Shown here piece after piece: positions 1-64,000 of a stretch of 64,000 nt of DNA. Made by a program: the position numbers and the translations under genes. Each line of letters starts with the position of its first letter. Position 1 is the first letter of the stretch. Under the pieces are notes generated by a model. The model was not told where the DNA came from, did not search any database, and saw nothing but the letters and a program-made list of their open reading frames with translations. The DNA is from Burkholderia sp. Bp8992 (GTDB lineage: Bacteria > Pseudomonadota > Gammaproteobacteria > Burkholderiales > Burkholderiaceae): NCBI RefSeq assembly GCF_003853705.1, contig NZ_QTQI01000015.1, positions 1 to 64,000 of the forward strand, read 5' to 3'.

Positions 1-123
1 ACCAGTGTCGTCGAGGGCATCAACAACACCATCAAGGTCATCAAGCGTCGGGCTTACGGGTACCGCGACGAGGAATACTTCTTCCTCAAAATCCGTGCCG
101 CGTTCCCCGGTAATCCGCGATGA
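1..123 (+). CDS. ISL3-family transposase, C-terminal end only (cut by window edge)
   Basis: The first frame is open from base 1 to a TGA at 121-123 and encodes 40 residues with the run EGINNTIKVIKRRAYGYRDE, followed by EYFFLKIRAAF. This is the recognisable C-terminal signature of the DDE transposases of the ISL3 (IS204/IS1001/IS1165) group. The rest of the element lies to the left of the window, so intactness cannot be judged. The 170 bases between this stop and the next gene should contain the right inverted repeat of the element, but its partner is not visible. Confidence is high for the family, low for the IS name. Confidence 0.8.
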   Translation, partial: TSVVEGINNTIKVIKRRAYGYRDEEYFFLKIRAAFPGNPR

Positions 124-293
124 ACCGTTTTTTTGCCGTTGCTTCCCGCACGATGCCCACGAGATCAATACCCCCGACGGGCTAACGCATCGGCGGGATG
201 GCCAACGGTAGGGTTCGGCGCATACTGGAGCCTCGTTCCAACCGCTCCGCCGCCTGTTGCCTGTCGCGACGGGCCACTGCCCCGAAACCGCCC

Positions 294-1115
294 ATGAAAC
301 TGAAGCTCGACATCGTCCAGCTCGCCGGCCGCGACGGCGACACGCACTACAACCTGCAGCGCACGCTCGAGGCGATCGCGGCCTGCGCGCCCGGCACCGA
401 CATCGTGATGTTTCCGGAAGCGCAGCTCACTGGCTTCCTCGATCCGTCGAATCTGGCCGAAGTCGCCGAGCCGCTCGACGGGCCGAGCGTCGGCGCGGTG
501 ATCGCGGCCGCACGCGAGCGCGACGTCGCGGTCGTGGTCGGGTTGATCGAGAACGATGGCGGCCGCTTCTACAACACGACCGTGTTCGTCACGCCGGACG
601 GTATCGCGCTGCGCTATCGCAAGACGCATCTGTGGGTGAGCGAGCACAGCGTCGTGCTGCCCGGCGACCGCTACGCGACGGTCGAATGGCGCGGCGTGCG
701 GATCGGCCTGCTGATCTGCTACGACAGCGAATTTCCGGAGACCGGCCGCGCGCTCGCCGCGCTCGGCGCACAGCTGATCCTCGTGACCGACGGCAACATG
801 GAGCCGTACCGCAACGTCCATCGCACGTCGGTGTCGGCGCGCGCGATGGAAAACCAGGTATTCGCGGCGGTCGCCAACCGCGTCGGCGACAGCGCGCACG
901 ACGTCGTGTTCGCCGGCGGCAGCCTGGCGGTCGACCCATACGGCAACCTGATCTTCGAAGCCGGCAACACCGAATCGCGGCATGCGATCGAACTCGATTT
1001 CGACCAGCTCGCCGCGTCGCGCACGGTCTACGACTATCGACGAGATCAGCGCCTGCACATCGCCGGCGAGCGCATCGAGCATGCGGACGGTCGGCGCGAG
1101 CTGCTGATTCCGTGA
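294..1115 (+). CDS. carbon-nitrogen hydrolase (nitrilase superfamily)
   Basis: A 273-residue cytoplasmic amidohydrolase of the nitrilase fold. The catalytic triad is visible: Glu42 in FPEAQ, Lys110 in RYRKTHLW and Cys142 in LLICYDSEFPE. Enzymes of this fold hydrolyse the C-N bond of amides or carbamoyl groups through a cysteine thioester; the substrate cannot be told from sequence. The frame is open further upstream (from 198), but the ATG at 294 begins exactly where homology-like sequence starts and gives the usual family length. It stands alone on its strand and converges on the AtuA-like operon; a link with that operon is possible but not shown. Confidence 0.85.
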   Translation: MKLKLDIVQLAGRDGDTHYNLQRTLEAIAACAPGTDIVMFPEAQLTGFLDPSNLAEVAEPLDGPSVGAVIAAARERDVAVVVGLIENDGGRFYNTTVFVTPDGIALRYRKTHLWVSEHSVVLPGDRYATVEWRGVRIGLLICYDSEFPETGRALAALGAQLILVTDGNMEPYRNVHRTSVSARAMENQVFAAVANRVGDSAHDVVFAGGSLAVDPYGNLIFEAGNTESRHAIELDFDQLAASRTVYDYRRDQRLHIAGERIEHADGRRELLIP

Positions 1116-1151
1116 CACGCCCCTGACCAAAGCCCGCAGCGGCGCCACGCG

Positions 1152-1466
1152 TCACGCCGGGTCGGGCACCTCGATCGCCAGCAGCGCCGAGCTGACCGAC
1201 TTGCCGTGCGCGTCGAGCGCGAGCGAGCGCGTCACGCCGCCGCCGAGCGCATCGCGCAGCACGAAGTTGAACGCACCGAGCGACGGCAATTCGTAGCGCA
1301 CGACGTCGCCGTGCACGATGCCCGCGAGCCACGCCTTCACCGCGTGCGCATCCAGATGCAGGCGCAGATGGTCGTAATGGCGCGGGTCGACGCAGATGAC
1401 CGATACGTTCAGCGTATTGCCCTTGTCGCCGGTGCGCGCATGCGCGAGTTCACGCAGTTGCATCAT
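1152..1466 (-). CDS. AtuA C-terminal-domain-like small protein
   Basis: A 104-residue protein beginning MMQLRELAHARTGDKGNTLN. It matches the small domain that is fused to the C-terminus of AtuA (acyclic terpene utilisation) in some bacteria and is a separate gene in others. The RTGDKGN motif is its hallmark. Its start overlaps the stop of the AtuA-like gene by four bases (ATGA), which implies translational coupling and a physical or functional pair. The biochemical role of the family is not settled; it is usually found beside acyl-CoA or hydroxy-acid catabolic genes. Confidence 0.8.
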   Translation of the reverse strand: MMQLRELAHARTGDKGNTLNVSVICVDPRHYDHLRLHLDAHAVKAWLAGIVHGDVVRYELPSLGAFNFVLRDALGGGVTRSLALDAHGKSVSSALLAIEVPDPA

Positions 1467-2821
1467 GCCTCCACGAATGAGAACGACGGCGTCACGGCCG
1501 CCCGCGGCAGCAGCACCGACTGCACGGCGATCACCTCGCGCGTCGACTTGAACGCGCCGCCGCCGCCGGCCGGCCCGTTCGTATAGAGCGTCTCGACTTC
1601 ATTGCCGATCCGCGCGGCTTCGGCAGCGCTCGCCGCGCGGCCGGCCACCCGCACGCGCACCTCGGCCGGCTCGCCGCGCACGGCCGGTGTCGCGGCGCCA
1701 TACAGCGAATCGACGCCGATCAGGTCGAAACGCCACTCGGTCGCCGCGACGCCGGTCAGCGCCAGCCGCTCGCGGACGATGTCGAGCGCGAGGCGCGCGC
1801 GTTCGAGCGCGCCCGGTCCGCCGTACGAGATCTGGCCTTCGCCGATGTAACCGTCGACATACGCGACCGACACCTTCAGCGTATCGGGTCGCGCAGTGCC
1901 GCGCCCGCCCGTCACGCGTACGCGGCCGACGGCCTCCTCGACAACGGCCACACGCGTGAAATCGGCGACGACGTCGGGCTGCAGATAGCGCGCCGGATCG
2001 TGAATCTCGTAGAGCAGCTGTTCCTTGCAGGTCGCCGCGCTCACGCGGCCGCCCGCGTGCGCCACCTTCGTGATCACGACCGAGCCGTCGGCCGCGACTT
2101 CGCCGATCGGGAAGCCGAGCCGCGCCAGGTTCGGCACGTCCTTGTAGCCGGGATCCGCGAAATAGCCGCCCGTCACCTGCCCTGCGCATTCGAGCAGATG
2201 GCCGACGACGGTCGCAGCCCCAAGCGTGTCCCAGTCGTCCATCCGCCAGCCGAATGCGTGGATCAGCGGCGCGGCGAACAGCGACGGATCGGCGACGCGC
2301 CCGGTCAGCACGACGTCCGCGCCGGCCGCGAGCGCGTCGACGATCGGCGCGGCGCCGAGGTACGCATTCGCGGACACGATGCGGTCGCGATACGCGGCGA
2401 CGTCGTCGCCCGATTCCTCGAAACGGAACGCGCCGCGCAGCACGACGTCGAGCACGTCGTCGCCTTCGACCGCCGCGACCTTCAGTCCCGCGATGCCGAG
2501 CGACTGCGCGATCTGCGCGGTACGTCGTGCTGCCGCGCGCGGGTTCGCGGCGCCCATGTTCGACACGATGCGCACGCGTTTCGCCGCCGCGACCGGCAGC
2601 ACGGCGCGCATCCGCGCGTCGAGCAGCGGGTCGTAGCCGAGCGCCGGGTCCTGCCGGCGCGCCTGCTGCGCGATCGCGATCGTGCGCTCGGCCAGGCATT
2701 CGAACACGAGATAGTCGAGCTGCCCGTGTTCGGCCAGTTCGACCGCGGGCTCGATCCGGTCGCCCGAGTAGCCGGCGCCCGCGCCGATGCGCACGCGCGG
2801 TTCAGGTTGATTTGCTGTCAT
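1463..2821 (-). CDS. AtuA-family (DUF1446) protein
   Basis: A 452-residue protein with the DUF1446/AtuA signature: an N-terminal RIGAGAGYSGDR segment, LDYLVFECLAERT near residue 40, and a central VLTGRVADPSLF segment around residue 170. AtuA is needed for citronellol/geranyl-CoA degradation in pseudomonads, but most homologues sit, as here, next to a transporter and a LysR regulator and have no known substrate. It lies 40 bases after the CitMHS gene and overlaps the next small gene, so the three form one operon: transporter, AtuA, AtuA-like. A role in catabolism of a di- or tricarboxylate-like compound is inference from the transporter. Confidence 0.8.
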   Translation of the reverse strand: MTANQPEPRVRIGAGAGYSGDRIEPAVELAEHGQLDYLVFECLAERTIAIAQQARRQDPALGYDPLLDARMRAVLPVAAAKRVRIVSNMGAANPRAAARRTAQIAQSLGIAGLKVAAVEGDDVLDVVLRGAFRFEESGDDVAAYRDRIVSANAYLGAAPIVDALAAGADVVLTGRVADPSLFAAPLIHAFGWRMDDWDTLGAATVVGHLLECAGQVTGGYFADPGYKDVPNLARLGFPIGEVAADGSVVITKVAHAGGRVSAATCKEQLLYEIHDPARYLQPDVVADFTRVAVVEEAVGRVRVTGGRGTARPDTLKVSVAYVDGYIGEGQISYGGPGALERARLALDIVRERLALTGVAATEWRFDLIGVDSLYGAATPAVRGEPAEVRVRVAGRAASAAEAARIGNEVETLYTNGPAGGGGAFKSTREVIAVQSVLLPRAAVTPSFSFVEA

Positions 2822-2861
2822 GTCCGTACCGTCGTCCAGCGGATCACGCCGCCGGAAATGA

Positions 2862-4160
2862 TCAAAAGATGCCCAGCACGACGCATGCGATCGTCATCAC
2901 GATCGAGGCGCCGAACAGCAGCGGGAACGTGAATTTCTGGTGCTCGGCCAGCTCGATCCCGCACAGGCCGACGACGAGGAACGTCGCGGGCGTCAGCGGG
3001 CTGACCGGGAACCCCGTCGTCATCTGGCCGAGCAGCGCGGCCTGCCCGACCTGTACGGCCGGCACGCCGAGCTGGCCGGCCACTTCCGCGATCACGGGCA
3101 GCACGCCGAAGTAGAACGAATCGGGATCGAACAGCATGCTGAGCGGCATCGAGGCGATACCGAGCACGACCGGAATGTGGCCGGCCATCGACGGCGGCAC
3201 GAAGCCGACCGCCGCTTGCGCCATCGCCTTCAGCATCCCGCTGCCCTGCATGATCCCCGTGAACACGCCGGCCGCGAGCAGGATGCCGGCCATCATCAGC
3301 GCGGCGCGCGCATGCGCGTCGATGCGCTTTCTCTGCATGTCGACGTCCGGGTAATTCACCATCAACGCGATGCACAGCCCGACCATGAACATGATCGCGG
3401 GCGGAATCTTCTCGCCCATCACGACCATCGTGCCGAGCACGACGAGCGTCAGCACGAGGTTGAACCAGAACAGGTGCGGGCGGCGCAGCGCCTGCTCGTC
3501 GGGCGTCAGTTCGCGCTTCGGCAGCGGGATCGACGCATCGTCGCGCGACAGGCCGAGGCGCTTCTCCTCACGCCGCCCGAGCCAGTACGCGATGCCGAAC
3601 ACGAACACGAGCCCGATCGCCTGCACCGGGATCAGCGGATTGAACAGCGCCGACACCGGCAGGTGCAGCGACGCCGACGCGCGGATCATCGGCCCCGTCC
3701 ACGGCAGGAAATTGATGCCCGCGGCCATCGACACGGCGGCGGCCAGCACGCGCCGGTCCATCTTCAGCCGGTCGTACAGCGGCAGTACGGCCGGAATCGT
3801 CACGAGAAAGCAGACGGCGCCCGAGCCGTCGAGGTGGATCAGCAGCGCGAGCAGCGTCGTGCCCATCACGATGCGCGTGGGCCGCGTGCCGACCGCGCGC
3901 AGGATCCGGTCGATGATCGGGTCGAGCGTGCCGGCGTCGGTGATCGTCCCGAAATACAGGATCGCGAACACGAACATCCCGACGACGGGCGCGAGGCCCT
4001 TCAACCCGTCGATCACGAACTTGCTGGTGTGCAGCCCGAAGCCGCCGATCAGCGACGCGGCGATCGGCACGAGGATCAGCGCGACGAGCGGCGACATCCG
4101 CTTCGACAGAATCGCGGCCAGCAGCACGACGATCGTGCCCAGCCCGAGTAACGGCAGCAT
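2862..4160 (-). CDS. CitMHS-family citrate/carboxylate:cation symporter
   Basis: A 432-residue polytopic inner-membrane protein with about 12 hydrophobic segments and an almost symmetrical layout. The start, MLPLLGLGTIVVLLAAILSK, and segments such as INFLPWTGPMIRASASLH and DPDSFYFGVLPVI are typical of CitMHS symporters, which import citrate or related tricarboxylates with protons or a divalent metal. It is the first gene of the operon with the AtuA pair and is divergent from a LysR gene across a 97-base gap. The gap contains an AT-rich stretch (about 4208-4240) suited to LysR binding. Substrate is unproven. Confidence 0.85.
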   Translation of the reverse strand: MLPLLGLGTIVVLLAAILSKRMSPLVALILVPIAASLIGGFGLHTSKFVIDGLKGLAPVVGMFVFAILYFGTITDAGTLDPIIDRILRAVGTRPTRIVMGTTLLALLIHLDGSGAVCFLVTIPAVLPLYDRLKMDRRVLAAAVSMAAGINFLPWTGPMIRASASLHLPVSALFNPLIPVQAIGLVFVFGIAYWLGRREEKRLGLSRDDASIPLPKRELTPDEQALRRPHLFWFNLVLTLVVLGTMVVMGEKIPPAIMFMVGLCIALMVNYPDVDMQRKRIDAHARAALMMAGILLAAGVFTGIMQGSGMLKAMAQAAVGFVPPSMAGHIPVVLGIASMPLSMLFDPDSFYFGVLPVIAEVAGQLGVPAVQVGQAALLGQMTTGFPVSPLTPATFLVVGLCGIELAEHQKFTFPLLFGASIVMTIACVVLGIF

Positions 4161-4257
4161 CGGTGTCTCCTACCTTGTCTTTTGTTGGAGACGAGCGTAA
4201 GGTCGGCGCAGCGATAGCACAATTGAAATGATTTGATCGCAGCAATCACGAACCGTT

Positions 4258-5154
4258 ATGGATCTGAATCTTCGCGACATTCGCGCCTTCGTCACCGTCG
4301 CGCATGCCGGCAACTTCACACGCGCGGCGGCACGCCTGCACCTGTCGCAGCCGGCGCTGACCGTGCAGATCCGCCGGCTCGAGGAGATCGTCGGCGCGCG
4401 CCTGTTCGACCGCAACAGCCGCAGCGTCGCGCTCACGCAGACCGGGCGCGAGCTGCTGCCGCTCCTGCAGCGCTCGCTCGACGACATGGAGCGCGTGCTG
4501 CGCGATGCACGTGCGCTCGGCGAAGGCACGAGCGGCACGGTGCGGCTCGCGTGCCTGCCGACCTTTGCCTCCAGCGTGCTGCCGGAGCTGATCCAGTCGT
4601 TCCGGCGTGATGTGCCGCGCGCGGGCTTCGAGATCCGCGACGGCGTCGCGAGCCTCGTCACCGCACTCGTGCGCAACGAGGAAGCCGATCTCGGGCTGAC
4701 CGGCGGCGACACGTTCGACGCGTCGCTGGAGGTGCTGTACGTGGGCGCCGACCGGCTCGTCGCCGTCTGCCCGATGGATCATCCGCTCGCGCGCAAGCGC
4801 CGCGTCACCACCGCCGACGTCGCCGCCGTGCCGCTCGTGCTCACCGCGCAAGGCACCAGCGTGCGCAGCGTCGTCGACGCCGCGCTGGAAGCGGCCGGCT
4901 GCACGCCCGACATCGCGTGCGAGCCGACCTACATGATGACCGCCGTCGCGATGGTGCGCGGCGGCCTCGGCGTGACGATCCTGCCCGCGACCGCACGCGA
5001 GGTGCGCGCCGAGCCCGAGCTGGTCGCGAAGCCGATCGACGATCCCGCGTTCGTGCGGCCGATCGCGCTCGTCGCGAAACGCGGGCGCACGCTGCCGCGC
5101 GTCGCGCAGGCGTTCGCCGAGGCAATGCTGGCGGAATTGAAAAAGCGCGCGTGA
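4258..5154 (+). CDS. LysR-type transcriptional regulator (divergent from CitMHS operon)
   Basis: A 298-residue regulator with an N-terminal winged helix-turn-helix (MDLNLRDIRAFVTVAHAGNF, then ARLHLSQPALTVQIRRLEE, about residues 1-60) and a periplasmic-binding-protein-like effector domain to the C-terminus. It is read away from the CitMHS/AtuA operon with 97 bases between, the classic arrangement in which a LysR protein controls the divergent operon and itself in response to a pathway metabolite. The ligand cannot be read from sequence. The gene converges on the flavin reductase gene. Confidence 0.9.
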   Translation: MDLNLRDIRAFVTVAHAGNFTRAAARLHLSQPALTVQIRRLEEIVGARLFDRNSRSVALTQTGRELLPLLQRSLDDMERVLRDARALGEGTSGTVRLACLPTFASSVLPELIQSFRRDVPRAGFEIRDGVASLVTALVRNEEADLGLTGGDTFDASLEVLYVGADRLVAVCPMDHPLARKRRVTTADVAAVPLVLTAQGTSVRSVVDAALEAAGCTPDIACEPTYMMTAVAMVRGGLGVTILPATAREVRAEPELVAKPIDDPAFVRPIALVAKRGRTLPRVAQAFAEAMLAELKKRA

Positions 5155-5193
5155 ACCGCGCGCCCTGAAGCGAATGGGCTGGTCGCCCGACGC

Positions 5194-5778
5194 TTACTGC
5201 GCGTCCGGATCGACGTGCAGCGATTCGCCGATCGCATAGAAATTGCCGCCCGCGATGTAGTGCAGGCTGCGCAGCGCGGGATCGGCCGATTCGAAATACC
5301 AATGGCCGTCACGGAATACGCGCGTGTCGGACCATGCACCGACCACTTCGCCGATGAACAGGTCGTAGGTCTGCTGGTTGTGCGGCTCGGGGATCAGCTT
5401 GCACGCGAGCCAGCCCGAGCAGCCGGCGACGAACGGCAGGTCGTGCCCCTCGACGTCGAACAGCTCGACGCCCGCTTCGCGCAGCTTGTCGGGCCGTTCC
5501 GCGAGACTGTGGCTGCCGACCGCATGCGTGAGCTGCAGCTGCGCGGCAGTCGGCACCTGGATCACGAACGTGCCGCTGCGCTCGACGAGCTCGCGCGTCA
5601 TCGCGGACTTGTCGAGCACGACCGTCAGCTTCGGCGGCAGAAAATCCAGCGCGCACGCCCACGCGGCCGCCATCACGTTGTCGACGCCGTCTTGGCGGGC
5701 CGACACCAGCACGGTCGGGCCGTGGTTGAGGAGGCGGTACGCTTTCTTCAGCTCCACCGGAGCGATGTGACTGTCCAT
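5194..5778 (-). CDS. flavin reductase-like (FMN-binding split barrel) protein
   Basis: A 194-residue protein of the flavin reductase/DIM6 type: LLNHGPTVLVSARQDGVDNV, AWACALDFLPPKLTVVLD and SGTFVIQVPTA follow the split-barrel order of FMN-binding domains, ending with FIGEVVGAWSDTRVFRDGHW. Such proteins reduce FMN for a monooxygenase or act as stand-alone flavoproteins. The ATG at 5778 is chosen because an AAGGAA ribosome site lies just upstream; nine further codons are open before it. No partner monooxygenase is adjacent, so the role is open. Confidence 0.8.
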   Translation of the reverse strand: MDSHIAPVELKKAYRLLNHGPTVLVSARQDGVDNVMAAAWACALDFLPPKLTVVLDKSAMTRELVERSGTFVIQVPTAAQLQLTHAVGSHSLAERPDKLREAGVELFDVEGHDLPFVAGCSGWLACKLIPEPHNQQTYDLFIGEVVGAWSDTRVFRDGHWYFESADPALRSLHYIAGGNFYAIGESLHVDPDAQ

Positions 5779-5910
5779 ACGGGTTCCTTGGAGAACGGCG
5801 CGCACGGACGGATGCCGTGCGGCGCGGCGCCGGCCGGCGCAGCTGCGCGCGCCCGGGCCGCAGGCCGCATTCTCGCACCCAATTTCAATCGACGCTGGCG
5901 CTGCCGCCGG

Positions 5911-6336
5911 TCACTTCGCGAACAGCTGGCCGATGTCGCGGAACGCCTTGAATTCGAGTGCATTGCCGCACGGGTCGAACAGGAACATCGTCGCCTGTTC
6001 GCCGACCTGCCCCTGGAACCGCACATACGGCTCGATCACGAAGGTCACGCCGAACGAACGCAGCCGCTCGGCCAGCGCTTCCCAGCTCGGCCAGTCGAGC
6101 ACGATCCCGAAATGCGGCACCGGCACGTCATGACCGTCCACGGCATTCGTGTGCGCGCCTTCCTGCGACGCGGTCTTCGGATGTTCGTGGATCACGAGCT
6201 GGTGCCCGTAGAAGTCGAAGTCGACCCACTGCGCGCTCGAGCGCCCTTCCGCCAGCCCGAACACACGGCCGTAGAAATCGCGCGCGGCCGGCAGGTCGTA
6301 GACCGGAATCGCCAGGTGAAACGGGGAAAGACTCAT
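5911..6336 (-). CDS. VOC-family (glyoxalase/dioxygenase fold) protein
   Basis: A 141-residue protein made of two beta-alpha-beta-beta-beta modules of the vicinal-oxygen-chelate fold. Candidate metal ligands are visible: His8 in SPFHLAIPV, the His in [12 protein letters not shown] and the Glu in [17 protein letters not shown] near the end is typical of the superfamily. Members include glyoxalases, ring-cleaving dioxygenases and fosfomycin-resistance enzymes; this one is a generic single-domain member with no assignable substrate. It is divergent from the LysR gene at 6449, with an AT-rich gap (6403-6440) between, so the LysR protein probably controls it. Confidence 0.85.
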
Positions 6337-6448
6337 GGTTGCCTCGTGAAGAAACGCTCGCGTGGCGCGAGGACGGCACCATGGTAGACAAGGTCGAGCA
6401 AAAATTAAATCAATATATACTTTCGCGATTCACAAACGGAATTGATGA

Positions 6449-7339
6449 ATGATCCGCGAGCTGAAAACCCTCGTCGCCGTCGCCCGGGAAGGCACGTTCG
6501 CCGCCGCCGGCAACCGTATCGGGCTCACGCAGGCCGCCGTCAGCGCGCAAATGCAGCGTCTCGAGGCCGAGCTCGGCTTCGCGCTGTTCGACCGGCAAGG
6601 CCGGTCGGCGCGGCTCAACGACAGGGGTCATCACGTGCTCGACCAGGCGCAGGCGCTGATCGGCCTGTACGAGAACCTGAGCTCGACGGCGCCGGGCTCG
6701 CCGGCCGCCGTGCGCGTGACGATCGGCGCGATCGCGTCGGTGCAGGGCGCGCTGCTGCCGGCCGCGCTGGCCGAGTTCCATCGCCGGCATCCCGCGTGCC
6801 GGACGCGCGTGATCCCCGGGCTGTCTATCGAGCTGGTGAACCGGGTCGATACGGGCGAGATCGACATGGCCGCGATCATCCGCCCGCCGTTTTCGCTGCA
6901 AAGCGACCTGCACTGGACGACGCTCACGCAGGAGCCGTTCCGGCTGATCGTGCCGCGCGGCGTGAAGGGCAAGGACTGGGCCGAACTGCTCGCGAGCGAA
7001 CCGTTCGTGCGCTACGATCGTGCGTCGTTCGGCGGCCGCCAGGTCGATCGCTTCCTGCGCAAGATGCACATCGCGGTACGCGACACCTGCGAACTCGACG
7101 AGCTCGATGCGATCGTCAAGCTCGTCGAAAACGGCGTCGGCATCGCGATCGTGCCGCAGACGGCCGTATATCGCCGCTGGCCGGCCGGCGTGCGCGCGAT
7201 CGACCTCGGACCGCACACGTTCCACCGCGACATCGGGCTCGTGCATCGTGCACGGCGCACGATGCCGGAACCGGCACAACAGCTCGCGCAGCTGATCGAA
7301 ACGGCGGCGCGGATCGGCGTGCCGTCGCGTCCCGCCTGA
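6449..7339 (+). CDS. LysR-type transcriptional regulator
   Basis: A 296-residue LysR protein. The N-terminal helix-turn-helix reads MIRELKTLVAVAREGTFAAA, then NRIGLTQAAVSAQMQRLEAE, followed by LFDRQGRSARLNDRGHHVL; the remainder is a two-lobed effector domain (KLVENGVGIAIVPQTAVYRR near residue 235). The 112-base gap to the divergent VOC gene has a run rich in A and T ending in TCAATATATAC, compatible with a LysR operator. The likely target is the VOC gene; effector unknown. Confidence 0.9.
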   Translation: MIRELKTLVAVAREGTFAAAGNRIGLTQAAVSAQMQRLEAELGFALFDRQGRSARLNDRGHHVLDQAQALIGLYENLSSTAPGSPAAVRVTIGAIASVQGALLPAALAEFHRRHPACRTRVIPGLSIELVNRVDTGEIDMAAIIRPPFSLQSDLHWTTLTQEPFRLIVPRGVKGKDWAELLASEPFVRYDRASFGGRQVDRFLRKMHIAVRDTCELDELDAIVKLVENGVGIAIVPQTAVYRRWPAGVRAIDLGPHTFHRDIGLVHRARRTMPEPAQQLAQLIETAARIGVPSRPA

Positions 7340-7354
7340 CCGGCGCGTGGGCGC

Positions 7355-8134
7355 TCAACGCCGCCCGGCTGCCCAGTCGACGGCCGCGTCGAACAGCGCA
7401 ACGCCGGCCGGCGACAGGTTCGTGAACGTGTCGTTGTCGAGGAAGAACATCACGCGGCGTGCCGGTGCGAGCGCCTCGTAGTCCATCGTCGCGCCCTTCT
7501 CGTACGCGAAGACCGCGGCCTTGTCGGGCTGTCCGTACACGGTCGCGATCGTGATCGCGCCGAGCCCCGGCTTGCCCCAGCTCATCGGCGCCTGCTTGCC
7601 GTACACGTTGGTTGCGCCGGCCGGCAAGCCGGCCGCAATCGGATGCGGCGCGTTGACGAGCCACAGGTAGCGCTCCTTGCCCGTTTCGCCGAAATCGACG
7701 TCGTGCCGCTTGCCCGTCATCGCGAGATCGTCGAGCAGGTCGTTTTCCCATGTGACGAGCGGCTTGTCGAGCGTGCGCCAGCCGGGCCGCACGTTCTTCG
7801 ACGACACCGTCGACGAGATCACGACCAGGTCGGCGTCGCGCGCCGCATCGGGTGTGGCCGACTCGTCGATCAGGCGCACCGCGTAGCCGCGTTCGCCGAG
7901 GTGCTGGCCGATGCGTTCGTCGACCTTCAGGTTCGGGCCGCGCAACTGCACGAGCATCGCGACGCGCGTGACGGCCGGCGGCGCATCGGCGGCGAACGCA
8001 GGCGCCGATACGCCGACGCCAACGCCCGCGGACAGTGCGAGCACCGAGCCCGCGATCGCGCGCAATGCGCGGCGCCGTGCATCGCCGCCACCGGCAACGG
8101 CGCGCGCGGCGCCGGTCTTCATCTTCAGGGTCAT
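7355..8134 (-). CDS. exported protein of unknown function, amidotransferase-like fold
   Basis: A 259-residue predicted periplasmic protein. The N-terminus has basic residues, then a hydrophobic stretch (LRAIAGSVLALSAGVGVGVS) and an APAFAAD cleavage region. The mature part starts VTRVAMLVQLRGPNLKVDER, continues DADLVVISSTVSS, and has FFLDNDTFTNLSPAGVALFD near its end. This alternation resembles class-I glutamine-amidotransferase/ThuA-like flavodoxin-type folds, but no catalytic triad is evident. The ATG at 8134 is preceded by GGAG; a slightly longer start is possible. It is the last gene behind the TonB receptor, 55 bases downstream, so it may assist uptake of the same ligand. Function unknown. 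Confidence 0.6.
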   Translation of the reverse strand: MTLKMKTGAARAVAGGGDARRRALRAIAGSVLALSAGVGVGVSAPAFAADAPPAVTRVAMLVQLRGPNLKVDERIGQHLGERGYAVRLIDESATPDAARDADLVVISSTVSSKNVRPGWRTLDKPLVTWENDLLDDLAMTGKRHDVDFGETGKERYLWLVNAPHPIAAGLPAGATNVYGKQAPMSWGKPGLGAITIATVYGQPDKAAVFAYEKGATMDYEALAPARRVMFFLDNDTFTNLSPAGVALFDAAVDWAAGRR

Positions 8135-8189
8135 CCGGGTCTTCTCCAAAACCGCGCGCCGGCGCACCGGCCGCGCGGCGATTGCGTGG

Positions 8190-10700
8190 TCAGAACTGCA
8201 GCGTGGTCAGCAGCGATACCTGTCGCGCATCGCCGATCGCGACGAAGTAACGATTCGCGCTCGACGGGTAGTACGTGCGGTTGAACAGGTTCTTCACGTT
8301 GAGCTGGAACGACAGCTTCTGCTTGCCGATCTGCGTGTCGTAGGTCGCGAACGCGTCGGCGAGCACGTACGACGGCAGCGTGAAGCTGTTCGCCGAATCG
8401 CCGGGCCGCGCGCCGACATAGCGCGCGGCCGCGCCGACGCGCAGGTCGTCGCCGCCGATCACCGTGCCGAAGTCGTAGACGGCCGCGAGCGACGCCGTGT
8501 GGCGCGCGACGTTCCACAGCTGGTTGCCTGCATACAGCGGATCCTCGGTCGTCTTCGCGTCGATGTACGCGTAGCTCGCGATCACGTTCACGCGTTCGCC
8601 GATCTTGCCCGACACGTCGAGCTCGACACCGCGCGAGCGCGCCTTGCCCGACGTGCGCCAGTCGGTCAGCTTCGTCGCGTCGTTGTACTGCGACACGAGC
8701 ACGTTCTTCTTGTCGATGTTGAACAGCGCGAGCGTGCCCGTCAGCCCGCCCGGCAGGTCGAGCTTGCCGCCCACTTCCCACGCGGTCGCTTCCTCGGGCG
8801 GCGTCGCGCCGTCGATGATGTAGCCCGTCATCGGCGCGATCGACGACGACGGCTTCAGCGACTGCGAATAGCTGCCGTACAGCGAGAACGTATCGGTCCA
8901 CTTGTAGACGATGCCCGCGCGCGGCAGCCACTTCGAGCCGCTCAGGTCGGTGTTCGCCGTGAACGGCCGGCCGCGCCCCGCGACCTGGTTGTACGTGATG
9001 TAGCGAAGGCCGCCCGACACGATCCACTTGTCGGTCAGGTGAATGGTGTCCTGGAAGAACGCGGACGCATCGTGCAGCGTGTCGGTCTGGTCGCTGTCGC
9101 TCGCGGATACCGTGCTCGACGGCGGCAGCAGCCCGTACACCGGATCGATGTAGTTGAACGGCGTCTTCACGGCCTGGCGCAGCATGTCCTTGCGATAGAT
9201 GCGGCGGTATTCGGTATCGAAACCCACCTGCACGTCGTGACGCATCCCCGCGAGCGTCAGCTTGCCGTTCACGTAGCCGACCCCGTAGCTGTCGGTGCTG
9301 AGCGAACCGTGCGTCGCATCGTTGCTGCGCGTCATCGTGCCCTTCACCGGATCGACGCCGGTCGTGCGCAACTGGTTCGCGTCGTAGGTCTCACGGTTGT
9401 AGCTGTAGCCGAAATGCGCGCTCCAGTCCGCATTGAACTGGTGATCGACGGTCAGTTGCGCGAGATGCGATTCGCCGTCCATGTTGTTGAACGGCTCGTC
9501 GATCCGCCGCCGCGCGGGAATGTCGAGCGGTGCATTGGTGCGCGGATCGAGCGCGGTGCCGCGATCGAACGGCGAGTGGAACTTGCGGTACTGGTAGGAC
9601 ACCGCGACCTGCGTATCGCGGCCGTACCACGCGAGCGACGGCGCGACGAAGGTCTGCCGGTTCTCGCCGAAATTGCGCCAGTACTGCTCGTTCGACTGGT
9701 CGACGATCAGCCGATATGCGAGCCGCGAATCGCCGATCGGCCCCGTCGAATCGAACGTTGCGCTGCCGCCGTTCTTGCCGTGCCCGAACGTCGATGCGCC
9801 GAGCGAAATCGCGTTGTAGCGCACGAGCTGCGGCTGCTTGGTGACGACGTTGATCATGCCGCCCGGATCCATCAGCCCGTACAGCAGCGAGGTCGGCCCC
9901 TTCAGCACCTCGACGCTGTCGACCGCCGCGTTGAACGCACGGCCCTGCACGAGCGGCATGCCGTTCTGCATGATCGAGCCGTCGCGGTTGCCGCCGAAGC
10001 CGCGCTTCATGATCGTGTCCTGCGTACCCGCGAGCGTGTTGCCCTGCGTGATGCCGCTCACGTTGCCGAGCGCGTCGTCGAGATTGCGCGGACGCTGGTC
10101 GCGCAACACTTGCGCGGGCACGATGTTGACGGCCTGCGCGGTGTCGAGCAGCGGAATCTCCGAGCGCAGCACGCCGGCTTCCTTCGGCGCGCGATAGCTT
10201 TCGGCACGCAACGCGCTGGAGCGCACGTTGATCGCCGGCAGCTCGGCGGCCGGTGCGATGTCGGCCGCCACGGGCCGCGCCGCCGAACCGTCCGCGCGCA
10301 TCAGCGTGTAGCCGCCGCCCGGCTGGCGCAGCGCGACGAGCCCCGTGCCGGCCAGCAGGCGATCGAATGCGCCGTCGATGTCGAACCGGCCATGTACGCC
10401 GCCGCTCGTCAGGCCCGTTGCCATGTCGGCCGGAAACGCGAGCAGGATGCCCGCCTCGCGCCCGAACCGGTTCAACGCCGCTTCGAGCGCGCCGGCCGGA
10501 ATGTCGAATGTGCGGCGCGGCGCGCGCTGCGCGGCGGGCGCCGCATCGGCGTCGGTGTCGGCCAGCGCGGGCAGCGGCAGCAGCGCCGACAGCAGGACCG
10601 CGCCGGCCAGCCTGCTGGCAAGACGGCCCGGCGCGGCCGCGCGCGGCAGATGACGGGCGGGCGCCGGACGGCGCCGATACGTGAGACGGATGGAAACCAT
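8190..10700 (-). CDS. TonB-dependent siderophore receptor with N-terminal STN signalling domain
   Basis: An outer-membrane transducer of about 836 residues. After a long signal sequence (ending ALLPLPALAD) comes an STN/secretin-TonB domain (RTFDIPAGALEAALNRFGRE, GVHGRFDIDGAFDRLLAGTG), then the plug (LDTAQAVNIVPAQVLRDQRP, VEVLKGPTSLLYGLMDPGGM) and a 22-strand barrel ending in a C-terminal Phe (SLLTTLQF). STN domains pass the ligand-bound signal to a FecR-type anti-sigma factor, and exactly such a gene follows upstream, so this is a FecA/FpvA-like system. The start is uncertain: ATG codons at 10748 and 10700 are both in frame, and neither has a strong ribosome site. The ligand, a ferric siderophore of some kind, is unknown. 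Confidence 0.9.
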   Translation of the reverse strand: MVSIRLTYRRRPAPARHLPRAAAPGRLASRLAGAVLLSALLPLPALADTDADAAPAAQRAPRRTFDIPAGALEAALNRFGREAGILLAFPADMATGLTSGGVHGRFDIDGAFDRLLAGTGLVALRQPGGGYTLMRADGSAARPVAADIAPAAELPAINVRSSALRAESYRAPKEAGVLRSEIPLLDTAQAVNIVPAQVLRDQRPRNLDDALGNVSGITQGNTLAGTQDTIMKRGFGGNRDGSIMQNGMPLVQGRAFNAAVDSVEVLKGPTSLLYGLMDPGGMINVVTKQPQLVRYNAISLGASTFGHGKNGGSATFDSTGPIGDSRLAYRLIVDQSNEQYWRNFGENRQTFVAPSLAWYGRDTQVAVSYQYRKFHSPFDRGTALDPRTNAPLDIPARRRIDEPFNNMDGESHLAQLTVDHQFNADWSAHFGYSYNRETYDANQLRTTGVDPVKGTMTRSNDATHGSLSTDSYGVGYVNGKLTLAGMRHDVQVGFDTEYRRIYRKDMLRQAVKTPFNYIDPVYGLLPPSSTVSASDSDQTDTLHDASAFFQDTIHLTDKWIVSGGLRYITYNQVAGRGRPFTANTDLSGSKWLPRAGIVYKWTDTFSLYGSYSQSLKPSSSIAPMTGYIIDGATPPEEATAWEVGGKLDLPGGLTGTLALFNIDKKNVLVSQYNDATKLTDWRTSGKARSRGVELDVSGKIGERVNVIASYAYIDAKTTEDPLYAGNQLWNVARHTASLAAVYDFGTVIGGDDLRVGAAARYVGARPGDSANSFTLPSYVLADAFATYDTQIGKQKLSFQLNVKNLFNRTYYPSSANRYFVAIGDARQVSLLTTLQF

Positions 10701-10802
10701 GATCGGAGAGTCGGTGGACGATGGGCCAGTGCTGCTTTCAATACCCATGTCACGCGAACATCGAGAAACAGCTCAGGTCGGCGGAAATATTTTTCGACGA
10801 AC

Positions 10803-11789
10803 TCACGAACGGGCCGGCACGACCGTCGCCCAGTAGCGCGTCAGGTAGTGGACGTCGATCGGCAGCGTCGCCTTCAGCGTGTCGAGCACGCGTGCGGGAT
10901 CGTCGAGCGGATAGGTGCCCGACACACGCAGGTCGGCCACGGCCGCATCGCAGCGCAGGCTGCCGCGCCGATAACGGTCGAGCTCGGCGACGAGGTCGGC
11001 CAGTCGCATGCGCGACGCGACGAGCATGCCGCCCGTCCACGCGGACGCATTCGGATCGAGCGGCGCCGGCACGCCGATCGCATCGCGCGTGAAGTCCGCG
11101 CCCTCTCCCGCCGCGATCACGCGCGTGCCGGCCGTCGCGTCGCCCGGCTGCACGCGCACCGCGCCGGCGAACACTTCGACGCGTGTCGCGCCGTCGCGCT
11201 GCCGTACCGCGAAGCGCGTGCCGAGCGGCTGCAACTCGCCTTGCGCGGTCGCGACGACGAGCGGCCGCGCGGGGACGCGCTCGTCATGCCCGCTCGTCAC
11301 CATGATCGTGCCGCGCAGCAGGCGCAGGCGGCGCGCTGCGTCGTCGAAATCCACGTCGAGCGCCGAGTCGGTATCGAGCACGACGACCGTACGATCCGCG
11401 AGCGTCACCGTGCGCTGCTCACCCACCGCCGTGCGCAGGTCGGCCGGCCAGATCGCCGCGCGCCGCGCGGGCTCGGCCATCCATGCGGCACCGCCCGCGA
11501 ACAGCAGCACAGCCAGCGCCTTGACGGCCGCGCGGCGGCGGCCCGCCCGCGGCGGCAGCAGCGCCGCGTGCGCGGCCTGCGGGTCGAGCCCGGCCGCGAG
11601 CCGGCCGAGGCGGCCCTGCATCGTTTCGATATGACGCCATGCCGCATCGTGCGACGGATCCTCCGCGCGCCAGCGCGCGAGCGCAGCGGCGAATGCGTCG
11701 TCGGTGCGGCCGGACTGCCGGTCGACCCACCATTCGACTGCGCGGCGTGCAACGTGCGGTGGCACCGACGGTGCGCGTGGAGCGGCCAT
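10803..11789 (-). CDS. FecR-family anti-sigma/sigma regulator
   Basis: A 328-residue inner-membrane regulator. The N-terminal cytoplasmic domain (AVEWWVDRQSGRTDDAFAAA, WRAEDPSHDAAWRHI) is the DUF4880 sigma-binding domain. A single hydrophobic segment (ALAVLLFAGGAAWMAEP, about residues 91-108) is followed by the periplasmic FecR domain (RTAVGEQRTVTLADRTVVVL). It transmits the signal from the STN domain of the receptor to the ECF sigma factor. It starts three bases after the sigma gene stop, so the two are co-transcribed and coupled. Confidence 0.9.
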   Translation of the reverse strand: MAAPRAPSVPPHVARRAVEWWVDRQSGRTDDAFAAALARWRAEDPSHDAAWRHIETMQGRLGRLAAGLDPQAAHAALLPPRAGRRRAAVKALAVLLFAGGAAWMAEPARRAAIWPADLRTAVGEQRTVTLADRTVVVLDTDSALDVDFDDAARRLRLLRGTIMVTSGHDERVPARPLVVATAQGELQPLGTRFAVRQRDGATRVEVFAGAVRVQPGDATAGTRVIAAGEGADFTRDAIGVPAPLDPNASAWTGGMLVASRMRLADLVAELDRYRRGSLRCDAAVADLRVSGTYPLDDPARVLDTLKATLPIDVHYLTRYWATVVPARS

Positions 11790-11792
11790 CGG

Positions 11793-12302
11793 TCAGGCCG
11801 CCATCGCGAAGAAGCACTGCGTGCCGGCCTTCACGAGATGACGCTTTACCGTCGCGAGCGACACGCCGAGTTCACGCGCGATCTCGGCCTGCGTGAGCCC
11901 GTCGAGCTGCGCGAGCAGGAACGCACGCTTCGCCGCGAGCGGCAGGCCGTCGAGCAGTCGATCGATTTCGAGCAGCGTCTCGAGCACGACGGCCCGCTCT
12001 TCCGGCGACGGCGCATACGCTTCGGGGCGCTGTGCCAGCACGTCTAGATACGCCCGCTCGATCTGCTCGCGCCGCCAGTGATTGCTCAGCACGCGCTGCG
12101 CGACCGTCGTCAGGAACGCGCGCGGCTCGTCGGCGCCGATCGGCTCGTCGCGTGCAAGCAGGCGCATGAAGGTGTCGTGCGCGAGATCGGCCGCGCGGTG
12201 CGCGCAGCCGAGCTTCCGGCTCAGCCAACCGCGCAGCCACGCGTGGTGGCCGGCATAGAGGGCGTCGATTTCTCGATGGAGGGACAGCTTGTCAGCGGAC
12301 AT
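11793..12302 (-). CDS. ECF sigma factor, FecI-like
   Basis: A 169-residue extracytoplasmic-function sigma factor. Region 2 reads LHREIDALYAGHHAWLRGWL and HDTFMRLLARDEPIGADEPR; region 4 reads LPLAAKRAFLLAQLDGLTQA followed by EIARELGVSLATVKRHL, the helix-turn-helix that reads the -35 element. It heads the sigma, FecR, receptor, exported-protein operon and should transcribe the receptor gene when the ligand is present. A Fur-box-like site 39 bases upstream of its ATG means iron starvation is the likely first switch. Confidence 0.92.
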   Translation of the reverse strand: MSADKLSLHREIDALYAGHHAWLRGWLSRKLGCAHRAADLAHDTFMRLLARDEPIGADEPRAFLTTVAQRVLSNHWRREQIERAYLDVLAQRPEAYAPSPEERAVVLETLLEIDRLLDGLPLAAKRAFLLAQLDGLTQAEIARELGVSLATVKRHLVKAGTQCFFAMAA

Positions 12303-12340
12303 GGCCGGGTTCCGGGTGCGCAGGCGTCAACGATTCTGTA

Positions 12341-12359
12341 AATGAGAATGATTATTATA
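12341..12359. promoter_or_regulatory. Fur-box-like site upstream of the ECF sigma gene
   Basis: The 19 bases AATGAGAATGATTATTATA match the Fur consensus (GATAATGATAATCATTATC) at 12 positions and stand out as AT-rich in a GC-rich setting, 39 bases before the sigma start codon. Fur bound here would repress the operon when iron is sufficient. This is the expected arrangement for FecI-type systems; binding has not been shown. Confidence 0.7.
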
Positions 12360-12796
12360 TACAAAAGTAAGCCTGCGCCCCGGTTTCGATGCGCGCCGGT
12401 GCGCGCAGCCATGATCAGGTGCGGCGTGATGGCGACGCCGCGATGCCGGTGCCGGCCGCGGACGATACGTCCTTAACACACCCGTCACATCGCGGCCAAT
12501 TCAATTCATTCAATAATTATTTGACGGATCAATAACAATATTCGGACCGTCGCCATTCCCCCATCGATTGCGCGCGATTGTCACGGGATATGCAAGACGC
12601 AATGAACAAATCGCGAAATGACAACCCATTGATACGCGACCATCAATAATTCAAATCCCTCAATAGTTCGTTTCGGAGGACGCCTCTGTCTGCGTCAGAC
12701 CACAAAAGAGAATTTCATTTTTGCCGTTTTATTGCGGCTCTGTAGTCTCCTGCCATTCCGGATCACGAACACGAGCGCAATGCGCAAGGAGATGAA
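12360..12796. other. AT-richer intergenic region between ECF sigma and porin genes
   Basis: A 437-base gap between divergent genes. It is noticeably AT-rich from about 12495 to 12660 with repeated TCAATAAT-type patches (12507-12515, 12644-12653), and the porin ribosome site AAGGAG is at 12786-12791. It must hold the porin promoter and the sigma-operon promoter. No open frame or RNA gene is convincing, although a small RNA or OmpR-type sites in the AT-rich part would not be surprising. Confidence 0.5.
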
Positions 12797-13957
12797 ATGA
12801 AACGCACGACCCTCTCGCTGATTTCGGTCGCGTCATTCGCGGCGATTCCGGTCGCACATGCGCAATCGAGCGTCACGCTGTACGGCGTGATCGACACGTC
12901 GATCACCTACGTGAACCATGCGCAGGGCAAGGACAATGCGTGGATGCTCGGCAACAGCAGCGCGGGCAACCTGGCCGGCAGCCGCTGGGGCGTGAAAGGC
13001 ACCGAGGATCTCGGCGGCGGGCTGAAGGCGCTCTTCCAGCTCGAGGACGGCTTCGACCCGAGCAACGGCCGGCTGGGCCAGGGCGGCCGCATGTTCGGCC
13101 GTCAGGCGTTCGTCGGCCTGACGAGCGACCGCTACGGCACGCTCACGTTCGGCCGCCAGTACGATCCGCTCGTCGATCTCGTGCAGGGCATCACCGCCGA
13201 CAACTACCTGGGCAGCGTGTTCGCGACGCCGGGCGACGTCGACAACTACGACAACAGCTTTCGCGTCGACAACGCGGTGAAGTACACGTCGCCCGTCTAT
13301 TCGGGCCTGCAGTTCTCGACGATGTACTCGTTCGGCGGCATTGCCGGCAGCACGGGCGCCGCGCAGTCGTACTCGGCCGCCGTGTCGTACAACAACGGCC
13401 CGTTCAGCGTCGCGGGCGGCTACTTCCATGCGACCAACGGCCCCGCGTCGAACGGCCTGCGCACCGGCTGGACCAGCTCGTCGGACGGCACGTTCGACGG
13501 CCCGATCAACAACGGCTATGCGAGCGCCCACTCGATCGGCATCGCGCGCGTCGCGGGCCAGTACGTCGCCGGCCCGTTCACGTTCGGCCTCGGCTACAGC
13601 AACGCGCAGTACCGCCGCGACGCCAGTTCGGCGTTCGGCTCGAACGAGCACTACAACACGGGGCAAGGCTTCGTGAACTACCAGGCGACGAATGGGCTGC
13701 TGGTCGGTGTCGGCTACAGCTACACGCGCTCGGGCGGCGACACGTCGGCCACCTATCACCAGGTCTCGGCCGGCGCCGACTACAACCTGTCGAAGCGCAC
13801 CGACGTCTACCTGACCGCCGCGTACCAGCATGCGAGCGGCCAGACCGGCGACGGCAAGGGCGGCTCGATGGCCGCGCAGGCGTCGATCGGTTCGTACGGT
13901 TATGCGGGGACGAGTTCGCAGACGATGGTCAACCTCGGGCTGCGTCACCGCTTCTGA
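12797..13957 (+). CDS. Gram-negative trimeric porin (Burkholderia OmpC-type)
   Basis: A 386-residue outer-membrane porin. It has a clean signal peptide (MKRTTLSLISVASFAAIPVA, cut at AHA-QSS), the classic first strand SVTLYGVIDTSITYVNH, the GSRWGVKGTEDLGGGLKALF segment and a C-terminal strand ending in LGLRHRF with terminal Phe, as needed for Bam assembly. Such 16-stranded trimers admit small hydrophilic solutes. AAGGAG lies six bases before the ATG. It is a single-gene unit followed by a GC-rich hairpin. Confidence 0.95.
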   Translation: MKRTTLSLISVASFAAIPVAHAQSSVTLYGVIDTSITYVNHAQGKDNAWMLGNSSAGNLAGSRWGVKGTEDLGGGLKALFQLEDGFDPSNGRLGQGGRMFGRQAFVGLTSDRYGTLTFGRQYDPLVDLVQGITADNYLGSVFATPGDVDNYDNSFRVDNAVKYTSPVYSGLQFSTMYSFGGIAGSTGAAQSYSAAVSYNNGPFSVAGGYFHATNGPASNGLRTGWTSSSDGTFDGPINNGYASAHSIGIARVAGQYVAGPFTFGLGYSNAQYRRDASSAFGSNEHYNTGQGFVNYQATNGLLVGVGYSYTRSGGDTSATYHQVSAGADYNLSKRTDVYLTAAYQHASGQTGDGKGGSMAAQASIGSYGYAGTSSQTMVNLGLRHRF

Positions 13958-13965
13958 TGTAAAAC

Positions 13966-13992
13966 GGCCGGCTGCGCACGGCGCAGGCCGGT
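13966..13992 (+). terminator. GC-rich hairpin after the porin gene
   Basis: CCGGCTGCGC and GCGCAGGCCGG form a stem with one bulged base around an ACG loop, nine bases past the porin stop codon. There is no clear T run after it, so it may be a transcript-stabilising hairpin or a weak terminator. Confidence 0.4.
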
Positions 13993-14355
13993 CGCATCCG
14001 CATTGCGCACGCGGCGGCTTCGGTCGCCGTTGTTCTTTGCCGCTTTTATTCGAGCCGCGCAAGGATTACCCGGTGAATTCCTGTTCACGCCATTCAATCC
14101 CGTGCTTACGGCACGACTGACGCAATGCGTCAGGTTCCGATCGCTGTGATCGCACCGGTATTCATCGAAAATCCAGCCATTTTTACCGATCGGGCGTCGT
14201 CAGGCCGCGTGGTCCGACGCGATAAAAATGCGTGGCTAACGCGAGCACAAATGCAAAGGAAAGTTTGACGCGAGCCATTTGCGTCCGCGCTATGGCACAC
14301 TTCGCGTCTGCGTAATTTCCTTGCACCGGGCGGCCGGATTCCGCCCCAACCTGCC
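13993..14355. other. intergenic region with no recognised gene
   Basis: 363 bases between the porin hairpin and the lytic transglycosylase gene. Short frames exist on the minus strand but have no ribosome site or family features. A TTGACG at about 14266 could be a -35 box for the downstream gene, though no well-spaced -10 is obvious. Nothing else is seen. Confidence 0.4.
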
Positions 14356-15582
14356 ATGCCGCGTCATACAAGCCGTTCGATCAGCCACGAAACGCTGAAA
14401 ATCGCCTCGACGATCGCGATGTCGTGCGCGCTGCACGGCGTCGCACGGGCCGATTGCCTCGACGACGCGGCCGCGTTCCAGCACGTGAGCGTCAGCCTGA
14501 TGCGCGGCATCGCGCAGGTCGAATCGGGGATGAACCCGCGCGCCGTCAACACGAACACGAACGGCACGGTCGACATCGGGCTGATGCAGATCAACAGCAC
14601 GTGGCTGCCGACGCTCGCGCGCGAGGGCATCACGCGGGAAAGCCTGTTCGATGCATGCACGAACGCGTATGTCGGTGCGTGGATCCTGTCGCAGAACATC
14701 CGCCAGCTCGGCCCCAACTGGAACGCGATCGGCGCATATAACTCCGCCTCGCCAGACAAGCGCCTCGCGTATGCGCGCAAGGTCTATGATGCAATCCGGA
14801 CCATGCCGGATTCGCCCGATACTCCCATGCCTATCCTGCCTCCCTCTTTTACGCCGCCGCAACAGGCCGAGGCGTACAACCCGTTCGCGAGCCTGAGCGT
14901 GTCCGCGCCGCCGGTCACGCGTCCGCGCACGATATCGTCGGCCCCGCCGCCTCCGCCGCCGCAGGGCGGCCCCGCCGGCCCGGCCGGCTCGTACAACTTC
15001 GGCTGGACGGTCACGGGTGCGGACCAGGCGAAGCCGACCCAGGTATTCGACGACGGCGCACGAGTCTACGTGCAGTTCAGCGACATGAAGCACGTGCCGG
15101 CGATCTTCACCGAGACGTCGAGCGGGCGCGTGCTGATGTCGTGGGAGCTGCAGTTTCCGTATGCCGTCCTGACGCGTCCCGCGCAAACGTTGATCTTTCA
15201 GCTCGGGCCGTTCGAGGCGCGTGCGCAGCGGGGTGCGGCGGCCGCGGGCATGACCGCGCAGGGCGGCACGACAGGTACGGCGACGGCCGGGGCATCGACC
15301 TCGGCATCGAAGAAGTCGGCCAGTACGGCCGCGAATGCGGCGAAGAACACGGCACCCGATACGGCAGCGAAACGCACGGCGTCGGCCGATGCGCTGTGGT
15401 ACCTGAATACGCCGTCGACGTCGGGAACGGCGGCGGCCTCGCCTTCGACCGCGAACGTTCCCGCCACGCTGCCGACAGCCATCACGTCGAACACGCCGCC
15501 GCCCGCGCCGGCTCAAGCACCGGCCGCGGCCGCTCAGCCGTCGCGCGCCAGCGCGGACGCGCTGTGGTACATCTCGAAGTAA
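14356..15582 (+). CDS. exported lytic transglycosylase fused to a VirB9/TrbG-like segment
   Basis: A 408-residue exported protein with an unusual architecture. Residues 1-32 form a signal peptide (cut near ARA-DC). Residues 34-150 are an SLT/VirB1-type lytic transglycosylase with catalytic Glu56 in AQVESGMNP and the motif GLMQINSTWLP. A proline-rich linker (about 155-210) leads to residues 211-290, which read FGWTVTGADQAKPTQVFDDG and VYVQFSDMKHVPAIF, the pattern of the VirB9/TrbG (CagX) beta domain of type IV secretion. A low-complexity Ala/Thr/Ser tail contains the repeat SADALWY at 343 and again at 399. No other type IV secretion gene is near. It may cleave peptidoglycan to place an envelope complex; the fusion is described from sequence, the role is inference. 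Confidence 0.75.
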   Translation: MPRHTSRSISHETLKIASTIAMSCALHGVARADCLDDAAAFQHVSVSLMRGIAQVESGMNPRAVNTNTNGTVDIGLMQINSTWLPTLAREGITRESLFDACTNAYVGAWILSQNIRQLGPNWNAIGAYNSASPDKRLAYARKVYDAIRTMPDSPDTPMPILPPSFTPPQQAEAYNPFASLSVSAPPVTRPRTISSAPPPPPPQGGPAGPAGSYNFGWTVTGADQAKPTQVFDDGARVYVQFSDMKHVPAIFTETSSGRVLMSWELQFPYAVLTRPAQTLIFQLGPFEARAQRGAAAAGMTAQGGTTGTATAGASTSASKKSASTAANAAKNTAPDTAAKRTASADALWYLNTPSTSGTAAASPSTANVPATLPTAITSNTPPPAPAQAPAAAAQPSRASADALWYISK

Positions 15583-15613
15583 CGCGCGTCCGGTCGCACG
15601 CGCGTCGCGACGC

Positions 15614-15724
15614 TCATTGATCCGCGGTCGGCCGCAGTTCGGGCGCATTCATGTCGTCCACCCATTGCAGTTCGGCCGTGCCGTTCTTCCTGAAGTACAC
15701 GCGCAGATAACGCGACGCCGACCG
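15614..15724 (-). pseudogene. in-frame coding-like tail beyond the I78 gene stop
   Basis: Directly after the TGA of the inhibitor gene the same frame stays open for 36 codons: it reads RSASRYLRVYFRKNGTAELQ, then WVDDMNAPELRPTADQ and TGA. Codon use is strongly G/C-ending, as in real genes here, and the sequence looks like a protein end. It lacks its own start near the TGA. It could be a remnant of another gene, a second domain cut off by a nonsense mutation, or the product of stop-codon read-through. Confidence 0.35.
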
Positions 15725-16045
15725 TCACCCCCGCCGCACCCAGATCACTTTCCCGTCGCGAATACCGAGGTCGCGACGCTCCTGCCGATAATCCATCGTG
15801 CCCGGCAACGACTTGCCGTCGCGCTCGAGCACGCGCCACAGACAGCCGTCGAGCAGCGCGGCCGCTTCGGCCTCGGTCTTGCCGATCAGCGCGTCGTCTG
15901 GTGTGGCGTCCGCCTTGCACACTTGCGCGGGGATCGGAGCCGCGCCGCCGGCGGTGGCGTTGGGGTGCTTCGTGTCCATGTCGGCACATCCTGACAAAGT
16001 TGCACCAGCAACGAGTGCAACGAGCATCGCGATCGTGTTCTTCAT
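15725..16045 (-). CDS. lipoprotein with I78-type peptidase-inhibitor domain
   Basis: A 106-residue lipoprotein: signal MKNTIAMLVALVAGATLSGC with lipobox LSGC, then a short linker and a domain starting CKADATPDDALIGKTEAEA and ending MDYRQERRDLGIRDGKVIWV. The order of conserved features (C, IGK, TMDYRxERxD, I.V at the end) fits the I78 family of small serine-protease inhibitors, which in Gram-negatives are often periplasmic lipoproteins. The ATG at 16045 has GGAGAAA upstream. Possible role: protecting the envelope from foreign or host proteases; not proven. Confidence 0.65.
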   Translation of the reverse strand: MKNTIAMLVALVAGATLSGCADMDTKHPNATAGGAAPIPAQVCKADATPDDALIGKTEAEAAALLDGCLWRVLERDGKSLPGTMDYRQERRDLGIRDGKVIWVRRG

Positions 16046-16288
16046 CGTTTTCTCCGTGTCGCGGCCCGGCGCAGCAGGCGCGGGATGCGCGCACGCACCG
16101 GGCGTTGGATCCATAACGGGTTCTGCGAACGCACCGTATTGCGCGATCCGCTCGAGTCGAATCGGCTTCGCGCTGTCACCTCGGCAGCCTGATCCCGAAG
16201 CCGAAGCCGGGCCGCCGTCATGTTACCGCAACGATCCGCGGCGAACTCGTGCGCCCCGTACGGAGAGCGCGCGCATCACGCCGGCCGC

Positions 16289-17068
16289 TCAGAACTTGTA
16301 CGTCACGCCCGCAATCCCGTAGTAGTTGCTGCGCGACTGGACGATCGGGCTGTCGCCGGAGCGGCCGAGCAGCCGCGTCACGCCGCCCGTCGCAAGTACC
16401 GACCAGTGCTGCGACAGCGTCCAGTTCCATGCGACCGCCATCGACGCGCTGTCGATCCCGCCGCTCACCGAATACGGCCGGAACCGGCTCGTCATCGACT
16501 GCGCGTCGGTCACGCCGTAGAACGTCTGCGTATAGCGCCCCGATCCCGCGTGCACGGTGCCCGTCACGATGATCTCGTGCTGCGACGTCTTGAACACCGG
16601 CACCGCGAGATCCATGTGCCCCGACACGCCGCGCGTCGTGTGCGTGACCGGCGTATCGATCGTGACGCTCAGTTCCGCCGCATTGAAAAGCGTCACGCCC
16701 GCGCGCACACCGACGAGCACCGAGCCCGGAATCCGGCCCATGCCCTTCAGGTAGTCGGAGCCCGGCAGGTCGAAGCGGTTCTCGTCCGCGCGGCCCGGGT
16801 CGTAGTTCACGGCCGCCGACACGAACACGCCGTGCGGCAGGTCCAGCCGGTAGCCGGCGCCCTGCGTGCTGTCGACGAAGAAGCCGTTGCCGAACGTGGC
16901 GGAGAACGAAGGTGCGACGCCCCCGCGATACTGGCTGCTGCCCGGATAGCGCGGTGCGACACCGCCGCCGAGTGACAGCGAATACTGGTTTTCCGCGTGG
17001 GCGGCGGCGGCAAGGGTCAGGCCGGCGAGCGGCATGCAATAGCGAGAGCGGCGGAGTAATGGGCGCAC
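16289..17068 (-). CDS. MipA/OmpV-family outer-membrane protein
   Basis: A 259-residue barrel protein of the MipA/OmpV type. The mature part begins ENQYSLSLGGGVAPRYPGSS and has NYDPGRADENRF and SDYLKGMGRIPGSVLVGVRA, then ends YYGIAGVTYKF with a terminal Phe. The GTG at 17068 gives a good signal peptide (MRPLLRRSRYCMPLAGLTLA, AAAHA-E); a shorter start at the ATG 17035 is possible. It is divergent from an RstA/RstB-like two-component system, a frequent neighbourhood in which the regulator controls the barrel gene. MipA links to murein scaffolding in E. coli; other members take part in osmotic or drug responses. Confidence 0.85.
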   Translation of the reverse strand: MRPLLRRSRYCMPLAGLTLAAAAHAENQYSLSLGGGVAPRYPGSSQYRGGVAPSFSATFGNGFFVDSTQGAGYRLDLPHGVFVSAAVNYDPGRADENRFDLPGSDYLKGMGRIPGSVLVGVRAGVTLFNAAELSVTIDTPVTHTTRGVSGHMDLAVPVFKTSQHEIIVTGTVHAGSGRYTQTFYGVTDAQSMTSRFRPYSVSGGIDSASMAVAWNWTLSQHWSVLATGGVTRLLGRSGDSPIVQSRSNYYGIAGVTYKF

Positions 17069-17281
17069 AATATTGAGATAAGAGTGACGGAGCCCGCAGT
17101 CTAGGTGCCGCCTTGCGCCGAGACTGTCCTGAATCTGCGGAGAATCTGTGCTCAATTGTGTTTGATTGTTCGAGATTGTCGTCCTGCTCCCCAGCCCTTC
17201 GGTACGCCGGATAGAATTCGCGTGCCGCGCCGCCCCATCAGCCTGCCAGGTGCGAGATGGCGCGTGCATCCAGAGGAGACC

Positions 17282-18007
17282 ATGAACGAAAACCCGCTCA
17301 AATACCGTGTGCTGCTGATCGAGGACGACGACCGTCTCGCGCAGCTCGTCCGCGAATATCTCGACGGCTACGAATTCGCGGTGACGGTCGTGCGGCGCGG
17401 CGACCTCGCCGTCGCGGCCGTGCGCGAGCACCAGCCGGCCCTCGTGATCCTCGACCTGATGCTGCCGAACCTCGACGGGATGGAAGTCTGCCGGCGCATC
17501 CGCGCGTTCACCAACGTCCCCGTGCTGATCCTGACCGCGCGCGCGGATGTCTACGACCAGGTTGCCGGCCTCGAGACCGGCGCCGACGACTACGTGACGA
17601 AGCCGATCGAGCCGCGCGTGCTCGTCGCGCGCGCCCGTGCGCTGTTGCGCCGCGCGCAGCCGGCTGCCGCCGAAGCGCCCGTCGCCGCGCCGGAGGCACT
17701 CGTGTTCGGCGAACTGACGATCTCGCCGCCGAACCGCACCGTCACGTGGCGCGGCGAGCCGGTCGACCTGAAGACGGCCGAATTCAACCTGCTGCTTATC
17801 CTCGCGCGCGCGGCCGGCACCGTGCTGAGCCGCGACGACATCCTGAAGCAGTTGCGCGGGATCGAATTCGACGGACTCGATCGCTCGGTCGACTCGGGCA
17901 TCTCGAAGCTGCGCCGCCGGTTCGAGGATGCATCATCGGAGCCGCACAAGATCAAGACGATCTGGGGTCGCGGCTATCTGTTCAGCCCTTCCGCGTGGGA
18001 CGAATAA
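17282..18007 (+). CDS. OmpR-family response regulator (RstA-like)
   Basis: A 241-residue regulator. The receiver domain has the acidic pair in LLIEDDDRLA, phospho-acceptor Asp58 in VILDLMLPNLDG, Thr85 and Lys107 in DDYVTKP. The winged helix-turn-helix (about 135-238) ends LRRRFEDASSEPHKIKTIWG, then RGYLF. The ATG at 17282 follows GAGGAGACC. The sensor kinase gene begins immediately after its stop codon. Divergent MipA is the probable target; the 214-base gap has an AT-rich patch (about 17140-17180) that could hold the operator. Confidence 0.92.
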   Translation: MNENPLKYRVLLIEDDDRLAQLVREYLDGYEFAVTVVRRGDLAVAAVREHQPALVILDLMLPNLDGMEVCRRIRAFTNVPVLILTARADVYDQVAGLETGADDYVTKPIEPRVLVARARALLRRAQPAAAEAPVAAPEALVFGELTISPPNRTVTWRGEPVDLKTAEFNLLLILARAAGTVLSRDDILKQLRGIEFDGLDRSVDSGISKLRRRFEDASSEPHKIKTIWGRGYLFSPSAWDE

Positions 18008-19384
18008 ATGCTGCGCCCGTTGCTCAGGCTGTACCTCATCGTGATCGTATGCGTCGCCGCGTCGATCATGTTCATCCAGCTGGCGTTCGACCGGATCTTC
18101 TATGAACGCGTCGCGCAGGCGCAGCGCGACTCGCTGACGACCTATTCGTTCGTGCTGAACGACTACCTCGAGCGCCATCCGGGCGCGCAGCGCGAGCTTG
18201 CGCTGCGCGAACTCGCACTGCACGGCAACGAAGGATTCGGCTTCATGTCGATGGCCGACGCGCGCGCACAACTCAGCGGCGCGCCGCTGCGCGATCTCGA
18301 TGCCGGCAGGATCGCGATCAGCTACAACGGCAAGGATTACTACATGCCGCTCGCGGACGGCTCCGTGCTGCATGCGCGCCCGATCGAGCCGCCGGACCTC
18401 GACATCCGGATCTATGCGTACCTGTTGCTCGCGCTCGCGGCGCTGTTTGCGGTAGCGCTGTGGATTCACTATCACTGGCGCGACATTCGCAGGCTGCAGG
18501 ATGCCGCGCGCGCATTCGGCGCCGGCACGCTGTCGACGCGCATGAAGCTGTCGGGCAAGTCGAACATCTACGAGCTGTCGAAGCAGTTCAACGACATGGC
18601 CGAGCGCATCGAGGCGTCGATCAAGCAGCAGCGCGAAATGATGCACGGCATCTCGCATGAACTGAAGACGCCGCTCGCCCGGCTCGAATTCGGGCTCGCG
18701 CTGCTTGCCGAGCCCGACGAAACGGGGCGGATGCGCGAACGCCGCGACGCGCTGCGGCGCGACGTGCGCGAACTCGACGAACTCGTCACCGAGCTGCTGA
18801 CGATCGGCCGGCTCGAACAGGGTGCGAGCGAACTCGCGCCGATGGAGATCGTCGTCGATGCGCTGATCGACAGCGTCGCCGGCAACGTCGCGAACGATGT
18901 CGCCGATCGCGGGATCACGCTCGACGTGTCGGCGCACGCTGCGCCCGCGACCCACGTGTGCGATCCGAAGCTCGTCGCCCGCGCGCTGCTGAACCTGATC
19001 CGCAACGGCGCACGCTATGCGTCGCACACGGTCCTGCTGGCCGCCGCCAGCGACGCGACCGGCGCGCTCGTGCTCAGCGTCGACGACGACGGCCCCGGCA
19101 TTCCGGCCGCCGAACACGCACGCGTGTTCGAACCGTTCCAGCGGCTCGACTCCAGCCGCGACCGGCAGACCGGCGGCTTCGGGCTCGGGCTCGCGATCGT
19201 GCGGCGCGTCGCGCAGGTGCACGGCGGCGACGTGCGGCTCGAGGATTCGCCGCTCGGCGGCGCACGCTTCGTCATCACGCTGCCCGCGCTGACACTGCCG
19301 GACCGCCTGTTCGACGTCACAGGCACCGATTCACGTGTCGCCACGCTCGGCGAAGGCAAGCGCACGGCCGCGCCGTTGCGATGA
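18008..19384 (+). CDS. sensor histidine kinase (RstB-like)
   Basis: A 458-residue inner-membrane kinase that starts on the base after the regulator stop. Two membrane segments (about 8-26 and 135-154) flank a periplasmic domain of about 105 residues. HAMP follows, then the dimerisation domain with phospho-acceptor His217 in MMHGISHELKTPLARLEFGL, and the ATPase domain with the N box LLNLIRNGARYA and G boxes DDDGPGIP and GGFGLGLAI. It autophosphorylates and passes phosphate to the partner regulator. The signal is unknown; an envelope or cation cue is suggested by the neighbouring MipA. Confidence 0.92.
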   Translation: MLRPLLRLYLIVIVCVAASIMFIQLAFDRIFYERVAQAQRDSLTTYSFVLNDYLERHPGAQRELALRELALHGNEGFGFMSMADARAQLSGAPLRDLDAGRIAISYNGKDYYMPLADGSVLHARPIEPPDLDIRIYAYLLLALAALFAVALWIHYHWRDIRRLQDAARAFGAGTLSTRMKLSGKSNIYELSKQFNDMAERIEASIKQQREMMHGISHELKTPLARLEFGLALLAEPDETGRMRERRDALRRDVRELDELVTELLTIGRLEQGASELAPMEIVVDALIDSVAGNVANDVADRGITLDVSAHAAPATHVCDPKLVARALLNLIRNGARYASHTVLLAAASDATGALVLSVDDDGPGIPAAEHARVFEPFQRLDSSRDRQTGGFGLGLAIVRRVAQVHGGDVRLEDSPLGGARFVITLPALTLPDRLFDVTGTDSRVATLGEGKRTAAPLR

Positions 19385-19443
19385 CAGGCACGGCAGGCCG
19401 CCACCCTGTCCTCGCCTGACCGGACGTGACGGGATTGCGCCGC

Positions 19444-20484
19444 TCAGCGGCGGCGCAGCAACGCAACGAAGAACAGGCTGCCGAACAGCGCAGTGACGAT
19501 GCCGATCGGCAAATCCTCCGGCGCCGCGAGCGTGCGGGCCGCGACATCGGCCCACACGAGCAGGATCGCACCCGCCAGCGCGGCGACCGGCAGCAGCCGG
19601 CCGTGCTCGGCGCCGACGACGCGCCGGCACAGATGCGGTGTCACGAGCCCGACGAAGCCGATCGCACCGCTCACCGCGACCATCGCGCCCGTCGCGAACG
19701 ATGCGACGACGAACACCTCGCGCCGCATCCGCGCGCTCGGCACGCCGAGCGACGCCGCGGCGACATCGCCCGACATCAGCGCATTCAGTTCGCGCCGTCG
19801 CGCGTACAGCGCACCGCCGGCGAGCACCGCGCACACGGCCGGCACCGGCAGCAAGTCCCAGCGTGCGAGCCCGACGCCGCCGAGCATCCAGAACAGCACC
19901 GATGACGCGGCACGCTGGTCGCCGAGATACAGCAACAGGTTGCCGAGCGCGGCCATCATGAACGACACCGACACGCCCGTGAGCAGCAGCCGGTCCGATT
20001 CGAGCCGGCCGCCGCGGTGAGCGAGCGCGACGACGCACGCGGTTGCCGCGAGCGCACCCGCGAACGCAGCGGCCGACAGCGTGAACGGGCCGAACGCCGC
20101 GCCGACCATCACCGTGACCGCGACGGCGCCGAGCATCGCGCCCGCGCTCACGCCGAGCAGGTGCGGATCGGCCAGGCGATTCGCGGTGGCCGCCTGCAAC
20201 GCGACGCCGACCGCCGCCAGCGTCGCGCCGACGATCGCGGCCAGCAGCGCGCGCGGCATCCGGATCAGCCACACGATGCTGTCGTCGCCCGCGCCCGCCG
20301 CGAACGCGCCGGCGCCGCCGAACGCCGACGCGATGTGCGTGACGACGATCCGCACCGCGGCCGGCATCGAAATCTGCGCCGGACCGAACGCGGCCGATAC
20401 GACGATCGACACGATCAGCAGCACGGCCAGCGCCGGCAGCACGACGCGCATGCCGGGTCGCGACGCCCGTCCGCGCAGGCTCAT
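19444..20484 (-). CDS. FecCD-family ABC transporter permease
   Basis: A 346-residue polytopic permease of the BtuC/FecCD type with about ten membrane segments. Hallmarks are WLIRMPRALLAAIVGATLAA, the LADPHLLGVSAGAMLGAV motif and the coupling segment VSGAIGFVGLVTPHLCRRVV. It brings a siderophore, haem or corrinoid across the inner membrane together with the ATPase encoded two genes upstream. Its ATG overlaps the stop of the binding-protein gene (ATGA), so translation is coupled. Confidence 0.92.
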   Translation of the reverse strand: MSLRGRASRPGMRVVLPALAVLLIVSIVVSAAFGPAQISMPAAVRIVVTHIASAFGGAGAFAAGAGDDSIVWLIRMPRALLAAIVGATLAAVGVALQAATANRLADPHLLGVSAGAMLGAVAVTVMVGAAFGPFTLSAAAFAGALAATACVVALAHRGGRLESDRLLLTGVSVSFMMAALGNLLLYLGDQRAASSVLFWMLGGVGLARWDLLPVPAVCAVLAGGALYARRRELNALMSGDVAAASLGVPSARMRREVFVVASFATGAMVAVSGAIGFVGLVTPHLCRRVVGAEHGRLLPVAALAGAILLVWADVAARTLAAPEDLPIGIVTALFGSLFFVALLRRR

Positions 20485-21470
20485 CGCACCGGCCCGGTGA
20501 ACGCGGCCGGATACAGCGCACGCGCGAGCGTCTCGACAGCCGCGACGTTCTCGGGGCCCGGCGTCGCCGCATCGTAGGGAATCACGACGAAGCGCCGGTC
20601 GCGGATCGCAGCCACGCGCGCGAGCGCCGGCTGGCTCAGCAGGAACTGCTGCTTCTGCGCGGCCGTCACCGCCGAATAGTCGACGATCACGATCGCCTGC
20701 GGATCGCGCGCGACCACGCTCTCCCAGCTCACCTGCGTCCAGCTGCGCGGCAGGTCGTCCATCACGTTGCGCGCGCCGGCCGCCGCGAGCAACGCGGTCG
20801 GCATCGCGAGCCCGCCCGCGGTCATCGGCTTGTCGGTGCCGCTGTCGTAGACGAACACGCGCAGCGGCGCCGGCTGCCCGATCGCGCGCGACACCGCCGC
20901 GAGCCGCGCACGCATTGCGGCGACGACCTGCGCGGCGCGCGCGTCGACGCCGAAGATCCGGCCGAGATTGTTCAGGTCGCGGAACACGTCGTCGAACGAC
21001 GCGGCCGATTGCTTCATCACATGCGAGCACGATTCGGTCAGCTCATAGGTACGAATGCCGAACGGCGCGAGCGTCTCGGGCGTCACAGGGCCGCCGACAT
21101 GCATCCCGTAGTTCCAGCCCGCGAGATAGAAGTCGGCGCGCGCGGCGGCCAGCACCTCGAGCGACGGATACTGGCTCGCCAGTTCGGGGACGCCGCGCAA
21201 TGCGTCGCGTACGCGCACGGTGCCCGTCTTCCAGCCGCCGATGCCCGTATAGCCGACGAGCCGGTCCTTCAGGCCGAGCACGAGCATCATCTCGGTCAGG
21301 TTGACGTCGTTGCTGACCGCGCGCGTCGGCGCGCGCTCGAACGTCACGTCGCGGTCGCAACTGCGCACGGTGACGGGATAGGCGCCGGCGTGAGCGGCGG
21401 CGCAGCCGAGCACGGCGGCGGCAAGCAGCCGGCGTGCGACAAAGGACACTGGAAACGGCATGGCGGTCAT
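20481..21470 (-). CDS. periplasmic ABC substrate-binding protein (BtuF/FepB type)
   Basis: A 329-residue class III binding protein with a signal peptide (MPFPVSFVARRLLAAAVLGC, AAAHAGA). The mature start TVRSCDRDVTFERAPTRAVS and the following LTEMMLVLGLKDRLVGYTGI form the usual first lobe; RSWTQVSWESVVARDPQAIV begins the second lobe. The start at 21470 overlaps the ATPase stop by four bases. It delivers the ligand from the TonB receptor to the permease. The ligand cannot be assigned. Confidence 0.88.
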   Translation of the reverse strand: MTAMPFPVSFVARRLLAAAVLGCAAAHAGAYPVTVRSCDRDVTFERAPTRAVSNDVNLTEMMLVLGLKDRLVGYTGIGGWKTGTVRVRDALRGVPELASQYPSLEVLAAARADFYLAGWNYGMHVGGPVTPETLAPFGIRTYELTESCSHVMKQSAASFDDVFRDLNNLGRIFGVDARAAQVVAAMRARLAAVSRAIGQPAPLRVFVYDSGTDKPMTAGGLAMPTALLAAAGARNVMDDLPRSWTQVSWESVVARDPQAIVIVDYSAVTAAQKQQFLLSQPALARVAAIRDRRFVVIPYDAATPGPENVAAVETLARALYPAAFTGPVR

Positions 21471-22234
21471 TCCGGATGGAGCGGCGTGATGCGCGGCCGG
21501 CCCGAGACGGGATGCCGGTCGACGAGCACGGCAACGCCGAACACGTCGCGCAGCAGCGCTTCGGTCAGCACGTCGCCGGGTGCGCCGGACGCGACGACCC
21601 GGCCGTGCGCGAGCACGTGGAGCCGGTCGCAGTACGCGGCCGCGAGATTGAGGTCGTGAATCGTCGCGAGCGTCGCGATGCCGAGGCGGCGCACGCGTGC
21701 AAGCAGTTCGAGCTGGTGACGCAGGTCGAGATGATTGGTCGGTTCGTCGAGCAGCAGCAGTTCGGGCTGCTGGGCAAGCGCGCGGGCCAGCAGCGCACGC
21801 TGCTTCTCGCCGCCCGACAGCGACGCGAAGCGTTGCGCGCGGCGCTCGACGAGGCCGACGTCGTGCAGCGCGGTTTCGACGATCCGGCGATCGTCGGCCG
21901 ACTCCGCCTCGAACGGCCGCTTGTGCGGCGTGCGGCCCATGCCGACCAGTTCGTCGACCGTCAGCCCGAAATCGTCCGGCGTCTCCTGCTGCAGCACCGC
22001 GATGCGCTGCGCAACCGCGCGCGGCCGCATGCGCCATACGTCCTGCGCATCGAGCGCAACACTGCCCGCGTCGGGCCGCGCGTAGCGGAATATGCAGCGC
22101 AGCAGGCTCGTCTTGCCGCTGCCGTTCGGGCCGACCAGCCCGACGAACTCGCCTTCGACAACCGTCAGCGTCACCGAATCGAGCACGTCGATCGCACCGC
22201 CGGGAGACCAGCTCACGCGTTCGATGTCGAGCAT
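21467..22234 (-). CDS. ABC transporter ATP-binding protein (FepC/BtuD type)
   Basis: A 255-residue ATPase. Walker A is GPNGSGKTS, the signature is LSGGEKQRALLARAL, Walker B is LLLLDEPTNHLD, and the H-loop histidine is in TIHDLNLAA. QQETPDDFGLTVDELVGMGR is typical of the siderophore/B12 importer group. It starts 30 bases after the receptor stop and its end overlaps the binding-protein gene. It powers uptake through the FecCD-type permease of this operon. Confidence 0.93.
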   Translation of the reverse strand: MLDIERVSWSPGGAIDVLDSVTLTVVEGEFVGLVGPNGSGKTSLLRCIFRYARPDAGSVALDAQDVWRMRPRAVAQRIAVLQQETPDDFGLTVDELVGMGRTPHKRPFEAESADDRRIVETALHDVGLVERRAQRFASLSGGEKQRALLARALAQQPELLLLDEPTNHLDLRHQLELLARVRRLGIATLATIHDLNLAAAYCDRLHVLAHGRVVASGAPGDVLTEALLRDVFGVAVLVDRHPVSGRPRITPLHPE

Positions 22235-22263
22235 GTGGGTGACGGGATGCACGTCGCGCCGCA

Positions 22264-24501
22264 CTAGAAGCGCATCGTCGCGACGAGCTCCGCCGAGCGC
22301 GACGGGCCGAGCAGCCATTGCTCGCCGCCGTTCGACGTCGTCACCGCGTACGTGCGGTTCGCGAGATTGCGCAGATACAGCGCGAGCTCGGTGCGCGACG
22401 TCGGCTGCCAGCGCAGCGACGCATCGAATACCGTGTACGACGGCACCTGCAGGCGGTTCGCATCGTCGCCGTAGGTCGCGCCGACGTAGCGCACGCCCGC
22501 ATTCGCCTGCCAGCGCTCGGCGAATGCCCAGCCGAGCCACAGGTTCGCGGTCTGCTGCGGCACGTTGGACGGCACGTTGCCGGCCCGCGATACCGTCGCG
22601 CCGCCGGCAGCCTGGTTGAATTCGTCGTAGCGAGCGCGCAGCAGCGCGACGTTCGCATCGATCGTCCAGCCGTGCGGCAGCCGCGCACCGCCCGTCAGCT
22701 CGACGCCGCGTGACGATTGCCGGCCGACCTGCCGGCGCAGCGCCGGATTGAACGGATCGGTACTGAGCAGGTTGCGCTTCGTGATGTCGTACACGGCGAA
22801 GGTCCAGTACGCGCGGCCGTCGAGCAGCGTCTGCTTGAGCCCGGTTTCCCACTGCTCGCCGGTCGCGAGCCGGTAGTTCGCCTGCGACGCGGACAGCGTC
22901 ACGAGCGAGCCGAGCCCCTCCGCACCCGTCGTGTACTGCGCGTACGCGCTAAAAGTCGGTGTGACTTCGAACACGAAGCCGGTGCGCCAGCCGACGTTCG
23001 CGAAGCGCTTGTCGAAGCCCGCGCCGGTCGCCGCCTGCTCGCGGCTGAATGCGATGTGGTCGTAGCGCAAGCCGCTCACCCACGCGAGCCGCGGCAGCAC
23101 TTCGAGCCGGTTCTCCGCGAACACCGCGGCCTGCCTTGCGCGCGTGCCGAACTGCGGCACCGTCGGGTCGGGGCTCGTGAATGTACCGGGATCGAAGCCG
23201 TGCGCGGGCACCGTCGATTCGCCGCCGTATGGCGAGTTGTTGGTACCGCTGAACGTGATCTGGCTGAACTCCGTGCCGACGACGAAGCGGTTCGCACGGC
23301 CGAACAGCGTGCCGTCGAAGCGCGCGCTCAGCCGGTCGCCGATCTGCCGCTCGTGATGGCCGATGTCGAGATAGTCGCTGCGCGTGACCAGGCCCGTCGC
23401 CCGGTCGAGCGCGTACGACTCCGCATTGCGCCAGTGGCGGTTCGACGTCAGGTAGTAGAGCTGGTTGTCGATCGTCACGCCGGCCGCGGGCCGGTAGCTC
23501 GCCGACAGGCGCGTCCACTGGTCGTAATACGCGATCGTCGCGTCGCCGACGTTGTAGTTGAGCTTGCGCAGCGACGGATCGAGCACGCCGTTCGGTGCCG
23601 GCACGCCGTAGTACGTGGCCGGCATCTGGCGGCCGTAGTCGTAGTCGAGCGTCAGCGTGAGCTGCGGGCTCACGTCGAATTTCAATGCGCCGCCGATAGC
23701 CGTCGTGTGCGTATCGGCCCGTTCGGCGAGGCCGTTCGCGCGCGCATCGCTTGCGTAGAAACGGTATGACGCCTGCGGGCCGAGTGCGCCCGTCGTATCG
23801 AACGCAAGGCGCTTCGCGCCGTCGGGGCCGACACCTGCCTGCAGCGTCGTCTCGCGCGTGCGCTGCGGCCGCCTCGGCACCACGTTCACGACGCCGCCGA
23901 TCGCGCCTTCGCCGTACAGCACCGACGCGGGGCCGCGCAGCACCTCGATGCGCTCGACCGACCACGTATCGAACGGAAACGTGATCGTGCCGGCCGCCGG
24001 CATCAGCCGCACGCCGTCGAGCAGCGTCGTCACCGATTCCTGCCCGCTGAAACCGCGCACGCTCAAGGCGGTGCCACCGTTGCCCGGCGCCATCGCACTC
24101 GAAAAGCCGGCCGTGCGCGTGACCGCGTCGAGCACCGTGCGATCGCCGCGGGCCTCGATCGTGGCGGCCGTGACGGTTTCGACGCTCGCGGGTGTATCGA
24201 GGCTGGCCAGCCCGAGCCGCGAGCCCGTTTCGAGCGGCTGCGTCAGCGGATCCACCGGCGCGGATGACGCCGTGACCTTGATGGCCGGCAGCGCGTGCCG
24301 GTCGTCCGTCACGGGTACCGCGGCTTCGGCGGCCAGCGCGCCGGACGTGGCCATCGCGCAGCCGAGCAGCGCCGTGCAGCTGCGCGCCGCGCGTGCGCGC
24401 CAGGCGCCCGAGTTCCGGCGCGGCGCGGCATGGTGCCGCTCCCCGCGCGCCGGATGGTTTCCGGATTTCGTCACGTCGTATCGATCTTGGTTGGATGTCA
24501 T
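22264..24501 (-). CDS. TonB-dependent receptor heading an ABC uptake operon
   Basis: A 745-residue outer-membrane receptor without an STN domain. A long basic leader and signal sequence (CTALLGCAMATSGALAAEAA) precede the TonB-box region (HALPAIKVTAS), the plug (LDTPASVETVTAATIEARGD, RIEVLRGPASVLYGEGAIGG) and a barrel ending SAELVATMRF. It is the first gene of receptor, ATPase, binding protein, permease: a complete two-membrane import route. The substrate is probably a metal chelate or corrinoid. A TGATA/TATCA palindrome lies 30 bases before the start. The start codon itself lacks a strong ribosome site. Confidence 0.9.
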   Translation of the reverse strand: MTSNQDRYDVTKSGNHPARGERHHAAPRRNSGAWRARAARSCTALLGCAMATSGALAAEAAVPVTDDRHALPAIKVTASSAPVDPLTQPLETGSRLGLASLDTPASVETVTAATIEARGDRTVLDAVTRTAGFSSAMAPGNGGTALSVRGFSGQESVTTLLDGVRLMPAAGTITFPFDTWSVERIEVLRGPASVLYGEGAIGGVVNVVPRRPQRTRETTLQAGVGPDGAKRLAFDTTGALGPQASYRFYASDARANGLAERADTHTTAIGGALKFDVSPQLTLTLDYDYGRQMPATYYGVPAPNGVLDPSLRKLNYNVGDATIAYYDQWTRLSASYRPAAGVTIDNQLYYLTSNRHWRNAESYALDRATGLVTRSDYLDIGHHERQIGDRLSARFDGTLFGRANRFVVGTEFSQITFSGTNNSPYGGESTVPAHGFDPGTFTSPDPTVPQFGTRARQAAVFAENRLEVLPRLAWVSGLRYDHIAFSREQAATGAGFDKRFANVGWRTGFVFEVTPTFSAYAQYTTGAEGLGSLVTLSASQANYRLATGEQWETGLKQTLLDGRAYWTFAVYDITKRNLLSTDPFNPALRRQVGRQSSRGVELTGGARLPHGWTIDANVALLRARYDEFNQAAGGATVSRAGNVPSNVPQQTANLWLGWAFAERWQANAGVRYVGATYGDDANRLQVPSYTVFDASLRWQPTSRTELALYLRNLANRTYAVTTSNGGEQWLLGPSRSAELVATMRF

Positions 24502-24530
24502 CGCCGTGCGTCGGCGACGAAAACCTCAGA

Positions 24531-24545
24531 TGATACAATATATCA
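24531..24545. promoter_or_regulatory. palindromic operator-like site before the second TonB operon
   Basis: TGATACAATATATCA has five-base mirrored arms (TGATA and TATCA) around five bases, in an AT-rich island of an otherwise GC-rich region. Its 7-1-7 layout matches ten of the fourteen fixed positions of the Fur family consensus (TGATAATnATTATCA). Fur or a relative such as Zur could bind and repress the receptor operon. Which metal is sensed is unknown. Confidence 0.5.
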
Positions 24546-24596
24546 ACTTGATTCGTCAGGAATTCGTCAGCTTTCCGCCGCCGTACCGGCCTGCAA

Positions 24597-24809
24597 TCAG
24601 CGGCCGATTTCCTTCCATTTGCGCGCGAGCCCGAGGCGTTCGAAACGCTCGATCGGGAACTCGGTGAAGACGCGGATCTTCGCCGGCCGGTGACGGCGGC
24701 TCTGGTACACGATGTTGACGGTGAGCACCGGCACCAGCTTCCCCGCGACGATGTCGTCATGGACGATGTAGAGCGGCTGGATCAGGATGCCGAGCGCGCG
24801 GCGACGCAC
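24597..24809 (-). pseudogene. LysR regulator fragment (C-terminal end)
   Basis: Seventy codons read ALGILIQPLYIVHDDIVAGK, then TVNIVYQSRRHRPAKIRVF and end RLGLARKWKEIGR. This is the last quarter of the effector domain of a LysR regulator; an internal gap (LVPVL joined directly to TVNIVYQ) shows that some residues are missing. The DNA-binding domain is absent: the frame breaks at about 24800, where a maleylacetate-reductase fragment begins on the other strand. It is a deletion remnant, probably of the regulator of a lost aromatic-degradation cluster. Confidence 0.75.
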
Positions 24810-25222
24810 TCTACGGCGCGTGGCTGTGCGGGATGGTACTCGGCAATGTCGGCATGGCGCTGCATCACAAGCTCTGTCACACGCTCGGCGGCAGCTTCAA
24901 TCTGCCGCACGCGCCGACCCACACGGTCGTGCTGCCGCATGCGCTCGCGTACAACGCGGCGCATGCGCCGGACGCGATGCAGCGGATCGCCCGCGCGATC
25001 GGGACGAACGACGCCGCGCGCGGCGTCTACGCGCTGGCGCTCGACAACGGTGCGCCGGTCTCGTTGAAGGCGATCGGCATGCAGGAGGCCGATCTCGATC
25101 GCGCAGCCGATATCGCGGCGGCCAATCCTTACTGGAACCCGCGCCCGATCGAACGGGACGGCCTGCGCGCGCTGCTGCAGGATGCCTTCGACTGCAACCT
25201 GCCGGGCTCGAGCGCACGCTGA
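24803..25222 (+). pseudogene. maleylacetate reductase fragment (C-terminal part)
   Basis: The frame from 24803 reads DALYGAWLCGMVLGNVGMAL, HHKLCHTLGGSFNLPHAPTH, then VVLPHALAYN and stops at 25222. It is the C-terminal 40% of an iron-type alcohol dehydrogenase of the maleylacetate reductase group (MacA/TfdF/HqoD-like), with the metal-binding histidines HHKLCH and LPHAPTH. The N-terminal NAD-binding domain is missing. Intact enzymes reduce maleylacetate to 3-oxoadipate in chlorocatechol, resorcinol or hydroxyquinol degradation. Its cut end abuts the LysR fragment, which marks a deletion junction. Confidence 0.85.
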
Positions 25223-25272
25223 GCCGCACACACGGCAAACCAACGAATGAGCCCGTCAAGGAGGCATCCCGC

Positions 25273-25404
25273 ATGAAACCGGAATCGAGCGCGCACACGA
25301 TCTACAACCACGCGTCCGAGCGCACCGCGTTCGTGTGCGACTGGTTCGTCGAGCGGCTGGCGCGGGGCGTGACGACATGCGGCGGCGGAACGGCTACACG
25401 GTAG
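25273..25404 (+). pseudogene. short truncated reading frame behind the maleylacetate reductase fragment
   Basis: An ATG at 25273 with a strong ribosome site (AAGGAGGCATCCCGC) opens a 43-codon frame: MKPESSAHTIYNHASERTAF, then VCDWFVERLARG and an apparently random end at a TAG. The good start and the abrupt loss of protein-like sequence suggest the head of a longer, deleted gene of the same lost operon. The family is not recognised. Confidence 0.4.
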
Positions 25405-25416
25405 CCGCCGCCCCGC

Positions 25417-25854
25417 TCAGCCGCCGATCTTGAACGTCGGCAATTGCTGCCCGAGCCGCGCGCCCATTTCCGCGCCGAGCGCCTGCAGCGCGTTGAACGG
25501 CCGGATCATGACCTCGAACTCGACAATCAGCCCGTCGTCGTCGAAGCGGATCATGTCGATCCCTTTCAACGCCTTGCTGTCGACGGCTGCGCTGAACTCA
25601 AGCACGACGCCCTTGCCGTCGTCGGTGACGAACTGGCGGTGATACGTGAAATCCTGGAGGATCGTGATCACCGTGCGCAGCGCCAGCAACAGCGCGGGCG
25701 CCGGCCCGTACGGCTTGAACGCCATCGGCGAACGAAACACGGCGTCCGGGTGGACGATCGACTCCAGCGCGCCAAAGTCCTTGCTCGCAACCATCACGTG
25801 CCACGCATCGAGCGACTTCGCGACAGCGGGATGAACCTGCGTCGGTGCATTCAT
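25417..25854 (-). CDS. NTF2/SnoaL-like protein
   Basis: A 145-residue cytoplasmic protein with the cone-shaped NTF2-like fold pattern: SLDAWHVMVASKDFGALESI, HPDAVFRSPM, then GIDMIRFDDDGLIVEFEVMI and RPFNALQALG. Members may be enzymes (SnoaL cyclases, ketosteroid isomerases) or ligand-binding proteins; no catalytic residues are certain here. AGGAG precedes the ATG at 25854. It lies 46 bases behind the dienoyl-CoA reductase-like gene on the same strand and is probably co-transcribed with it under PadR control. Confidence 0.75.
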   Translation of the reverse strand: MNAPTQVHPAVAKSLDAWHVMVASKDFGALESIVHPDAVFRSPMAFKPYGPAPALLLALRTVITILQDFTYHRQFVTDDGKGVVLEFSAAVDSKALKGIDMIRFDDDGLIVEFEVMIRPFNALQALGAEMGARLGQQLPTFKIGG

Positions 25855-25900
25855 CTTCGTAGACTCCTGAAACATCGAACGGAAAGGAAACGAATCGGCC

Positions 25901-27967
<2,067 letters not shown>

Positions 27968-27979
27968 TCACCGATCCCG

Positions 27980-28001
27980 TTTATGCAACATGTTGCATAA
28001 A
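27980..28001. promoter_or_regulatory. PadR-type operator copy 2 (perfect 22-base palindrome)
   Basis: Half-sites TTTATGCAACA and TGTTGCATAAA form a perfect 22-base inverted repeat. Its centre is 41 bases (about four helical turns) from that of copy 1, so two dimers would sit on the same DNA face. The site is between the divergent flavoenzyme and PadR genes and most likely is the target of the PadR protein. Confidence 0.8.
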
Positions 28002-28073
28002 CAGAGTCATTGGCTTGTACTGTGGCCCCGATATGGCAAGATGCGATTCATTCGCGCCCTCCTCCGATCCGAC

Positions 28074-28610
28074 ATGTCCCTGCCTCACGCACTCCTCACC
28101 GCGCTTGCCGAACGCCCCGGTTCGGGGTCCGAACTCGCCGACCGCTTCGATCGCTCGATCGGCTATTTCTGGCAAGCGACGCATCAGCAGATCTATCGCG
28201 AACTGGGGCGCCTCGAGGAAACCGGCTGGATCGAATCGCTGCCCGCCGAATCGGGGCGTGGCCGCAAGCGCGCGTACCGGATCCTGCCGGCCGGCAAGAA
28301 GGAACTGCGCCGCTGGATCGCCGAACAGGAAGATCCGACGCCGCTGCGCGAAGCGTTGATGGTGCGCCTGCGCGCCGAGGCGGTGCTCGGCCCGTCCGGC
28401 CTTGAGGACGAAATCAGGCGGCGCATCGCGCTTCACCAGGAAAAGCTCGACCTGTATTTGAAGATCGAGGCGCGCGATTTTGCGGAAGGTGCCGACTCGC
28501 GCGCGAAACGCCTGCAGCACCTGGTGCTGCAGGCCGGCATCGCGAACGAGCGGTTCTGGGTGGAGTTTTCGCAGGATGCGCTCGACACGCTGCGTCTGCC
28601 GAAGGATTGA
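28074..28610 (+). CDS. PadR-family transcriptional regulator
   Basis: A 178-residue regulator: MSLPHALLTALAERPGSGSE begins the PadR winged helix, IGYFWQATHQQIYRELGRLE is the recognition region, and GRGRKRAYRILPAGKKELRR the wing. The C-terminal half (AEAVLGPSGLEDEIRRRIAL, then HQEKLDLYLKIEAR) is the helical dimerisation domain of the PadR/VirR group. The frame is open further upstream through the operators, but the ATG at 28074 fits family length. PadR proteins usually repress divergent genes for handling phenolic acids or other small toxins until the compound binds. Confidence 0.9.
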   Translation: MSLPHALLTALAERPGSGSELADRFDRSIGYFWQATHQQIYRELGRLEETGWIESLPAESGRGRKRAYRILPAGKKELRRWIAEQEDPTPLREALMVRLRAEAVLGPSGLEDEIRRRIALHQEKLDLYLKIEARDFAEGADSRAKRLQHLVLQAGIANERFWVEFSQDALDTLRLPKD

Positions 28611-28660
28611 CGCGCTGACGAGGCGCGCGCAGTGTTCATCTCGCCGCGCGGCAAACCGGA

Positions 28661-29641
28661 TCATGCGTCCGGAAAAATGACCACCTTGCCCTTCACCTGC
28701 CGGTTCGCCATCCGAGCGATCGCGTCGGCCGCGCCGGCCAGCGACACGCGCTCGGTGATCGCCGGCCGCACCTTCCCGGCCGCGAACCATTCGGCGAGCA
28801 GCCGCATGTTCGCGGCATGCTGCGCCGGGTCGCGGCGCACCGCGTCGCCCCAGAACACGCCGAGAATGTCGCGCTCCTTGAGCAGCGCGAGGTTCAGCGC
28901 GATCTTCGGAATCTCGCCGGCCGCGAAACCGACCACGAGGAACCGGCCGCGCCACGCCGTTGCGCGCAGCGCCGCCTCGCTGTATGCGCCGCCCACCGGA
29001 TCGTAGACGACATCGGCACCGCGCCCGCCGGTCAGCTCGTCCACGCGGCGGCGCAGGTCGTCGGTCGCATAGTCGATCGTCTCGTCGGCGCCCGCCTCGC
29101 GGCACAGTGCGAGCTTGTTCGCGCTCGACGCGGCCGCGATCACGCGCGCGCCGAGCGCCTTCGCGATCTCGATCGCGGCAATCCCGACTCCGCCCGCCGC
29201 ACCCAGCACGAGCAGCGTCTCGCCCGCCTGCAGCCGTGCACGCTGCTGCAATGCGTGCAGCGACGTGCCGTAGGCGAGCACGAGCGCCGCGCCCTGCTCG
29301 AACGACATCCCCGGCGGCAGCGCGGCGACCTGGTGCACGTCGGCCACGCACTGTTCCGCGAACCCGCCGTGCCCGGTGAACGCGACCACGGAATCGCCCG
29401 GCCGCCACGCGGTCACGCCGGCGCCGACCGCGTCGATCACGCCGGCGAATTCGGCGCCCGGCGAGAACGGCAGCGCCGGCTTCACCTGATACAACCCCTG
29501 GACGATCAGCGCGTCGGGAAAATTGAGCGACGCGGCCTTCACAAGGATCCGCACCTGGCCGGCGGCCGGTTCGGGAATCGCCACGTCCTCGATGCGCAAA
29601 CTGTCGATCGGGCCGAATGCGGTACACAACAGGGCTTTCAT
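28661..29641 (-). CDS. NADPH:quinone oxidoreductase-like MDR protein
   Basis: A 326-residue zinc-free medium-chain reductase. The N-terminal catalytic domain reads MKALLCTAFGPIDSLRIEDV, VKAASLNFPDALIVQGLYQV and FSPGAEFAGVIDAVGAGVTA; the NADPH-binding fold has ETLLVLGAAGGVGIAAIEIA. The family reduces quinones or the double bond of enones or enoyl-CoAs. It ends facing the PadR gene and lies 147 bases behind the acyl-CoA dehydrogenase gene on the same strand, so the two may be co-transcribed in fatty-acid or short-chain acyl metabolism. Confidence 0.88.
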   Translation of the reverse strand: MKALLCTAFGPIDSLRIEDVAIPEPAAGQVRILVKAASLNFPDALIVQGLYQVKPALPFSPGAEFAGVIDAVGAGVTAWRPGDSVVAFTGHGGFAEQCVADVHQVAALPPGMSFEQGAALVLAYGTSLHALQQRARLQAGETLLVLGAAGGVGIAAIEIAKALGARVIAAASSANKLALCREAGADETIDYATDDLRRRVDELTGGRGADVVYDPVGGAYSEAALRATAWRGRFLVVGFAAGEIPKIALNLALLKERDILGVFWGDAVRRDPAQHAANMRLLAEWFAAGKVRPAITERVSLAGAADAIARMANRQVKGKVVIFPDA

Positions 29642-29788
29642 GCGCTTCTTTCTCCTTGCGCGGCGCGGCCGCGCATCGGTGCGTTGGCGGGATGCCCCCG
29701 CCCGGCCGGTTCACGACGAGTACGCGACGGCCGGCGGCGCCGGCACCCGCGATATCATCTGCATTCCGGAATGTCGGTGACGCAACGT

Positions 29789-31618
29789 TCAGAACCACGC
29801 GTCGTGCATGTCGAGCGTCGTCGTGTCGACGCTCGACAGCAGGTCGAGCTGCGCATCCACCTTCGGTAATTCCCAGCGGAAGAAGTACCGGGCTGCCGCA
29901 CGCTTGCCGTCGTGGAAATCGCCGTCATGCCCGTGCGCGGCGAGCGTCACGTCGAGCCACAGCCACGCGACGACGAGATGGCCGAACGCTTCGAGATAGA
30001 CGCTCGCATTCGCCAGCCGCTTCTGCTGGTCGCCGATCGCGCCCAACTGCCGCGTGACGTCGCACAGTCGCGCCCAGCGCCGCGCCAATGCATCGGCCTG
30101 CTCGCGCGTACCGGCATCCAGCGACCGCGCACGTTCGACCGTCGTGCCGATCCGTGCGTCGAGCGCACGCAGCAGTGCGCCGTCGTCCTGCGCGACCTTG
30201 CGGCCCAGCAGGTCGAGCGCCTGGATCCCGTGCGTGCCTTCGTGAATCGGATTCAGGCGATTGTCGCGGTAGAGCCGCTCGACCGCGTAGTCGCGCGTGT
30301 AGCCGTAGCCACCGTGCACCTGGATCGCGAGGTCGTTGGCGGCGAGACACCACTGCGACGGCCAGCTCTTCGCGATCGGCGTGAGGATGTCGAGCAGGCG
30401 CTCGGCATGCACGCGTACTGCCTCGTCGTCATGCGCGCGTGCTTCGTCGACCAGCTTTGCGCAGTACAGGATCAACGCGAGACCGCCTTCGACATAGGCC
30501 TTCTGCGCGAGCAGCATGCGCCGCACGTCCGGATGTTCGACGATCGGCGCCTGCGGCGCGGCCGCATCCTTGCCCGCCGGCCCGAGCGGACGCCCCTGCG
30601 GCCGGTTGCGCGCATAGTCGAGCGCGTGCAGATAGCCGGTGTAGCCGAGCGCCACCGCGCCCGCGCCGACACCGATGCGCGCCTCGTTCATCATGTGGAA
30701 CATGTAGGCGAGACCCTGATTCGGCTTGCCGACCAGATAGCCGATCGCGCCTGCGCGCCCTTCCGGACGATAGCGCGTGCCTTCGCCGAAATTCAGCAGG
30801 CAGTTGGTCGTGCCGCGATAGCCCATCTTGTGGTTCAGCCCGGCGAGCACGACATCGTTGTGTTCGCCCTGCACGCTGCCGTCGGCACCCGTCAGGAACT
30901 TCGGCACGACGAACAGCGAGATGCCGCGCGTGCCGGGTTGCAGCCGGCCGTGTTCGTCGGGAATCTTCGCGAGGACGAGGTGGACGATGTTCTCCGCCAG
31001 CTCGTGCTCGCCGCCGGAAATCCACATCTTGTTGCCGGTCAGCCGGTAGCGCGGGCCGAGCGGCGAGTCGCCGTCGAAATCCGCGCGCGTCGCGATGTCG
31101 GACAGCGACGAGCCGGCTTGCGGTTCGGACAGGCACATCGTGCCGAGGAAGCGCCCTTCCAGTTCCGGGCGTGCGAACGCGTCGATCTGCGCGGGGCTGC
31201 CGTGCGCGACGAGCAGGTTCGCGTTGGCGACGGTCAGGAACGGATAGGCGGCCGTCGCGATGTTCGCGGCCTGGAAGAACAGGAACGACGCGGCTTCGAC
31301 CAGCTTCGGCAACCGCATGCCGCCGAGCGCGGCGTCATGGCCTGCGGCGATCAGCCCGGCGTCCGCGAACGCGCGCACGGCCGGTTCGACTTCGGGGATC
31401 AGCGTCACGCGCTCGCCGTCGAAATGCGGCTCCTCGCGATCGCCGCGCGCCGCATGCGGCGCGAACAGATCGCCGGCAATCCGCTCGCTGGTGTCGAGCA
31501 CCGCGTCGAAGGTCTCGCGACTGTGCTCCGCGTAGCGCGGCAGCGCGACGAGCGCTTCCGCGTCGAGCCAGTCATACAGCAGGAACGCGAGATCGCGTCG
31601 CGACATCAACAGGCTCAT
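29789..31618 (-). CDS. acyl-CoA dehydrogenase (long form)
   Basis: A 609-residue FAD enzyme of the acyl-CoA dehydrogenase superfamily. It carries an N-terminal helical extension (MSLLMSRRDLAFLLYDWLDA), FAD-domain motifs GTMCLSEPQAGSSLSDIATR and TGNKMWISGGEHE, and the C-terminal helical domain with QVHGGYGYTRDYAVERLYRD and HEGTHGIQALDLLGRK. These larger members oxidise acyl-CoA in beta-oxidation and pass electrons to ETF. GGAGG precedes the ATG. Chain-length preference cannot be told. Confidence 0.93.
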   Translation of the reverse strand: MSLLMSRRDLAFLLYDWLDAEALVALPRYAEHSRETFDAVLDTSERIAGDLFAPHAARGDREEPHFDGERVTLIPEVEPAVRAFADAGLIAAGHDAALGGMRLPKLVEAASFLFFQAANIATAAYPFLTVANANLLVAHGSPAQIDAFARPELEGRFLGTMCLSEPQAGSSLSDIATRADFDGDSPLGPRYRLTGNKMWISGGEHELAENIVHLVLAKIPDEHGRLQPGTRGISLFVVPKFLTGADGSVQGEHNDVVLAGLNHKMGYRGTTNCLLNFGEGTRYRPEGRAGAIGYLVGKPNQGLAYMFHMMNEARIGVGAGAVALGYTGYLHALDYARNRPQGRPLGPAGKDAAAPQAPIVEHPDVRRMLLAQKAYVEGGLALILYCAKLVDEARAHDDEAVRVHAERLLDILTPIAKSWPSQWCLAANDLAIQVHGGYGYTRDYAVERLYRDNRLNPIHEGTHGIQALDLLGRKVAQDDGALLRALDARIGTTVERARSLDAGTREQADALARRWARLCDVTRQLGAIGDQQKRLANASVYLEAFGHLVVAWLWLDVTLAAHGHDGDFHDGKRAAARYFFRWELPKVDAQLDLLSSVDTTTLDMHDAWF

Positions 31619-31727
31619 CGTGCTGCCTCCCGGGGTGCCGGCTTTGTCAGCCGAATGAAGGGTTCCGTGACTGCAAGTGCTGGCAGGAATTTAGCACGGT
31701 CGTTCGCAAACGACAACGACGGCCGAC

Positions 31728-32495
31728 CTAGTCCGCGTACCCGGGATTGCGTCGATCGAGCCGGCGCAGCAAGCCGGGCCAGACGAGCGCGCCGGCGCCC
31801 ATCCCGCGCGTGACCGCGGCGATCTGCTGCTTGATGCCGTCGAGAATCGGTTGCGCGATCGGCAGCAGCGCCGAGCCGCCGGCCTGCGCGCGGACCTGGA
31901 TCATGCAGGCCGCCTCGAAGAAGTACATCGCGACGAACGCGTCGGCCGGCGTCGCGCCGACCGTCAACAGCCCGTGATTGCGCAGCATCAGGTTCGTGTT
32001 GCTGCCGAGGTCGTGCACGAGGCGCGCCTTCTCGCCCTCGTTGAGCGCGATACCCTCGTAGTCGTGATACCCGAGCGACGCCAGCACGCCGAGCGACTGC
32101 TGCGACAGCGGCAGCAAGCCCGCTTCCTGCGCCGACACGGCGACGCCGTTGATCGAATGCGTGTGCATCACGCACAGCGCGTCGTCGCGGGCCGCATGCA
32201 CCGCGCTGTGAATCGTGAAGCCGGCCGGGTTGATCTCGTACGGCGATTCGGACACCTTGCGTCCGTCGAGATCGATCTTGACCAGCGACGACGCCGTGAT
32301 CTCGTCGAACATCATCCCGTACGGGTTGATCAGGAAATGGTGTTCCGGGCCCGGCACGCGCGCCGAGATATGGGTGAACACGAGATCGTCCCAGCCGAAC
32401 AGCGCCGTAAGACGATAGGCCGCCGCGAGGTTGACTCGCGCCTCCCACTCGGCGGGAGAAACCGCCTGCTTCACACTGACATCGGATGAGGCCAC
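31728..32495 (-). CDS. class II aldolase/adducin-family protein
   Basis: A 255-residue protein. The zinc-site histidines of the class II aldolase fold are visible in CVMHTHSINGVAV and in LRNHGLLTVG; HFLINPYGMMFDEITASSLV and FGWDDLVFTHISARVP are typical of the adducin-like branch. Members cleave sugar phosphates or decarboxylate, but this branch is mostly uncharacterised. The start is a GTG at 32495, chosen because AAGGAG lies seven bases before it. It lies 71 bases after the molybdenum hydroxylase large-subunit gene and may belong to that operon. Confidence 0.82.
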   Translation of the reverse strand: MASSDVSVKQAVSPAEWEARVNLAAAYRLTALFGWDDLVFTHISARVPGPEHHFLINPYGMMFDEITASSLVKIDLDGRKVSESPYEINPAGFTIHSAVHAARDDALCVMHTHSINGVAVSAQEAGLLPLSQQSLGVLASLGYHDYEGIALNEGEKARLVHDLGSNTNLMLRNHGLLTVGATPADAFVAMYFFEAACMIQVRAQAGGSALLPIAQPILDGIKQQIAAVTRGMGAGALVWPGLLRRLDRRNPGYAD

Positions 32496-32566
32496 GTCAT
32501 ACTCCTTGTTCAGGGGTTGATGCGGACCGGGCCGCACGATGCGGACCGGCGCGGGAGGATTGTGCG

Positions 32567-34891
32567 TCAACCCGCCTGCGGCTTCGCCAGCTGATCGGCG
32601 ACCGGCAGGCTGCGGATGCGCGTGCCGGTCGCTGCGAAGATCGCGTTGGTCAGCGCCGGCGCGACGGGCGGCAGGCCCGGCTCGCCGACGCCGCCGAGCG
32701 GCACCGTGAAGTCGTCGGGCGCGACGAGATGCACGCGGATTTCGCGCGGCGCCTCGTTCATTCTCAGCACCTGGAAACCGTTGAAGTTGCTCTGTTCCGG
32801 ATGACCGTCCTTGAACGTGATCTCGCCGTGCAGCGCGATACCGAGCCCCATCACCACCGCGCCCTCGAGCTGCGAGCGTACACGCTCCGGATTGACCTGC
32901 GGCCCGCAGTCGATCGCAATGTCGACGCGCGGCACCGCGATCTTGCCATCCGCGCCGACCTGCACCTCGCATACGGCCGCCGTGTACGACACGAAGCTGC
33001 GATGCGCGGCGATCCCGAGCCCGTGCCCCTTTGGCAGCTTGCGCCCCCAGCCGGCTTCGCGCGCGACCGTCTCGACCACGCGCCGCAGCCGTCCCGTATC
33101 GACCGGATACAGCGCGGGATCCTCGCCGTAATTCACGTTCTTCACCGTGATGTGCGGCTCGAAACGCCGCGCGGGCCCGATCAGTTCGAGCAGGAAATCC
33201 TTCGGGTCGCGGCCGGCCGCGTGCGCGAGCTCCGACACGAAGCTCTGGATGCCGAACGCATGCGGGATGTTGTAGACCGAGCGGAACCAGCCGATCCGCG
33301 TATGCCCTTCGGCAGCCGGATTCTCGATCCGCACGTTCGGGATCGAGAACGGCAGGTCCGCGATCCCTTGCGCGAGTTCGCCCGGCTGCTCGTGCACGAT
33401 GCCCGGCCTGAAGGTCGACTGGATCGACGGCGCGACCGTGCGATGCTGCCACGCGACGACCTTCCCCGATGCATCGATCCCGCCGTCGAACGCTTCGAGC
33501 GACACTGCGTGGAAATAGTCGTGCGCGATGTCGTCCTCGCGTGTGAACGTCAGCTTCACGGGCGCGCCGACCGCCTTCGACAGCAGCGCGGCTTCCACCA
33601 CGTAGTCGGGCTTCGACTTGCGGCCGAATCCGCCGCCGAGCAACGTCACGTTGACCGTCACGCGCTCGGTCGGCAACGCGAGCGCCTTCGCGATCTCGTC
33701 GCGCGTGGTCTGCGGCGCCTGCGTGCAGGTCCATACTTCGCAGCGGCCGTCGGCGACGCGCGCGACGGCCGCGGGCGGCTCCATCGTCGCGTGCGCGAGA
33801 TGCGGAATGTAGTAGGTCGCGCGCACGCGTTTCGCGGCGCCGGCGAGCGCCGCGGCTGCATCGCCGTCGTTGCGGATCACGTCGCCCGGTTGCGTGGCGG
33901 CCGCTTCGAGCGTCTTGCGGTACTCGGCCGAATCGTAGCCCGCGTTGGGCCCGTGCTTCCAGTCGATCTTCAGCTGCGCGCGCGCCTGGGTGGCCGTCCA
34001 CGTGTCGCGCGCGACGACGGCCACGCCGCCGAGCGGCTGGAAGCCGGACGGCAACGGCGCCGACGTGAGCTGCACGACCTTGACGACGCCCGGCAGCTTC
34101 TCGGCCGCCGATGCATCGTATGACGCGACCGTGTCGCCGTAGGCCGGCGGTCGTGCGACGACCGCATACAGCATGCCGTCGAGCCGCGTGTCGATCCCGT
34201 AGTGCGCGCGGCCGCCGACGATGTCGCGCCCGTCGATCAGCGCGGTCTTGCCCTTGCCGATATAGCGGAATTCGGCCGGCGCCTTCAATGCGAGTGTCGT
34301 CGTATCGGGCACCGGCAACGCGGCCGCTTTCGCCGCGAGCTCGCCGAAGCCGAGTTTGCGCCCGCTCTTCGTGTCGATGACCTCATGCACCGTCGCCTTG
34401 ACCTGACCCACGTCGACGCCCCACGCGGCGGCGGCAGCCTGCTCGAGCATCGTGCGCGCGGCCGCGCCCGCGCGGCGCAATGCGGCGAAACTCTGGCGCA
34501 GGCTGCGCGAGCCGTCGGTGTTCTGGTTGCCGTAGCGCGGCTCGTCGCCGACGGCCTGCGCGACCTTCACGCGTGCCCAGTCCGCGCCCAGTTCGTCGGC
34601 GACCACGAGCGCGACACTCGTGCGCACGCCCTGCCCCATCTCGGAGCGGATGCAGGTCACGGTCACGGTGCCGTCCGGTGCGATCGCAACGAACAGGTGC
34701 GGATCGTCACGCAACCCGTGCGGCATCCCGGCACCGCCGTACTGCGGATTCGCGCTGACAGGCGGCTGCACCGGCGCGGCTGCATGCACGAGCGACGGCA
34801 CGCCGAATGCGAGCAGCAGCCCGCCGGACGCGAAGCCGAGCAGCAGCGCACGACGGCTTTCGTTGTGGACGGAGAGTTCGGGCGCGCTCAT
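32567..34891 (-). CDS. molybdopterin-binding hydroxylase large subunit (IorB-like)
   Basis: A 774-residue subunit of the xanthine-dehydrogenase superfamily, of the isoquinoline-1-oxidoreductase beta type. The N-terminus has a twin-arginine-like leader ([20 protein letters not shown]), so export to the periplasm is likely. Cofactor-binding segments include [40 protein letters not shown] and the catalytic Glu in [20 protein letters not shown]. Its start overlaps the stop of the iron-sulfur subunit (ATGA). Electrons would go to that subunit and then to a membrane carrier. Typical substrates are aldehydes or N-heterocycles. Confidence 0.9.
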
Positions 34892-35349
34892 GCGGCACCT
34901 CCGCGGCGCACGGCCAGCCGGATCGCCGCGCGAATGCGCGTGTAGGTGCCGCAGCGGCAGATGTTGCCGGACATCGCATCGTCGATGTCGGCGTCGGTGG
35001 GACGGGGGTTCGTCTTCAGCAGCGACGCGGCCTGCATGATCTGCCCGGACTGGCAGTAGCCGCATTGCGCGACGTTCAGTTCCTGCCACGCCTGCTGCAG
35101 CGGATGGGTCAGGTCGGTCGACAGTCCCTCGATCGTCGTCACGCGCTTACCAGACGCCGCCGCAACGGGCGTGATGCACGACCGGATCGCGACGCCGTCG
35201 AGGTGCACGGTACACGCGCCGCACAGCGCCATGCCGCAGCCGAACTTGGTGCCGGTTTGGCCGAGGACGTCGCGCAGATACCAGAGCAACGGCATGTCGG
35301 GATTGCCGTCGAAGTGCTGCTCGCTACCGTTGATGGTCAGCGTGATCAT
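34888..35349 (-). CDS. [2Fe-2S] subunit of molybdenum hydroxylase (IorA-like)
   Basis: A 153-residue protein with two iron-sulfur domains. The plant-ferredoxin-like domain has Cys38, Cys43, Cys46 and Cys58 ([18 protein letters not shown]); the helical domain has Cys96, Cys99, Cys131 and Cys133 (CGYCQSGQ and [11 protein letters not shown]). It carries electrons from the molybdenum subunit, whose gene overlaps its end. No signal peptide is present, as expected if it is exported together with the large subunit. No cofactor-insertion or XdhC gene is adjacent. Confidence 0.92.
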
Positions 35350-35843
35350 CGTTCACCTCATGGTCGAGGCGCCCGCGACGCACCACGGGTGCCGTGTGGG
35401 GATTCGAACGGTGCCGGCCCGGCACCGCCTGGTGGACTGCTTCGCCGGAAGAACCGGCGGTCGATGTGTTTACCGGTGCCGCGGACTGCCGAGGGCTGCC
35501 GCACGTACGACTCCGCTCGAAGGCGGGCACCCGCGGGTCCCGATTTTGCCCCACGCAAACCGTCACGCCGGCAACGCGATCCTGTCCAGGCTGCCAGAAT
35601 GGGCGCGCCCGATCGTCGTCACCCGCGCGCGACGTTCGGCCCGAACGGCGTCGACATTGCCCGGGCGGGCGGATTCGTATGGGGATTGGGCCGAGTTCCG
35701 ACTTTAACCGAAGTGCGACGGTTTTGCGCCGGCGCGCCCGATGCAGCGCTTCGCGCGCGTCGATCGCTTCCGCTATCCGACGAGCATCACCGGGTTGACT
35801 GGGAACTGCCGCGTTTTGAACCCGGCGGGAAAATTCGTTCCGG
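35350..35843. other. intergenic region with no recognised gene
   Basis: About 0.5 kb between the molybdenum hydroxylase operon and wecB. Overlapping frames are open on both strands, which is usual at this GC content, but none has a ribosome site, family feature or matching codon bias. It should hold the promoter of the hydroxylase operon near 35360-35450. Nothing else is seen. Confidence 0.4.
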
Positions 35844-35900
35844 GTCGCACAAATGCAAGGATCCGGCGGGCCTGGCGGCCGGACCGGATCCTTGTGCGAC
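35844..35900 (-). terminator. long interrupted hairpin behind wecB
   Basis: CAAGGATCCGG (35856-35866) pairs perfectly with CCGGATCCTTG (35884-35894); outside it GTCGCA (35844-35849) pairs with TGCGAC (35895-35900) with a six-base bulge on one side. It lies 41 bases past the wecB stop codon. No T run follows on either strand, so it may be a Rho-assisted terminator or a protein-binding site. Confidence 0.5.
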
Positions 35901-35940
35901 TGCGGCGAACGATACGGAAGACGCTATCGCGTGCTCCCGC

Positions 35941-37158
35941 TCATGGCGAGCGCAACGCCTGCAGCCCCAGCGTGAGCGCGTTGAACGGCATCTCCGCGGC
36001 TCCCAGCGAAAAACTCGTCGTCTTCGTCGTCACGCCCGGCGTGCGCATCAGCGCGTGCACGATCCGCTCGCTCGCGTGACCGTCGCCATACGGATTGCTC
36101 GCGCGCGACATTTCCTCGTAGGCGCTCTCGCTGTCGAACAAGCGCGATGCCTCCCAGATGATCCGTTCCTGGTCGGTGCCGACGAGCCGTGCGGTGCCCG
36201 CCTGGATCGCTTCGGGCCGCTCGGTCGTCTCGCGCGTGACGAGCACCGGCTTGCCGAGCGCCGGCCCTTCTTCCTGGATGCCGCCCGAATCGGTAATGAT
36301 GAAGTGCGCGCGGGACATCAGGAATACGAACGACAGGTATTCCTGCGGCTCGATCAGGTAGATGTTCGGCACACCGCCGAGCCGCGCACGCGCCGGTTCA
36401 CGCACGTTCGGGTTCAGGTGCAGCGGATAGACGAACTGCGCGTCGCGATAGCGGCCCGCGAGCGTACAGAGCGCTTCGCAGAATTGCTTGAACGGTTCGC
36501 CGAAACTCTCGCGGCGATGGCCGGTGATCAGCACGACGCGCCGCGACGGCTCGAGAAACGGGAAAAACGCGGCGACCTTGTCCGACAGCGCGGACGTGCG
36601 CTCCAGCATGCGCTTGACCTCGTGCAACGCATCGATCACGGTATTGCCGGTCAGCGAGACGCCGCTACCCGGCACGCCCTCGCTGAGCAGGTTGTCACGC
36701 GCCTGCCCGGTCGGCGCGAAATGCCACGACGACACCGCGTCGGTCACGCGGCGATTCAGCTCCTCCGGCCACGGCGACCAGATGTCGCCGCTGCGCAGCC
36801 CGGCCTCCACGTGCCCGACCGGCAGATAGCGGTAGAACGCCGCGAGGCTGACCGCGAGCGTGGTCGTCGTATCGCCGTGCACCAGCACGACGTCCGGACG
36901 CAGGTCGTCGAAGACCATGCCGATCGATTGGAGAATGCCGGTCGTCACGTCGGTCAGCGTCTGGCTTTGCCGCATCAGATTGAGATCGTAGTCGGGCTTG
37001 ATGTCGAACAGCGTCAGCACCTGGTCGAGCATTTCACGATGCTGCGCGGTCACGCACACCCGGGCGTCGACATCTGCCTGCGCCTTCAGCGCGCGCACCA
37101 GCGGTGCCATCTTGATGGCCTCCGGCCGAGTCCCGAACACAAGCAAAATCTTCTTCAT
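35941..37158 (-). CDS. wecB: UDP-N-acetylglucosamine 2-epimerase, non-hydrolysing
   Basis: A 405-residue GT-B-fold epimerase that converts UDP-GlcNAc to UDP-ManNAc. [20 protein letters not shown] is the family start; active-site segments are [10 protein letters not shown] (Asp96), GHVEAGLRS (Glu118), WPEELNR (Glu132) and the histidine in [25 protein letters not shown] near residue 290 binds the nucleotide. GAGGATCACG precedes the ATG. No UDP-ManNAc dehydrogenase (wecC) is adjacent. It is divergent from a membrane glycosyltransferase operon, so it probably supplies an amino-sugar nucleotide for that polymer. Confidence 0.93.
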
Positions 37159-38356
37159 CGTGATCCTCGTTTAGCCACTTCGCGCGGATGACCCTGCACG
37201 TGGCGCGAAGCATGTATCCAGGCGGCGCTTCCCGTACTCGCACGCGGTCGGCACGCGACGGTGCCGAGGGGCGAGCGCGCCGTCTTGTCCGTGCGGTCCC
37301 GGCCGCGCGAATCGTCGTACTACCGGCGTCCTGTTGTACTGATCAGTCACGTCATGAGTCGTTCCTCGCTGTGTCGAGCGTCACGCCTGTCCGTCACGTC
37401 GCTTCCACACCAGCAATATTCAAACCAGCCGTACTGCGGCCGGGTCCGGTTCGCGCGACGCGCATCGCACACGCGCGGTGCGTGATGGAATGTTTCACAA
37501 CTGCTACGGGACGTCTCATCTACGGATAGGTACGACAGCGATAAACAGCCGGCCGACCGCGCGATCCGTCTGACGACGTCGTCCGATGAATCGCGAATGC
37601 ATGTCGAACACCCATTGCGCATCGAACCGTCTGCATCTTTCGAAAAGCTTTACGTCGTCTCGATTCAGCACTTTTGTCTGTGCAGCGCCCCGGCGTGCAC
37701 GCGGCCGCCGGCCAAGGTCGCACGCGCACGATTTACCGGACGTGCAGTGTCGCTTGCGTCGCACGAATGGACGCGCGGGAAACGTTGCGAATGTGTAACG
37801 CGGATCCGGCGCAGGCAGATACATCGGAGTCCGGTCCATTCTGTACGGGCGACGGCGATCGCCGTTTCGATCTCCGGGGCAACGCGCGCGCGGCGAACAA
37901 TGCACGACGGTGCCTCTCGCGAAGCCTCCTCGAGCAAGGAGGATGCGACTCGTCAAGCAAACCGCCTGCCGTGCGACGTACGCGGGATGGGCTGCAGACG
38001 ACCTGGGGCCGACCGGCATGTGCCTATGCTGATGCGTCAGTGAATCAAAACACGTCGCCGCGACCGCGACTATGCGCGCACCTCGCGCCCGGCCCCTTGC
38101 TGCACGGGGCATCGTGACTCATGGCTCACGCCTTGCTTAATGTCGGACAGGTGCGTCCCGATGCACTTGCACGGCAGCAGCAGACAGACGGGGACGCCAA
38201 AGCAACGAAGCCGGGAGGCGACGCGACGTGTCCGCCGGGGCGAACGACATCCGCCCTCGCGCGACGAACATGCGGCCGCGACCCATCGACATCCGCGCGA
38301 TCCACGGGCGCCTTCAGCTCTCATCGGTCGTCGTCGCGGACACCGGGGACCAGGAC
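37159..38356. other. 1.2 kb regulatory gap of the polysaccharide locus
   Basis: A long gap between divergent wecB and the glycosyltransferase operon. No frame in it has a ribosome site or a family feature. GC and codon patterns fall in places (37480-37670). Landmarks are the palindromes ACTGATCAGT (37338-37347) and GACGACGTCGTC (37572-37583) and a -24/-12 promoter-like element at 38122. The size fits an enhancer-driven sigma-54 promoter with distant activator sites, but no activator site could be recognised. A small RNA could also be hidden here. Confidence 0.5.
38122..38137 (+). promoter_or_regulatory. sigma-54 (-24/-12) promoter-like element before the glycosyltransferase operon
   Basis: TGGCTCACGCCTTGCT: the GG and GC pairs are ten bases apart as required, the -12 part TTGCT is perfect and the -24 part differs from TGGCACG at two bases. 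Transcription would start near 38148, about 0.2 kb before the operon's first start codon. A second such element precedes the deacetylase gene. Confidence 0.6.
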
Positions 38357-39901
38357 ATGAAGAAAACGCGGATGGCGTCGCTCTGCGAGCAAGGCATTCT
38401 GCTGCTGATCCTGCTTGCCTTCTCGCTGACCGTGCGCGACACCGCATCGCAGGCGATCGCCGAACCGGCGCGGATCACCCTGCCTGCCGCAAACGTCGCA
38501 GTCGCCGTCGAGCGCACGGCCCTCGACAGCGCGCCGTTCGCGATCGCCGTACCGGTGTCGAACGATGCGGACATGTCGATCGAGCCGCCGCCCGCCGGCG
38601 CGCCGCGTTCCACGTTCGACCGCGACCTGCTGCTGATGCCCTGCGTCGCGTACCTGTGGCTGTTCATGCTGTTGACGTGCGTCTACGCCGGACGGCATTA
38701 CGTGTTCAGCCTCGACCGCCTGTTCAAGCCGCAATGCGCGCCCTACCGGACGATCACCCACGGCGAATGGCCGCGGCTCACGGTGTTCGTCGCCGCCCAC
38801 AACGAAGAAGCCGTCGTCGTCGATTGCCTGATGGCGCTGCTGGCGACGACCTACCCGCGCGACAGGCTGACGATCATTCCGGTCAACGACCGCTCGACCG
38901 ACAACACCCGCACGCTGATCGACCAGGTTCATGCACTCGCGCCCGACCTCATCCAGCCGTTTCACCGCGAGACCGGCAAGCCGGGCAAGGCGGCCGCGCT
39001 GAAGGATGCGCTGCGCTTCATCCGCGGCGACATCATGGTGGTGTTCGACGCCGACTACCTGCCGCGCCCGGGGCTGCTGAAGGAACTCGTCGCACCGTTC
39101 TTCGATCCGGAAGTCGGCGCGGTGATGGGCCGCGTCGTGCCGCAGAACGCCGACAGCAACCTGCTCGCGCGGCTGCTCGACCTCGAGCGCGCAGGCGGCT
39201 ACCAGGTCAACCAGCAAGCCCGCAACAACCTCAACCTGGTGCCGCAGTACGGCGGCACGGTCGGTGGTATCCGCAAGAGCGCGCTCGACGCGGTGGGCGG
39301 CTGGCGCGACGACACGCTCGCCGAGGACACCGACATGACCTATCGCCTGCTGCTGAGCGACTGGCGCACGGTCTACCTGAATCACGCCGAATGCTATGAG
39401 GAAGTGCCGGAGCGCTGGGCCGTGCGGGCCCGGCAATTGACGCGCTGGGCGAAAGGACACAACCAGACGCTGCTGCGCTATCTGCTCCCGGTGCTGCGCA
39501 ATCCGCTGATCTCGCGGCGCTGCCGTCTCGACGGCGCGCTGCTGCTCGGCGTGTTCGTGATGCCCGCGCTCCTCGCCGTCGCATGGGGCGCGGCGCTCGC
39601 GCTCTACCTGTTCAACGGCGTCAACTCGACCGCGCTCGGCCTGATCGTGTCGCTGTTCGCGCTGTTTTCGTTCAGCACCTTCGGCAACTTCGGCGTGTTC
39701 TTCGAGATCGTCGTCGCGGCCCGGCTCGACGGCCGCGCGACGCGGCTGCGGCTCGTGCCGGTCAACGTCGTCGGCTTTTGCGTGACGATCGCGGCCGTCG
39801 TCTCCGCGCTATGGGGGCTCACGCTCGACGCCGCATTCCGCCGCGAACTGAAATGGGACAAGACCGAGCGTTTTCGCCGGCAACTGAAACCGGAGCGATG
39901 A
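38357..39901 (+). CDS. membrane glycosyltransferase, GT2 (PgaC/NodC-like polysaccharide synthase)
   Basis: A 514-residue inner-membrane processive synthase. Two N-terminal membrane segments (about 12-27 and 91-111) enclose a periplasmic stretch rich in Ala and Pro. The cytoplasmic GT-A domain has VNDRSTDNT (Asp178), FDADYLPRP (Asp231, Asp233), EDTDMTYR (Glu323, Asp324) and the processivity motif QLTRW (360-364). About three further membrane segments end the protein. The motif order is that of PgaC, NodC and hyaluronan synthases, which polymerise UDP-GlcNAc-type donors and extrude the chain. It heads a four-gene block with gaps of 3 to 13 bases. The donor, perhaps UDP-GlcNAc or UDP-ManNAc, is inferred from wecB and glmS nearby. 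Confidence 0.88.
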   Translation: MKKTRMASLCEQGILLLILLAFSLTVRDTASQAIAEPARITLPAANVAVAVERTALDSAPFAIAVPVSNDADMSIEPPPAGAPRSTFDRDLLLMPCVAYLWLFMLLTCVYAGRHYVFSLDRLFKPQCAPYRTITHGEWPRLTVFVAAHNEEAVVVDCLMALLATTYPRDRLTIIPVNDRSTDNTRTLIDQVHALAPDLIQPFHRETGKPGKAAALKDALRFIRGDIMVVFDADYLPRPGLLKELVAPFFDPEVGAVMGRVVPQNADSNLLARLLDLERAGGYQVNQQARNNLNLVPQYGGTVGGIRKSALDAVGGWRDDTLAEDTDMTYRLLLSDWRTVYLNHAECYEEVPERWAVRARQLTRWAKGHNQTLLRYLLPVLRNPLISRRCRLDGALLLGVFVMPALLAVAWGAALALYLFNGVNSTALGLIVSLFALFSFSTFGNFGVFFEIVVAARLDGRATRLRLVPVNVVGFCVTIAAVVSALWGLTLDAAFRRELKWDKTERFRRQLKPER

Positions 39902-39904
39902 TCG

Positions 39905-40900
39905 ATGACGACCTTCAATGTGATGGTGCCGGTGGCCGGTGTGCTCAGCCTCCCGTTCCTGCCGATGCTGCATGAACTGATCCGGCGCAGCGACGTCGCG
40001 GCGCTGCCGATCGGCGACGGTCCGTTCGTCGATCAGGCATTGCTCGCCACGCGATGGCACGACGCGCTGCGGGCGGACGCGGCCGGCGAACCGCCGGCCG
40101 ATCCGTCCGCCGCACCGCCCTGGCAAACACTCGGGCTGGCCGTACAGCATGCCGACATGATTCACGTTGCACACGACGAGCATCGCGACGACGTGCTCCA
40201 TGCCGATCGCGAGATCACGCTCGACGGCGGCGCCCGCGCGGCGTATGCGTTCGCCGGCGAACGCATCGACATTCACGCGGGAGCGACGATCGGCGCGCTG
40301 GCGCACGCGCCGCAGATCGACGTCGACGGCGCGGTGCTGCGCGGCGTCGTGGTCGGCGGCACGGTGCACCTGCACGGCGCCGGCGGATTCGCGTGCCTGT
40401 ACGGCGAACCGATCGTCTTCGGCGCTGCGCCGGGCACACGCGCCGCCGACATGCCTGCCGCACCGCGCCGCGCGATCTCGCTCACCCGCCACTTCGCGTC
40501 GCTGCCGCATCGCTACCTGCACGGCCGCTACCTGGCGCATTGCGACGTGCGCCTGCCCGCGAACACGGTCGTGCAAGGCAACCTCATCGTCGACGGCACG
40601 CTCGTGCTCGGCGAAGGCTGCGTGCTGCGCGGCAGCGTCAAGGCACATCGCGTCGAGCTCGAACGTCACGCATTACTGCACGGCGCCGTGTTTGCGCGCG
40701 ACGACGTGCTGCTCGCCAATGCGAGCTGCATCGACGGCGTCGTGTCGGCCGGCGGCCTGCTGCGGCTGACCGGTGCGCGCATCGGCGTCGCCGGCCATCC
40801 TGTCAGCGCGTGTGCGCGCGATGTCTCGGTCGTCGGTCATGCATGCGTGCATGGCGACCTCGTCGCGTGGCGCAGCGGCTGGTTCCACGCATCCCGTTAA
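39905..40900 (+). CDS. bactofilin/beta-helix-like polymer-forming protein
   Basis: A 331-residue protein starting three bases after the glycosyltransferase stop. The centre and the C-terminal half are a run of short repeats with turns and small residues: GATIGALAHAPQIDVDGAVL, VVVGGTVHLHGAGGF, VVQGNLIVDGTLVLGEGCVL, RGSVKAHRVELERHALLHGA. These repeats suggest a right-handed beta-helix like bactofilins (DUF583) or left-handed hexapeptide proteins. It has no signal peptide and no clear membrane anchor beyond a mildly hydrophobic start. It may form a cytoplasmic scaffold for the synthase; this is inference. Confidence 0.6.
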   Translation: MTTFNVMVPVAGVLSLPFLPMLHELIRRSDVAALPIGDGPFVDQALLATRWHDALRADAAGEPPADPSAAPPWQTLGLAVQHADMIHVAHDEHRDDVLHADREITLDGGARAAYAFAGERIDIHAGATIGALAHAPQIDVDGAVLRGVVVGGTVHLHGAGGFACLYGEPIVFGAAPGTRAADMPAAPRRAISLTRHFASLPHRYLHGRYLAHCDVRLPANTVVQGNLIVDGTLVLGEGCVLRGSVKAHRVELERHALLHGAVFARDDVLLANASCIDGVVSAGGLLRLTGARIGVAGHPVSACARDVSVVGHACVHGDLVAWRSGWFHASR

Positions 40901-40910
40901 GGAGCGCCCC

Positions 40911-41924
40911 ATGTCCGATCGCCCCTGCCATCGCGGCCCGCGCGTGCCGGTTGCCACCCTCGCGGTGCTGTGCGGCGTCGCCTTTGGTACGCCATCGGTG
41001 CTGGCGGCACTGCCGGACGACAGCGCCGCCGCGCCGCCCGTGCAGCCACCCGACGTCCCGACCGTCATCACGCCACGGCCGCGCGACGAATCCACGTTCG
41101 TGCGCGTCAGTGCCGACGGCCTGCCGGACGGCGTGTCGCTCGCCGAGTTCACGCCTGACGATACGAACCGACCGCCGCTGCCCGATGCAATCGTCACACA
41201 TGTCCAGGCACCCCAAGAAAAGCACGCCGAACTGTCGCTCGGCTATTCGAGCGCGCATCTGACACACGGCTACGGCGACTGGTACGGCGTGCATCTACGC
41301 GGTGTCTACCAGGATGGCGGACGCACCGTGCTCGGCGAACTCGCGCAACTGCACCGCTTCGGCGAGAACACGCAGCTCGGCTCGCTGACCTACGTGCAGG
41401 ATATCGGCCCCGACTGGTTCGGCGGAATCGGCTTTGCCGGCACTACGTCGGGGACGATCCTGCCGAGCGCACGCGTCGACCTGTCGATCAATCGCAAGCT
41501 ATTGCCGGATCGTTCGCTGGTCGTGTCGCTGGGCGCCGGCCACGCATGGAACCGCAGCGGCCATCGCGACCAGCTCTATCACGCCGGCGTGATCTGGTAC
41601 GCGCTGCCGAAATGGATCTTCGAGGCGGGCACGAACTACACGGTCGATTCGCCCGGATCGGTGAAGGCGCCCGCCTATTACGGCGCCGTCACCTACGGCG
41701 AAGTCGGCAAGAGCGTGATCGTGCTGCGCGGGGGGTTCGGCCGCGAGGCCTACCAGGTCACCGGCTCCGGCTCGCAGATCGCGGATTTCCGCAGCCACGA
41801 GATCGACGCGAAATGGCGCTACTGGTTCACGCGCAAGTGGGGAACGCAGCTCGAGTTCGACTACTACCACAACCCGTACTACTCACGGATCGGCGGCGAG
41901 CTGAGCGTGTTCTATCGCTGGTAG
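40911..41924 (+). CDS. YaiO-family outer-membrane beta-barrel protein
   Basis: A 337-residue exported protein. After a signal peptide (VATLAVLCGVAFGTPSVLAA) and a proline-rich periplasmic linker (about 40-100), the sequence EKHAELSLGYSSAHLTHGYG begins a barrel of alternating strands, with DWYGVHLRGVYQDGGRTVLG and ending GGELSVFYRW with an aromatic terminus. This matches the YaiO outer-membrane domain, which is found with exopolysaccharide synthases in Bacteroidetes and proteobacteria. AAGGAG precedes the ATG. The barrel may export the polymer or hold it at the surface. Confidence 0.75.
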   Translation: MSDRPCHRGPRVPVATLAVLCGVAFGTPSVLAALPDDSAAAPPVQPPDVPTVITPRPRDESTFVRVSADGLPDGVSLAEFTPDDTNRPPLPDAIVTHVQAPQEKHAELSLGYSSAHLTHGYGDWYGVHLRGVYQDGGRTVLGELAQLHRFGENTQLGSLTYVQDIGPDWFGGIGFAGTTSGTILPSARVDLSINRKLLPDRSLVVSLGAGHAWNRSGHRDQLYHAGVIWYALPKWIFEAGTNYTVDSPGSVKAPAYYGAVTYGEVGKSVIVLRGGFGREAYQVTGSGSQIADFRSHEIDAKWRYWFTRKWGTQLEFDYYHNPYYSRIGGELSVFYRW

Positions 41925-41937
41925 CCGGGCGGGCGCC

Positions 41938-42708
41938 ATGCAGACGCATCCCGTCCGTCCTCCCGCCGACCGTTCGCTGCGGATTCATGCCCATCCGCAG
42001 CGCTGGCTGTCGTCGATCGCACTGCTGACGCCTGCGCTGTATGCATCGCTGTGGGTCGGCTTGCCGATCGCCTGGCGCTACTGGCGCGCGGTGATGGTCT
42101 GGGGCGCATACCAGATCGATCCGGCGCTGCACGTGATCGTGATCGGCTATCCGCCCGATGCGCCGCGCGTACCGCTGCTGTCGATCGACGTCGCCGCGCG
42201 CATGCCGGGCGACGTGCTGCTGGCCCTCACCGCGGCGCTCTGCGCGATCGGCTTCGGCGCGTCCTTCATACAACACCGGAACTGGCTGCCCGTTGCATAT
42301 CTGTTACGTATCGCGAGCTTCACCCAGCTACTGATTTGCGTGTATTTCTGGCTCGCGCCCGGCACGTTTCCGTATGTCCCGTTGCTGCATCTGCGCGACA
42401 TGTTCGTGCTGCTCGGTGCGGCGATCGCGATGATCCCGCTGGTGATGGCGGCGTTGTACTACCCGCTCGATTTCTCGCTGCTGCAGAAGGCATTCGCGTC
42501 GGCACTGGTGCTCGGCTACTTCATCTTCGCGCTGCCGTTCGTGATGCTGCTGCACGCGATGATCATCCATCACGGCACGCTGCTGTTCCTGCCGTTCTGC
42601 TATTTCCTGCTCGGCGGACCGCTGCTGATCGGCTTGCTGGTCACGCTCTACACCTACTGCGCGAGCTGGCCCGGCGCGCTGACGCGCGACACCGATTCCG
42701 TCTGCTGA
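41938..42708 (+). CDS. polytopic inner-membrane protein of unknown function
   Basis: A 256-residue protein with about six membrane segments, starting 13 bases behind the YaiO gene. Hydrophobic runs include WLSSIALLTPALYASLWVGL, MFVLLGAAIAMIPLVMAAL and ALVLGYFIFALPFVMLLHAM. No family is recognised. The position, as last gene of the synthase block, suggests an accessory subunit of the glycosyltransferase (as PgaD is for PgaC) or a chain-modifying membrane protein. It is followed by a 335-base gap. Confidence 0.6.
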   Translation: MQTHPVRPPADRSLRIHAHPQRWLSSIALLTPALYASLWVGLPIAWRYWRAVMVWGAYQIDPALHVIVIGYPPDAPRVPLLSIDVAARMPGDVLLALTAALCAIGFGASFIQHRNWLPVAYLLRIASFTQLLICVYFWLAPGTFPYVPLLHLRDMFVLLGAAIAMIPLVMAALYYPLDFSLLQKAFASALVLGYFIFALPFVMLLHAMIIHHGTLLFLPFCYFLLGGPLLIGLLVTLYTYCASWPGALTRDTDSVC

Positions 42709-42818
42709 TTTCGCACGCAAACGTGCCGTATCAGCGATGAAACGAATCCATTGCGTTTGCTGCCGCGCCGCGCGACTCGCGTTACATGAAGCCAGCAGGT
42801 CCGGGCCTCCGGCGCAAA

Positions 42819-42834
42819 TGGCACGTTGTTCGCT
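42819..42834 (+). promoter_or_regulatory. sigma-54 (-24/-12) promoter-like element before the deacetylase gene
   Basis: TGGCACGTTGTTCGCT: the -24 part TGGCACG is perfect, GG and GC are ten bases apart, and the -12 part is TCGCT instead of TTGCT. It sits in the 335-base gap between the two blocks of the polysaccharide locus and would start transcription near 42845, about 0.2 kb before the deacetylase gene. The rest of the gap shows no gene. Confidence 0.6.
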
Positions 42835-43043
42835 TCACTCAATGCGTCGCATCGAGTCCTTTCGTCAACGACGACAGCGCGACGTACCGACGTATCCCGT
42901 TGGTCCGGCTGGCGCCGACAGGTGCCGCTCGATGCCCGACGCACCGGACAGCCGCACACACCTGCGGGGCAGGATTGGTCGACCTGGCGGCACGCGCATC
43001 ACGGCTGCCGCACGCCCCCCATTCCTTGAGCGAGGAGTACACC

Positions 43044-45194
43044 ATGTTGGCAAAGTCAGGCAAGTTCTTGCGGATCCTGTTCGCGTTGCTCGCGCTCGCG
43101 TTCGCATTCAGTCCGGGCGGCGTTCGGGCGGCCACCAACCAGCTCATCCTGCTGGTGCCGAACACGCTGACGTTGCCCGATCCGCGCGTGTCCGCATGGC
43201 TCGACACCGCACAAGAGGAAGGACTGCAGATCACGGTGATGACCGACAGCCAGTTCATGGCGGCCGGCGCGTCGCTGTCGCAGTATCCCGGCCTGATCCT
43301 GCCCGATCAGGTGCATACGACGGCCGACGACACGCTCGTCACGGCGATCCAGAACTATGCGCTCAACGGCGGCAAGGTGATGCTCGTCTACGATTTCGGC
43401 GTGCTGAATTCCGCCGGCTTCTACGTGAGCCCGAAATCGCGCTTCAGCAGCATGGTGGGCGTCGACTATGTGTTGTATGACCAATACGGCGGCAACATGA
43501 TCGGCCTCGGCAACGTGACCGGCATGAGCAGCTGGCTGCGCACGCTCCAGGTGCCTCCCGGCAAGTCGATGGCGTGGACCACGACGGCTTCGGCCACGAC
43601 GACCGCCAGCGTCATGGCCGCGGCGACCACCGGCAACGCGAAGACGAGCAACGCGCCGAAGCAGACCACCGGTAGCGCGCTCTATCTGTCCGGCAGTCCG
43701 TCGAACCCCGGCGGCCTCGCCAACTACAACCACGGCGCATGGTTCCAGTACGACACGCCTCCTGCAGGCAGCGGCCTGCTGAACCAGACGGCGCCGAAGC
43801 TGACCGGCGTCGCGAACGGCAAGCAGGTGAAGTCCGGCACGTATAGCGCCAACTCGCTCGTCAGCACCACGACCGGCAAGGCGGCAACCGCGCTCGCCTC
43901 CACGATGGCGACGACCACCGACACGCTCGAAGGCATCTCCGGCTATGTGTACGGATTCCTGACCTATCCGAGTTTCGTCACGCAGGGGACCTACACCGGC
44001 ACGACGATCCTGACCTCGCCGACGTTCGGGCTGGTGTCCGGCTACAACACATATGGCAACGGCGGCGTCCTGTTCGTCAACCTGCCGCTCGCCTACCTCG
44101 ACGGCCAGACCGACGGCATGCTGATCCACGGCTACCTGCACTATTTCGGCACGCAGATGCTGAACCTGCCGTCGCTGTCGCCGCTGCCGAAGGCGATGGC
44201 CGGGCTGGTGTTCAACTGGCATTTCTGCGCGGGCGACCAGATCCAGCCGGCGCTCCAGTTGAAGAACCTCGGCGTGTGGAACAATGGGCCCTTCTCGCTG
44301 GTAATCACGGCCGGCCCCGATGAAGCGACGTTCGGCGACGGCAACGGCATCAACCTCGCCAACAACCCGACCGCGCAGAATCTCGTCAAGTATCTCGTGA
44401 GCAAGGGTCAGCACGTCGGCAGCCACGGCGGCTGGATTCACGACTACTGGGGAGCCAATGCCAGCGAAACGAACGCGAGCACGTTCACGCAGTACCTGGT
44501 GATGAACCATCAGGCCGTCCAGGCAGCGACGGGCCAACCGGACGTCGAGTACGCGGCACCGGAAGGCAACACGCCGACCTGGTCGGTCAACTGGCTCGAA
44601 AGCAACGGCTTCAACGGCTATTACTTCACCGGTCACACCGGCTCGGCGCCGACCCGCGCATACCGCAACGGCGCGCTGCTGAACCCGGGCCTGTGGGCTT
44701 ACCCGGTGATGCCGTTCGGCAAGTACGCGACGTTCGAAGAGTTCCAGCAATACGCGGTGCCGACGTCCGACGTGAACAACTGGTATGCAGCCCTGATGAA
44801 CTTCGTCGTCGCGAACCGCACCAGCCGGCTGATCTATGCACACCCGCTCGGCGCGTCGTCCTACACGTCGACGTTGAACGCGATCTTCTCGCAAGCGAAT
44901 ACGCTGAAGCTGCTCGGTCAGTTCAAGTGGTACACGATGAGCGACATCACGATCTTCGATCGTGCACGCCTGAACGTCACATGGTCGGCCACCGACACGG
45001 GCAGCAGCTGGTCATTCGCCGCCAGCCACCCGACGAGCCTTGCGAACATGACCTGGTTGCTGCCGAAGAAGGCCTACGCACTGCCGGTCATCACGCAAGG
45101 CCTTGGCAGCGTCGTCATCACCGACTCGATGTACTGGCTCGTGACCGCGAACAGCGGCACCAGCATCAAGTTCACCAGCGCCAAGGTGCACTGA
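43044..45194 (+). CDS. large exported, divergent polysaccharide deacetylase-like protein
   Basis: A 716-residue exported protein. After the signal peptide (FLRILFALLALAFAFSPGGV, cut near RAA) an amidotransferase-like domain (about 32-165, LILLVPNTLTLPDPRV, YPGLILPDQVHT, YALNGGKVMLVYDFG) is followed by a Thr/Ala/Ser-rich insert (170-300). The C-terminal domain has spaced motifs like those of NodB/PelA/Agd3 deacetylases: NWHFCAGDQ (391-399), SHGGWIHDYW (460-469, His461 and His466), YAAPEGNTP (503-511) and YAHPLG (598-603). GAGGAG precedes the ATG. It probably removes acetyl groups from an amino-sugar polymer in the periplasm. The assignment is by motif spacing only; Agd3-like fungal enzymes share the same two-domain layout. 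Confidence 0.65.
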   Translation: MLAKSGKFLRILFALLALAFAFSPGGVRAATNQLILLVPNTLTLPDPRVSAWLDTAQEEGLQITVMTDSQFMAAGASLSQYPGLILPDQVHTTADDTLVTAIQNYALNGGKVMLVYDFGVLNSAGFYVSPKSRFSSMVGVDYVLYDQYGGNMIGLGNVTGMSSWLRTLQVPPGKSMAWTTTASATTTASVMAAATTGNAKTSNAPKQTTGSALYLSGSPSNPGGLANYNHGAWFQYDTPPAGSGLLNQTAPKLTGVANGKQVKSGTYSANSLVSTTTGKAATALASTMATTTDTLEGISGYVYGFLTYPSFVTQGTYTGTTILTSPTFGLVSGYNTYGNGGVLFVNLPLAYLDGQTDGMLIHGYLHYFGTQMLNLPSLSPLPKAMAGLVFNWHFCAGDQIQPALQLKNLGVWNNGPFSLVITAGPDEATFGDGNGINLANNPTAQNLVKYLVSKGQHVGSHGGWIHDYWGANASETNASTFTQYLVMNHQAVQAATGQPDVEYAAPEGNTPTWSVNWLESNGFNGYYFTGHTGSAPTRAYRNGALLNPGLWAYPVMPFGKYATFEEFQQYAVPTSDVNNWYAALMNFVVANRTSRLIYAHPLGASSYTSTLNAIFSQANTLKLLGQFKWYTMSDITIFDRARLNVTWSATDTGSSWSFAASHPTSLANMTWLLPKKAYALPVITQGLGSVVITDSMYWLVTANSGTSIKFTSAKVH

Positions 45195-45285
45195 GCCGCA
45201 ACTCGACCCACCCGCCGGCGCGCGACGCGGCCAACGTCGCGCCCGGCGGCATTTGCGCAGGACCACCGCGCAGGAGCCCCCGATC

Positions 45286-46374
45286 ATGAACCGGCCCGCG
45301 CTGTTCCCGGCCGCACGCGCACGCGTGGCGGCCACCGCCCGGCTATGCCGCCTGTGGCGCGTTGCCTGCTGTGTGTCGGCATTCGGCTTCGCGCTGCACG
45401 CAGGCGCCGCCGAGCTCCAGCTCAACGGACTCTACCAGCGCCCCGACGGCGCGATCACCGTGCGCCTGAATGGCGCCGGCATCGATCCGTATTTCGCGGC
45501 GAAGGCGCTGCTCGCCGCCGCCGACGCCGGGCTCGACACCCACCAGGCCGCACTCGCGTGGATCGCGTGGCTGTTGCCGCGCCAGCGCCCCGACGGCGGC
45601 TTCGATCGCTACTGCTTGAAGAGCGGCCAGTACAGCGCCTGCGCGGAAGCCGACGCCGACGACGCGATGATGGCCACCTGGATCGAACTGCTCTCCCGCT
45701 TCGCGCCGCCCGACGGCATGCCCGCCGCGTGGGAACTCAGCCTGAACCGCGCGGGTGCGCATCTGGACACGCTGCTCAGCAAGCCCACCGGCGTCTATCA
45801 GATCTCGTCCACGCTGCACGTCGCGCTGCTGATGGACAACGTCGAGGTCCACAGCGCGTTCCAGGCGCTCGCCGCGTACTACGTCCGGCATGCCGACAAC
45901 ACACACGCGAGCCCGTGGCGCCAGCGCGCCGACCGGCTCTCGTCCGCGATCCTGAAGGTGTTCTGGCGCGGCACGCAATCCGGCTTTCGCGCGAGCACGC
46001 AGCGCATCAGCGACACGACCTTCTATCCGGCGAAAGTCGCGCAGATCTTCCCGCTCCTGTCGGGGATTCAGGTTCCCGATCAATCGAACGAGGCGATCTA
46101 CGCGCAGTGGATGCAGAAATACGGCAAGACCTGGCTGCAACTGGCCGGCAGCGATTATCCATGGGGCTTGATTGCGCTGGTCGCATTCAAGATGAATGAC
46201 TGGAACACGGTCGCCTGCTGGCATGCGCGATCGGGCCCGTACCGGCATGGTGCGCACTGGAACGTACTGGAGGAATCGCTTTATCTCGCATTCGAAAGCA
46301 GGATGGCCGACCCCGTCGCGCCCGCTCAGTGCGGCTTCACGACGGCCGAGGCAACGGAGACTGCGGCGCGCTGA
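45286..46374 (+). CDS. exported helical-toroid protein, possible glycoside hydrolase
   Basis: A 362-residue protein with signal peptide (LWRVACCVSAFGFALHAGAA). The mature part is a series of paired helices with acidic turns: LLPRQRPDGGFDRYC, EADADDAMMATWIELLSRF, VYQISSTLHVALLMDNVEVH and NEAIYAQWMQKYGKTWLQLA. The DADDAMMATWIELL segment recalls the DAD-type motif of GH8 enzymes such as BcsZ, which clip the product of exopolysaccharide synthases. A general acid is not certain, so enzyme activity is inference. It sits between the deacetylase and glmS genes. CAGGAG is just before the ATG at 45286. Confidence 0.5.
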   Translation: MNRPALFPAARARVAATARLCRLWRVACCVSAFGFALHAGAAELQLNGLYQRPDGAITVRLNGAGIDPYFAAKALLAAADAGLDTHQAALAWIAWLLPRQRPDGGFDRYCLKSGQYSACAEADADDAMMATWIELLSRFAPPDGMPAAWELSLNRAGAHLDTLLSKPTGVYQISSTLHVALLMDNVEVHSAFQALAAYYVRHADNTHASPWRQRADRLSSAILKVFWRGTQSGFRASTQRISDTTFYPAKVAQIFPLLSGIQVPDQSNEAIYAQWMQKYGKTWLQLAGSDYPWGLIALVAFKMNDWNTVACWHARSGPYRHGAHWNVLEESLYLAFESRMADPVAPAQCGFTTAEATETAAR

Positions 46375-46422
46375 CACGGCGTGCATGCGCTCCGGCAAAA
46401 TCGACAGGGAAGGAGACGTGTC

Positions 46423-48240
46423 ATGTGTGGCATCGTCGGCGCGGTCGCGCAACGGGACATCGTCCCGATTCTGATTGAAGGTTTGCGCCGCCTGGAATAT
46501 CGCGGCTACGATTCATGCGGGGTCGCGACGGTCGTCGACGGCCAGGCGCGCCGGGAGCGCAGCATGTCGCGCGTCGCCGATCTCGACGCCCACGTGCGCA
46601 GCGCCGGCCTGACCGGCAGCACCGGCATCGCTCACACGCGCTGGGCGACCCATGGCGCGCCGGCAACCTGCAACGCACACCCGATCTTCTCTCGCGACGA
46701 GATCGCGCTCGTGCACAACGGCATCATCGAGAACCACGAAACGTTGCGCAAGCAACTGTCCGACGAGCACTACGAATTCGACGGCCAGACCGACACCGAA
46801 GTCGTCGCTCACCTGATCCACAGCAAGTATCGCGGCGACCTCCTCGCCGCCGTGCGCGATGCGACGTCGCAGCTTCACGGTGCTTACGCGATCGCGGTGT
46901 TCAGCAAACACGAGCCGCAGCGGCTGATCGGTGCGCGGGCCGGCTCGCCGCTCGTCGTCGGCTTGAAGGACGGCGAATGCTTTCTCGCGTCCGACGCGCT
47001 CGCGCTGGCCGGCATTACCGACCGCTTCATCTTTCTCGAGGAAGGCGACATCGTCGAGTTGACGCCCGGCAGCGTGCGGGTGCTCGATCGCACCGGTGCA
47101 CCGATCGAACGCGCGATCCAGACCGTTTCATCCGCGCAGGGTGTGGTCGAGCTCGGGCCGTACCGGCACTTCATGCAGAAGGAAATTTTCGAGCAGCCGC
47201 AGGCCGTGGCCGCGACCATCCCGGACGCGGGGCTGTTCGATCCGGCCGTATTCGGCCCGGATGCCGCGCGGGCATTCGACCAGATCGACAACGTGCTGAT
47301 TCTCGCGTGCGGCACGAGCCATTATTCCGGCCTGACCGCGCGCCGCTGGCTCGAAACGATCGCGCGCATCCCCGCGCAGGTCGAGATCGCGAGCGAATAC
47401 CGTTACAGCGATGCGCTCTCGATGCCGAACACGCTGGTGGTCAGCGTGTCGCAATCCGGCGAGACCGCCGACACGCTCGCCGCGCTCAAGTACGCGCAGG
47501 CGCTCGGCCATATCGACACGCTGGCGATCTGCAACGTGCCGACCAGCGCGATGATGCGCCAGACCGGCCTGCGCTTCCTGACGCGGGCAGGCCCGGAAAT
47601 CGGCGTTGCGTCGACCAAGGCGTTCACGACGCAGCTCGTCGCGCTGTTCATTCTTGCCGTCACGCTCGGACGGCTGCGCGGCTACGTCGACGACGCGCAA
47701 CTCGCGCGCTACACGATGCAGCTGCGGCGATTGCCTGGCGCGCTCGAGGACGTGCTCGGGCTGGAACCGCAGATCGAGCGCTGGGCGGCGGAATTCGCTC
47801 AGCACGAAAACGCGCTGTTTCTGGGGCGCGGGCTGCACTACCCGATCGCGCTCGAAGGTGCGCTGAAGCTGAAGGAGATTTCGTATATCCACGCGGAAGC
47901 GTATCCGGCCGGTGAGCTGAAACACGGGCCGCTCGCGCTCGTGACGCACACGATGCCGGTCGCGACAATCGCACCGAACGACGCGCTGCTGGAGAAGCTC
48001 AAGTCGAACATGCAGGAAGTGCGGGCGCGTGGCGGGCAGCTTTACGTGTTCGCCGATGCCGATACGCGGATCGACAACGGCGAAGGCGTGTCGGTATTGC
48101 GGATGCCGGATTACTACGGGCTGTTGTCGCCGATTCTGCACGTCGTGCCGTTGCAATTGCTCGCGTATCACGCGGCGTGCCTGCGCGGCGCGGATATCGA
48201 CAAGCCGAGGAATCTGGCGAAATCGGTGACGGTGGAGTAA
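46423..48240 (+). CDS. glmS: glutamine-fructose-6-phosphate aminotransferase, probably a locus-specific copy
   Basis: A 605-residue GlmS. The mature N-terminal Cys2 ([10 protein letters not shown]) is the glutaminase nucleophile; the Ntn domain has [20 protein letters not shown] and [15 protein letters not shown]. Two SIS domains follow ([56 protein letters not shown]) and the end is LAKSVTVE. It makes glucosamine-6-phosphate, the entry to UDP-GlcNAc. Burkholderia chromosomes carry a housekeeping glmS near glmU; no cell-wall genes are here, so this is taken as an extra copy serving the polymer. GAAGGAG precedes the ATG. Confidence 0.93.
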
Positions 48241-48286
48241 AGGGCCAACAGGGCGTCGGACTCGACTGCGGATACCCGACGGGATC

Positions 48287-49216
48287 CTATTTTGCCGCGA
48301 CCTTCGCCTTGGTTGGCTGTTCGACCGGAACATCAAGCGGGAGTGGCTTGGCAAGAACGCCGGAGATGATCCCGTTGATGGTTTCGTTCGTGCTGGCCCC
48401 AATGTTGTTGTAGACACCAACCACACGCGGCTCGACGTGGGTTTTGGACGTGTCGTATAGCTTGGCTTTCATTGTGCCGAGCGCCTGGATCGCACTTTGA
48501 ATCGAGGCGAGACTAATATCGGATGGAATGGGCAATGCGGTAGAGATGTTCTCTCCGGTCAGGCCAAGTGTCTGCACCACGAGCGTTCCAGACAATTGGC
48601 TAGCTTGCGCGGCAGCGCCGATCGCGATCAGGTTGCCAAGGTTGACCCCCGCTTTCGTGGTATTGAGCGTCGCCGTTACGCGCAATCCCACACCGATATA
48701 GACAGGCACGGCGAGGTCGGCGAGCTTTCCATCGCTAACGAAGGTGGCACGAAATGATCCGTCTGAACGTGCGTCGGTTTTCTTTACGAACAGCGGATAG
48801 GTATTGGATTTTATGTAGTCGACCGTGACAACATATCTACCATTCTCGACACTCATGCTAACGGGGCCGTAAGTGACATTTCCATTGGTATCGATTTGTC
48901 CAATGGCGAGCCGCATCGTTTCGTCAGGCAGTGCATTCAGAATGTCTTCTGGCTTGGCAGTCTTCCCGCCGATGGGCCTGACCGCCACGGGAGCCGGATC
49001 AAGAGGCTGATATCCAGAGGGTGGAGATAGCTTGCTTGCGTCGAAGTCGGCTGCGGCGCCTGCAGATGAAGCCGAATTTCGTGGATTGCCGTCGGAACCG
49101 GGGGACGGCTGCGGCCTGACGATAAACGAGGAAGCACAGCCCGACAGAAACACCACTGCAGATACGGCAATAGCAAGTGATGTGCTCGAGCATCCCCTCT
49201 TGATATTGATATTCAT
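48287..49216 (-). CDS. lipoprotein of unknown function
   Basis: A 309-residue lipoprotein with lipobox LSGC (LAIAVSAVVFLSGC). A Pro/Ser-rich linker (30-75) leads to a domain with VTYGPVSMSVENGRYVVTVD, PVYIGVGLRVTATLNTTKAG and ISTALPIPSDISLASIQSAI. No family is recognised. Codon use is visibly less GC-rich than that of the genes on its left, which marks the beginning of the accessory segment. It converges on glmS. An envelope role is all that can be said. Confidence 0.7.
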   Translation of the reverse strand: MNINIKRGCSSTSLAIAVSAVVFLSGCASSFIVRPQPSPGSDGNPRNSASSAGAAADFDASKLSPPSGYQPLDPAPVAVRPIGGKTAKPEDILNALPDETMRLAIGQIDTNGNVTYGPVSMSVENGRYVVTVDYIKSNTYPLFVKKTDARSDGSFRATFVSDGKLADLAVPVYIGVGLRVTATLNTTKAGVNLGNLIAIGAAAQASQLSGTLVVQTLGLTGENISTALPIPSDISLASIQSAIQALGTMKAKLYDTSKTHVEPRVVGVYNNIGASTNETINGIISGVLAKPLPLDVPVEQPTKAKVAAK

Positions 49217-50027
49217 TATTTTCCCCGTGCGGTGCCATGCCTGGACTAATCGCTAGATCTCCGGAACCGAGACTACACGTCGCGCGAATGCTGCGCAATA
49301 AGTCAAATCAATAAGAAACCGTCACAAACCAACACCTGAATTAATCTGATGAAACGACACCGGACGCGCAGCACTCGCGCTTGGAATTCCGCAATACCTT
49401 CTGCCGTTCAATGCACGATCGTGCGTAATGTCCGCACTGGGCTCATTGAGCACGCAGTTTGACCAGAGTGTCGCCGACCCATCGTTTACCGGGCGGTATA
49501 CGCAGGATCGGTGACAGCCGTACGCCGTGCAGTAGCGGTTGAACGAATTCCCGTTCGAATCGGTGCCGGATACCGATCAATTTCCGTTTCAGAAATTCTG
49601 AACGGCTTTGTTCCAGTTCTGATCATTCGCAGCCGTGCTATTGATCGTCGTCGTGTCGCCACGCGTGCTCGCCGTCTCACGCCACGAACTGCCCGTCTAC
49701 ATTGCAACCGCTCACGGTCGTCAAACCGCCCAACCTGTCGCGGCGATATGAGTCACCGCTGCGGTTCACGCATGTTTGCCAACCCGGACAGCCGATGCAG
49801 TTCGCATATGCCGCACAAGATGTCGCGAGAGCAACGCCAAGCATTACGGCCCTGGTTGCCTTTTCACAGCCGTCTCCCCATCAATGGGTAAGAAAAAGAC
49901 CGTGAGAATTCCAAATGAATTCAGACTCCAGCTTGGATGGCGTGATCATTTTATGGATAATCGGCGTGATCTAACGCACGACGTCTTGCACAAACGCCAT
50001 TGACCGCTCTCACCGTCGATCTTCGGA
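49217..50027. other. gene-poor stretch in the accessory region
   Basis: About 0.8 kb with no convincing gene. On the minus strand a frame ending at a TGA (49589-49591) reads SSWRETASTRGDTTINSTAA, then NDQNWNKAVQNF, which resembles the end of a secreted protein; it is cut by a stop about 35 codons upstream and has no start, so it may be a decayed fragment. Base composition is lower in GC than the flanking core DNA. The left end (49217-49330) probably holds the promoter of the lipoprotein gene. Confidence 0.4.
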
Positions 50028-50696
50028 ATGACTCATCAAATGCAAAGTACGACAGCCCCGTCAGTTTTTCGGACACTGCTGAATCGAACCCGAAGCTGGC
50101 TACGGCATCACACCCGCGACTTCAGACGCTCGGACTTCTTGCCTCGTTGCGCTCTGAAGCAAGCCGCCATTGTTCTCGCAGCCTGGACGCTACCAGCCGT
50201 AACCGGAGTTGTCTTAACTAACTGGCTCGGCAGCCGTCGATCAGTCAAATATCTACAGACGGCAATCCACGAAGGCATTGGGCCACATATCTGGAATGTC
50301 TTTGCGGTGCTTGGGATGATCCTTGTCGGCCTGCTGATTGCGCTCCCTCGTCAGAGGTGGCTCGCGATCGCCGCATATCAGGTGCTACAAAATACCTACG
50401 CACTCGGTGCGTTGATGCTCGGGCTTCTTCTCGGCCAGTGGATTTGCTTCGCTGCCCCTCAGGATGCCAGCACGCTGCACACCTATCTGCGTGTGACGAT
50501 ATCAGGCCTAATGTTCGCGATGGCATTCTGCTTGAATTTCTTGATCTGGTACACATCCTTTCTCATATCGCCGGTTCGCCTGAACACCGGCTTCATGCGC
50601 GCAACAGTGCGGCTCGCTCCACAGTTCCGCTTGCCAATGGCGGCGGCGATCGTAGCCAGCGCACTTGTTTCGCTCTATGTCTACCTGGATGAGTAA
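50028..50696 (+). CDS. small polytopic membrane protein of unknown function
   Basis: A 222-residue protein with four likely membrane segments: QAAIVLAAWTLPAVTGVVLT, WNVFAVLGMILVGLLIALP, YALGALMLGLLLGQWICFAA and VTISGLMFAMAFCLNFLIWY, plus a C-terminal AAAIVASALVSLYVYL. The N-terminus is basic and cytoplasmic. No family is recognised. It lies alone in the accessory segment. Confidence 0.65.
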   Translation: MTHQMQSTTAPSVFRTLLNRTRSWLRHHTRDFRRSDFLPRCALKQAAIVLAAWTLPAVTGVVLTNWLGSRRSVKYLQTAIHEGIGPHIWNVFAVLGMILVGLLIALPRQRWLAIAAYQVLQNTYALGALMLGLLLGQWICFAAPQDASTLHTYLRVTISGLMFAMAFCLNFLIWYTSFLISPVRLNTGFMRATVRLAPQFRLPMAAAIVASALVSLYVYLDE

Positions 50697-50855
50697 ACGC
50701 GCTCCTGTCGCCCTCCGAACCCTGTGCCTCCGCCCGTTTTCCTGAATCGCGTGGACCCACATACGGCGGTTCAGCAAGTCAACTTGCCGCTCGATTCAGC
50801 GGGTTTGGGCGACGCAGTTTCTCTGGGTTTAGAGATGCGCTCGCCATTTGCCTCG

Positions 50856-51227
50856 TCAGCAAGCAAAGAGGTACTTTGCAATAAGCAGCGGAGTTGATGC
50901 GGATCGAGTCGCTTGTGGCGCGCGCGGGCCTGTTGACGGCATCTGATTTGCGCGCTCGAGCGGCCGGGCGCCTGGCAGCTCGTTCATCGACGGATGCCCG
51001 TCATCCTGCTCAAAGGGCGCGGCAGCGCCCACCCCTTCGAGCGCCTTCGCAGGTGTTTCAGCGCCCGTCGAGGGCCCCTCGCGTCCCGCCCGGGCAATTG
51101 CTCGCTGGCGCTCCCGTAGAAGTCGATCGAGGGCGTCCGCGGCCTTCGCGTCGAGAGAACGTGCCTGCGCTCGACTGCTCGACGCACGATGACGAAGTCG
51201 TCGCACTACATCGTCGATGTCATCCAT
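50856..51227 (-). CDS. small hypothetical protein
   Basis: A 123-residue frame starting MDDIDDVVRRLRHRASSSRA, then QARSLDAKAADALDRLLRER, a basic, helical, probably soluble start followed by a disordered Pro/Gly-rich end. AGGGGCGAAGG precedes the ATG at 51227; the frame runs further upstream without a better start. It is 79 bases behind the next small gene on the same strand. The family is unknown; it may be a DNA-binding or structural protein of a mobile element. Gene reality is moderately supported. Confidence 0.45.
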   Translation of the reverse strand: MDDIDDVVRRLRHRASSSRAQARSLDAKAADALDRLLRERQRAIARAGREGPSTGAETPAKALEGVGAAAPFEQDDGHPSMNELPGARPLERANQMPSTGPRAPQATRSASTPLLIAKYLFAC

Positions 51228-51306
51228 CCTTCGCCCCTTGCTCCCCGGATTGCGCGCCGCCGCCCACACCGGCCGATCGCTCAAGCACGGCACGGCTCGT
51301 CGCAGG

Positions 51307-51582
51307 TCACGGCCCGAAGCAGCGCTGCGACTTCGCGCCCACCTCCCCAACCAGCATTGAAACCAGCGGCCGGTATTCGTCGCCGCAGTCCTCTGCAAGC
51401 CTGATCAGCTCCTCGAGCTGTTGCGCGCGCCGTGCCGCGAAATCGCGCATGTCGGTGTTCTCGTGCACGGTGGTCACCGTCACGGTACCGTCGCCGGCCG
51501 ATTCAATATAGGCGGACGTCAAGTGACGATTCCCCTGGTCCGACGCCGCTTGCGCATTTTCAGACCAAGCTTCATTTCTCAT
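51307..51582 (-). CDS. small hypothetical protein
   Basis: A 91-residue acidic protein: HLTSAYIESAGDGTVTVTTV, then DMRDFAARRAQQLEELIRLA and EDCGDEYRPLVSMLVGEVGA. The beta-strand start followed by a long helix looks protein-like and codon use is normal. It is divergent from the nuclease-fusion gene at 51607 with only 24 bases between, so the two may share a control region. The family is unknown. The ribosome site is weak. Confidence 0.5.
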   Translation of the reverse strand: MRNEAWSENAQAASDQGNRHLTSAYIESAGDGTVTVTTVHENTDMRDFAARRAQQLEELIRLAEDCGDEYRPLVSMLVGEVGAKSQRCFGP

Positions 51583-51606
51583 CCGTAAGGTACGTTTTCG
51601 GCAATA

Positions 51607-53493
51607 ATGAATGCCCCGTACGAAACCAACAGCAAGATGATCTTCCGTTCAAAAGCAAAGAAGGTAGAACCCTCTGAACTTGCTGATCAAGCCTCAAAAA
51701 GCTATGCCCCATGGCAAAGGACACCGCGAGATCAGAAGCTAGCTATGAGTGACGCCGCCTCTCAAAGACAAAGCAAACCCAAGATGTTGCTACTAGATCT
51801 TGATCCGGATGTCGTTGAAGTAGTCAAGGCGCGATGGGGAGATGTCGTCATTGGCAAGCTCGGACAACCCTATAAGGTTGAGAAAACGTCCGGCTATATT
51901 CCCGTGATCAATCACGACTTCCTGTCAGGACATCAGGAGTGCGATGTAGTAATCGCCGACTTCGCGATGAGGAAGACTTCTTCCGGCCCCTCAGGAGAGA
52001 AGCACCGGCCCATGGACGCTACTGACCTATGGGCAAAGCAAGATATGGGGTACATCGATAACCGCGGTCTAACTGGACTGCGGGAAAAAGAGACCTTCGA
52101 CCGGATCATCAGGCTAGGCGGAGTTGTTGTGGTTTTCGCCGACTACGCGCCCCCTCATGACGCTATGACTACGTCGATAGGTTTCGGAAAACTGATGCCT
52201 GGATCACCCGCTAACCTCAACGTTTGGAATCTTGCTAGCGCACTTGAGTATCTGCGCATTGCCGGTGATAGCGGGTCCACGATGTCGGTCGTTGATACCT
52301 CTAGCCTCGGGAAACTCCTCGCAAAGCATTTGCCAGAGAGTCGGTTCACCTGCACCCTAAGGATGAATTATACGAACGATGTATGGACCCCCTTAGCGGT
52401 CAACAAGTTTCGGGAGTGCGTTGCCGCACTCCTCAAAAAGAACGACCGCCTCGTCGCTTTGGTAGTCCCGCAGCTAGCGAACAAGGCAGCCTTCCTTGAT
52501 GAGCTGCTCACGACGGTACTGCCCGAGTGCTTGCCGGATCTGTTCCCTGGCATAGCGACAGGCGCATGGACTCATCGCCCCGAATACGAGCTTCCGCGGG
52601 TAGCGGAACTGCGGAGTGAAAGGATACGCATTGAAGAAGAAGCGCGGGCCGCGATTGCCGCGCTGGACGGTCAGATCGACGCGGAAAAAGCCGAGAACGG
52701 CTGGATTCACGACCTGCTGACCGAAACCGGCGACGAATTGGTAAACGCCGTGAAGCGAGCTCTAACCGAAATCGGGTTCCTTAAGGTCGTGGACGTGGAT
52801 GAGATTCGAGATCAAGCCAAACAGAGTCGGCGCGAGGATCTGCGCATCGAAGATCGCCACCCCGTGCTCGTCGTTGATATCAAGGGCATCGGCGGTCGCC
52901 CAACCGACGAGGACGCCACCCAGGCAAACAAGCATGCGCTGATCCACTCTAGGGAATCAAAGAATCCCGAAGTTCAAGGGTTGTCGATTATCAATCACGA
53001 GCGCCACATACCACCGCTCGAGCGCGACAACGGCATGCCATTTCGCGAAGAACTACTGACGGTTGCAGACGAGACTAGCCTCGGTCTGATGACATCGTTC
53101 GACTTGTACCGGATCCTCGTCAATATGCGTCGATGGAAATGGGCTGCAGGTGACGTCACGCCCCTGCTGTACGCCAGCAAACGCGTAAGCGTAGTTCCGA
53201 CGCGTTACGAATTCATCGGCACGGTCGCAGGGGTCTGGCCAAAGGCAAATGCATTTGGCGTCGTAATCGAGAACGGGGTAGTCAACGTCGGCGATGCGCT
53301 TGCCATCGAGGGGCCCATCTACTTTGAAGAACTGCCGGTGCAATCCATTCGCGTCAACGACGTTGCAGTTCAATCGGCAACCGTGGCCGATCAGGCTGGC
53401 TTCCCCCTCCCTGAAAGCGGCGCAAAAATTCGCGAGGGGATGCGCGTGTTCGTGATCCATAGAAGCGAACAAGCGGCGACGAAAGCCAGCTGA
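51607..53493 (+). CDS. multi-domain protein with predicted PD-(D/E)XK nuclease domain
   Basis: A 628-residue soluble protein with less GC-biased codons (TTG, CTA, AAA are frequent), a sign of transfer. Residues 58-310 look like a Rossmann-type domain (KPKMLLLDLDPDVVEVVKAR, IRLGGVVVVFADYAPPHDA). A helical, charged stretch (334-365) precedes residues 366-505, which have the layout of a PD-(D/E)XK nuclease: LLTETGDELVNAVKRALTEI, then REDLRIEDRHPVLVVDIKG (Asp411, Asp424, Lys426) and Gln439 in ATQANKH. The last 90 residues (YEFIGTVAGVWPKANAFGVV, INVGD-like VNVGDALAI) resemble the beta-barrel domain 2 of translation GTPases. The combination suggests a defence or RNA/DNA-targeting effector. Function is inferred from motifs only. 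Confidence 0.6.
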   Translation: MNAPYETNSKMIFRSKAKKVEPSELADQASKSYAPWQRTPRDQKLAMSDAASQRQSKPKMLLLDLDPDVVEVVKARWGDVVIGKLGQPYKVEKTSGYIPVINHDFLSGHQECDVVIADFAMRKTSSGPSGEKHRPMDATDLWAKQDMGYIDNRGLTGLREKETFDRIIRLGGVVVVFADYAPPHDAMTTSIGFGKLMPGSPANLNVWNLASALEYLRIAGDSGSTMSVVDTSSLGKLLAKHLPESRFTCTLRMNYTNDVWTPLAVNKFRECVAALLKKNDRLVALVVPQLANKAAFLDELLTTVLPECLPDLFPGIATGAWTHRPEYELPRVAELRSERIRIEEEARAAIAALDGQIDAEKAENGWIHDLLTETGDELVNAVKRALTEIGFLKVVDVDEIRDQAKQSRREDLRIEDRHPVLVVDIKGIGGRPTDEDATQANKHALIHSRESKNPEVQGLSIINHERHIPPLERDNGMPFREELLTVADETSLGLMTSFDLYRILVNMRRWKWAAGDVTPLLYASKRVSVVPTRYEFIGTVAGVWPKANAFGVVIENGVVNVGDALAIEGPIYFEELPVQSIRVNDVAVQSATVADQAGFPLPESGAKIREGMRVFVIHRSEQAATKAS

Positions 53494-53659
53494 AGTTTGC
53501 CCCCAGTGAAGGCAAGAAATTTAGTGGCTGAAGGGAGCAACAACGCGATCGTCGCGCGGACGACGATCGCGCCTCTCGCTGCCTATGTATCGTGCCACGC
53601 CGTCAACGCAGCGCATCGATCCATTGGAGCTCAAGTCACAGCGATAGCTGGTTTAGCGA

Positions 53660-53872
53660 TCAACGTAATTTTTTGAATGCATCCTTGAACATTCGGCCGA
53701 CCTCCTTCTTCGCTTGATCAACTGCGACTCGCTTGAGTTCTCCATACGTACCCGCAGATGTTCCGCATCCAGAACATGAGATTTCAAGCCCATCTGTAGC
53801 GTCGTCCGGCCAAGCAAGTCGCGTGCCGCACTTCTTGCATTCAAAAGAGACGGAAATATGATCGTTAGCCAT
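53660..53872 (-). CDS. small zinc-ribbon protein
   Basis: A 70-residue protein with two CxxC pairs: Cys12-Cys15 in FECKKCGTRLAWPDD and Cys33-Cys36 in ISCSGCGTSAG, then a charged helix (VDQAKKEVGRMFKDAFKKLR). The four cysteines would bind one zinc ion. Similar small ribbons are common in prophages and mobile islands, where the partner is often a phage or defence protein. It is convergent with the nuclease-fusion gene. Confidence 0.75.
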   Translation of the reverse strand: MANDHISVSFECKKCGTRLAWPDDATDGLEISCSGCGTSAGTYGELKRVAVDQAKKEVGRMFKDAFKKLR

Positions 53873-54132
53873 GAAGTAACACGGAAGGTGTGGAAATTAT
53901 TGGAATAGGCACATAGCCACTCAAACACTCCATCTGCCTTTTCCAAGTACTGTGAACACTACGTAGCCCGCGACCCGTTGTCAAAAACTCCAGCACGGAC
54001 TACTCGTTTTCGCGGATATGAATAGCTCGTCGCCAAGGTATTATCCGCCTAACAAATAAGCGGGCGGATCCAGTGCTGTCAAGGTGCGCGACGGAAGCAT
54101 CGATAGTGCAGCCCGACAACGGGGACCTACAC

Positions 54133-55143
54133 ATGGACCAGATAGCGGAAGGAGCAACTGCGCCCGCGGCTCCAGCATTGAACTCGCCGGATATCATGGT
54201 CTATTCTGGACAGATCAGTCGAGCCGGCTACGATCTCGTTTGCTCCGAACTTGCGAAAAAACAATCTTCAAATCTGTTGTTCGTTCTGAGCACCCCTGGT
54301 GGCGACCCGCATGCGGGTTTCCGAATCGCGCGGGCATTGCAGCACGGTTACGATTCGTTCGACGCTTTGATTCCATGGTTGTGCAAGAGCGCCGGCACCC
54401 TCATTTGCATTGGAGCATCCAAGCTCTGGCTCGGCGATCAAAGCGAGTTGGGCCCGCTCGACGTGCAGGTAAAGAAACAAGACGAAATTGTCGGCCGAAA
54501 CTCCGGCCTGGACATCTTTCAGTCGGTCAACTACCTTCAAAATCAGGCGATGAACGCATTTCGCTCGTACCTAATCGAGTTGACCACGCGAGCCGCCCTG
54601 TCGACACGAGTTGCAGCCGATATCTCGACGAAGCTGACAACGGGCCTGTTCTCGCCGGTTTTCGGGCAAATAGATCCGATGAAGCTCGCGGAAATGCAAC
54701 GCGCGACTGACATCGCATTCGCGTATGGCAGCCGCCTCGACGCAAAGAGCAACAACCTGCGTGCTGATGGTTTGGATAAGCTGATCGTTGGCTACCCGTC
54801 GCACGGCTTTGTTATTGACCGCAAGGAAGCATCAAGTATATTTGTACGGGTGGAAAGACCAACTGGCATCTACGCGCAGGTTGCCCAAGCCTTGCATGAT
54901 TCTTGCAAGCCTAATTTCGAAGACGATCCACCGAATGTCAGACTGTACCCAATCGCACAGTCGCCATCACAAGACAATCCTGAAGGAGAGACAGATGCGC
55001 ACGTACCAGACCCCGCGCCCGGTTCGGGAAGCGATGGCGCAAGCCAGCCTGAAAACGGCCCAGGTGGCGAGCAAACTCAACAGCTTCGCGCGCTCGCAAA
55101 CGAGTTCTACCCCGCAAAACCGCCCAGCAGCTCCTATTCCTGA
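54133..55143 (+). CDS. SDH/ClpP-fold serine protease-like protein
   Basis: A 336-residue protein of the ClpP/crotonase fold, closest in motif to the SDH_protease (SppA-related) family. LLFVLSTPGGDPHAGFRIAR (50-66) forms the oxyanion region. WLCKSAGTLICIGASKLWLG follows with candidate nucleophile Ser86, then SELGPLDVQVKKQDE, where family members read LGPIDPQ. No membrane segment is seen. The last 70 residues are Pro/Gly/Gln-rich and overlap another gene. The ATG at 54133 follows GGGG; an in-frame ATG at 54073 is an alternative start. Likely a cytoplasmic protease of a mobile element; its target is unknown. Confidence 0.7.
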   Translation: MDQIAEGATAPAAPALNSPDIMVYSGQISRAGYDLVCSELAKKQSSNLLFVLSTPGGDPHAGFRIARALQHGYDSFDALIPWLCKSAGTLICIGASKLWLGDQSELGPLDVQVKKQDEIVGRNSGLDIFQSVNYLQNQAMNAFRSYLIELTTRAALSTRVAADISTKLTTGLFSPVFGQIDPMKLAEMQRATDIAFAYGSRLDAKSNNLRADGLDKLIVGYPSHGFVIDRKEASSIFVRVERPTGIYAQVAQALHDSCKPNFEDDPPNVRLYPIAQSPSQDNPEGETDAHVPDPAPGSGSDGASQPENGPGGEQTQQLRALANEFYPAKPPSSSYS

Positions 55144-55171
55144 TTTGACGAAGCTGGTACATCGCGATTGA
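54995..55171 (+). CDS. small gene overlapping the protease gene in another frame
   Basis: An ATG at 54995 with a very good ribosome site (GAAGGAGAGACAG) opens a 58-codon frame in the +1 frame relative to the protease gene: MRTYQTPRPVREAMAQASLK, TAQVASKLNSFARSQTSSTP, then PIPDLTKLVHRD. It overlaps the protease gene by 149 bases and ends just before the terminator. The strong start and sensible sequence favour a real protein; if so, the protease tail in this stretch may be the derived frame. Family unknown. Confidence 0.55.
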   Translation: MRTYQTPRPVREAMAQASLKTAQVASKLNSFARSQTSSTPQNRPAAPIPDLTKLVHRD

Positions 55172-55188
55172 AATATCGCAATCGGCAA

Positions 55189-55218
55189 AAGCCTCGCAAA
55201 TGCGGGGCTTTGTTTTTT
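55189..55218 (+). terminator. intrinsic terminator of the protease unit
   Basis: AAGCCTCGC and GCGGGGCTT pair (one G-T) around AAAT, followed by TGTTTTTT. It is 18 bases behind the small overlapping gene and closes the accessory transcription unit before the tRNA gene. Confidence 0.9.
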
Positions 55219-55281
55219 GGTGCATCGTTGTGAGCGACCGTAACCCCGGCGTAACCCCGGAACGTCTCGAAGTGCTCAAAC

Positions 55282-55358
55282 TGGCCCGCCCTACACGATT
55301 CGAACGTGTGACCTACGGCTTAGAAGGCCGTTGCTCTATCCAACTGAGCTAAGGGCGG
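55282..55358 (-). tRNA. tRNA-Arg (anticodon TCT)
   Basis: The minus strand folds as a full cloverleaf of 77 bases with encoded CCA. The acceptor stem is CCGCCCT with AGGGCGG, the D stem GCTC/GAGC, the anticodon stem ACGGC/GCCGT around CTTCTAA (anticodon TCT), and the T arm ACACG-TTCGAAT-CGTGT. The 3' end points towards the accessory region at lower coordinates, the usual orientation for an island inserted at a tRNA 3' end. Confidence 0.97.
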
Positions 55359-55453
55359 TCGCGGAGAAAAGACACGGCCTTTCGCGGACCGCATTCGGCA
55401 TCGGGCTATCGAGTCACGCACGGCAACTACCGCACCGCCCAACTCAACGCCCC

Positions 55454-55487
55454 GAAACAAAACGGGCCCGGTATGGAACCGAGCCCG
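55454..55487 (-). terminator. intrinsic terminator of uppP
   Basis: Read on the minus strand, CGGGCTCGGT pairs with ACCGGGCCCG (one G-T) around a five-base loop and is followed by TTTTGTTTC. It is 52 bases past the uppP stop codon. Confidence 0.85.
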
Positions 55488-55538
55488 AAATTATACCCGA
55501 TCATCGCGTCACATCACGCGAAGCGAGCCATCGCAACC

Positions 55539-56369
55539 TCAAACCGGCTGCGGATGCAGCATGAACCAGCCAAGACAGAACACCCCGGCGATCACGCAGT
55601 ACACGCCGAACGACGCGAGCCGCCCGCGCCCTTCGAAATAGCGCATCAGGAACCGCACGCTCAGGTACGCGGCGATCGCCGTCAGCACGCCGCCGAGCAG
55701 CGCGTCGGCAAGCTGGTCGCGCGCATGAAACAGCTTCGGCAGTTCGAGCACACCCGCCGCGAAGATGATCGGCGTGCCGAGCAGGAACGAGAATTCCGCT
55801 GCCTTCTCCGCCGTCAGCCCGGCCACATTGCCGGCAATCATCGTCAGCCCGCTGCGCGAGAAACCCGGAATCAGTGCGCCGATCTGCGCGAGACCCACGA
55901 AGAACGCCTGCTTGAACGTCATCTTCTCGGGCGCCTGGTGCGCGCGGCTGCGCTGGATGCGATCGCCGAGCCACAGCAGCACGCCGTTCACGATCAGCGC
56001 GATCGCGACGATCCGCAGGTCGTGGAACACGCGTTCGATACGCTTCTCGAGCAGCAGCCCGACGATGCCGGTCGGGATCGTCCCGATGATCAGCGCCCAC
56101 ATCAGGTGGCCGTCGTCGTTCTTGCGGCCGCCGAGCTGCGCGAAGAAGCCGCTGATCAGCGCGGTCCAGCGCGCGCGGAAGTACCACAGCAGCGCGAGCG
56201 CGGTGCCGAGGTGCAACGCAACGAGGAACGGCAGCAGTTGCGGCGCGTGCTTGTCGATATGCATGCCGAACAGCGCCGGCACGAGCAGCGTATGGCCCAG
56301 GCTGCTGACAGGGAAGAGTTCGGTGACGCCCTGCAGGACGCTCAGGAATACCAGAAACCAGAGACTCAC
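55539..56369 (-). CDS. uppP: undecaprenyl-diphosphatase (BacA/UppP)
   Basis: A 276-residue inner-membrane phosphatase with about eight membrane segments. The two catalytic motifs are clear: [15 protein letters not shown] (Glu17, Ser22, His26) and [16 protein letters not shown] with the active arginine. It removes a phosphate from undecaprenyl diphosphate, recycling the lipid carrier used for peptidoglycan and O-antigen, and gives bacitracin tolerance. It is a single-gene unit with its own terminator. Confidence 0.96.
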
Positions 56370-56538
56370 GCGTCGGTCCTTTTAGTCGAGATTGAGCGGG
56401 AAGAAAGACGGACGACGCGATGCGCGTCCGAAAAAACGCGCCCTGATTATGCCGAGCCAGGATTACTGCGCCAAGGCATTTGGCAGCTTATTGCGGCAAT
56501 GCACACAAACGCTTGCAATTTGTAAGCACGCAGAAAGC

Positions 56539-56565
56539 AAAAAGCCCGCCATTTGCATGGCGGGC
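56539..56565 (-). terminator. intrinsic terminator behind the 28-residue membrane-protein gene
   Basis: On the minus strand GCCCGCCAT and ATGGCGGGC form a perfect nine-base stem around GCAA, followed by TTTTTGC. It is 25 bases past the stop of the tiny gene at 56591-56677, and no other minus-strand gene ends here, which supports that gene. Confidence 0.9.
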
Positions 56566-56590
56566 CTGTCGACTTCGGCAGGAATTGCCG

Positions 56591-56677
56591 TCAGCGGCCG
56601 AGCTGATAGAAAAATAATACCGTGCTGCCGGTGAACATGCCGAACAGTGCGATTCCCATTGCCATTGCCAGATCCAT
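56591..56677 (-). CDS. very small membrane protein (28 residues)
   Basis: An ATG at 56677 behind a strong ribosome site (GGAGGGGGCC) encodes MDLAMAMGIALFGMFTGSTV followed by LFFYQLGR: one membrane segment with almost no loops. A textbook terminator follows 25 bases after the stop. Small single-span proteins of this kind often bind and tune larger membrane complexes. The family is not recognised; the gene is well supported by its signals. Confidence 0.75.
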   Translation of the reverse strand: MDLAMAMGIALFGMFTGSTVLFFYQLGR

Positions 56678-56848
56678 GGCCCCCTCCACGAAGTGTCATG
56701 ACCCGGCAACGTCACCGGTTTAGATGCATTATCCAGACCGTTGACAGTCTTAAAAACTCGCAATTTCCCGAGAAGGGTTTTCCCCGAGCGGCCGCGGCCC
56801 GATAATGGAACGCGCGTTGCTCCGTCCACCCGTCCAATCCGATTCGCC

Positions 56849-57760
56849 ATGCCGATCTTCCAGCAACACGATATCCACGAACTTCACGCCGGCCCGTCGC
56901 TCGTCCGGGTCGCTCCGCAATTCGGCGGCCGCCTGCTGTCCTGGCACGTCGACGGCGAACCGGTCATCTTCTGGCCGGAAACGGCCGACTGGAGCAACCT
57001 CGCCCGCGTGCGCGGCGGCAATCCGCTGCTGTTTCCGTTCCTCGGCCGCCACCGCGTCGACGGCGAACTCGGCCGCTGGCGCGACGCCGCCGGCGTGGTC
57101 CGCGACCTGCCGATGCACGGCTTCGCGCGCGACCTGCCGTTCGACGCGCACCCGTCGGCCGACGGCGCCGCGCTGTCGATGACGCTCGACGCAAGCGACG
57201 CGCTGCGCGCGAGCTACCCGTTCGACTTCCGGTTCGAGACGACCTACCGGCTGGCAGACACGCACACGCTGGACGTCGCGCTGACGACGACCAATCGCGG
57301 CGACACGCCGCTGCCCTACTACGCCGGCCACCACTTCTATTTCGCGCTGCCGCATGGCGAACGCGCCGAAACCACGCTCGAACTGCCGCCGACCCGCACC
57401 TGCCAGCAGCACGCGGACGGCTCGATCAGCCCGCTCGAACCCGGTGAAGCGCATTACCGCCTCGACGATCCGGACATCGTCGACCGCTTCCACTGCCTCG
57501 ACGGCGAACCGTCTTCACCGGTGCGCATCGTGATGCCGGGCCGCCGCCGCACGATCGAGATCGCGCTCGACGTGCCGGGCTCGATCCCGTGGTACGCGGT
57601 CACGACCTGGACCGAAAAGCCGGATTCCGACTTCTATTGCGTCGAGCCGTGGCTCGGCCTGCCGGACGCCATCCACAACGGCCTCGGGCTGCGCATGCTC
57701 GCGCCGGGCGCAACCGAAACGGCCACGCTGCGCATTCGCGTGCATCCGCTCGCCGGCTGA
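56849..57760 (+). CDS. aldose 1-epimerase family protein
   Basis: A 303-residue beta-sandwich protein of the galactose mutarotase fold. Candidate catalytic residues are the histidine in LPMHGFARDLPF, the histidine pair in YYAGHHFYFALP and the glutamate in DFYCVEPWLGLP. It interconverts anomers of a hexose, or of a hexose phosphate in the YeaD-like branch. The frame is open upstream, but the ATG at 56849 begins the conserved part. It stands between a tiny membrane-protein gene and nlpD; a hairpin follows it. Confidence 0.88.
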   Translation: MPIFQQHDIHELHAGPSLVRVAPQFGGRLLSWHVDGEPVIFWPETADWSNLARVRGGNPLLFPFLGRHRVDGELGRWRDAAGVVRDLPMHGFARDLPFDAHPSADGAALSMTLDASDALRASYPFDFRFETTYRLADTHTLDVALTTTNRGDTPLPYYAGHHFYFALPHGERAETTLELPPTRTCQQHADGSISPLEPGEAHYRLDDPDIVDRFHCLDGEPSSPVRIVMPGRRRTIEIALDVPGSIPWYAVTTWTEKPDSDFYCVEPWLGLPDAIHNGLGLRMLAPGATETATLRIRVHPLAG

Positions 57761-57854
57761 TACGCGGGCCGCCAAACCGGCGCGCGACGGCCCTGACAAC
57801 GGCCCAAACTGCGGTGCGCGGGTCGAACCCGTTAAAATCGGACGTTTTGTGTTG

Positions 57855-57882
57855 CCTGCCGCTCCACCCGCGGCAGGGTTTT
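57855..57882 (+). terminator. hairpin between epimerase and nlpD genes
   Basis: CCTGCCGC and GCGGCAGG pair around a seven-base loop, followed by GTTTTG. It could end the epimerase transcript; as it lies only 11 bases before the nlpD start it may also affect nlpD translation. Confidence 0.5.
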
Positions 57883-57892
57883 GCGAGGTTCA

Positions 57893-58594
57893 ATGTTCGG
57901 AACAACAACGAAGCGACTCTTCGCAGCCGCCTGCGCCGCCCTGCTCGCCGCGTGCGGCTCCGCGCCCGTCGGCCCCGGGTTCTATCGCGTCGAGCGTGGC
58001 GATACGCTCTACAAGATCGCGCGCGACAACCGCACGTCGGTGCAGAACGTCGTGCGCTGGAACCAGATGACGAACCCCGACGCGATCGAAGTCGGCCAGG
58101 TGCTGCGCGTCGCGCCGCCGCCCGGCACGACCACCGCATCGACGCCGTCGACCACCGGCACCGGCAGCGCCGGCCGCGCGCGTCCGGCACCTTCCGCGCC
58201 GGTCGAATCGGCCGTCAAACCGGCCACGAGCATCGGGCTGATCTGGCCGGCGGCCGGCAACGTGGTCCGCACGTTCGACGGCTCGAAATCGAAGGGGATC
58301 GACATCGCGAACTCACCGGGCACGCCGGTGGTCGCGGCCGCACCGGGTGTCGTGGTCTATGCCGGGAACGGGCTGCGCGGCTACGGCAACCTGATCATCC
58401 TCAAGCACAACGCCGACTACCTGACCGCCTACGCGCATAACCGCGCGCTGCTGGTGAAGGAAGGCCAGTCGGTTACGCAGGGACAGTCGATCGCGGAGAT
58501 GGGCAACAGCGACAGCGATCGCGTCGCGCTGCATTTCGAGCTGCGCTACGGCGGCCGGTCGATCGACCCGTCACGCTACCTGCCGGCGCGTTGA
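57893..58594 (+). CDS. nlpD: NlpD-like lipoprotein: LysM plus degenerate M23 domain
   Basis: A 233-residue lipoprotein. The signal ends in the lipobox LLAAC (residues 14-18 region, AAACGS). A LysM domain (FYRVERGDTLYKIARDNRTS, VVRWNQMTNPDAIEVGQVL) binds peptidoglycan; a Thr/Pro/Ala linker leads to an M23 domain (IDIANSPGTPVVAAAPGVVV, YAGNGLRGYGNLIILKHN). The zinc-binding histidine expected before GIDIA is replaced (FDGSKSKGID), as in E. coli NlpD, so it is an amidase activator, not an enzyme. It would act at the division septum through AmiC. The ATG follows GCGAGG. Confidence 0.9.
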   Translation: MFGTTTKRLFAAACAALLAACGSAPVGPGFYRVERGDTLYKIARDNRTSVQNVVRWNQMTNPDAIEVGQVLRVAPPPGTTTASTPSTTGTGSAGRARPAPSAPVESAVKPATSIGLIWPAAGNVVRTFDGSKSKGIDIANSPGTPVVAAAPGVVVYAGNGLRGYGNLIILKHNADYLTAYAHNRALLVKEGQSVTQGQSIAEMGNSDSDRVALHFELRYGGRSIDPSRYLPAR

Positions 58595-58665
58595 GCGCAC
58601 GACGGACGACACGCGATGCCGGCGCGCATCGCGTGCCGTCGCGGCGAAAACGGGAAATGGTTGAG

Positions 58666-58785
58666 TCAGCGCTTGCGCAGACGTCCGGTGAAACGGCCGG
58701 ACAACGGATCGACGTGACGAGCAAACGCCACCAGCACACCGATTCCGATCAGGCTGAACCCCGCAGCTATCAGAAGCAAATCCAT
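58666..58785 (-). CDS. small membrane protein (39 residues)
   Basis: A minus-strand frame of 39 codons: MDLLLIAAGFSLIGIGVLVA, then FARHVDPLSGRFTGRLRKR. It has one membrane span and a basic cytoplasmic tail, a believable tiny protein, but the ribosome site is weak. The family is unknown. It lies in the 370-base gap between nlpD and the acyl-CoA synthetase gene; the remainder of that gap shows nothing. Confidence 0.5.
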   Translation of the reverse strand: MDLLLIAAGFSLIGIGVLVAFARHVDPLSGRFTGRLRKR

Positions 58786-58963
58786 GGTCACATCACTGTT
58801 TTGACTTGATCTTATGCGTCATTGTGGAATCGTGCACTGAGCCGTGGCTATTGGACGAGTCCGAACATTCCCTATCAGCAGACACCATTGTGGATTCGCC
58901 TGCGTGAAAACCTGATGTAAGCGATACGCCCGGCGCCACGATCGACACCCAGGAGACAATGCG

Positions 58964-60583
58964 ATGCTGCCCGCCGCCGACCGCTACGACGACCTGCTCT
59001 CCCGCTTCCGGTGGGACATTCCGGCCCGCTACAACATCGGCGTGGACGTCTGCGACAAATGGGCCGACGGCAGCGGACGCCTCGCATTGATCTACGAAAC
59101 GGCGCACGGCGACGTGTTCCACCTCACGTTCGACGACCTGAGGAATGCTTCTAACCGGCTCGCGAACAGCTTTGCGCGCGCCGGCCTGCGACGCGGCGAC
59201 CGGATCGGCATCTTTCTCGCGCAAGGCCCCGAAACGGCCGTTGCGCACCTCGCCGCATACAAGCTCGGTGCGATCGCGGTGCCGCTCTTCACGCTGTTCG
59301 GCGTCGATGCGCTCGAATACCGGCTCGCGAACAGCGAGGCCGCCGCGCTCGTCACCGACGCGGCCGGCTACGCGAAAATCGCACCGCTGCGCGCGCAGTT
59401 GCCGTCGCTGCACACCGTGTACTGCGTCGGCGACGATACACCCGATGCGCCGGGCGTGCTGCGCTACGACGCAGCGCTTGCCGCCGAAACGCCGGATTTC
59501 GTGCCGGTCGACACGGCCGCCGACGATCCGGCGGTGATCATCTACACGTCCGGCACCACGGGCAAACCGAAAGGCGCGCTGCACGCCCATCGCGTGCTGC
59601 TCGGCCACCTGCCGGGCGTCGAGATGTCGCAGCAATGCTTCCCGCGCGACGCACGCCTGTTCTGGACGCCGGCCGACTGGGCATGGATCGGCGGGCTGCT
59701 CGACGTGCTGCTGCCGTCATGGCATCACGGCGTGCCGGTGCTCGCGCGCCGCTTCGAGAAGTTCGACGGCGACGCCGCTTTCGCGCTGATGGCGCGGCAC
59801 GGCGTCACGCACGCATTCCTGCCGCCCACCGCGCTGAAGCTGATGCGCGCCGTTACGGCGCCGCGCGAACGCCATGCGCTGTCGCTGAAATCGGTCGCGA
59901 GCGGCGGCGAATCGCTCGGCACCGAACTGACGGCGTGGGGCCGCGATGCGCTCGGCGTGACGATCAACGAGTTCTACGGCCAAACCGAGTGCAACATGGT
60001 GCTGTCGTCGTGCGCGGCGCTGTTCGACGCCCAGCCCGGTGCGATCGGCAAGGCGGTGCCCGGTCATGCGGTCGCGGTCGTCGATGCGGTCGGCACGCCG
60101 CTGCCGCCGGGCGTCGAAGGCCGCATCGCGGTGCGCCGTCCCGACCCGGTGATGTTCCTCGAATACTGGCGCAACCCGGCTGCGACGCGCGACAAGTTCA
60201 CGGGCGACTACCTGATCACCGGCGATACGGGCACGATCGACGCCGACGGCTTCGTGCGCTTCGTCGGCCGCGACGACGACGTGATCACGAGCGCCGGCTA
60301 CCGGATCGGCCCCGGCCCGATCGAGGACTGCCTGCTCACGCATCCGGCGGTACGGATGGCGGCCGTCGTCGGCGTGCCCGACGCGACGCGCACCGAGATC
60401 GTCAAGGCGTTCGTCGTGCTGAACCCCGGCCACGTCGGCGACGACGCGCTCGTGCTCGCGCTGCAGGCACACGTGCGCACACGGCTCACCGCACACGAGT
60501 ATCCGCGCGCGATCGCGTTCGTCGACAGCCTGCCGATGACCGCGACCGGCAAGATCGTGCGCCGCGCGCTGCGCGATGCGTGA
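58964..60583 (+). CDS. acyl-CoA synthetase, AMP-forming (ACSM/acetate-CoA-ligase-like)
   Basis: A 539-residue ANL-superfamily ligase. The P-loop TSGTTGKPKG is at 195-204, the A5 motif NEFYGQTECNMV near 335, the A7/A8 segments ITGDTGTIDADGFVRFVGRD and DDVITSAGYRIGPGPIED near 415-445, and the catalytic Lys530 is in MTATGKIVRR. It activates a carboxylic acid to acyl-AMP and then acyl-CoA. Motifs are nearest to the medium-chain/benzoate-type branch, but substrate is unproven. AGGAGAC precedes the ATG. Confidence 0.9.
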   Translation: MLPAADRYDDLLSRFRWDIPARYNIGVDVCDKWADGSGRLALIYETAHGDVFHLTFDDLRNASNRLANSFARAGLRRGDRIGIFLAQGPETAVAHLAAYKLGAIAVPLFTLFGVDALEYRLANSEAAALVTDAAGYAKIAPLRAQLPSLHTVYCVGDDTPDAPGVLRYDAALAAETPDFVPVDTAADDPAVIIYTSGTTGKPKGALHAHRVLLGHLPGVEMSQQCFPRDARLFWTPADWAWIGGLLDVLLPSWHHGVPVLARRFEKFDGDAAFALMARHGVTHAFLPPTALKLMRAVTAPRERHALSLKSVASGGESLGTELTAWGRDALGVTINEFYGQTECNMVLSSCAALFDAQPGAIGKAVPGHAVAVVDAVGTPLPPGVEGRIAVRRPDPVMFLEYWRNPAATRDKFTGDYLITGDTGTIDADGFVRFVGRDDDVITSAGYRIGPGPIEDCLLTHPAVRMAAVVGVPDATRTEIVKAFVVLNPGHVGDDALVLALQAHVRTRLTAHEYPRAIAFVDSLPMTATGKIVRRALRDA

Positions 60584-60656
60584 GCCATCCGCCGGCGGCT
60601 CGGCCCGTGCGGCCGGATGGTTTATAGTGGCGCCACGCAGTCTTTCCAAGAAACCG

Positions 60657-60980
60657 ATGTCCTCTGATCAGCCATCCGCCGCGGGCGCGTCGCACAGCCC
60701 GCTCTACGCCAAACTCCTCGGCGAAACCGCCAAGATCGACTGGTGCGATCTCGAACGCTTCTTCGCGCAGGGCAAGCTGCTGTCCGTCGCGCGCGACCTC
60801 GATCTCGTCAGCGTCGCGGAAGCGGTCGCCAGCGACGATGCCGATCAGGTCACGCGCTGGCTGTCGGCCGGCCTCGTCTCCCGCATGCCGGCCGAAACGG
60901 CCGCCGACTTCGCGGCGCGCAACCCGGAGCTGTGGGCGGTCGTCGTCTCGCCGTGGGTCTGCGTGCAGGAACGCGCCTGA
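60657..60980 (+). CDS. DUF2288 protein
   Basis: A 107-residue protein with the DUF2288 pattern: LYAKLLGETAKIDWCDLERF, FAQGKLLSVARDLDLVSVAE and the ending LWAVVVSPWVCVQERA. The function is unknown; the family is small, soluble and widespread in proteobacteria. It lies 73 bases behind the acyl-CoA synthetase gene and ten bases before the MATE exporter gene, so the last two are probably co-transcribed. Confidence 0.85.
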   Translation: MSSDQPSAAGASHSPLYAKLLGETAKIDWCDLERFFAQGKLLSVARDLDLVSVAEAVASDDADQVTRWLSAGLVSRMPAETAADFAARNPELWAVVVSPWVCVQERA

Positions 60981-60990
60981 CGCGTTCGCC

Positions 60991-62370
60991 ATGTCCGAAT
61001 CCGCGTTACCGCAGGGGGCCGGTGCCGGCTCGGCTACCGTCACGCACCGGCGCGTCCTCGCGCTCGCCTTCCCGATCGTCCTCGCGAACCTGACCCAGCC
61101 GATCCTCGGCGCCGTCGACACGGCCGTCGCCGGTCACCTCGACGGCGCGCAGTATCTCGGCGGCGTCGCGCTCGGCGGACTGTTCTTCAATTTCGTGTTC
61201 TGGGGTTTCGGCTTCCTGCGGATGGGGACGACCGGCCTCGTCGCGCAGGCGCATGGCGCCGGCGACACCGCCGGTATTCGCCTGAACCTGCTGCGCGCGC
61301 TGATCGTCGCGTTCGCGCTCGGCAGCGCCGTGCTCGCGCTGCAGGGGCCGCTGCTGTCGTTCGCGCTGGCCGCGCTCGGCGGCAGCGATGCCGTGCGCGC
61401 AACGGCGCTCGCGTACAGCCATGCTCGAATCTGGAGCGCGCCCTTCGCGCTCGCGAACTACGTCGTGCTCGGTTACCTGCTCGGCATGCAGCGCGTGCGG
61501 CTCGCGCTCGTCGCGCAGGTGTTCATCAACGCGGTTAACATCGGCGCCGTCCTGCTCTATGTGTACGGCTTCGGCTGGGGCATCGCCGGCATCGGCGCCG
61601 CCACGGCCACCGCGGATGCCTGCGGTTTCGCGCTCGGTGCATGGATGCTGTGGCGGCTGCGCCCGCGCGGCCTTGCGCCGATCGCGGTACGTGCGCTCGC
61701 CGACCGCGCCGCGCTCAAGCGGCTGATCGCGCTCAATCGCGACATCTTCCTGCGCACGCTGTGCCTGCTCGGCGCGTTCGGCTGGTTCGCGCACCTCGGC
61801 GCCAAACAGGGCGACGCGACGCTCGCGGCAAATGCGCTGCTGCTGAATTTCCAGACCTTCATGGCCTATGGCCTCGACGGCTTCGCTCATGCGGCCGAGG
61901 CGCTCGTCGGCGCGGCGGCCGGCGCGCGCGACCGCCGTGCATTCCGGCAGGCCGTGCACGTCACGCTGCTCTGGTCGGCGCTTGGCGCGCTGCTGTTCAC
62001 GCTCGTCTACTGGGCAGCCGGCGGCTGGATCGTCGCGCGCCTGACCGATCAGGCCGAGATCCGCGCCGTCGCGCTGCGCTACCTGCCGTGGGCGGCGATC
62101 TCGCCGATCGTGTCGGTCTGGGGCTTCCTGCTCGATGGCGTCTTCATCGGCGCCACGCAGACGCAATCGCTGATGCGCGCGATGGTCGTGTCGTTCTCGA
62201 TTTTCGTCGCGGCCACGCTCGCGGCCGTCGGCACGTTCGGCAATCACGGCCTCTGGTTCGCGCTGCTGCTGTTCATGGCCGCACGCGGCGCGACACTCGC
62301 GCGCTACCTGCCCGGGCTGCTGCGGCGCATCGGCGCCGACGCGCACGCCGCGTCCACCGGCCGCGCGTGA
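60991..62370 (+). CDS. MATE-family efflux transporter (DinF-like)
   Basis: A 459-residue exporter with 12 membrane segments in two matching halves. The first half begins VLALAFPIVLANLTQPILGA, then VDTAVAGHLDGAQYLGGVAL; FFNFVFWGFGFLRMGTTGLV and AWMLWRLRPRG follow. The sequence is nearest to the DinF/NorM-like branch that exchanges cations for drugs or other organic cations. The substrate is unknown. It starts ten bases behind the DUF2288 gene. Confidence 0.92.
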   Translation: MSESALPQGAGAGSATVTHRRVLALAFPIVLANLTQPILGAVDTAVAGHLDGAQYLGGVALGGLFFNFVFWGFGFLRMGTTGLVAQAHGAGDTAGIRLNLLRALIVAFALGSAVLALQGPLLSFALAALGGSDAVRATALAYSHARIWSAPFALANYVVLGYLLGMQRVRLALVAQVFINAVNIGAVLLYVYGFGWGIAGIGAATATADACGFALGAWMLWRLRPRGLAPIAVRALADRAALKRLIALNRDIFLRTLCLLGAFGWFAHLGAKQGDATLAANALLLNFQTFMAYGLDGFAHAAEALVGAAAGARDRRAFRQAVHVTLLWSALGALLFTLVYWAAGGWIVARLTDQAEIRAVALRYLPWAAISPIVSVWGFLLDGVFIGATQTQSLMRAMVVSFSIFVAATLAAVGTFGNHGLWFALLLFMAARGATLARYLPGLLRRIGADAHAASTGRA

Positions 62371-62389
62371 CGTCGGCCTGGCCGAGCCG

Positions 62390-62566
62390 TCATTGCGTCG
62401 GTTTCGGCGGCGGCACGTCGAGCATCGACGGCGGCGTCATGTCGGTCGGCACACCGTGATAGTCGGCCGGATCTTCCGGCGGGTGGCCGCGACGGGCCTG
62501 ACGAGGATCGCTGCCGCAGCCGGCGAGGAAGGATGCGGCCAGCACGGCCAGCATGAAACGGGTCAT
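62390..62566 (-). CDS. small lipoprotein
   Basis: A 58-residue lipoprotein: MTRFMLAVLAASFLAGCGSD with lipobox LAGC, then PRQARRGHPPEDPADYHGVP and a Pro-rich end. GGAG lies nine bases before the ATG at 62566. It is too small for a domain, so it is probably an anchored tail or partner of an envelope complex. It converges on the MATE exporter gene. Confidence 0.75.
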   Translation of the reverse strand: MTRFMLAVLAASFLAGCGSDPRQARRGHPPEDPADYHGVPTDMTPPSMLDVPPPKPTQ

Positions 62567-62702
62567 CGGGTATGGCTCCGGAAAACGGTGCGCCCATCGC
62601 GCGCCGGGACCGCGCCGAGTCTAACGGAAATCCGGTTTCAGGGTCGCGCCGCGCATGTCCTACTATGTAGGCATGGCGCGGTGCCGCGGAAAGGAGGCTG
62701 CC

Positions 62703-62873
62703 ATGTCGACTGAGGAAATTGCGGGCCTGATCGGCCTGTTCATTGGCCTGATGGTGCTGGTCGCGCTGTCGTACTTCGAGTCGCGCGAATACAAGCGCAG
62801 CCACGGCGGCGAAGGGATGATCCACCACTGGATGGCGGAACATCACCTGCTCGACTGGCGGCGCAAGCACTGA
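62703..62873 (+). CDS. small membrane protein (56 residues)
   Basis: MSTEEIAGLIGLFIGLMVLV starts a single membrane span, then ALSYFESREYKRSHGGEGMI and HHWMAEHHLLDWRRKH. The ribosome site AAAGGAGG is excellent. The C-terminal tail is rich in His and charged residues and would lie in the cytoplasm. The family is not recognised. It is divergent from the small lipoprotein gene. Confidence 0.75.
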   Translation: MSTEEIAGLIGLFIGLMVLVALSYFESREYKRSHGGEGMIHHWMAEHHLLDWRRKH

Positions 62874-62984
62874 GCGAGCTACCCCGCAGTCCGGTCCGGA
62901 TCGAACCCGGGCCGTCCTGAAACGCGCCATTCCAGTGGCGTGCTCGGAACCGCGTACCGCGGAAATTATCAGGGTCGAATGAAT

Positions 62985-63022
62985 GAACGCCGTCGCGTGG
63001 AAATGGCCGCGCGACGGCGTTC
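62985..63022 (-). terminator. long perfect hairpin between the small membrane protein and olsB
   Basis: GAACGCCGTCGCG and CGCGACGGCGTTC form a perfect 13-base stem around a 12-base loop, 43 bases past the olsB stop. No T run follows on either strand. It probably serves the two convergent genes as a two-way terminator or transcript stabiliser. Confidence 0.6.
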
Positions 63023-63064
63023 GCTTGCGCGCACCCGGCACGGGCGCGGCGCGGTTCAGACGGC

Positions 63065-63871
63065 TCAGCCCAGGAAGTGGCGGGCGTAGCGCGCGTTGAT
63101 GTCCGACAGGCGGAACAGCGTCAGGAAATCCGCGCAGTTGAAGTCGGGATCCCAAGCCGGTGCGCCGCAAATCTTCGCGCCGAGACGCAGGTAGCCCTTG
63201 ATCAGCGGCGGCGGCGCGACGACGGTGCCCGTCTGCAGTTCGTCGACCGGCAGTGCCGTGTGCGGGAACGCGCGGTATTCGGGCGCCGTCAGCGACCCGG
63301 CCGACAGCGACTGGTACAGGTTCGCCGCATAGTGACCACCGTCGGCCATCGACACGCTCGCGCAGCCGAGCATCGTCTCGTAGCCGTTCTGCATCATGTA
63401 CGCGCCGAGGCCGCCCCACAGCGCCATGATGACGGCGCCGCTACGGTAGTCGCTGTGCACGCACGAGCGGCCGACCTCCACCATCTTGCCGCGCAGGTGC
63501 GTGAGGCGCGACAGGTCGAATTCGCCTTCGGCGTACAGGCGGCCGACACGCGCCGCCTGATGCGGCGGCAGCACGCGGTACGTGCCGACGACTTTCAGCG
63601 TGTCGAGATCGCGCACCAGCAGGTGGTCGCAGTACGCGTCGAACGGATCGACGTCGAGACCGGACGGGCCGCTGACCTGCGCACCCATCTCTTCGGCGAA
63701 CACGCTGTAGCGCAGGCGCTGGGCTTCGCGCAATTCGTCTTCCGTACGCGCCCATGCGGCGCGCAGGCGATACTCCGATGTGACGGTTTCACTGGCGCGC
63801 GGCAGGTGGCGCCGCGACGTGTCGAGGGGCAGCGAGGCAAAAGGGAGCGTAGGCGTCGGCAGTTCTCGCAT
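63065..63871 (-). CDS. olsB: L-ornithine N(alpha)-acyltransferase (OlsB-like)
   Basis: A 268-residue acyltransferase of the GNAT-like hemolysin/OlsB family. Landmarks are YRLRAAWARTEDELREAQRL, RYSVFAEEMGAQVSGPSGLD, VEVGRSCVHSDYRSGAVIMA and PLIKGYLRLGAKICGAPAWD. OlsB transfers a 3-hydroxy-fatty-acyl group from ACP to ornithine, the first step of ornithine-lipid synthesis, a phosphate-free membrane lipid abundant in Burkholderia. The ATG at 63871 follows AGGAAAG. The partner O-acyltransferase OlsA is not in the window. The last 129 bases, upstream of it, hold only its leader. Confidence 0.88.
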   Translation of the reverse strand: MRELPTPTLPFASLPLDTSRRHLPRASETVTSEYRLRAAWARTEDELREAQRLRYSVFAEEMGAQVSGPSGLDVDPFDAYCDHLLVRDLDTLKVVGTYRVLPPHQAARVGRLYAEGEFDLSRLTHLRGKMVEVGRSCVHSDYRSGAVIMALWGGLGAYMMQNGYETMLGCASVSMADGGHYAANLYQSLSAGSLTAPEYRAFPHTALPVDELQTGTVVAPPPLIKGYLRLGAKICGAPAWDPDFNCADFLTLFRLSDINARYARHFLG

Positions 63872-64000
63872 TAGGCTTTCCTGGTCGTAAGGAATAGGAC
63901 GACATGCCCGCCAATGTAGTAATCGGCCGTGACCGTTATGTGGCACGACTGTGTCCTTTCAATGACGTGTCGCCGAATTGACTTTAGCAGAAAGCTTGCG

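Follow-up and report, generated by a model that had tools for sequence, protein, structure and literature searches.

Synthase-dependent exopolysaccharides have been grouped into five types, and in these systems a periplasmic TPR domain is coupled with the pore (PMC7112194). Among the systems closest to the locus described here is E. coli NfrB-NfrA-YbcH acting with WecB, the system of the N4 glycan receptor (NGR). NfrBA consists of an inner-membrane processive GT2 and an outer-membrane barrel, and a ManNAc polymer has been proposed as its product (PMC8669472, PMC8669469). The NfrB product depends on WecB and not on WecA (PMC8669472), and it does not need WecC (PMC8669469); the remainder of the ECA pathway is likewise dispensable for it. 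Our locus has in common with this system a processive GT2 with WecB, an outer-membrane barrel, and a ManNAc proposal, here drawn from the genes. The two differ in that NfrA has TPRs and NfrB has MshEN (PMC8669472, PMC8669469), neither of which was found in the locus, whereas the locus adds a beta-helix protein and three proteins that we call MEMB, TOR, and DEAC. None of the locus profiles matched NfrA or YbcH, and the match between NfrB and the synthase family did not reach significance, the family profile giving E = 0.11 and the first alignment 0.028.

Other described systems resemble the locus in some of their parts. The pgaABCD/icaADBC systems share the same broad GT2 group, a NodB-like deacetylase, and an outer-membrane barrel. 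Pel and Agd3/GAG (CE21, CE18) are comparable to DEAC in lay-out, with an N-terminal part, a NodB-like centre, and a C-terminal part. Canonical NodB/CE4 metal motifs include HxxxH, and bacterial homologues of Agd3, Burkholderia among the genera, often lie in uncharacterised polysaccharide operons with GH114 and Pel-like outer-membrane genes (PMC7229062). As that source describes them, these operons are probably other loci, since GH114 and Pel-like outer-membrane genes are not among the recurrent families found here. In E. coli, yaiSPXO places a deacetylase, a GT2, a putative acyltransferase, and YaiO adjacent to one another, although its GT2 is distant from ours and no wecB is annotated nearby; in K-12, yaiX is an annotated pseudogene split by IS2. 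Clusters with wecB and a deacetylase in Rubrivivax (PMC3684757) and Janthinobacterium (PMC5080296) were set aside, being of Wza-type or EpsH-type and, in the portions of those papers that bear on them, without this gene set.

Gene Content of the Locus

The locus occupies positions 35941-48240 of the window, meaning the whole 64,000-nt stretch analysed, from Burkholderia sp. Bp8992 (contig NZ_QTQI01000015.1). The eight genes that the initial annotation had placed side by side are all present there as open reading frames. For GT2, YaiO, DEAC, TOR, and glmS, the start coordinates given below are the likely true starts, chosen from signal sequences and motifs. The wecB gene (35941..37158, minus strand) is divergent from the operon and encodes a non-hydrolysing UDP-GlcNAc 2-epimerase, which forms UDP-ManNAc; its identity was borne out by TIGR00236 (499.7 bits, cut-off 210). 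A long intergenic stretch (37159..38356, no strand) separates it from the operon, and of 12 genomes without the operon genes, 10 retain recognisable portions of this stretch. Searching 34000-56000 against Rfam at the gathering threshold returned nothing except a tRNA at 55285.

The operon lies on the plus strand and begins with the GT2 processive synthase (38357..39901; 514 aa from the likely start, the ORF opening at 38228), which matched Glyco_tranf_2_3 at 1.6e-32. It is followed by a protein with an N-terminal hydrophobic segment by hydropathy (39905..40900, plus strand), for which the proposed beta-helix fold class held and could be refined to bactofilin-like (PF04519, 30.7 bits, cut-off 27.9). 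The YaiO-family outer-membrane beta-barrel, a putative export pore (40911..41924, plus strand; ORF opening at 40773), agreed with its earlier label in both PF19413 (1.8e-34) and TIGR04390 (2.5e-58). MEMB (41938..42708, plus strand) is a polytopic membrane protein by hydropathy, as annotated, and is tied to the synthase. DEAC (43044..45194, plus strand; ORF opening at 42786) is an exported protein in which a NodB-like deacetylase domain (Polysacc_deac_1) lies between N- and C-terminal parts; it precedes TOR, a probably exported, putative polymer-cleaving enzyme with invariant acidic residues (45286..46374, plus strand; ORF opening at 45253).

The last gene is glmS, for precursor supply (46423..48240, plus strand; ORF opening at 46381). 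It is full length and, as had been claimed, extra, each of the 12 genomes searched giving two to four glmS matches. It occurs in 14 of 83 loci, attached mainly in Burkholderia, and it remains with wecB in all 12 operon-less genomes examined, which rules it out as a core part. It counts as part of the locus in Burkholderia but stands outside the conserved system. Two of the loci (L122 and L125) lack a low-GC stretch found downstream of glmS, and in a third (L123) about 2.7 kb of other DNA takes its place.

Co-Conservation and Distribution

Presence was counted in 62 loci whose flanking sequence covers 7 kb or more before the synthase and 7.5 kb or more after it; these are not independent of one another, most coming from a scan of the best 80 of 216 relatives. 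YaiO and MEMB were present in all 62, the beta-helix protein and wecB in 61 each (L113 being the sole locus without WecB), TOR in 54, and DEAC in 40. All seven families occurred together in 36 of the 62, and in 17 DEAC alone was missing. Gene order was shuffled, yet content was kept, with wecB found divergent, upstream, or mid-operon. After the seven, the next most frequent family reached 17 of 83 loci, and the scanned members of other recurrent families were regulators, dehydrogenases, a bactofilin, or proteins without a match. One linked family, represented in the scan by a GGDEF-EAL protein, was found in 17 of the 83 loci and in no Burkholderia.

Within Burkholderia, MEMB was present in 18 of 18 synthase-positive genomes and in 0 of 31 synthase-negative ones. 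Five of the eight genes were absent as one block in 12 relatives, and the six operon genes from GT2 to TOR were under purifying selection (median pairwise dN/dS 0.19–0.29). Because the genes recur together across relatives, five go missing as a block, and selection acts on them, their grouping reflects more than chance, and the co-conservation on which the initial annotation hinged is in place. Together with the non-orthologous synthase, and with no published description or defined product found in open-licence PubMed Central text, this supports the initial reading of an exopolysaccharide locus that is uncharacterised and non-standard in its gene set.

Synthase and Proposed Sugar Donor

GT2 domains were present in all 28 synthase family members. 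DAD, the ED of the TED/AED motif, and QxxRW were invariant in the synthase alignments, and hydrophobic segments flank the catalytic domain on both sides, as in an inner-membrane processive GT2. No c-di-GMP-binding domain was found in the synthases, PilZ or MshEN being matched in none of the 28 (Pfam, E up to 0.001). Profile and sequence comparisons ruled out that the synthase is an orthologue of E. coli PgaC, BcsA, YaiP, or NfrB, including the pga and cellulose synthases raised as a possibility at the outset. The PgaC/NodC-like label is upheld in the sense of kinship, since 124.5 bits against a PgaC_IcaA cut-off of 422 marks a relative of PgaC and not PgaC itself. MEMB, in which no Pfam match was found in any of 36 members, is the likely partner of the synthase.

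The same comparison raises the question of whether the synthase makes a PNAG-like poly-GlcNAc, with WecB diverting UDP-ManNAc to another glycan or balancing the pool. PgaC/IcaA is the nearest known relative by profile, E. coli PgaC scores 1.7e-38 with the synthase family profile, glmS would supply UDP-GlcNAc in Burkholderia, and the NodB-like protein recalls PgaB or IcaB. We nevertheless consider this unlikely, as the synthase falls so far under the PgaC cut-off, E. coli PgaA, PgaB, and PgaD matched neither a window protein nor any of six family profiles (in keeping with the reported lack of pgaA/pgaB), and it is WecB, from separate lineages, rather than glmS that accompanies nearly every complete locus.

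The catalytic WecB residues K15, D95, E117, E131, H213, and E296 (E. coli numbering) were kept in 73 of 73 cluster WecBs. These WecBs fall into at least two lineages, 24 on one side and 49 together with E. coli WecB on the other (support 0.99), and by this tree the synthase acquired its wecB neighbour from two or more epimerase lineages. As a control, 49 Burkholderia genomes were counted by hand: wecB stood beside 18 of 18 orthologous synthases, compared with a wecB match within 10 kb of only 1 of 48 other GT2 matches (G031). WecB is not exclusive to the system, however, as 19 of 31 synthase-negative genomes also carry an orthologue (at least 83% identity), of which one copy (G009) is interrupted. 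The WecB reaction is also reversible, and for both reasons a neighbouring WecB is no proof of a UDP-ManNAc donor. From the wecB linkage, we infer UDP-ManNAc as the donor and a polymer probably built from N-acetylmannosamine. The initial annotation had held that no polymer could be named from sequence; the wecB association allows this more specific guess, and the polymer keeps its inferred standing.

Putative Export and Alternative Products

PF19413 was present in 34 of 34 YaiO members and other Pfam families in none (E up to 0.001), which identifies an outer-membrane beta-barrel with a putative role as pore. No TPR was detected by Pfam in the 34 members at the same threshold, or in the other locus families scanned, although a TPR protein could be encoded elsewhere or have diverged beyond the reach of Pfam. 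By the TPR criterion, and as judged from these scans, the locus is not a canonical synthase-dependent exopolysaccharide system. PF04519 was found in 35 of 36 beta-helix members scanned, the window copy included.

A bactofilin-like protein suggests a localised structure, and the product could instead be a ManNAc-containing cell-envelope glycan, such as a short surface glycan, sheath, or coat, and not a released biofilm exopolysaccharide. The locus is present in a Sphaerotilus genome (L103), and the E. coli NGR has a recognised role as a phage receptor. We find this improbable, given that a YaiO barrel with a processive GT2 suits an exported polymer. Sheath-formation genes are poorly understood, and the locus is not named in the portions of the Sphaerotilus-Leptothrix paper concerned with them, which neither support nor contradict a sheath role (PMC13386937).

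The YaiO barrel also invites comparison with the E. coli yaiS-yaiP-yaiX-yaiO operon, of which the locus could be a variant with the same job. Beyond the like parts in one stretch, YaiP was, in a small tree, the nearest to the family among the outside synthases tested, though on a long branch. Yet its identity is only 27% over 212 residues, it falls outside the clade of the family, and PgaC and BcsA both score higher; E. coli YaiO and the yaiX pieces gave no meaningful match, and the K-12 stretch examined has no annotated wecB or other polysaccharide gene. We regard this reading as very improbable. That UDP-ManNAc is oxidised or rebuilt for a uronic-acid or sialic-acid-like polymer is hardly credible: WecB products commonly enter WecC or sialic-acid routes, but E. 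coli WecC had no match in the 83 loci, whose additional families never exceed 17 loci and where scanned were of the kinds listed above, though such enzymes could sit elsewhere in the genome.

Possible Modification of the Polymer

The window DEAC matched the deacetylase family below the cut-off (20.9 bits versus 23.1), while of the 40 members aligned, 24 matched Polysacc_deac_1 at E up to 0.001, the best at 4.5e-8. The label deacetylase-like is upheld at the level of the family. Canonical carbohydrate esterase family 4/NodB motifs are of the TFDD type together with HxxxH. DEAC instead has NWHxD/C and HGGWxH, followed by SAPxGN and HPPG, and is a distant superfamily match; its second motif is thus unlike the HxxxH of Pel/Agd3 systems. 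The N-terminal part gave a sub-threshold GH42M match; its weak similarity to a family of GATase-like domains belongs to the lay-out comparable with Pel/Agd3. A profile search of solved structures gave no convincing match for DEAC, with neither Agd3 nor PelA found at E up to 1. In all 18 Burkholderia copies, one of which (L025) has an internal stop, the motif-1 Asp is Cys, and DEAC is absent in 22 of 62 loci. Given this Cys and the lack of the gene in about a third of complete loci, deacetylation in the Burkholderia host is uncertain, and the partly deacetylated polymer proposed earlier is not secured here.

TOR carries the invariant acidic residues D123, D125, D126, D184, and E187, which together with one sub-threshold MGH1-like match (19 bits, cut-off 27) make it a putative enzyme acting on the polymer. 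Homology to a known hydrolase was not established, and a profile search of solved structures gave no convincing match. Of the earlier description as an alpha-toroid exported protein, probable export stands, and the alpha-toroid is weakly supported by the MGH1-like match. TOR was kept in 10 of the 12 operon-less genomes examined and is under selection in genomes without the synthase (median dN/dS 0.22), so it may serve another function.

Proposed Mechanism and Significance

On balance, we lean towards a self-contained locus that functions in the manner of a synthase-dependent exopolysaccharide system and draws on UDP-ManNAc, the arrangement proposed for NfrB-NfrA-WecB. WecB would convert UDP-GlcNAc to UDP-ManNAc, with glmS adding to the amino-sugar supply in Burkholderia. 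The GT2 in the membrane, probably partnered by MEMB, would polymerise N-acetylmannosamine, alone or with GlcNAc, and push the growing chain into the periplasm. There, DEAC, if present and active, may strip some of the acetyl groups, TOR may trim or clear the chain, and the YaiO barrel would be its way out, while the bactofilin-like beta-helix protein would probably keep the synthase in place or serve as its scaffold. What the data establish is the gene set, its co-conservation, the synthase and epimerase motifs, and purifying selection; the UDP-ManNAc donor, the export route, the roles of DEAC, TOR, MEMB, and the beta-helix protein, and any biofilm or surface role are deduced from the genes. 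More tentatively, the locus could represent a separate exopolysaccharide secretion class, making poly-N-acetylmannosamine (partly polymannosamine with an active DEAC), in which a bactofilin-like filament replaces the TPR scaffold in organising the synthase, and whose block has been repeatedly lost or exchanged between Burkholderia species.

A conserved, patchily distributed seven-family set for a polymer named in none of the papers found would extend the list of five synthase-dependent exopolysaccharide types. Beside NfrBA, it would also give a second set of genes that points to ManNAc polymers, with different export and modification parts. MEMB and TOR, families without usable annotation, gain a testable context, and the bactofilin-like protein gains a possible role in polysaccharide secretion. 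For matrix analysis, related Burkholderia genomes that carry or lack the block offer natural pairs.

Gene Content and the Synthase Family

A scan of 84,980 species genomes, which selects for two synthase peptides, returned 216 relatives of the GT2 synthase, of which the best 80 were retained. The closest of these were from a Burkholderia MAG (95%), B. seminalis (94%), and Burkholderia sp. BCC1644 (94%), and the source of the window is a Burkholderia near the cepacia complex. All eight genes that the initial annotation placed at 35941–48240 had open reading frames in the positions it gave, and family searches firmly supported wecB, GT2, the YaiO barrel, and glmS. The beta-helix protein was bactofilin-like, with a score barely over the cut-off in the window and a bactofilin match in 35 of 36 members. 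The window copy of the exported deacetylase-like protein (DEAC) scored under the cut-off, but Polysacc_deac_1 was matched by 24 of 40 aligned members. For TOR, a probably exported putative polymer-cleaving enzyme, the proposed alpha-toroid fold came down to one sub-threshold family match. The polytopic membrane protein (MEMB) had no Pfam match. Hydropathy placed hydrophobic segments on either side of the catalytic domain in GT2, several in MEMB, and one at the N-terminus of YaiO, DEAC, and the beta-helix protein; the TOR N-terminus was signal-like, yet under the threshold applied.

All 20 sampled synthases formed a single clade (support 0.90), separate from E. coli PgaC, NfrB, YaiP, and BcsA. 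A check for orthology to a known pga or cellulose synthase also set the family apart from PgaC and BcsA. YaiP, on a long branch, was the closest of the four outsiders in the tree. PgaC scored best of the E. coli proteins compared against a family profile (1.7e-38), followed by BcsA (3.3e-20) and YaiP (1.6e-13), with NfrB not significant (0.11). The DAD, the ED of the TED-type motif, and QxxRW were invariant across the synthase alignments, and a scan of 28 members turned up no c-di-GMP-binding domain. E. coli K-12 (L034, 3570–8001) carries similar types of parts in miniature as yaiS-yaiP-yaiX-yaiO, where yaiX is an annotated pseudogene interrupted by IS2. A further glmS copy adjoins a different GT2, ~30% identical to this synthase, in two genomes (G001:C1:48242–51878 and likewise G025:C2), possibly another polysaccharide locus within Burkholderia.

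All 34 YaiO members scanned have the YaiO barrel domain, and at E up to 0.001 it was the only Pfam family that they matched, so no TPR was found. Synthase-dependent systems are described in one paper as having a TPR domain coupled with the pore (PMC7112194). The locus resembles such systems in its working but, because TPR was not found, is not a canonical member by that description.

Co-Conservation and Distribution

In a search of 81 genomes, orthologous synthases (at least 79% identity) occurred in 18 of 49 Burkholderia genomes, and more distant ones (52–54%) in 2 of 32 genomes outside the genus. The same neighbors surrounded the synthase in all 18, with the partial exception of G044, whose operon lacks the deacetylase-like gene and an adjoining glmS. 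In that genome, a glmS copy (91%) adjoins a second wecB (67%) away from the operon (G044:C6:127663–132104). MEMB was found in 18/18 synthase-positive vs. 0/31 synthase-negative Burkholderia genomes and in five of six synthase-positive genomes searched outside the genus; in the exception (G127), the synthase and wecB sit close to a contig end.

The retained 80 came from Burkholderia, Paraburkholderia, Polaromonas, Ralstonia, Cupriavidus, Collimonas, Acidovorax, Curvibacter, Duganella, Undibacterium, Chromobacterium, Aquitalea, and Sphaerotilus, among others, together with single MAGs labelled Ectothiorhodospiraceae, Acidobacteriota, and Eisenbacteria, which may be misbinned. These 80, two more, and the window gave 83 loci, which are not independent, as 15 are from Burkholderia or Paraburkholderia and many from Polaromonas, in addition to the window itself. 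ORF clustering recovered seven recurrent families, namely the synthase (83), YaiO (75), MEMB (74), WecB (73), beta-helix (69), TOR (63, plus a second TOR group in 7), and DEAC (50), in an order that differs between loci; the next commonest family reached only 17. Among 62 complete loci (those with 7 kb or more ahead of the synthase and 7.5 kb or more behind it, tblastn hits added), YaiO and MEMB were present in 62, WecB and beta-helix in 61, TOR in 54, and DEAC in 40; 36 held all seven families and DEAC was the sole absentee in 17. The same gene families recur around the synthase across Burkholderia and beyond. The distribution is sporadic, with the system found in 8 of 399 genomes sampled across the order Burkholderiales and 4 of 398 sampled across the phylum, all four belonging to the same order. 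Near 17 of the 83 loci lay a family represented in the scan by a GGDEF-EAL protein, and near 15 a family with Crp-type regulators; none of these loci were in Burkholderia.

Possible Loss and Gain of the Operon

Twelve of the 19 operon-less genomes with a wecB orthologue were examined. All 12 retained wecB and glmS and lacked GT2, beta-helix, YaiO, MEMB, and DEAC at the locus, and 10 retained TOR. In seven, the upstream match stops at 38248–38324 and restarts at 45127–45157 of the window, and in an eighth (L128) it stops at 38165 and restarts at 45133; the break therefore falls immediately ahead of the GT2 start and ahead of TOR. In the wecB and glmS tree, where some nodes are weak (39–79) and recombination is possible, operon-less genomes were spread across several branches, which suggests that the operon was repeatedly lost or exchanged via its flanks.

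In ten synthase-less Burkholderia (L120–L128, L131), TOR lacks internal stops and is under purifying selection, and may have a second role. Its median dN/dS was 0.22 in six operon-less vs. 0.15 in ten related synthase-positive genomes, so selection is perhaps somewhat relaxed without the synthase; wecB and glmS values moved the same way. Upstream of TOR, L126 and L127 carry a fragment that matches the 5′ region of glmS (window about 46316–46483), possibly an insertion scar from the joining of TOR and glmS.

Directly 3′ of glmS, ~7 kb of the window (48245–55280) has a GC content of 0.55–0.58 vs. ~0.67 and ends at a tRNA-Arg gene (55282–55358, minus strand). In synthase-negative L122 and L125, the glmS end and window 55259–55280 are at most 50 bases apart, and L121, L123, and L131 have 2.7–5.8 kb of different DNA instead. 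The stretch looks like a genomic island next to a tRNA. One of four proteins scanned there resembles a ClpP-like SDH-type protease, below the cut-off; the other three had no Pfam match.

WecB, DEAC, and TOR

WecB was missing from a single complete locus. The cluster WecB tree split 24 members from 49 plus E. coli WecB (support 0.99), with a mainly Polaromonas group of 13 set apart within the latter (support 1.0). Because of this split and the differing positions of the gene within the operon, the cluster WecBs are not a single inherited gene. K15, D95, E117, E131, H213, and E296 were retained in 73/73; the last five are presumptive choices, in part taken from the alignment. K15 is named in PMC8669472. 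E. coli WecC had no match anywhere in the 83 loci. As a control counted by hand in the same 49 Burkholderia genomes, a wecB hit lay within 10 kb of only one of 48 other GT2 hits (G031).

E. coli NfrB requires WecB, but neither WecA (PMC8669472) nor WecC (PMC8669469), and is proposed to use UDP-ManNAc (PMC8669472, PMC8669469). The argument here is the one made for NfrB, the link to WecB, and this association is a strong but indirect pointer to ManNAc. Against it, 19 of the 31 genomes without the synthase also have a WecB orthologue, interrupted in one case (G009).

The NodB-like center of DEAC carries the unusual motifs NWHxD, HGGWxH, SAPxGNxPxW, and HPPG. Of 40 aligned members, 33 have Asp at the motif-1 position; five Burkholderia, including the window, and two Paraburkholderia have Cys there, and the Paraburkholderia pair additionally carries Gln at the first motif-2 His. 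Since the Cys is retained in 18/18 Burkholderia copies (one, L025, with an internal stop) at a median dN/dS of 0.22, the change is not simple decay and could reflect an altered metal site or changed function. Three loci (L089, L096, L103) have two DEAC homologues each, one inside the operon and one downstream. Other polysaccharide systems possess periplasmic hydrolases, and by this analogy, not by homology, TOR, with invariant acidic residues in its alignment, is the best candidate polymer-cleaving enzyme. The DEAC lay-out recalls that of Agd3 (PMC7229062), although a profile search of solved structures gave no match to Agd3 or PelA.

Relation to Described Systems

No description of this gene set was found in the openly licensed literature; among the matches listed for papers naming YaiO, none concerned the locus by title and start of abstract. 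The Burkholderia polysaccharide genes Bcam1330–1341 are treated in PMC3584217. The proposal of an uncharacterised locus with a non-standard gene set was borne out. The locus is real and conserved, apparently undescribed, and akin in its working to a known type, the synthase-dependent exopolysaccharide machine. Rather than a demonstrated new principle, what is new is the combination of genes, together with parts that have no assigned role.
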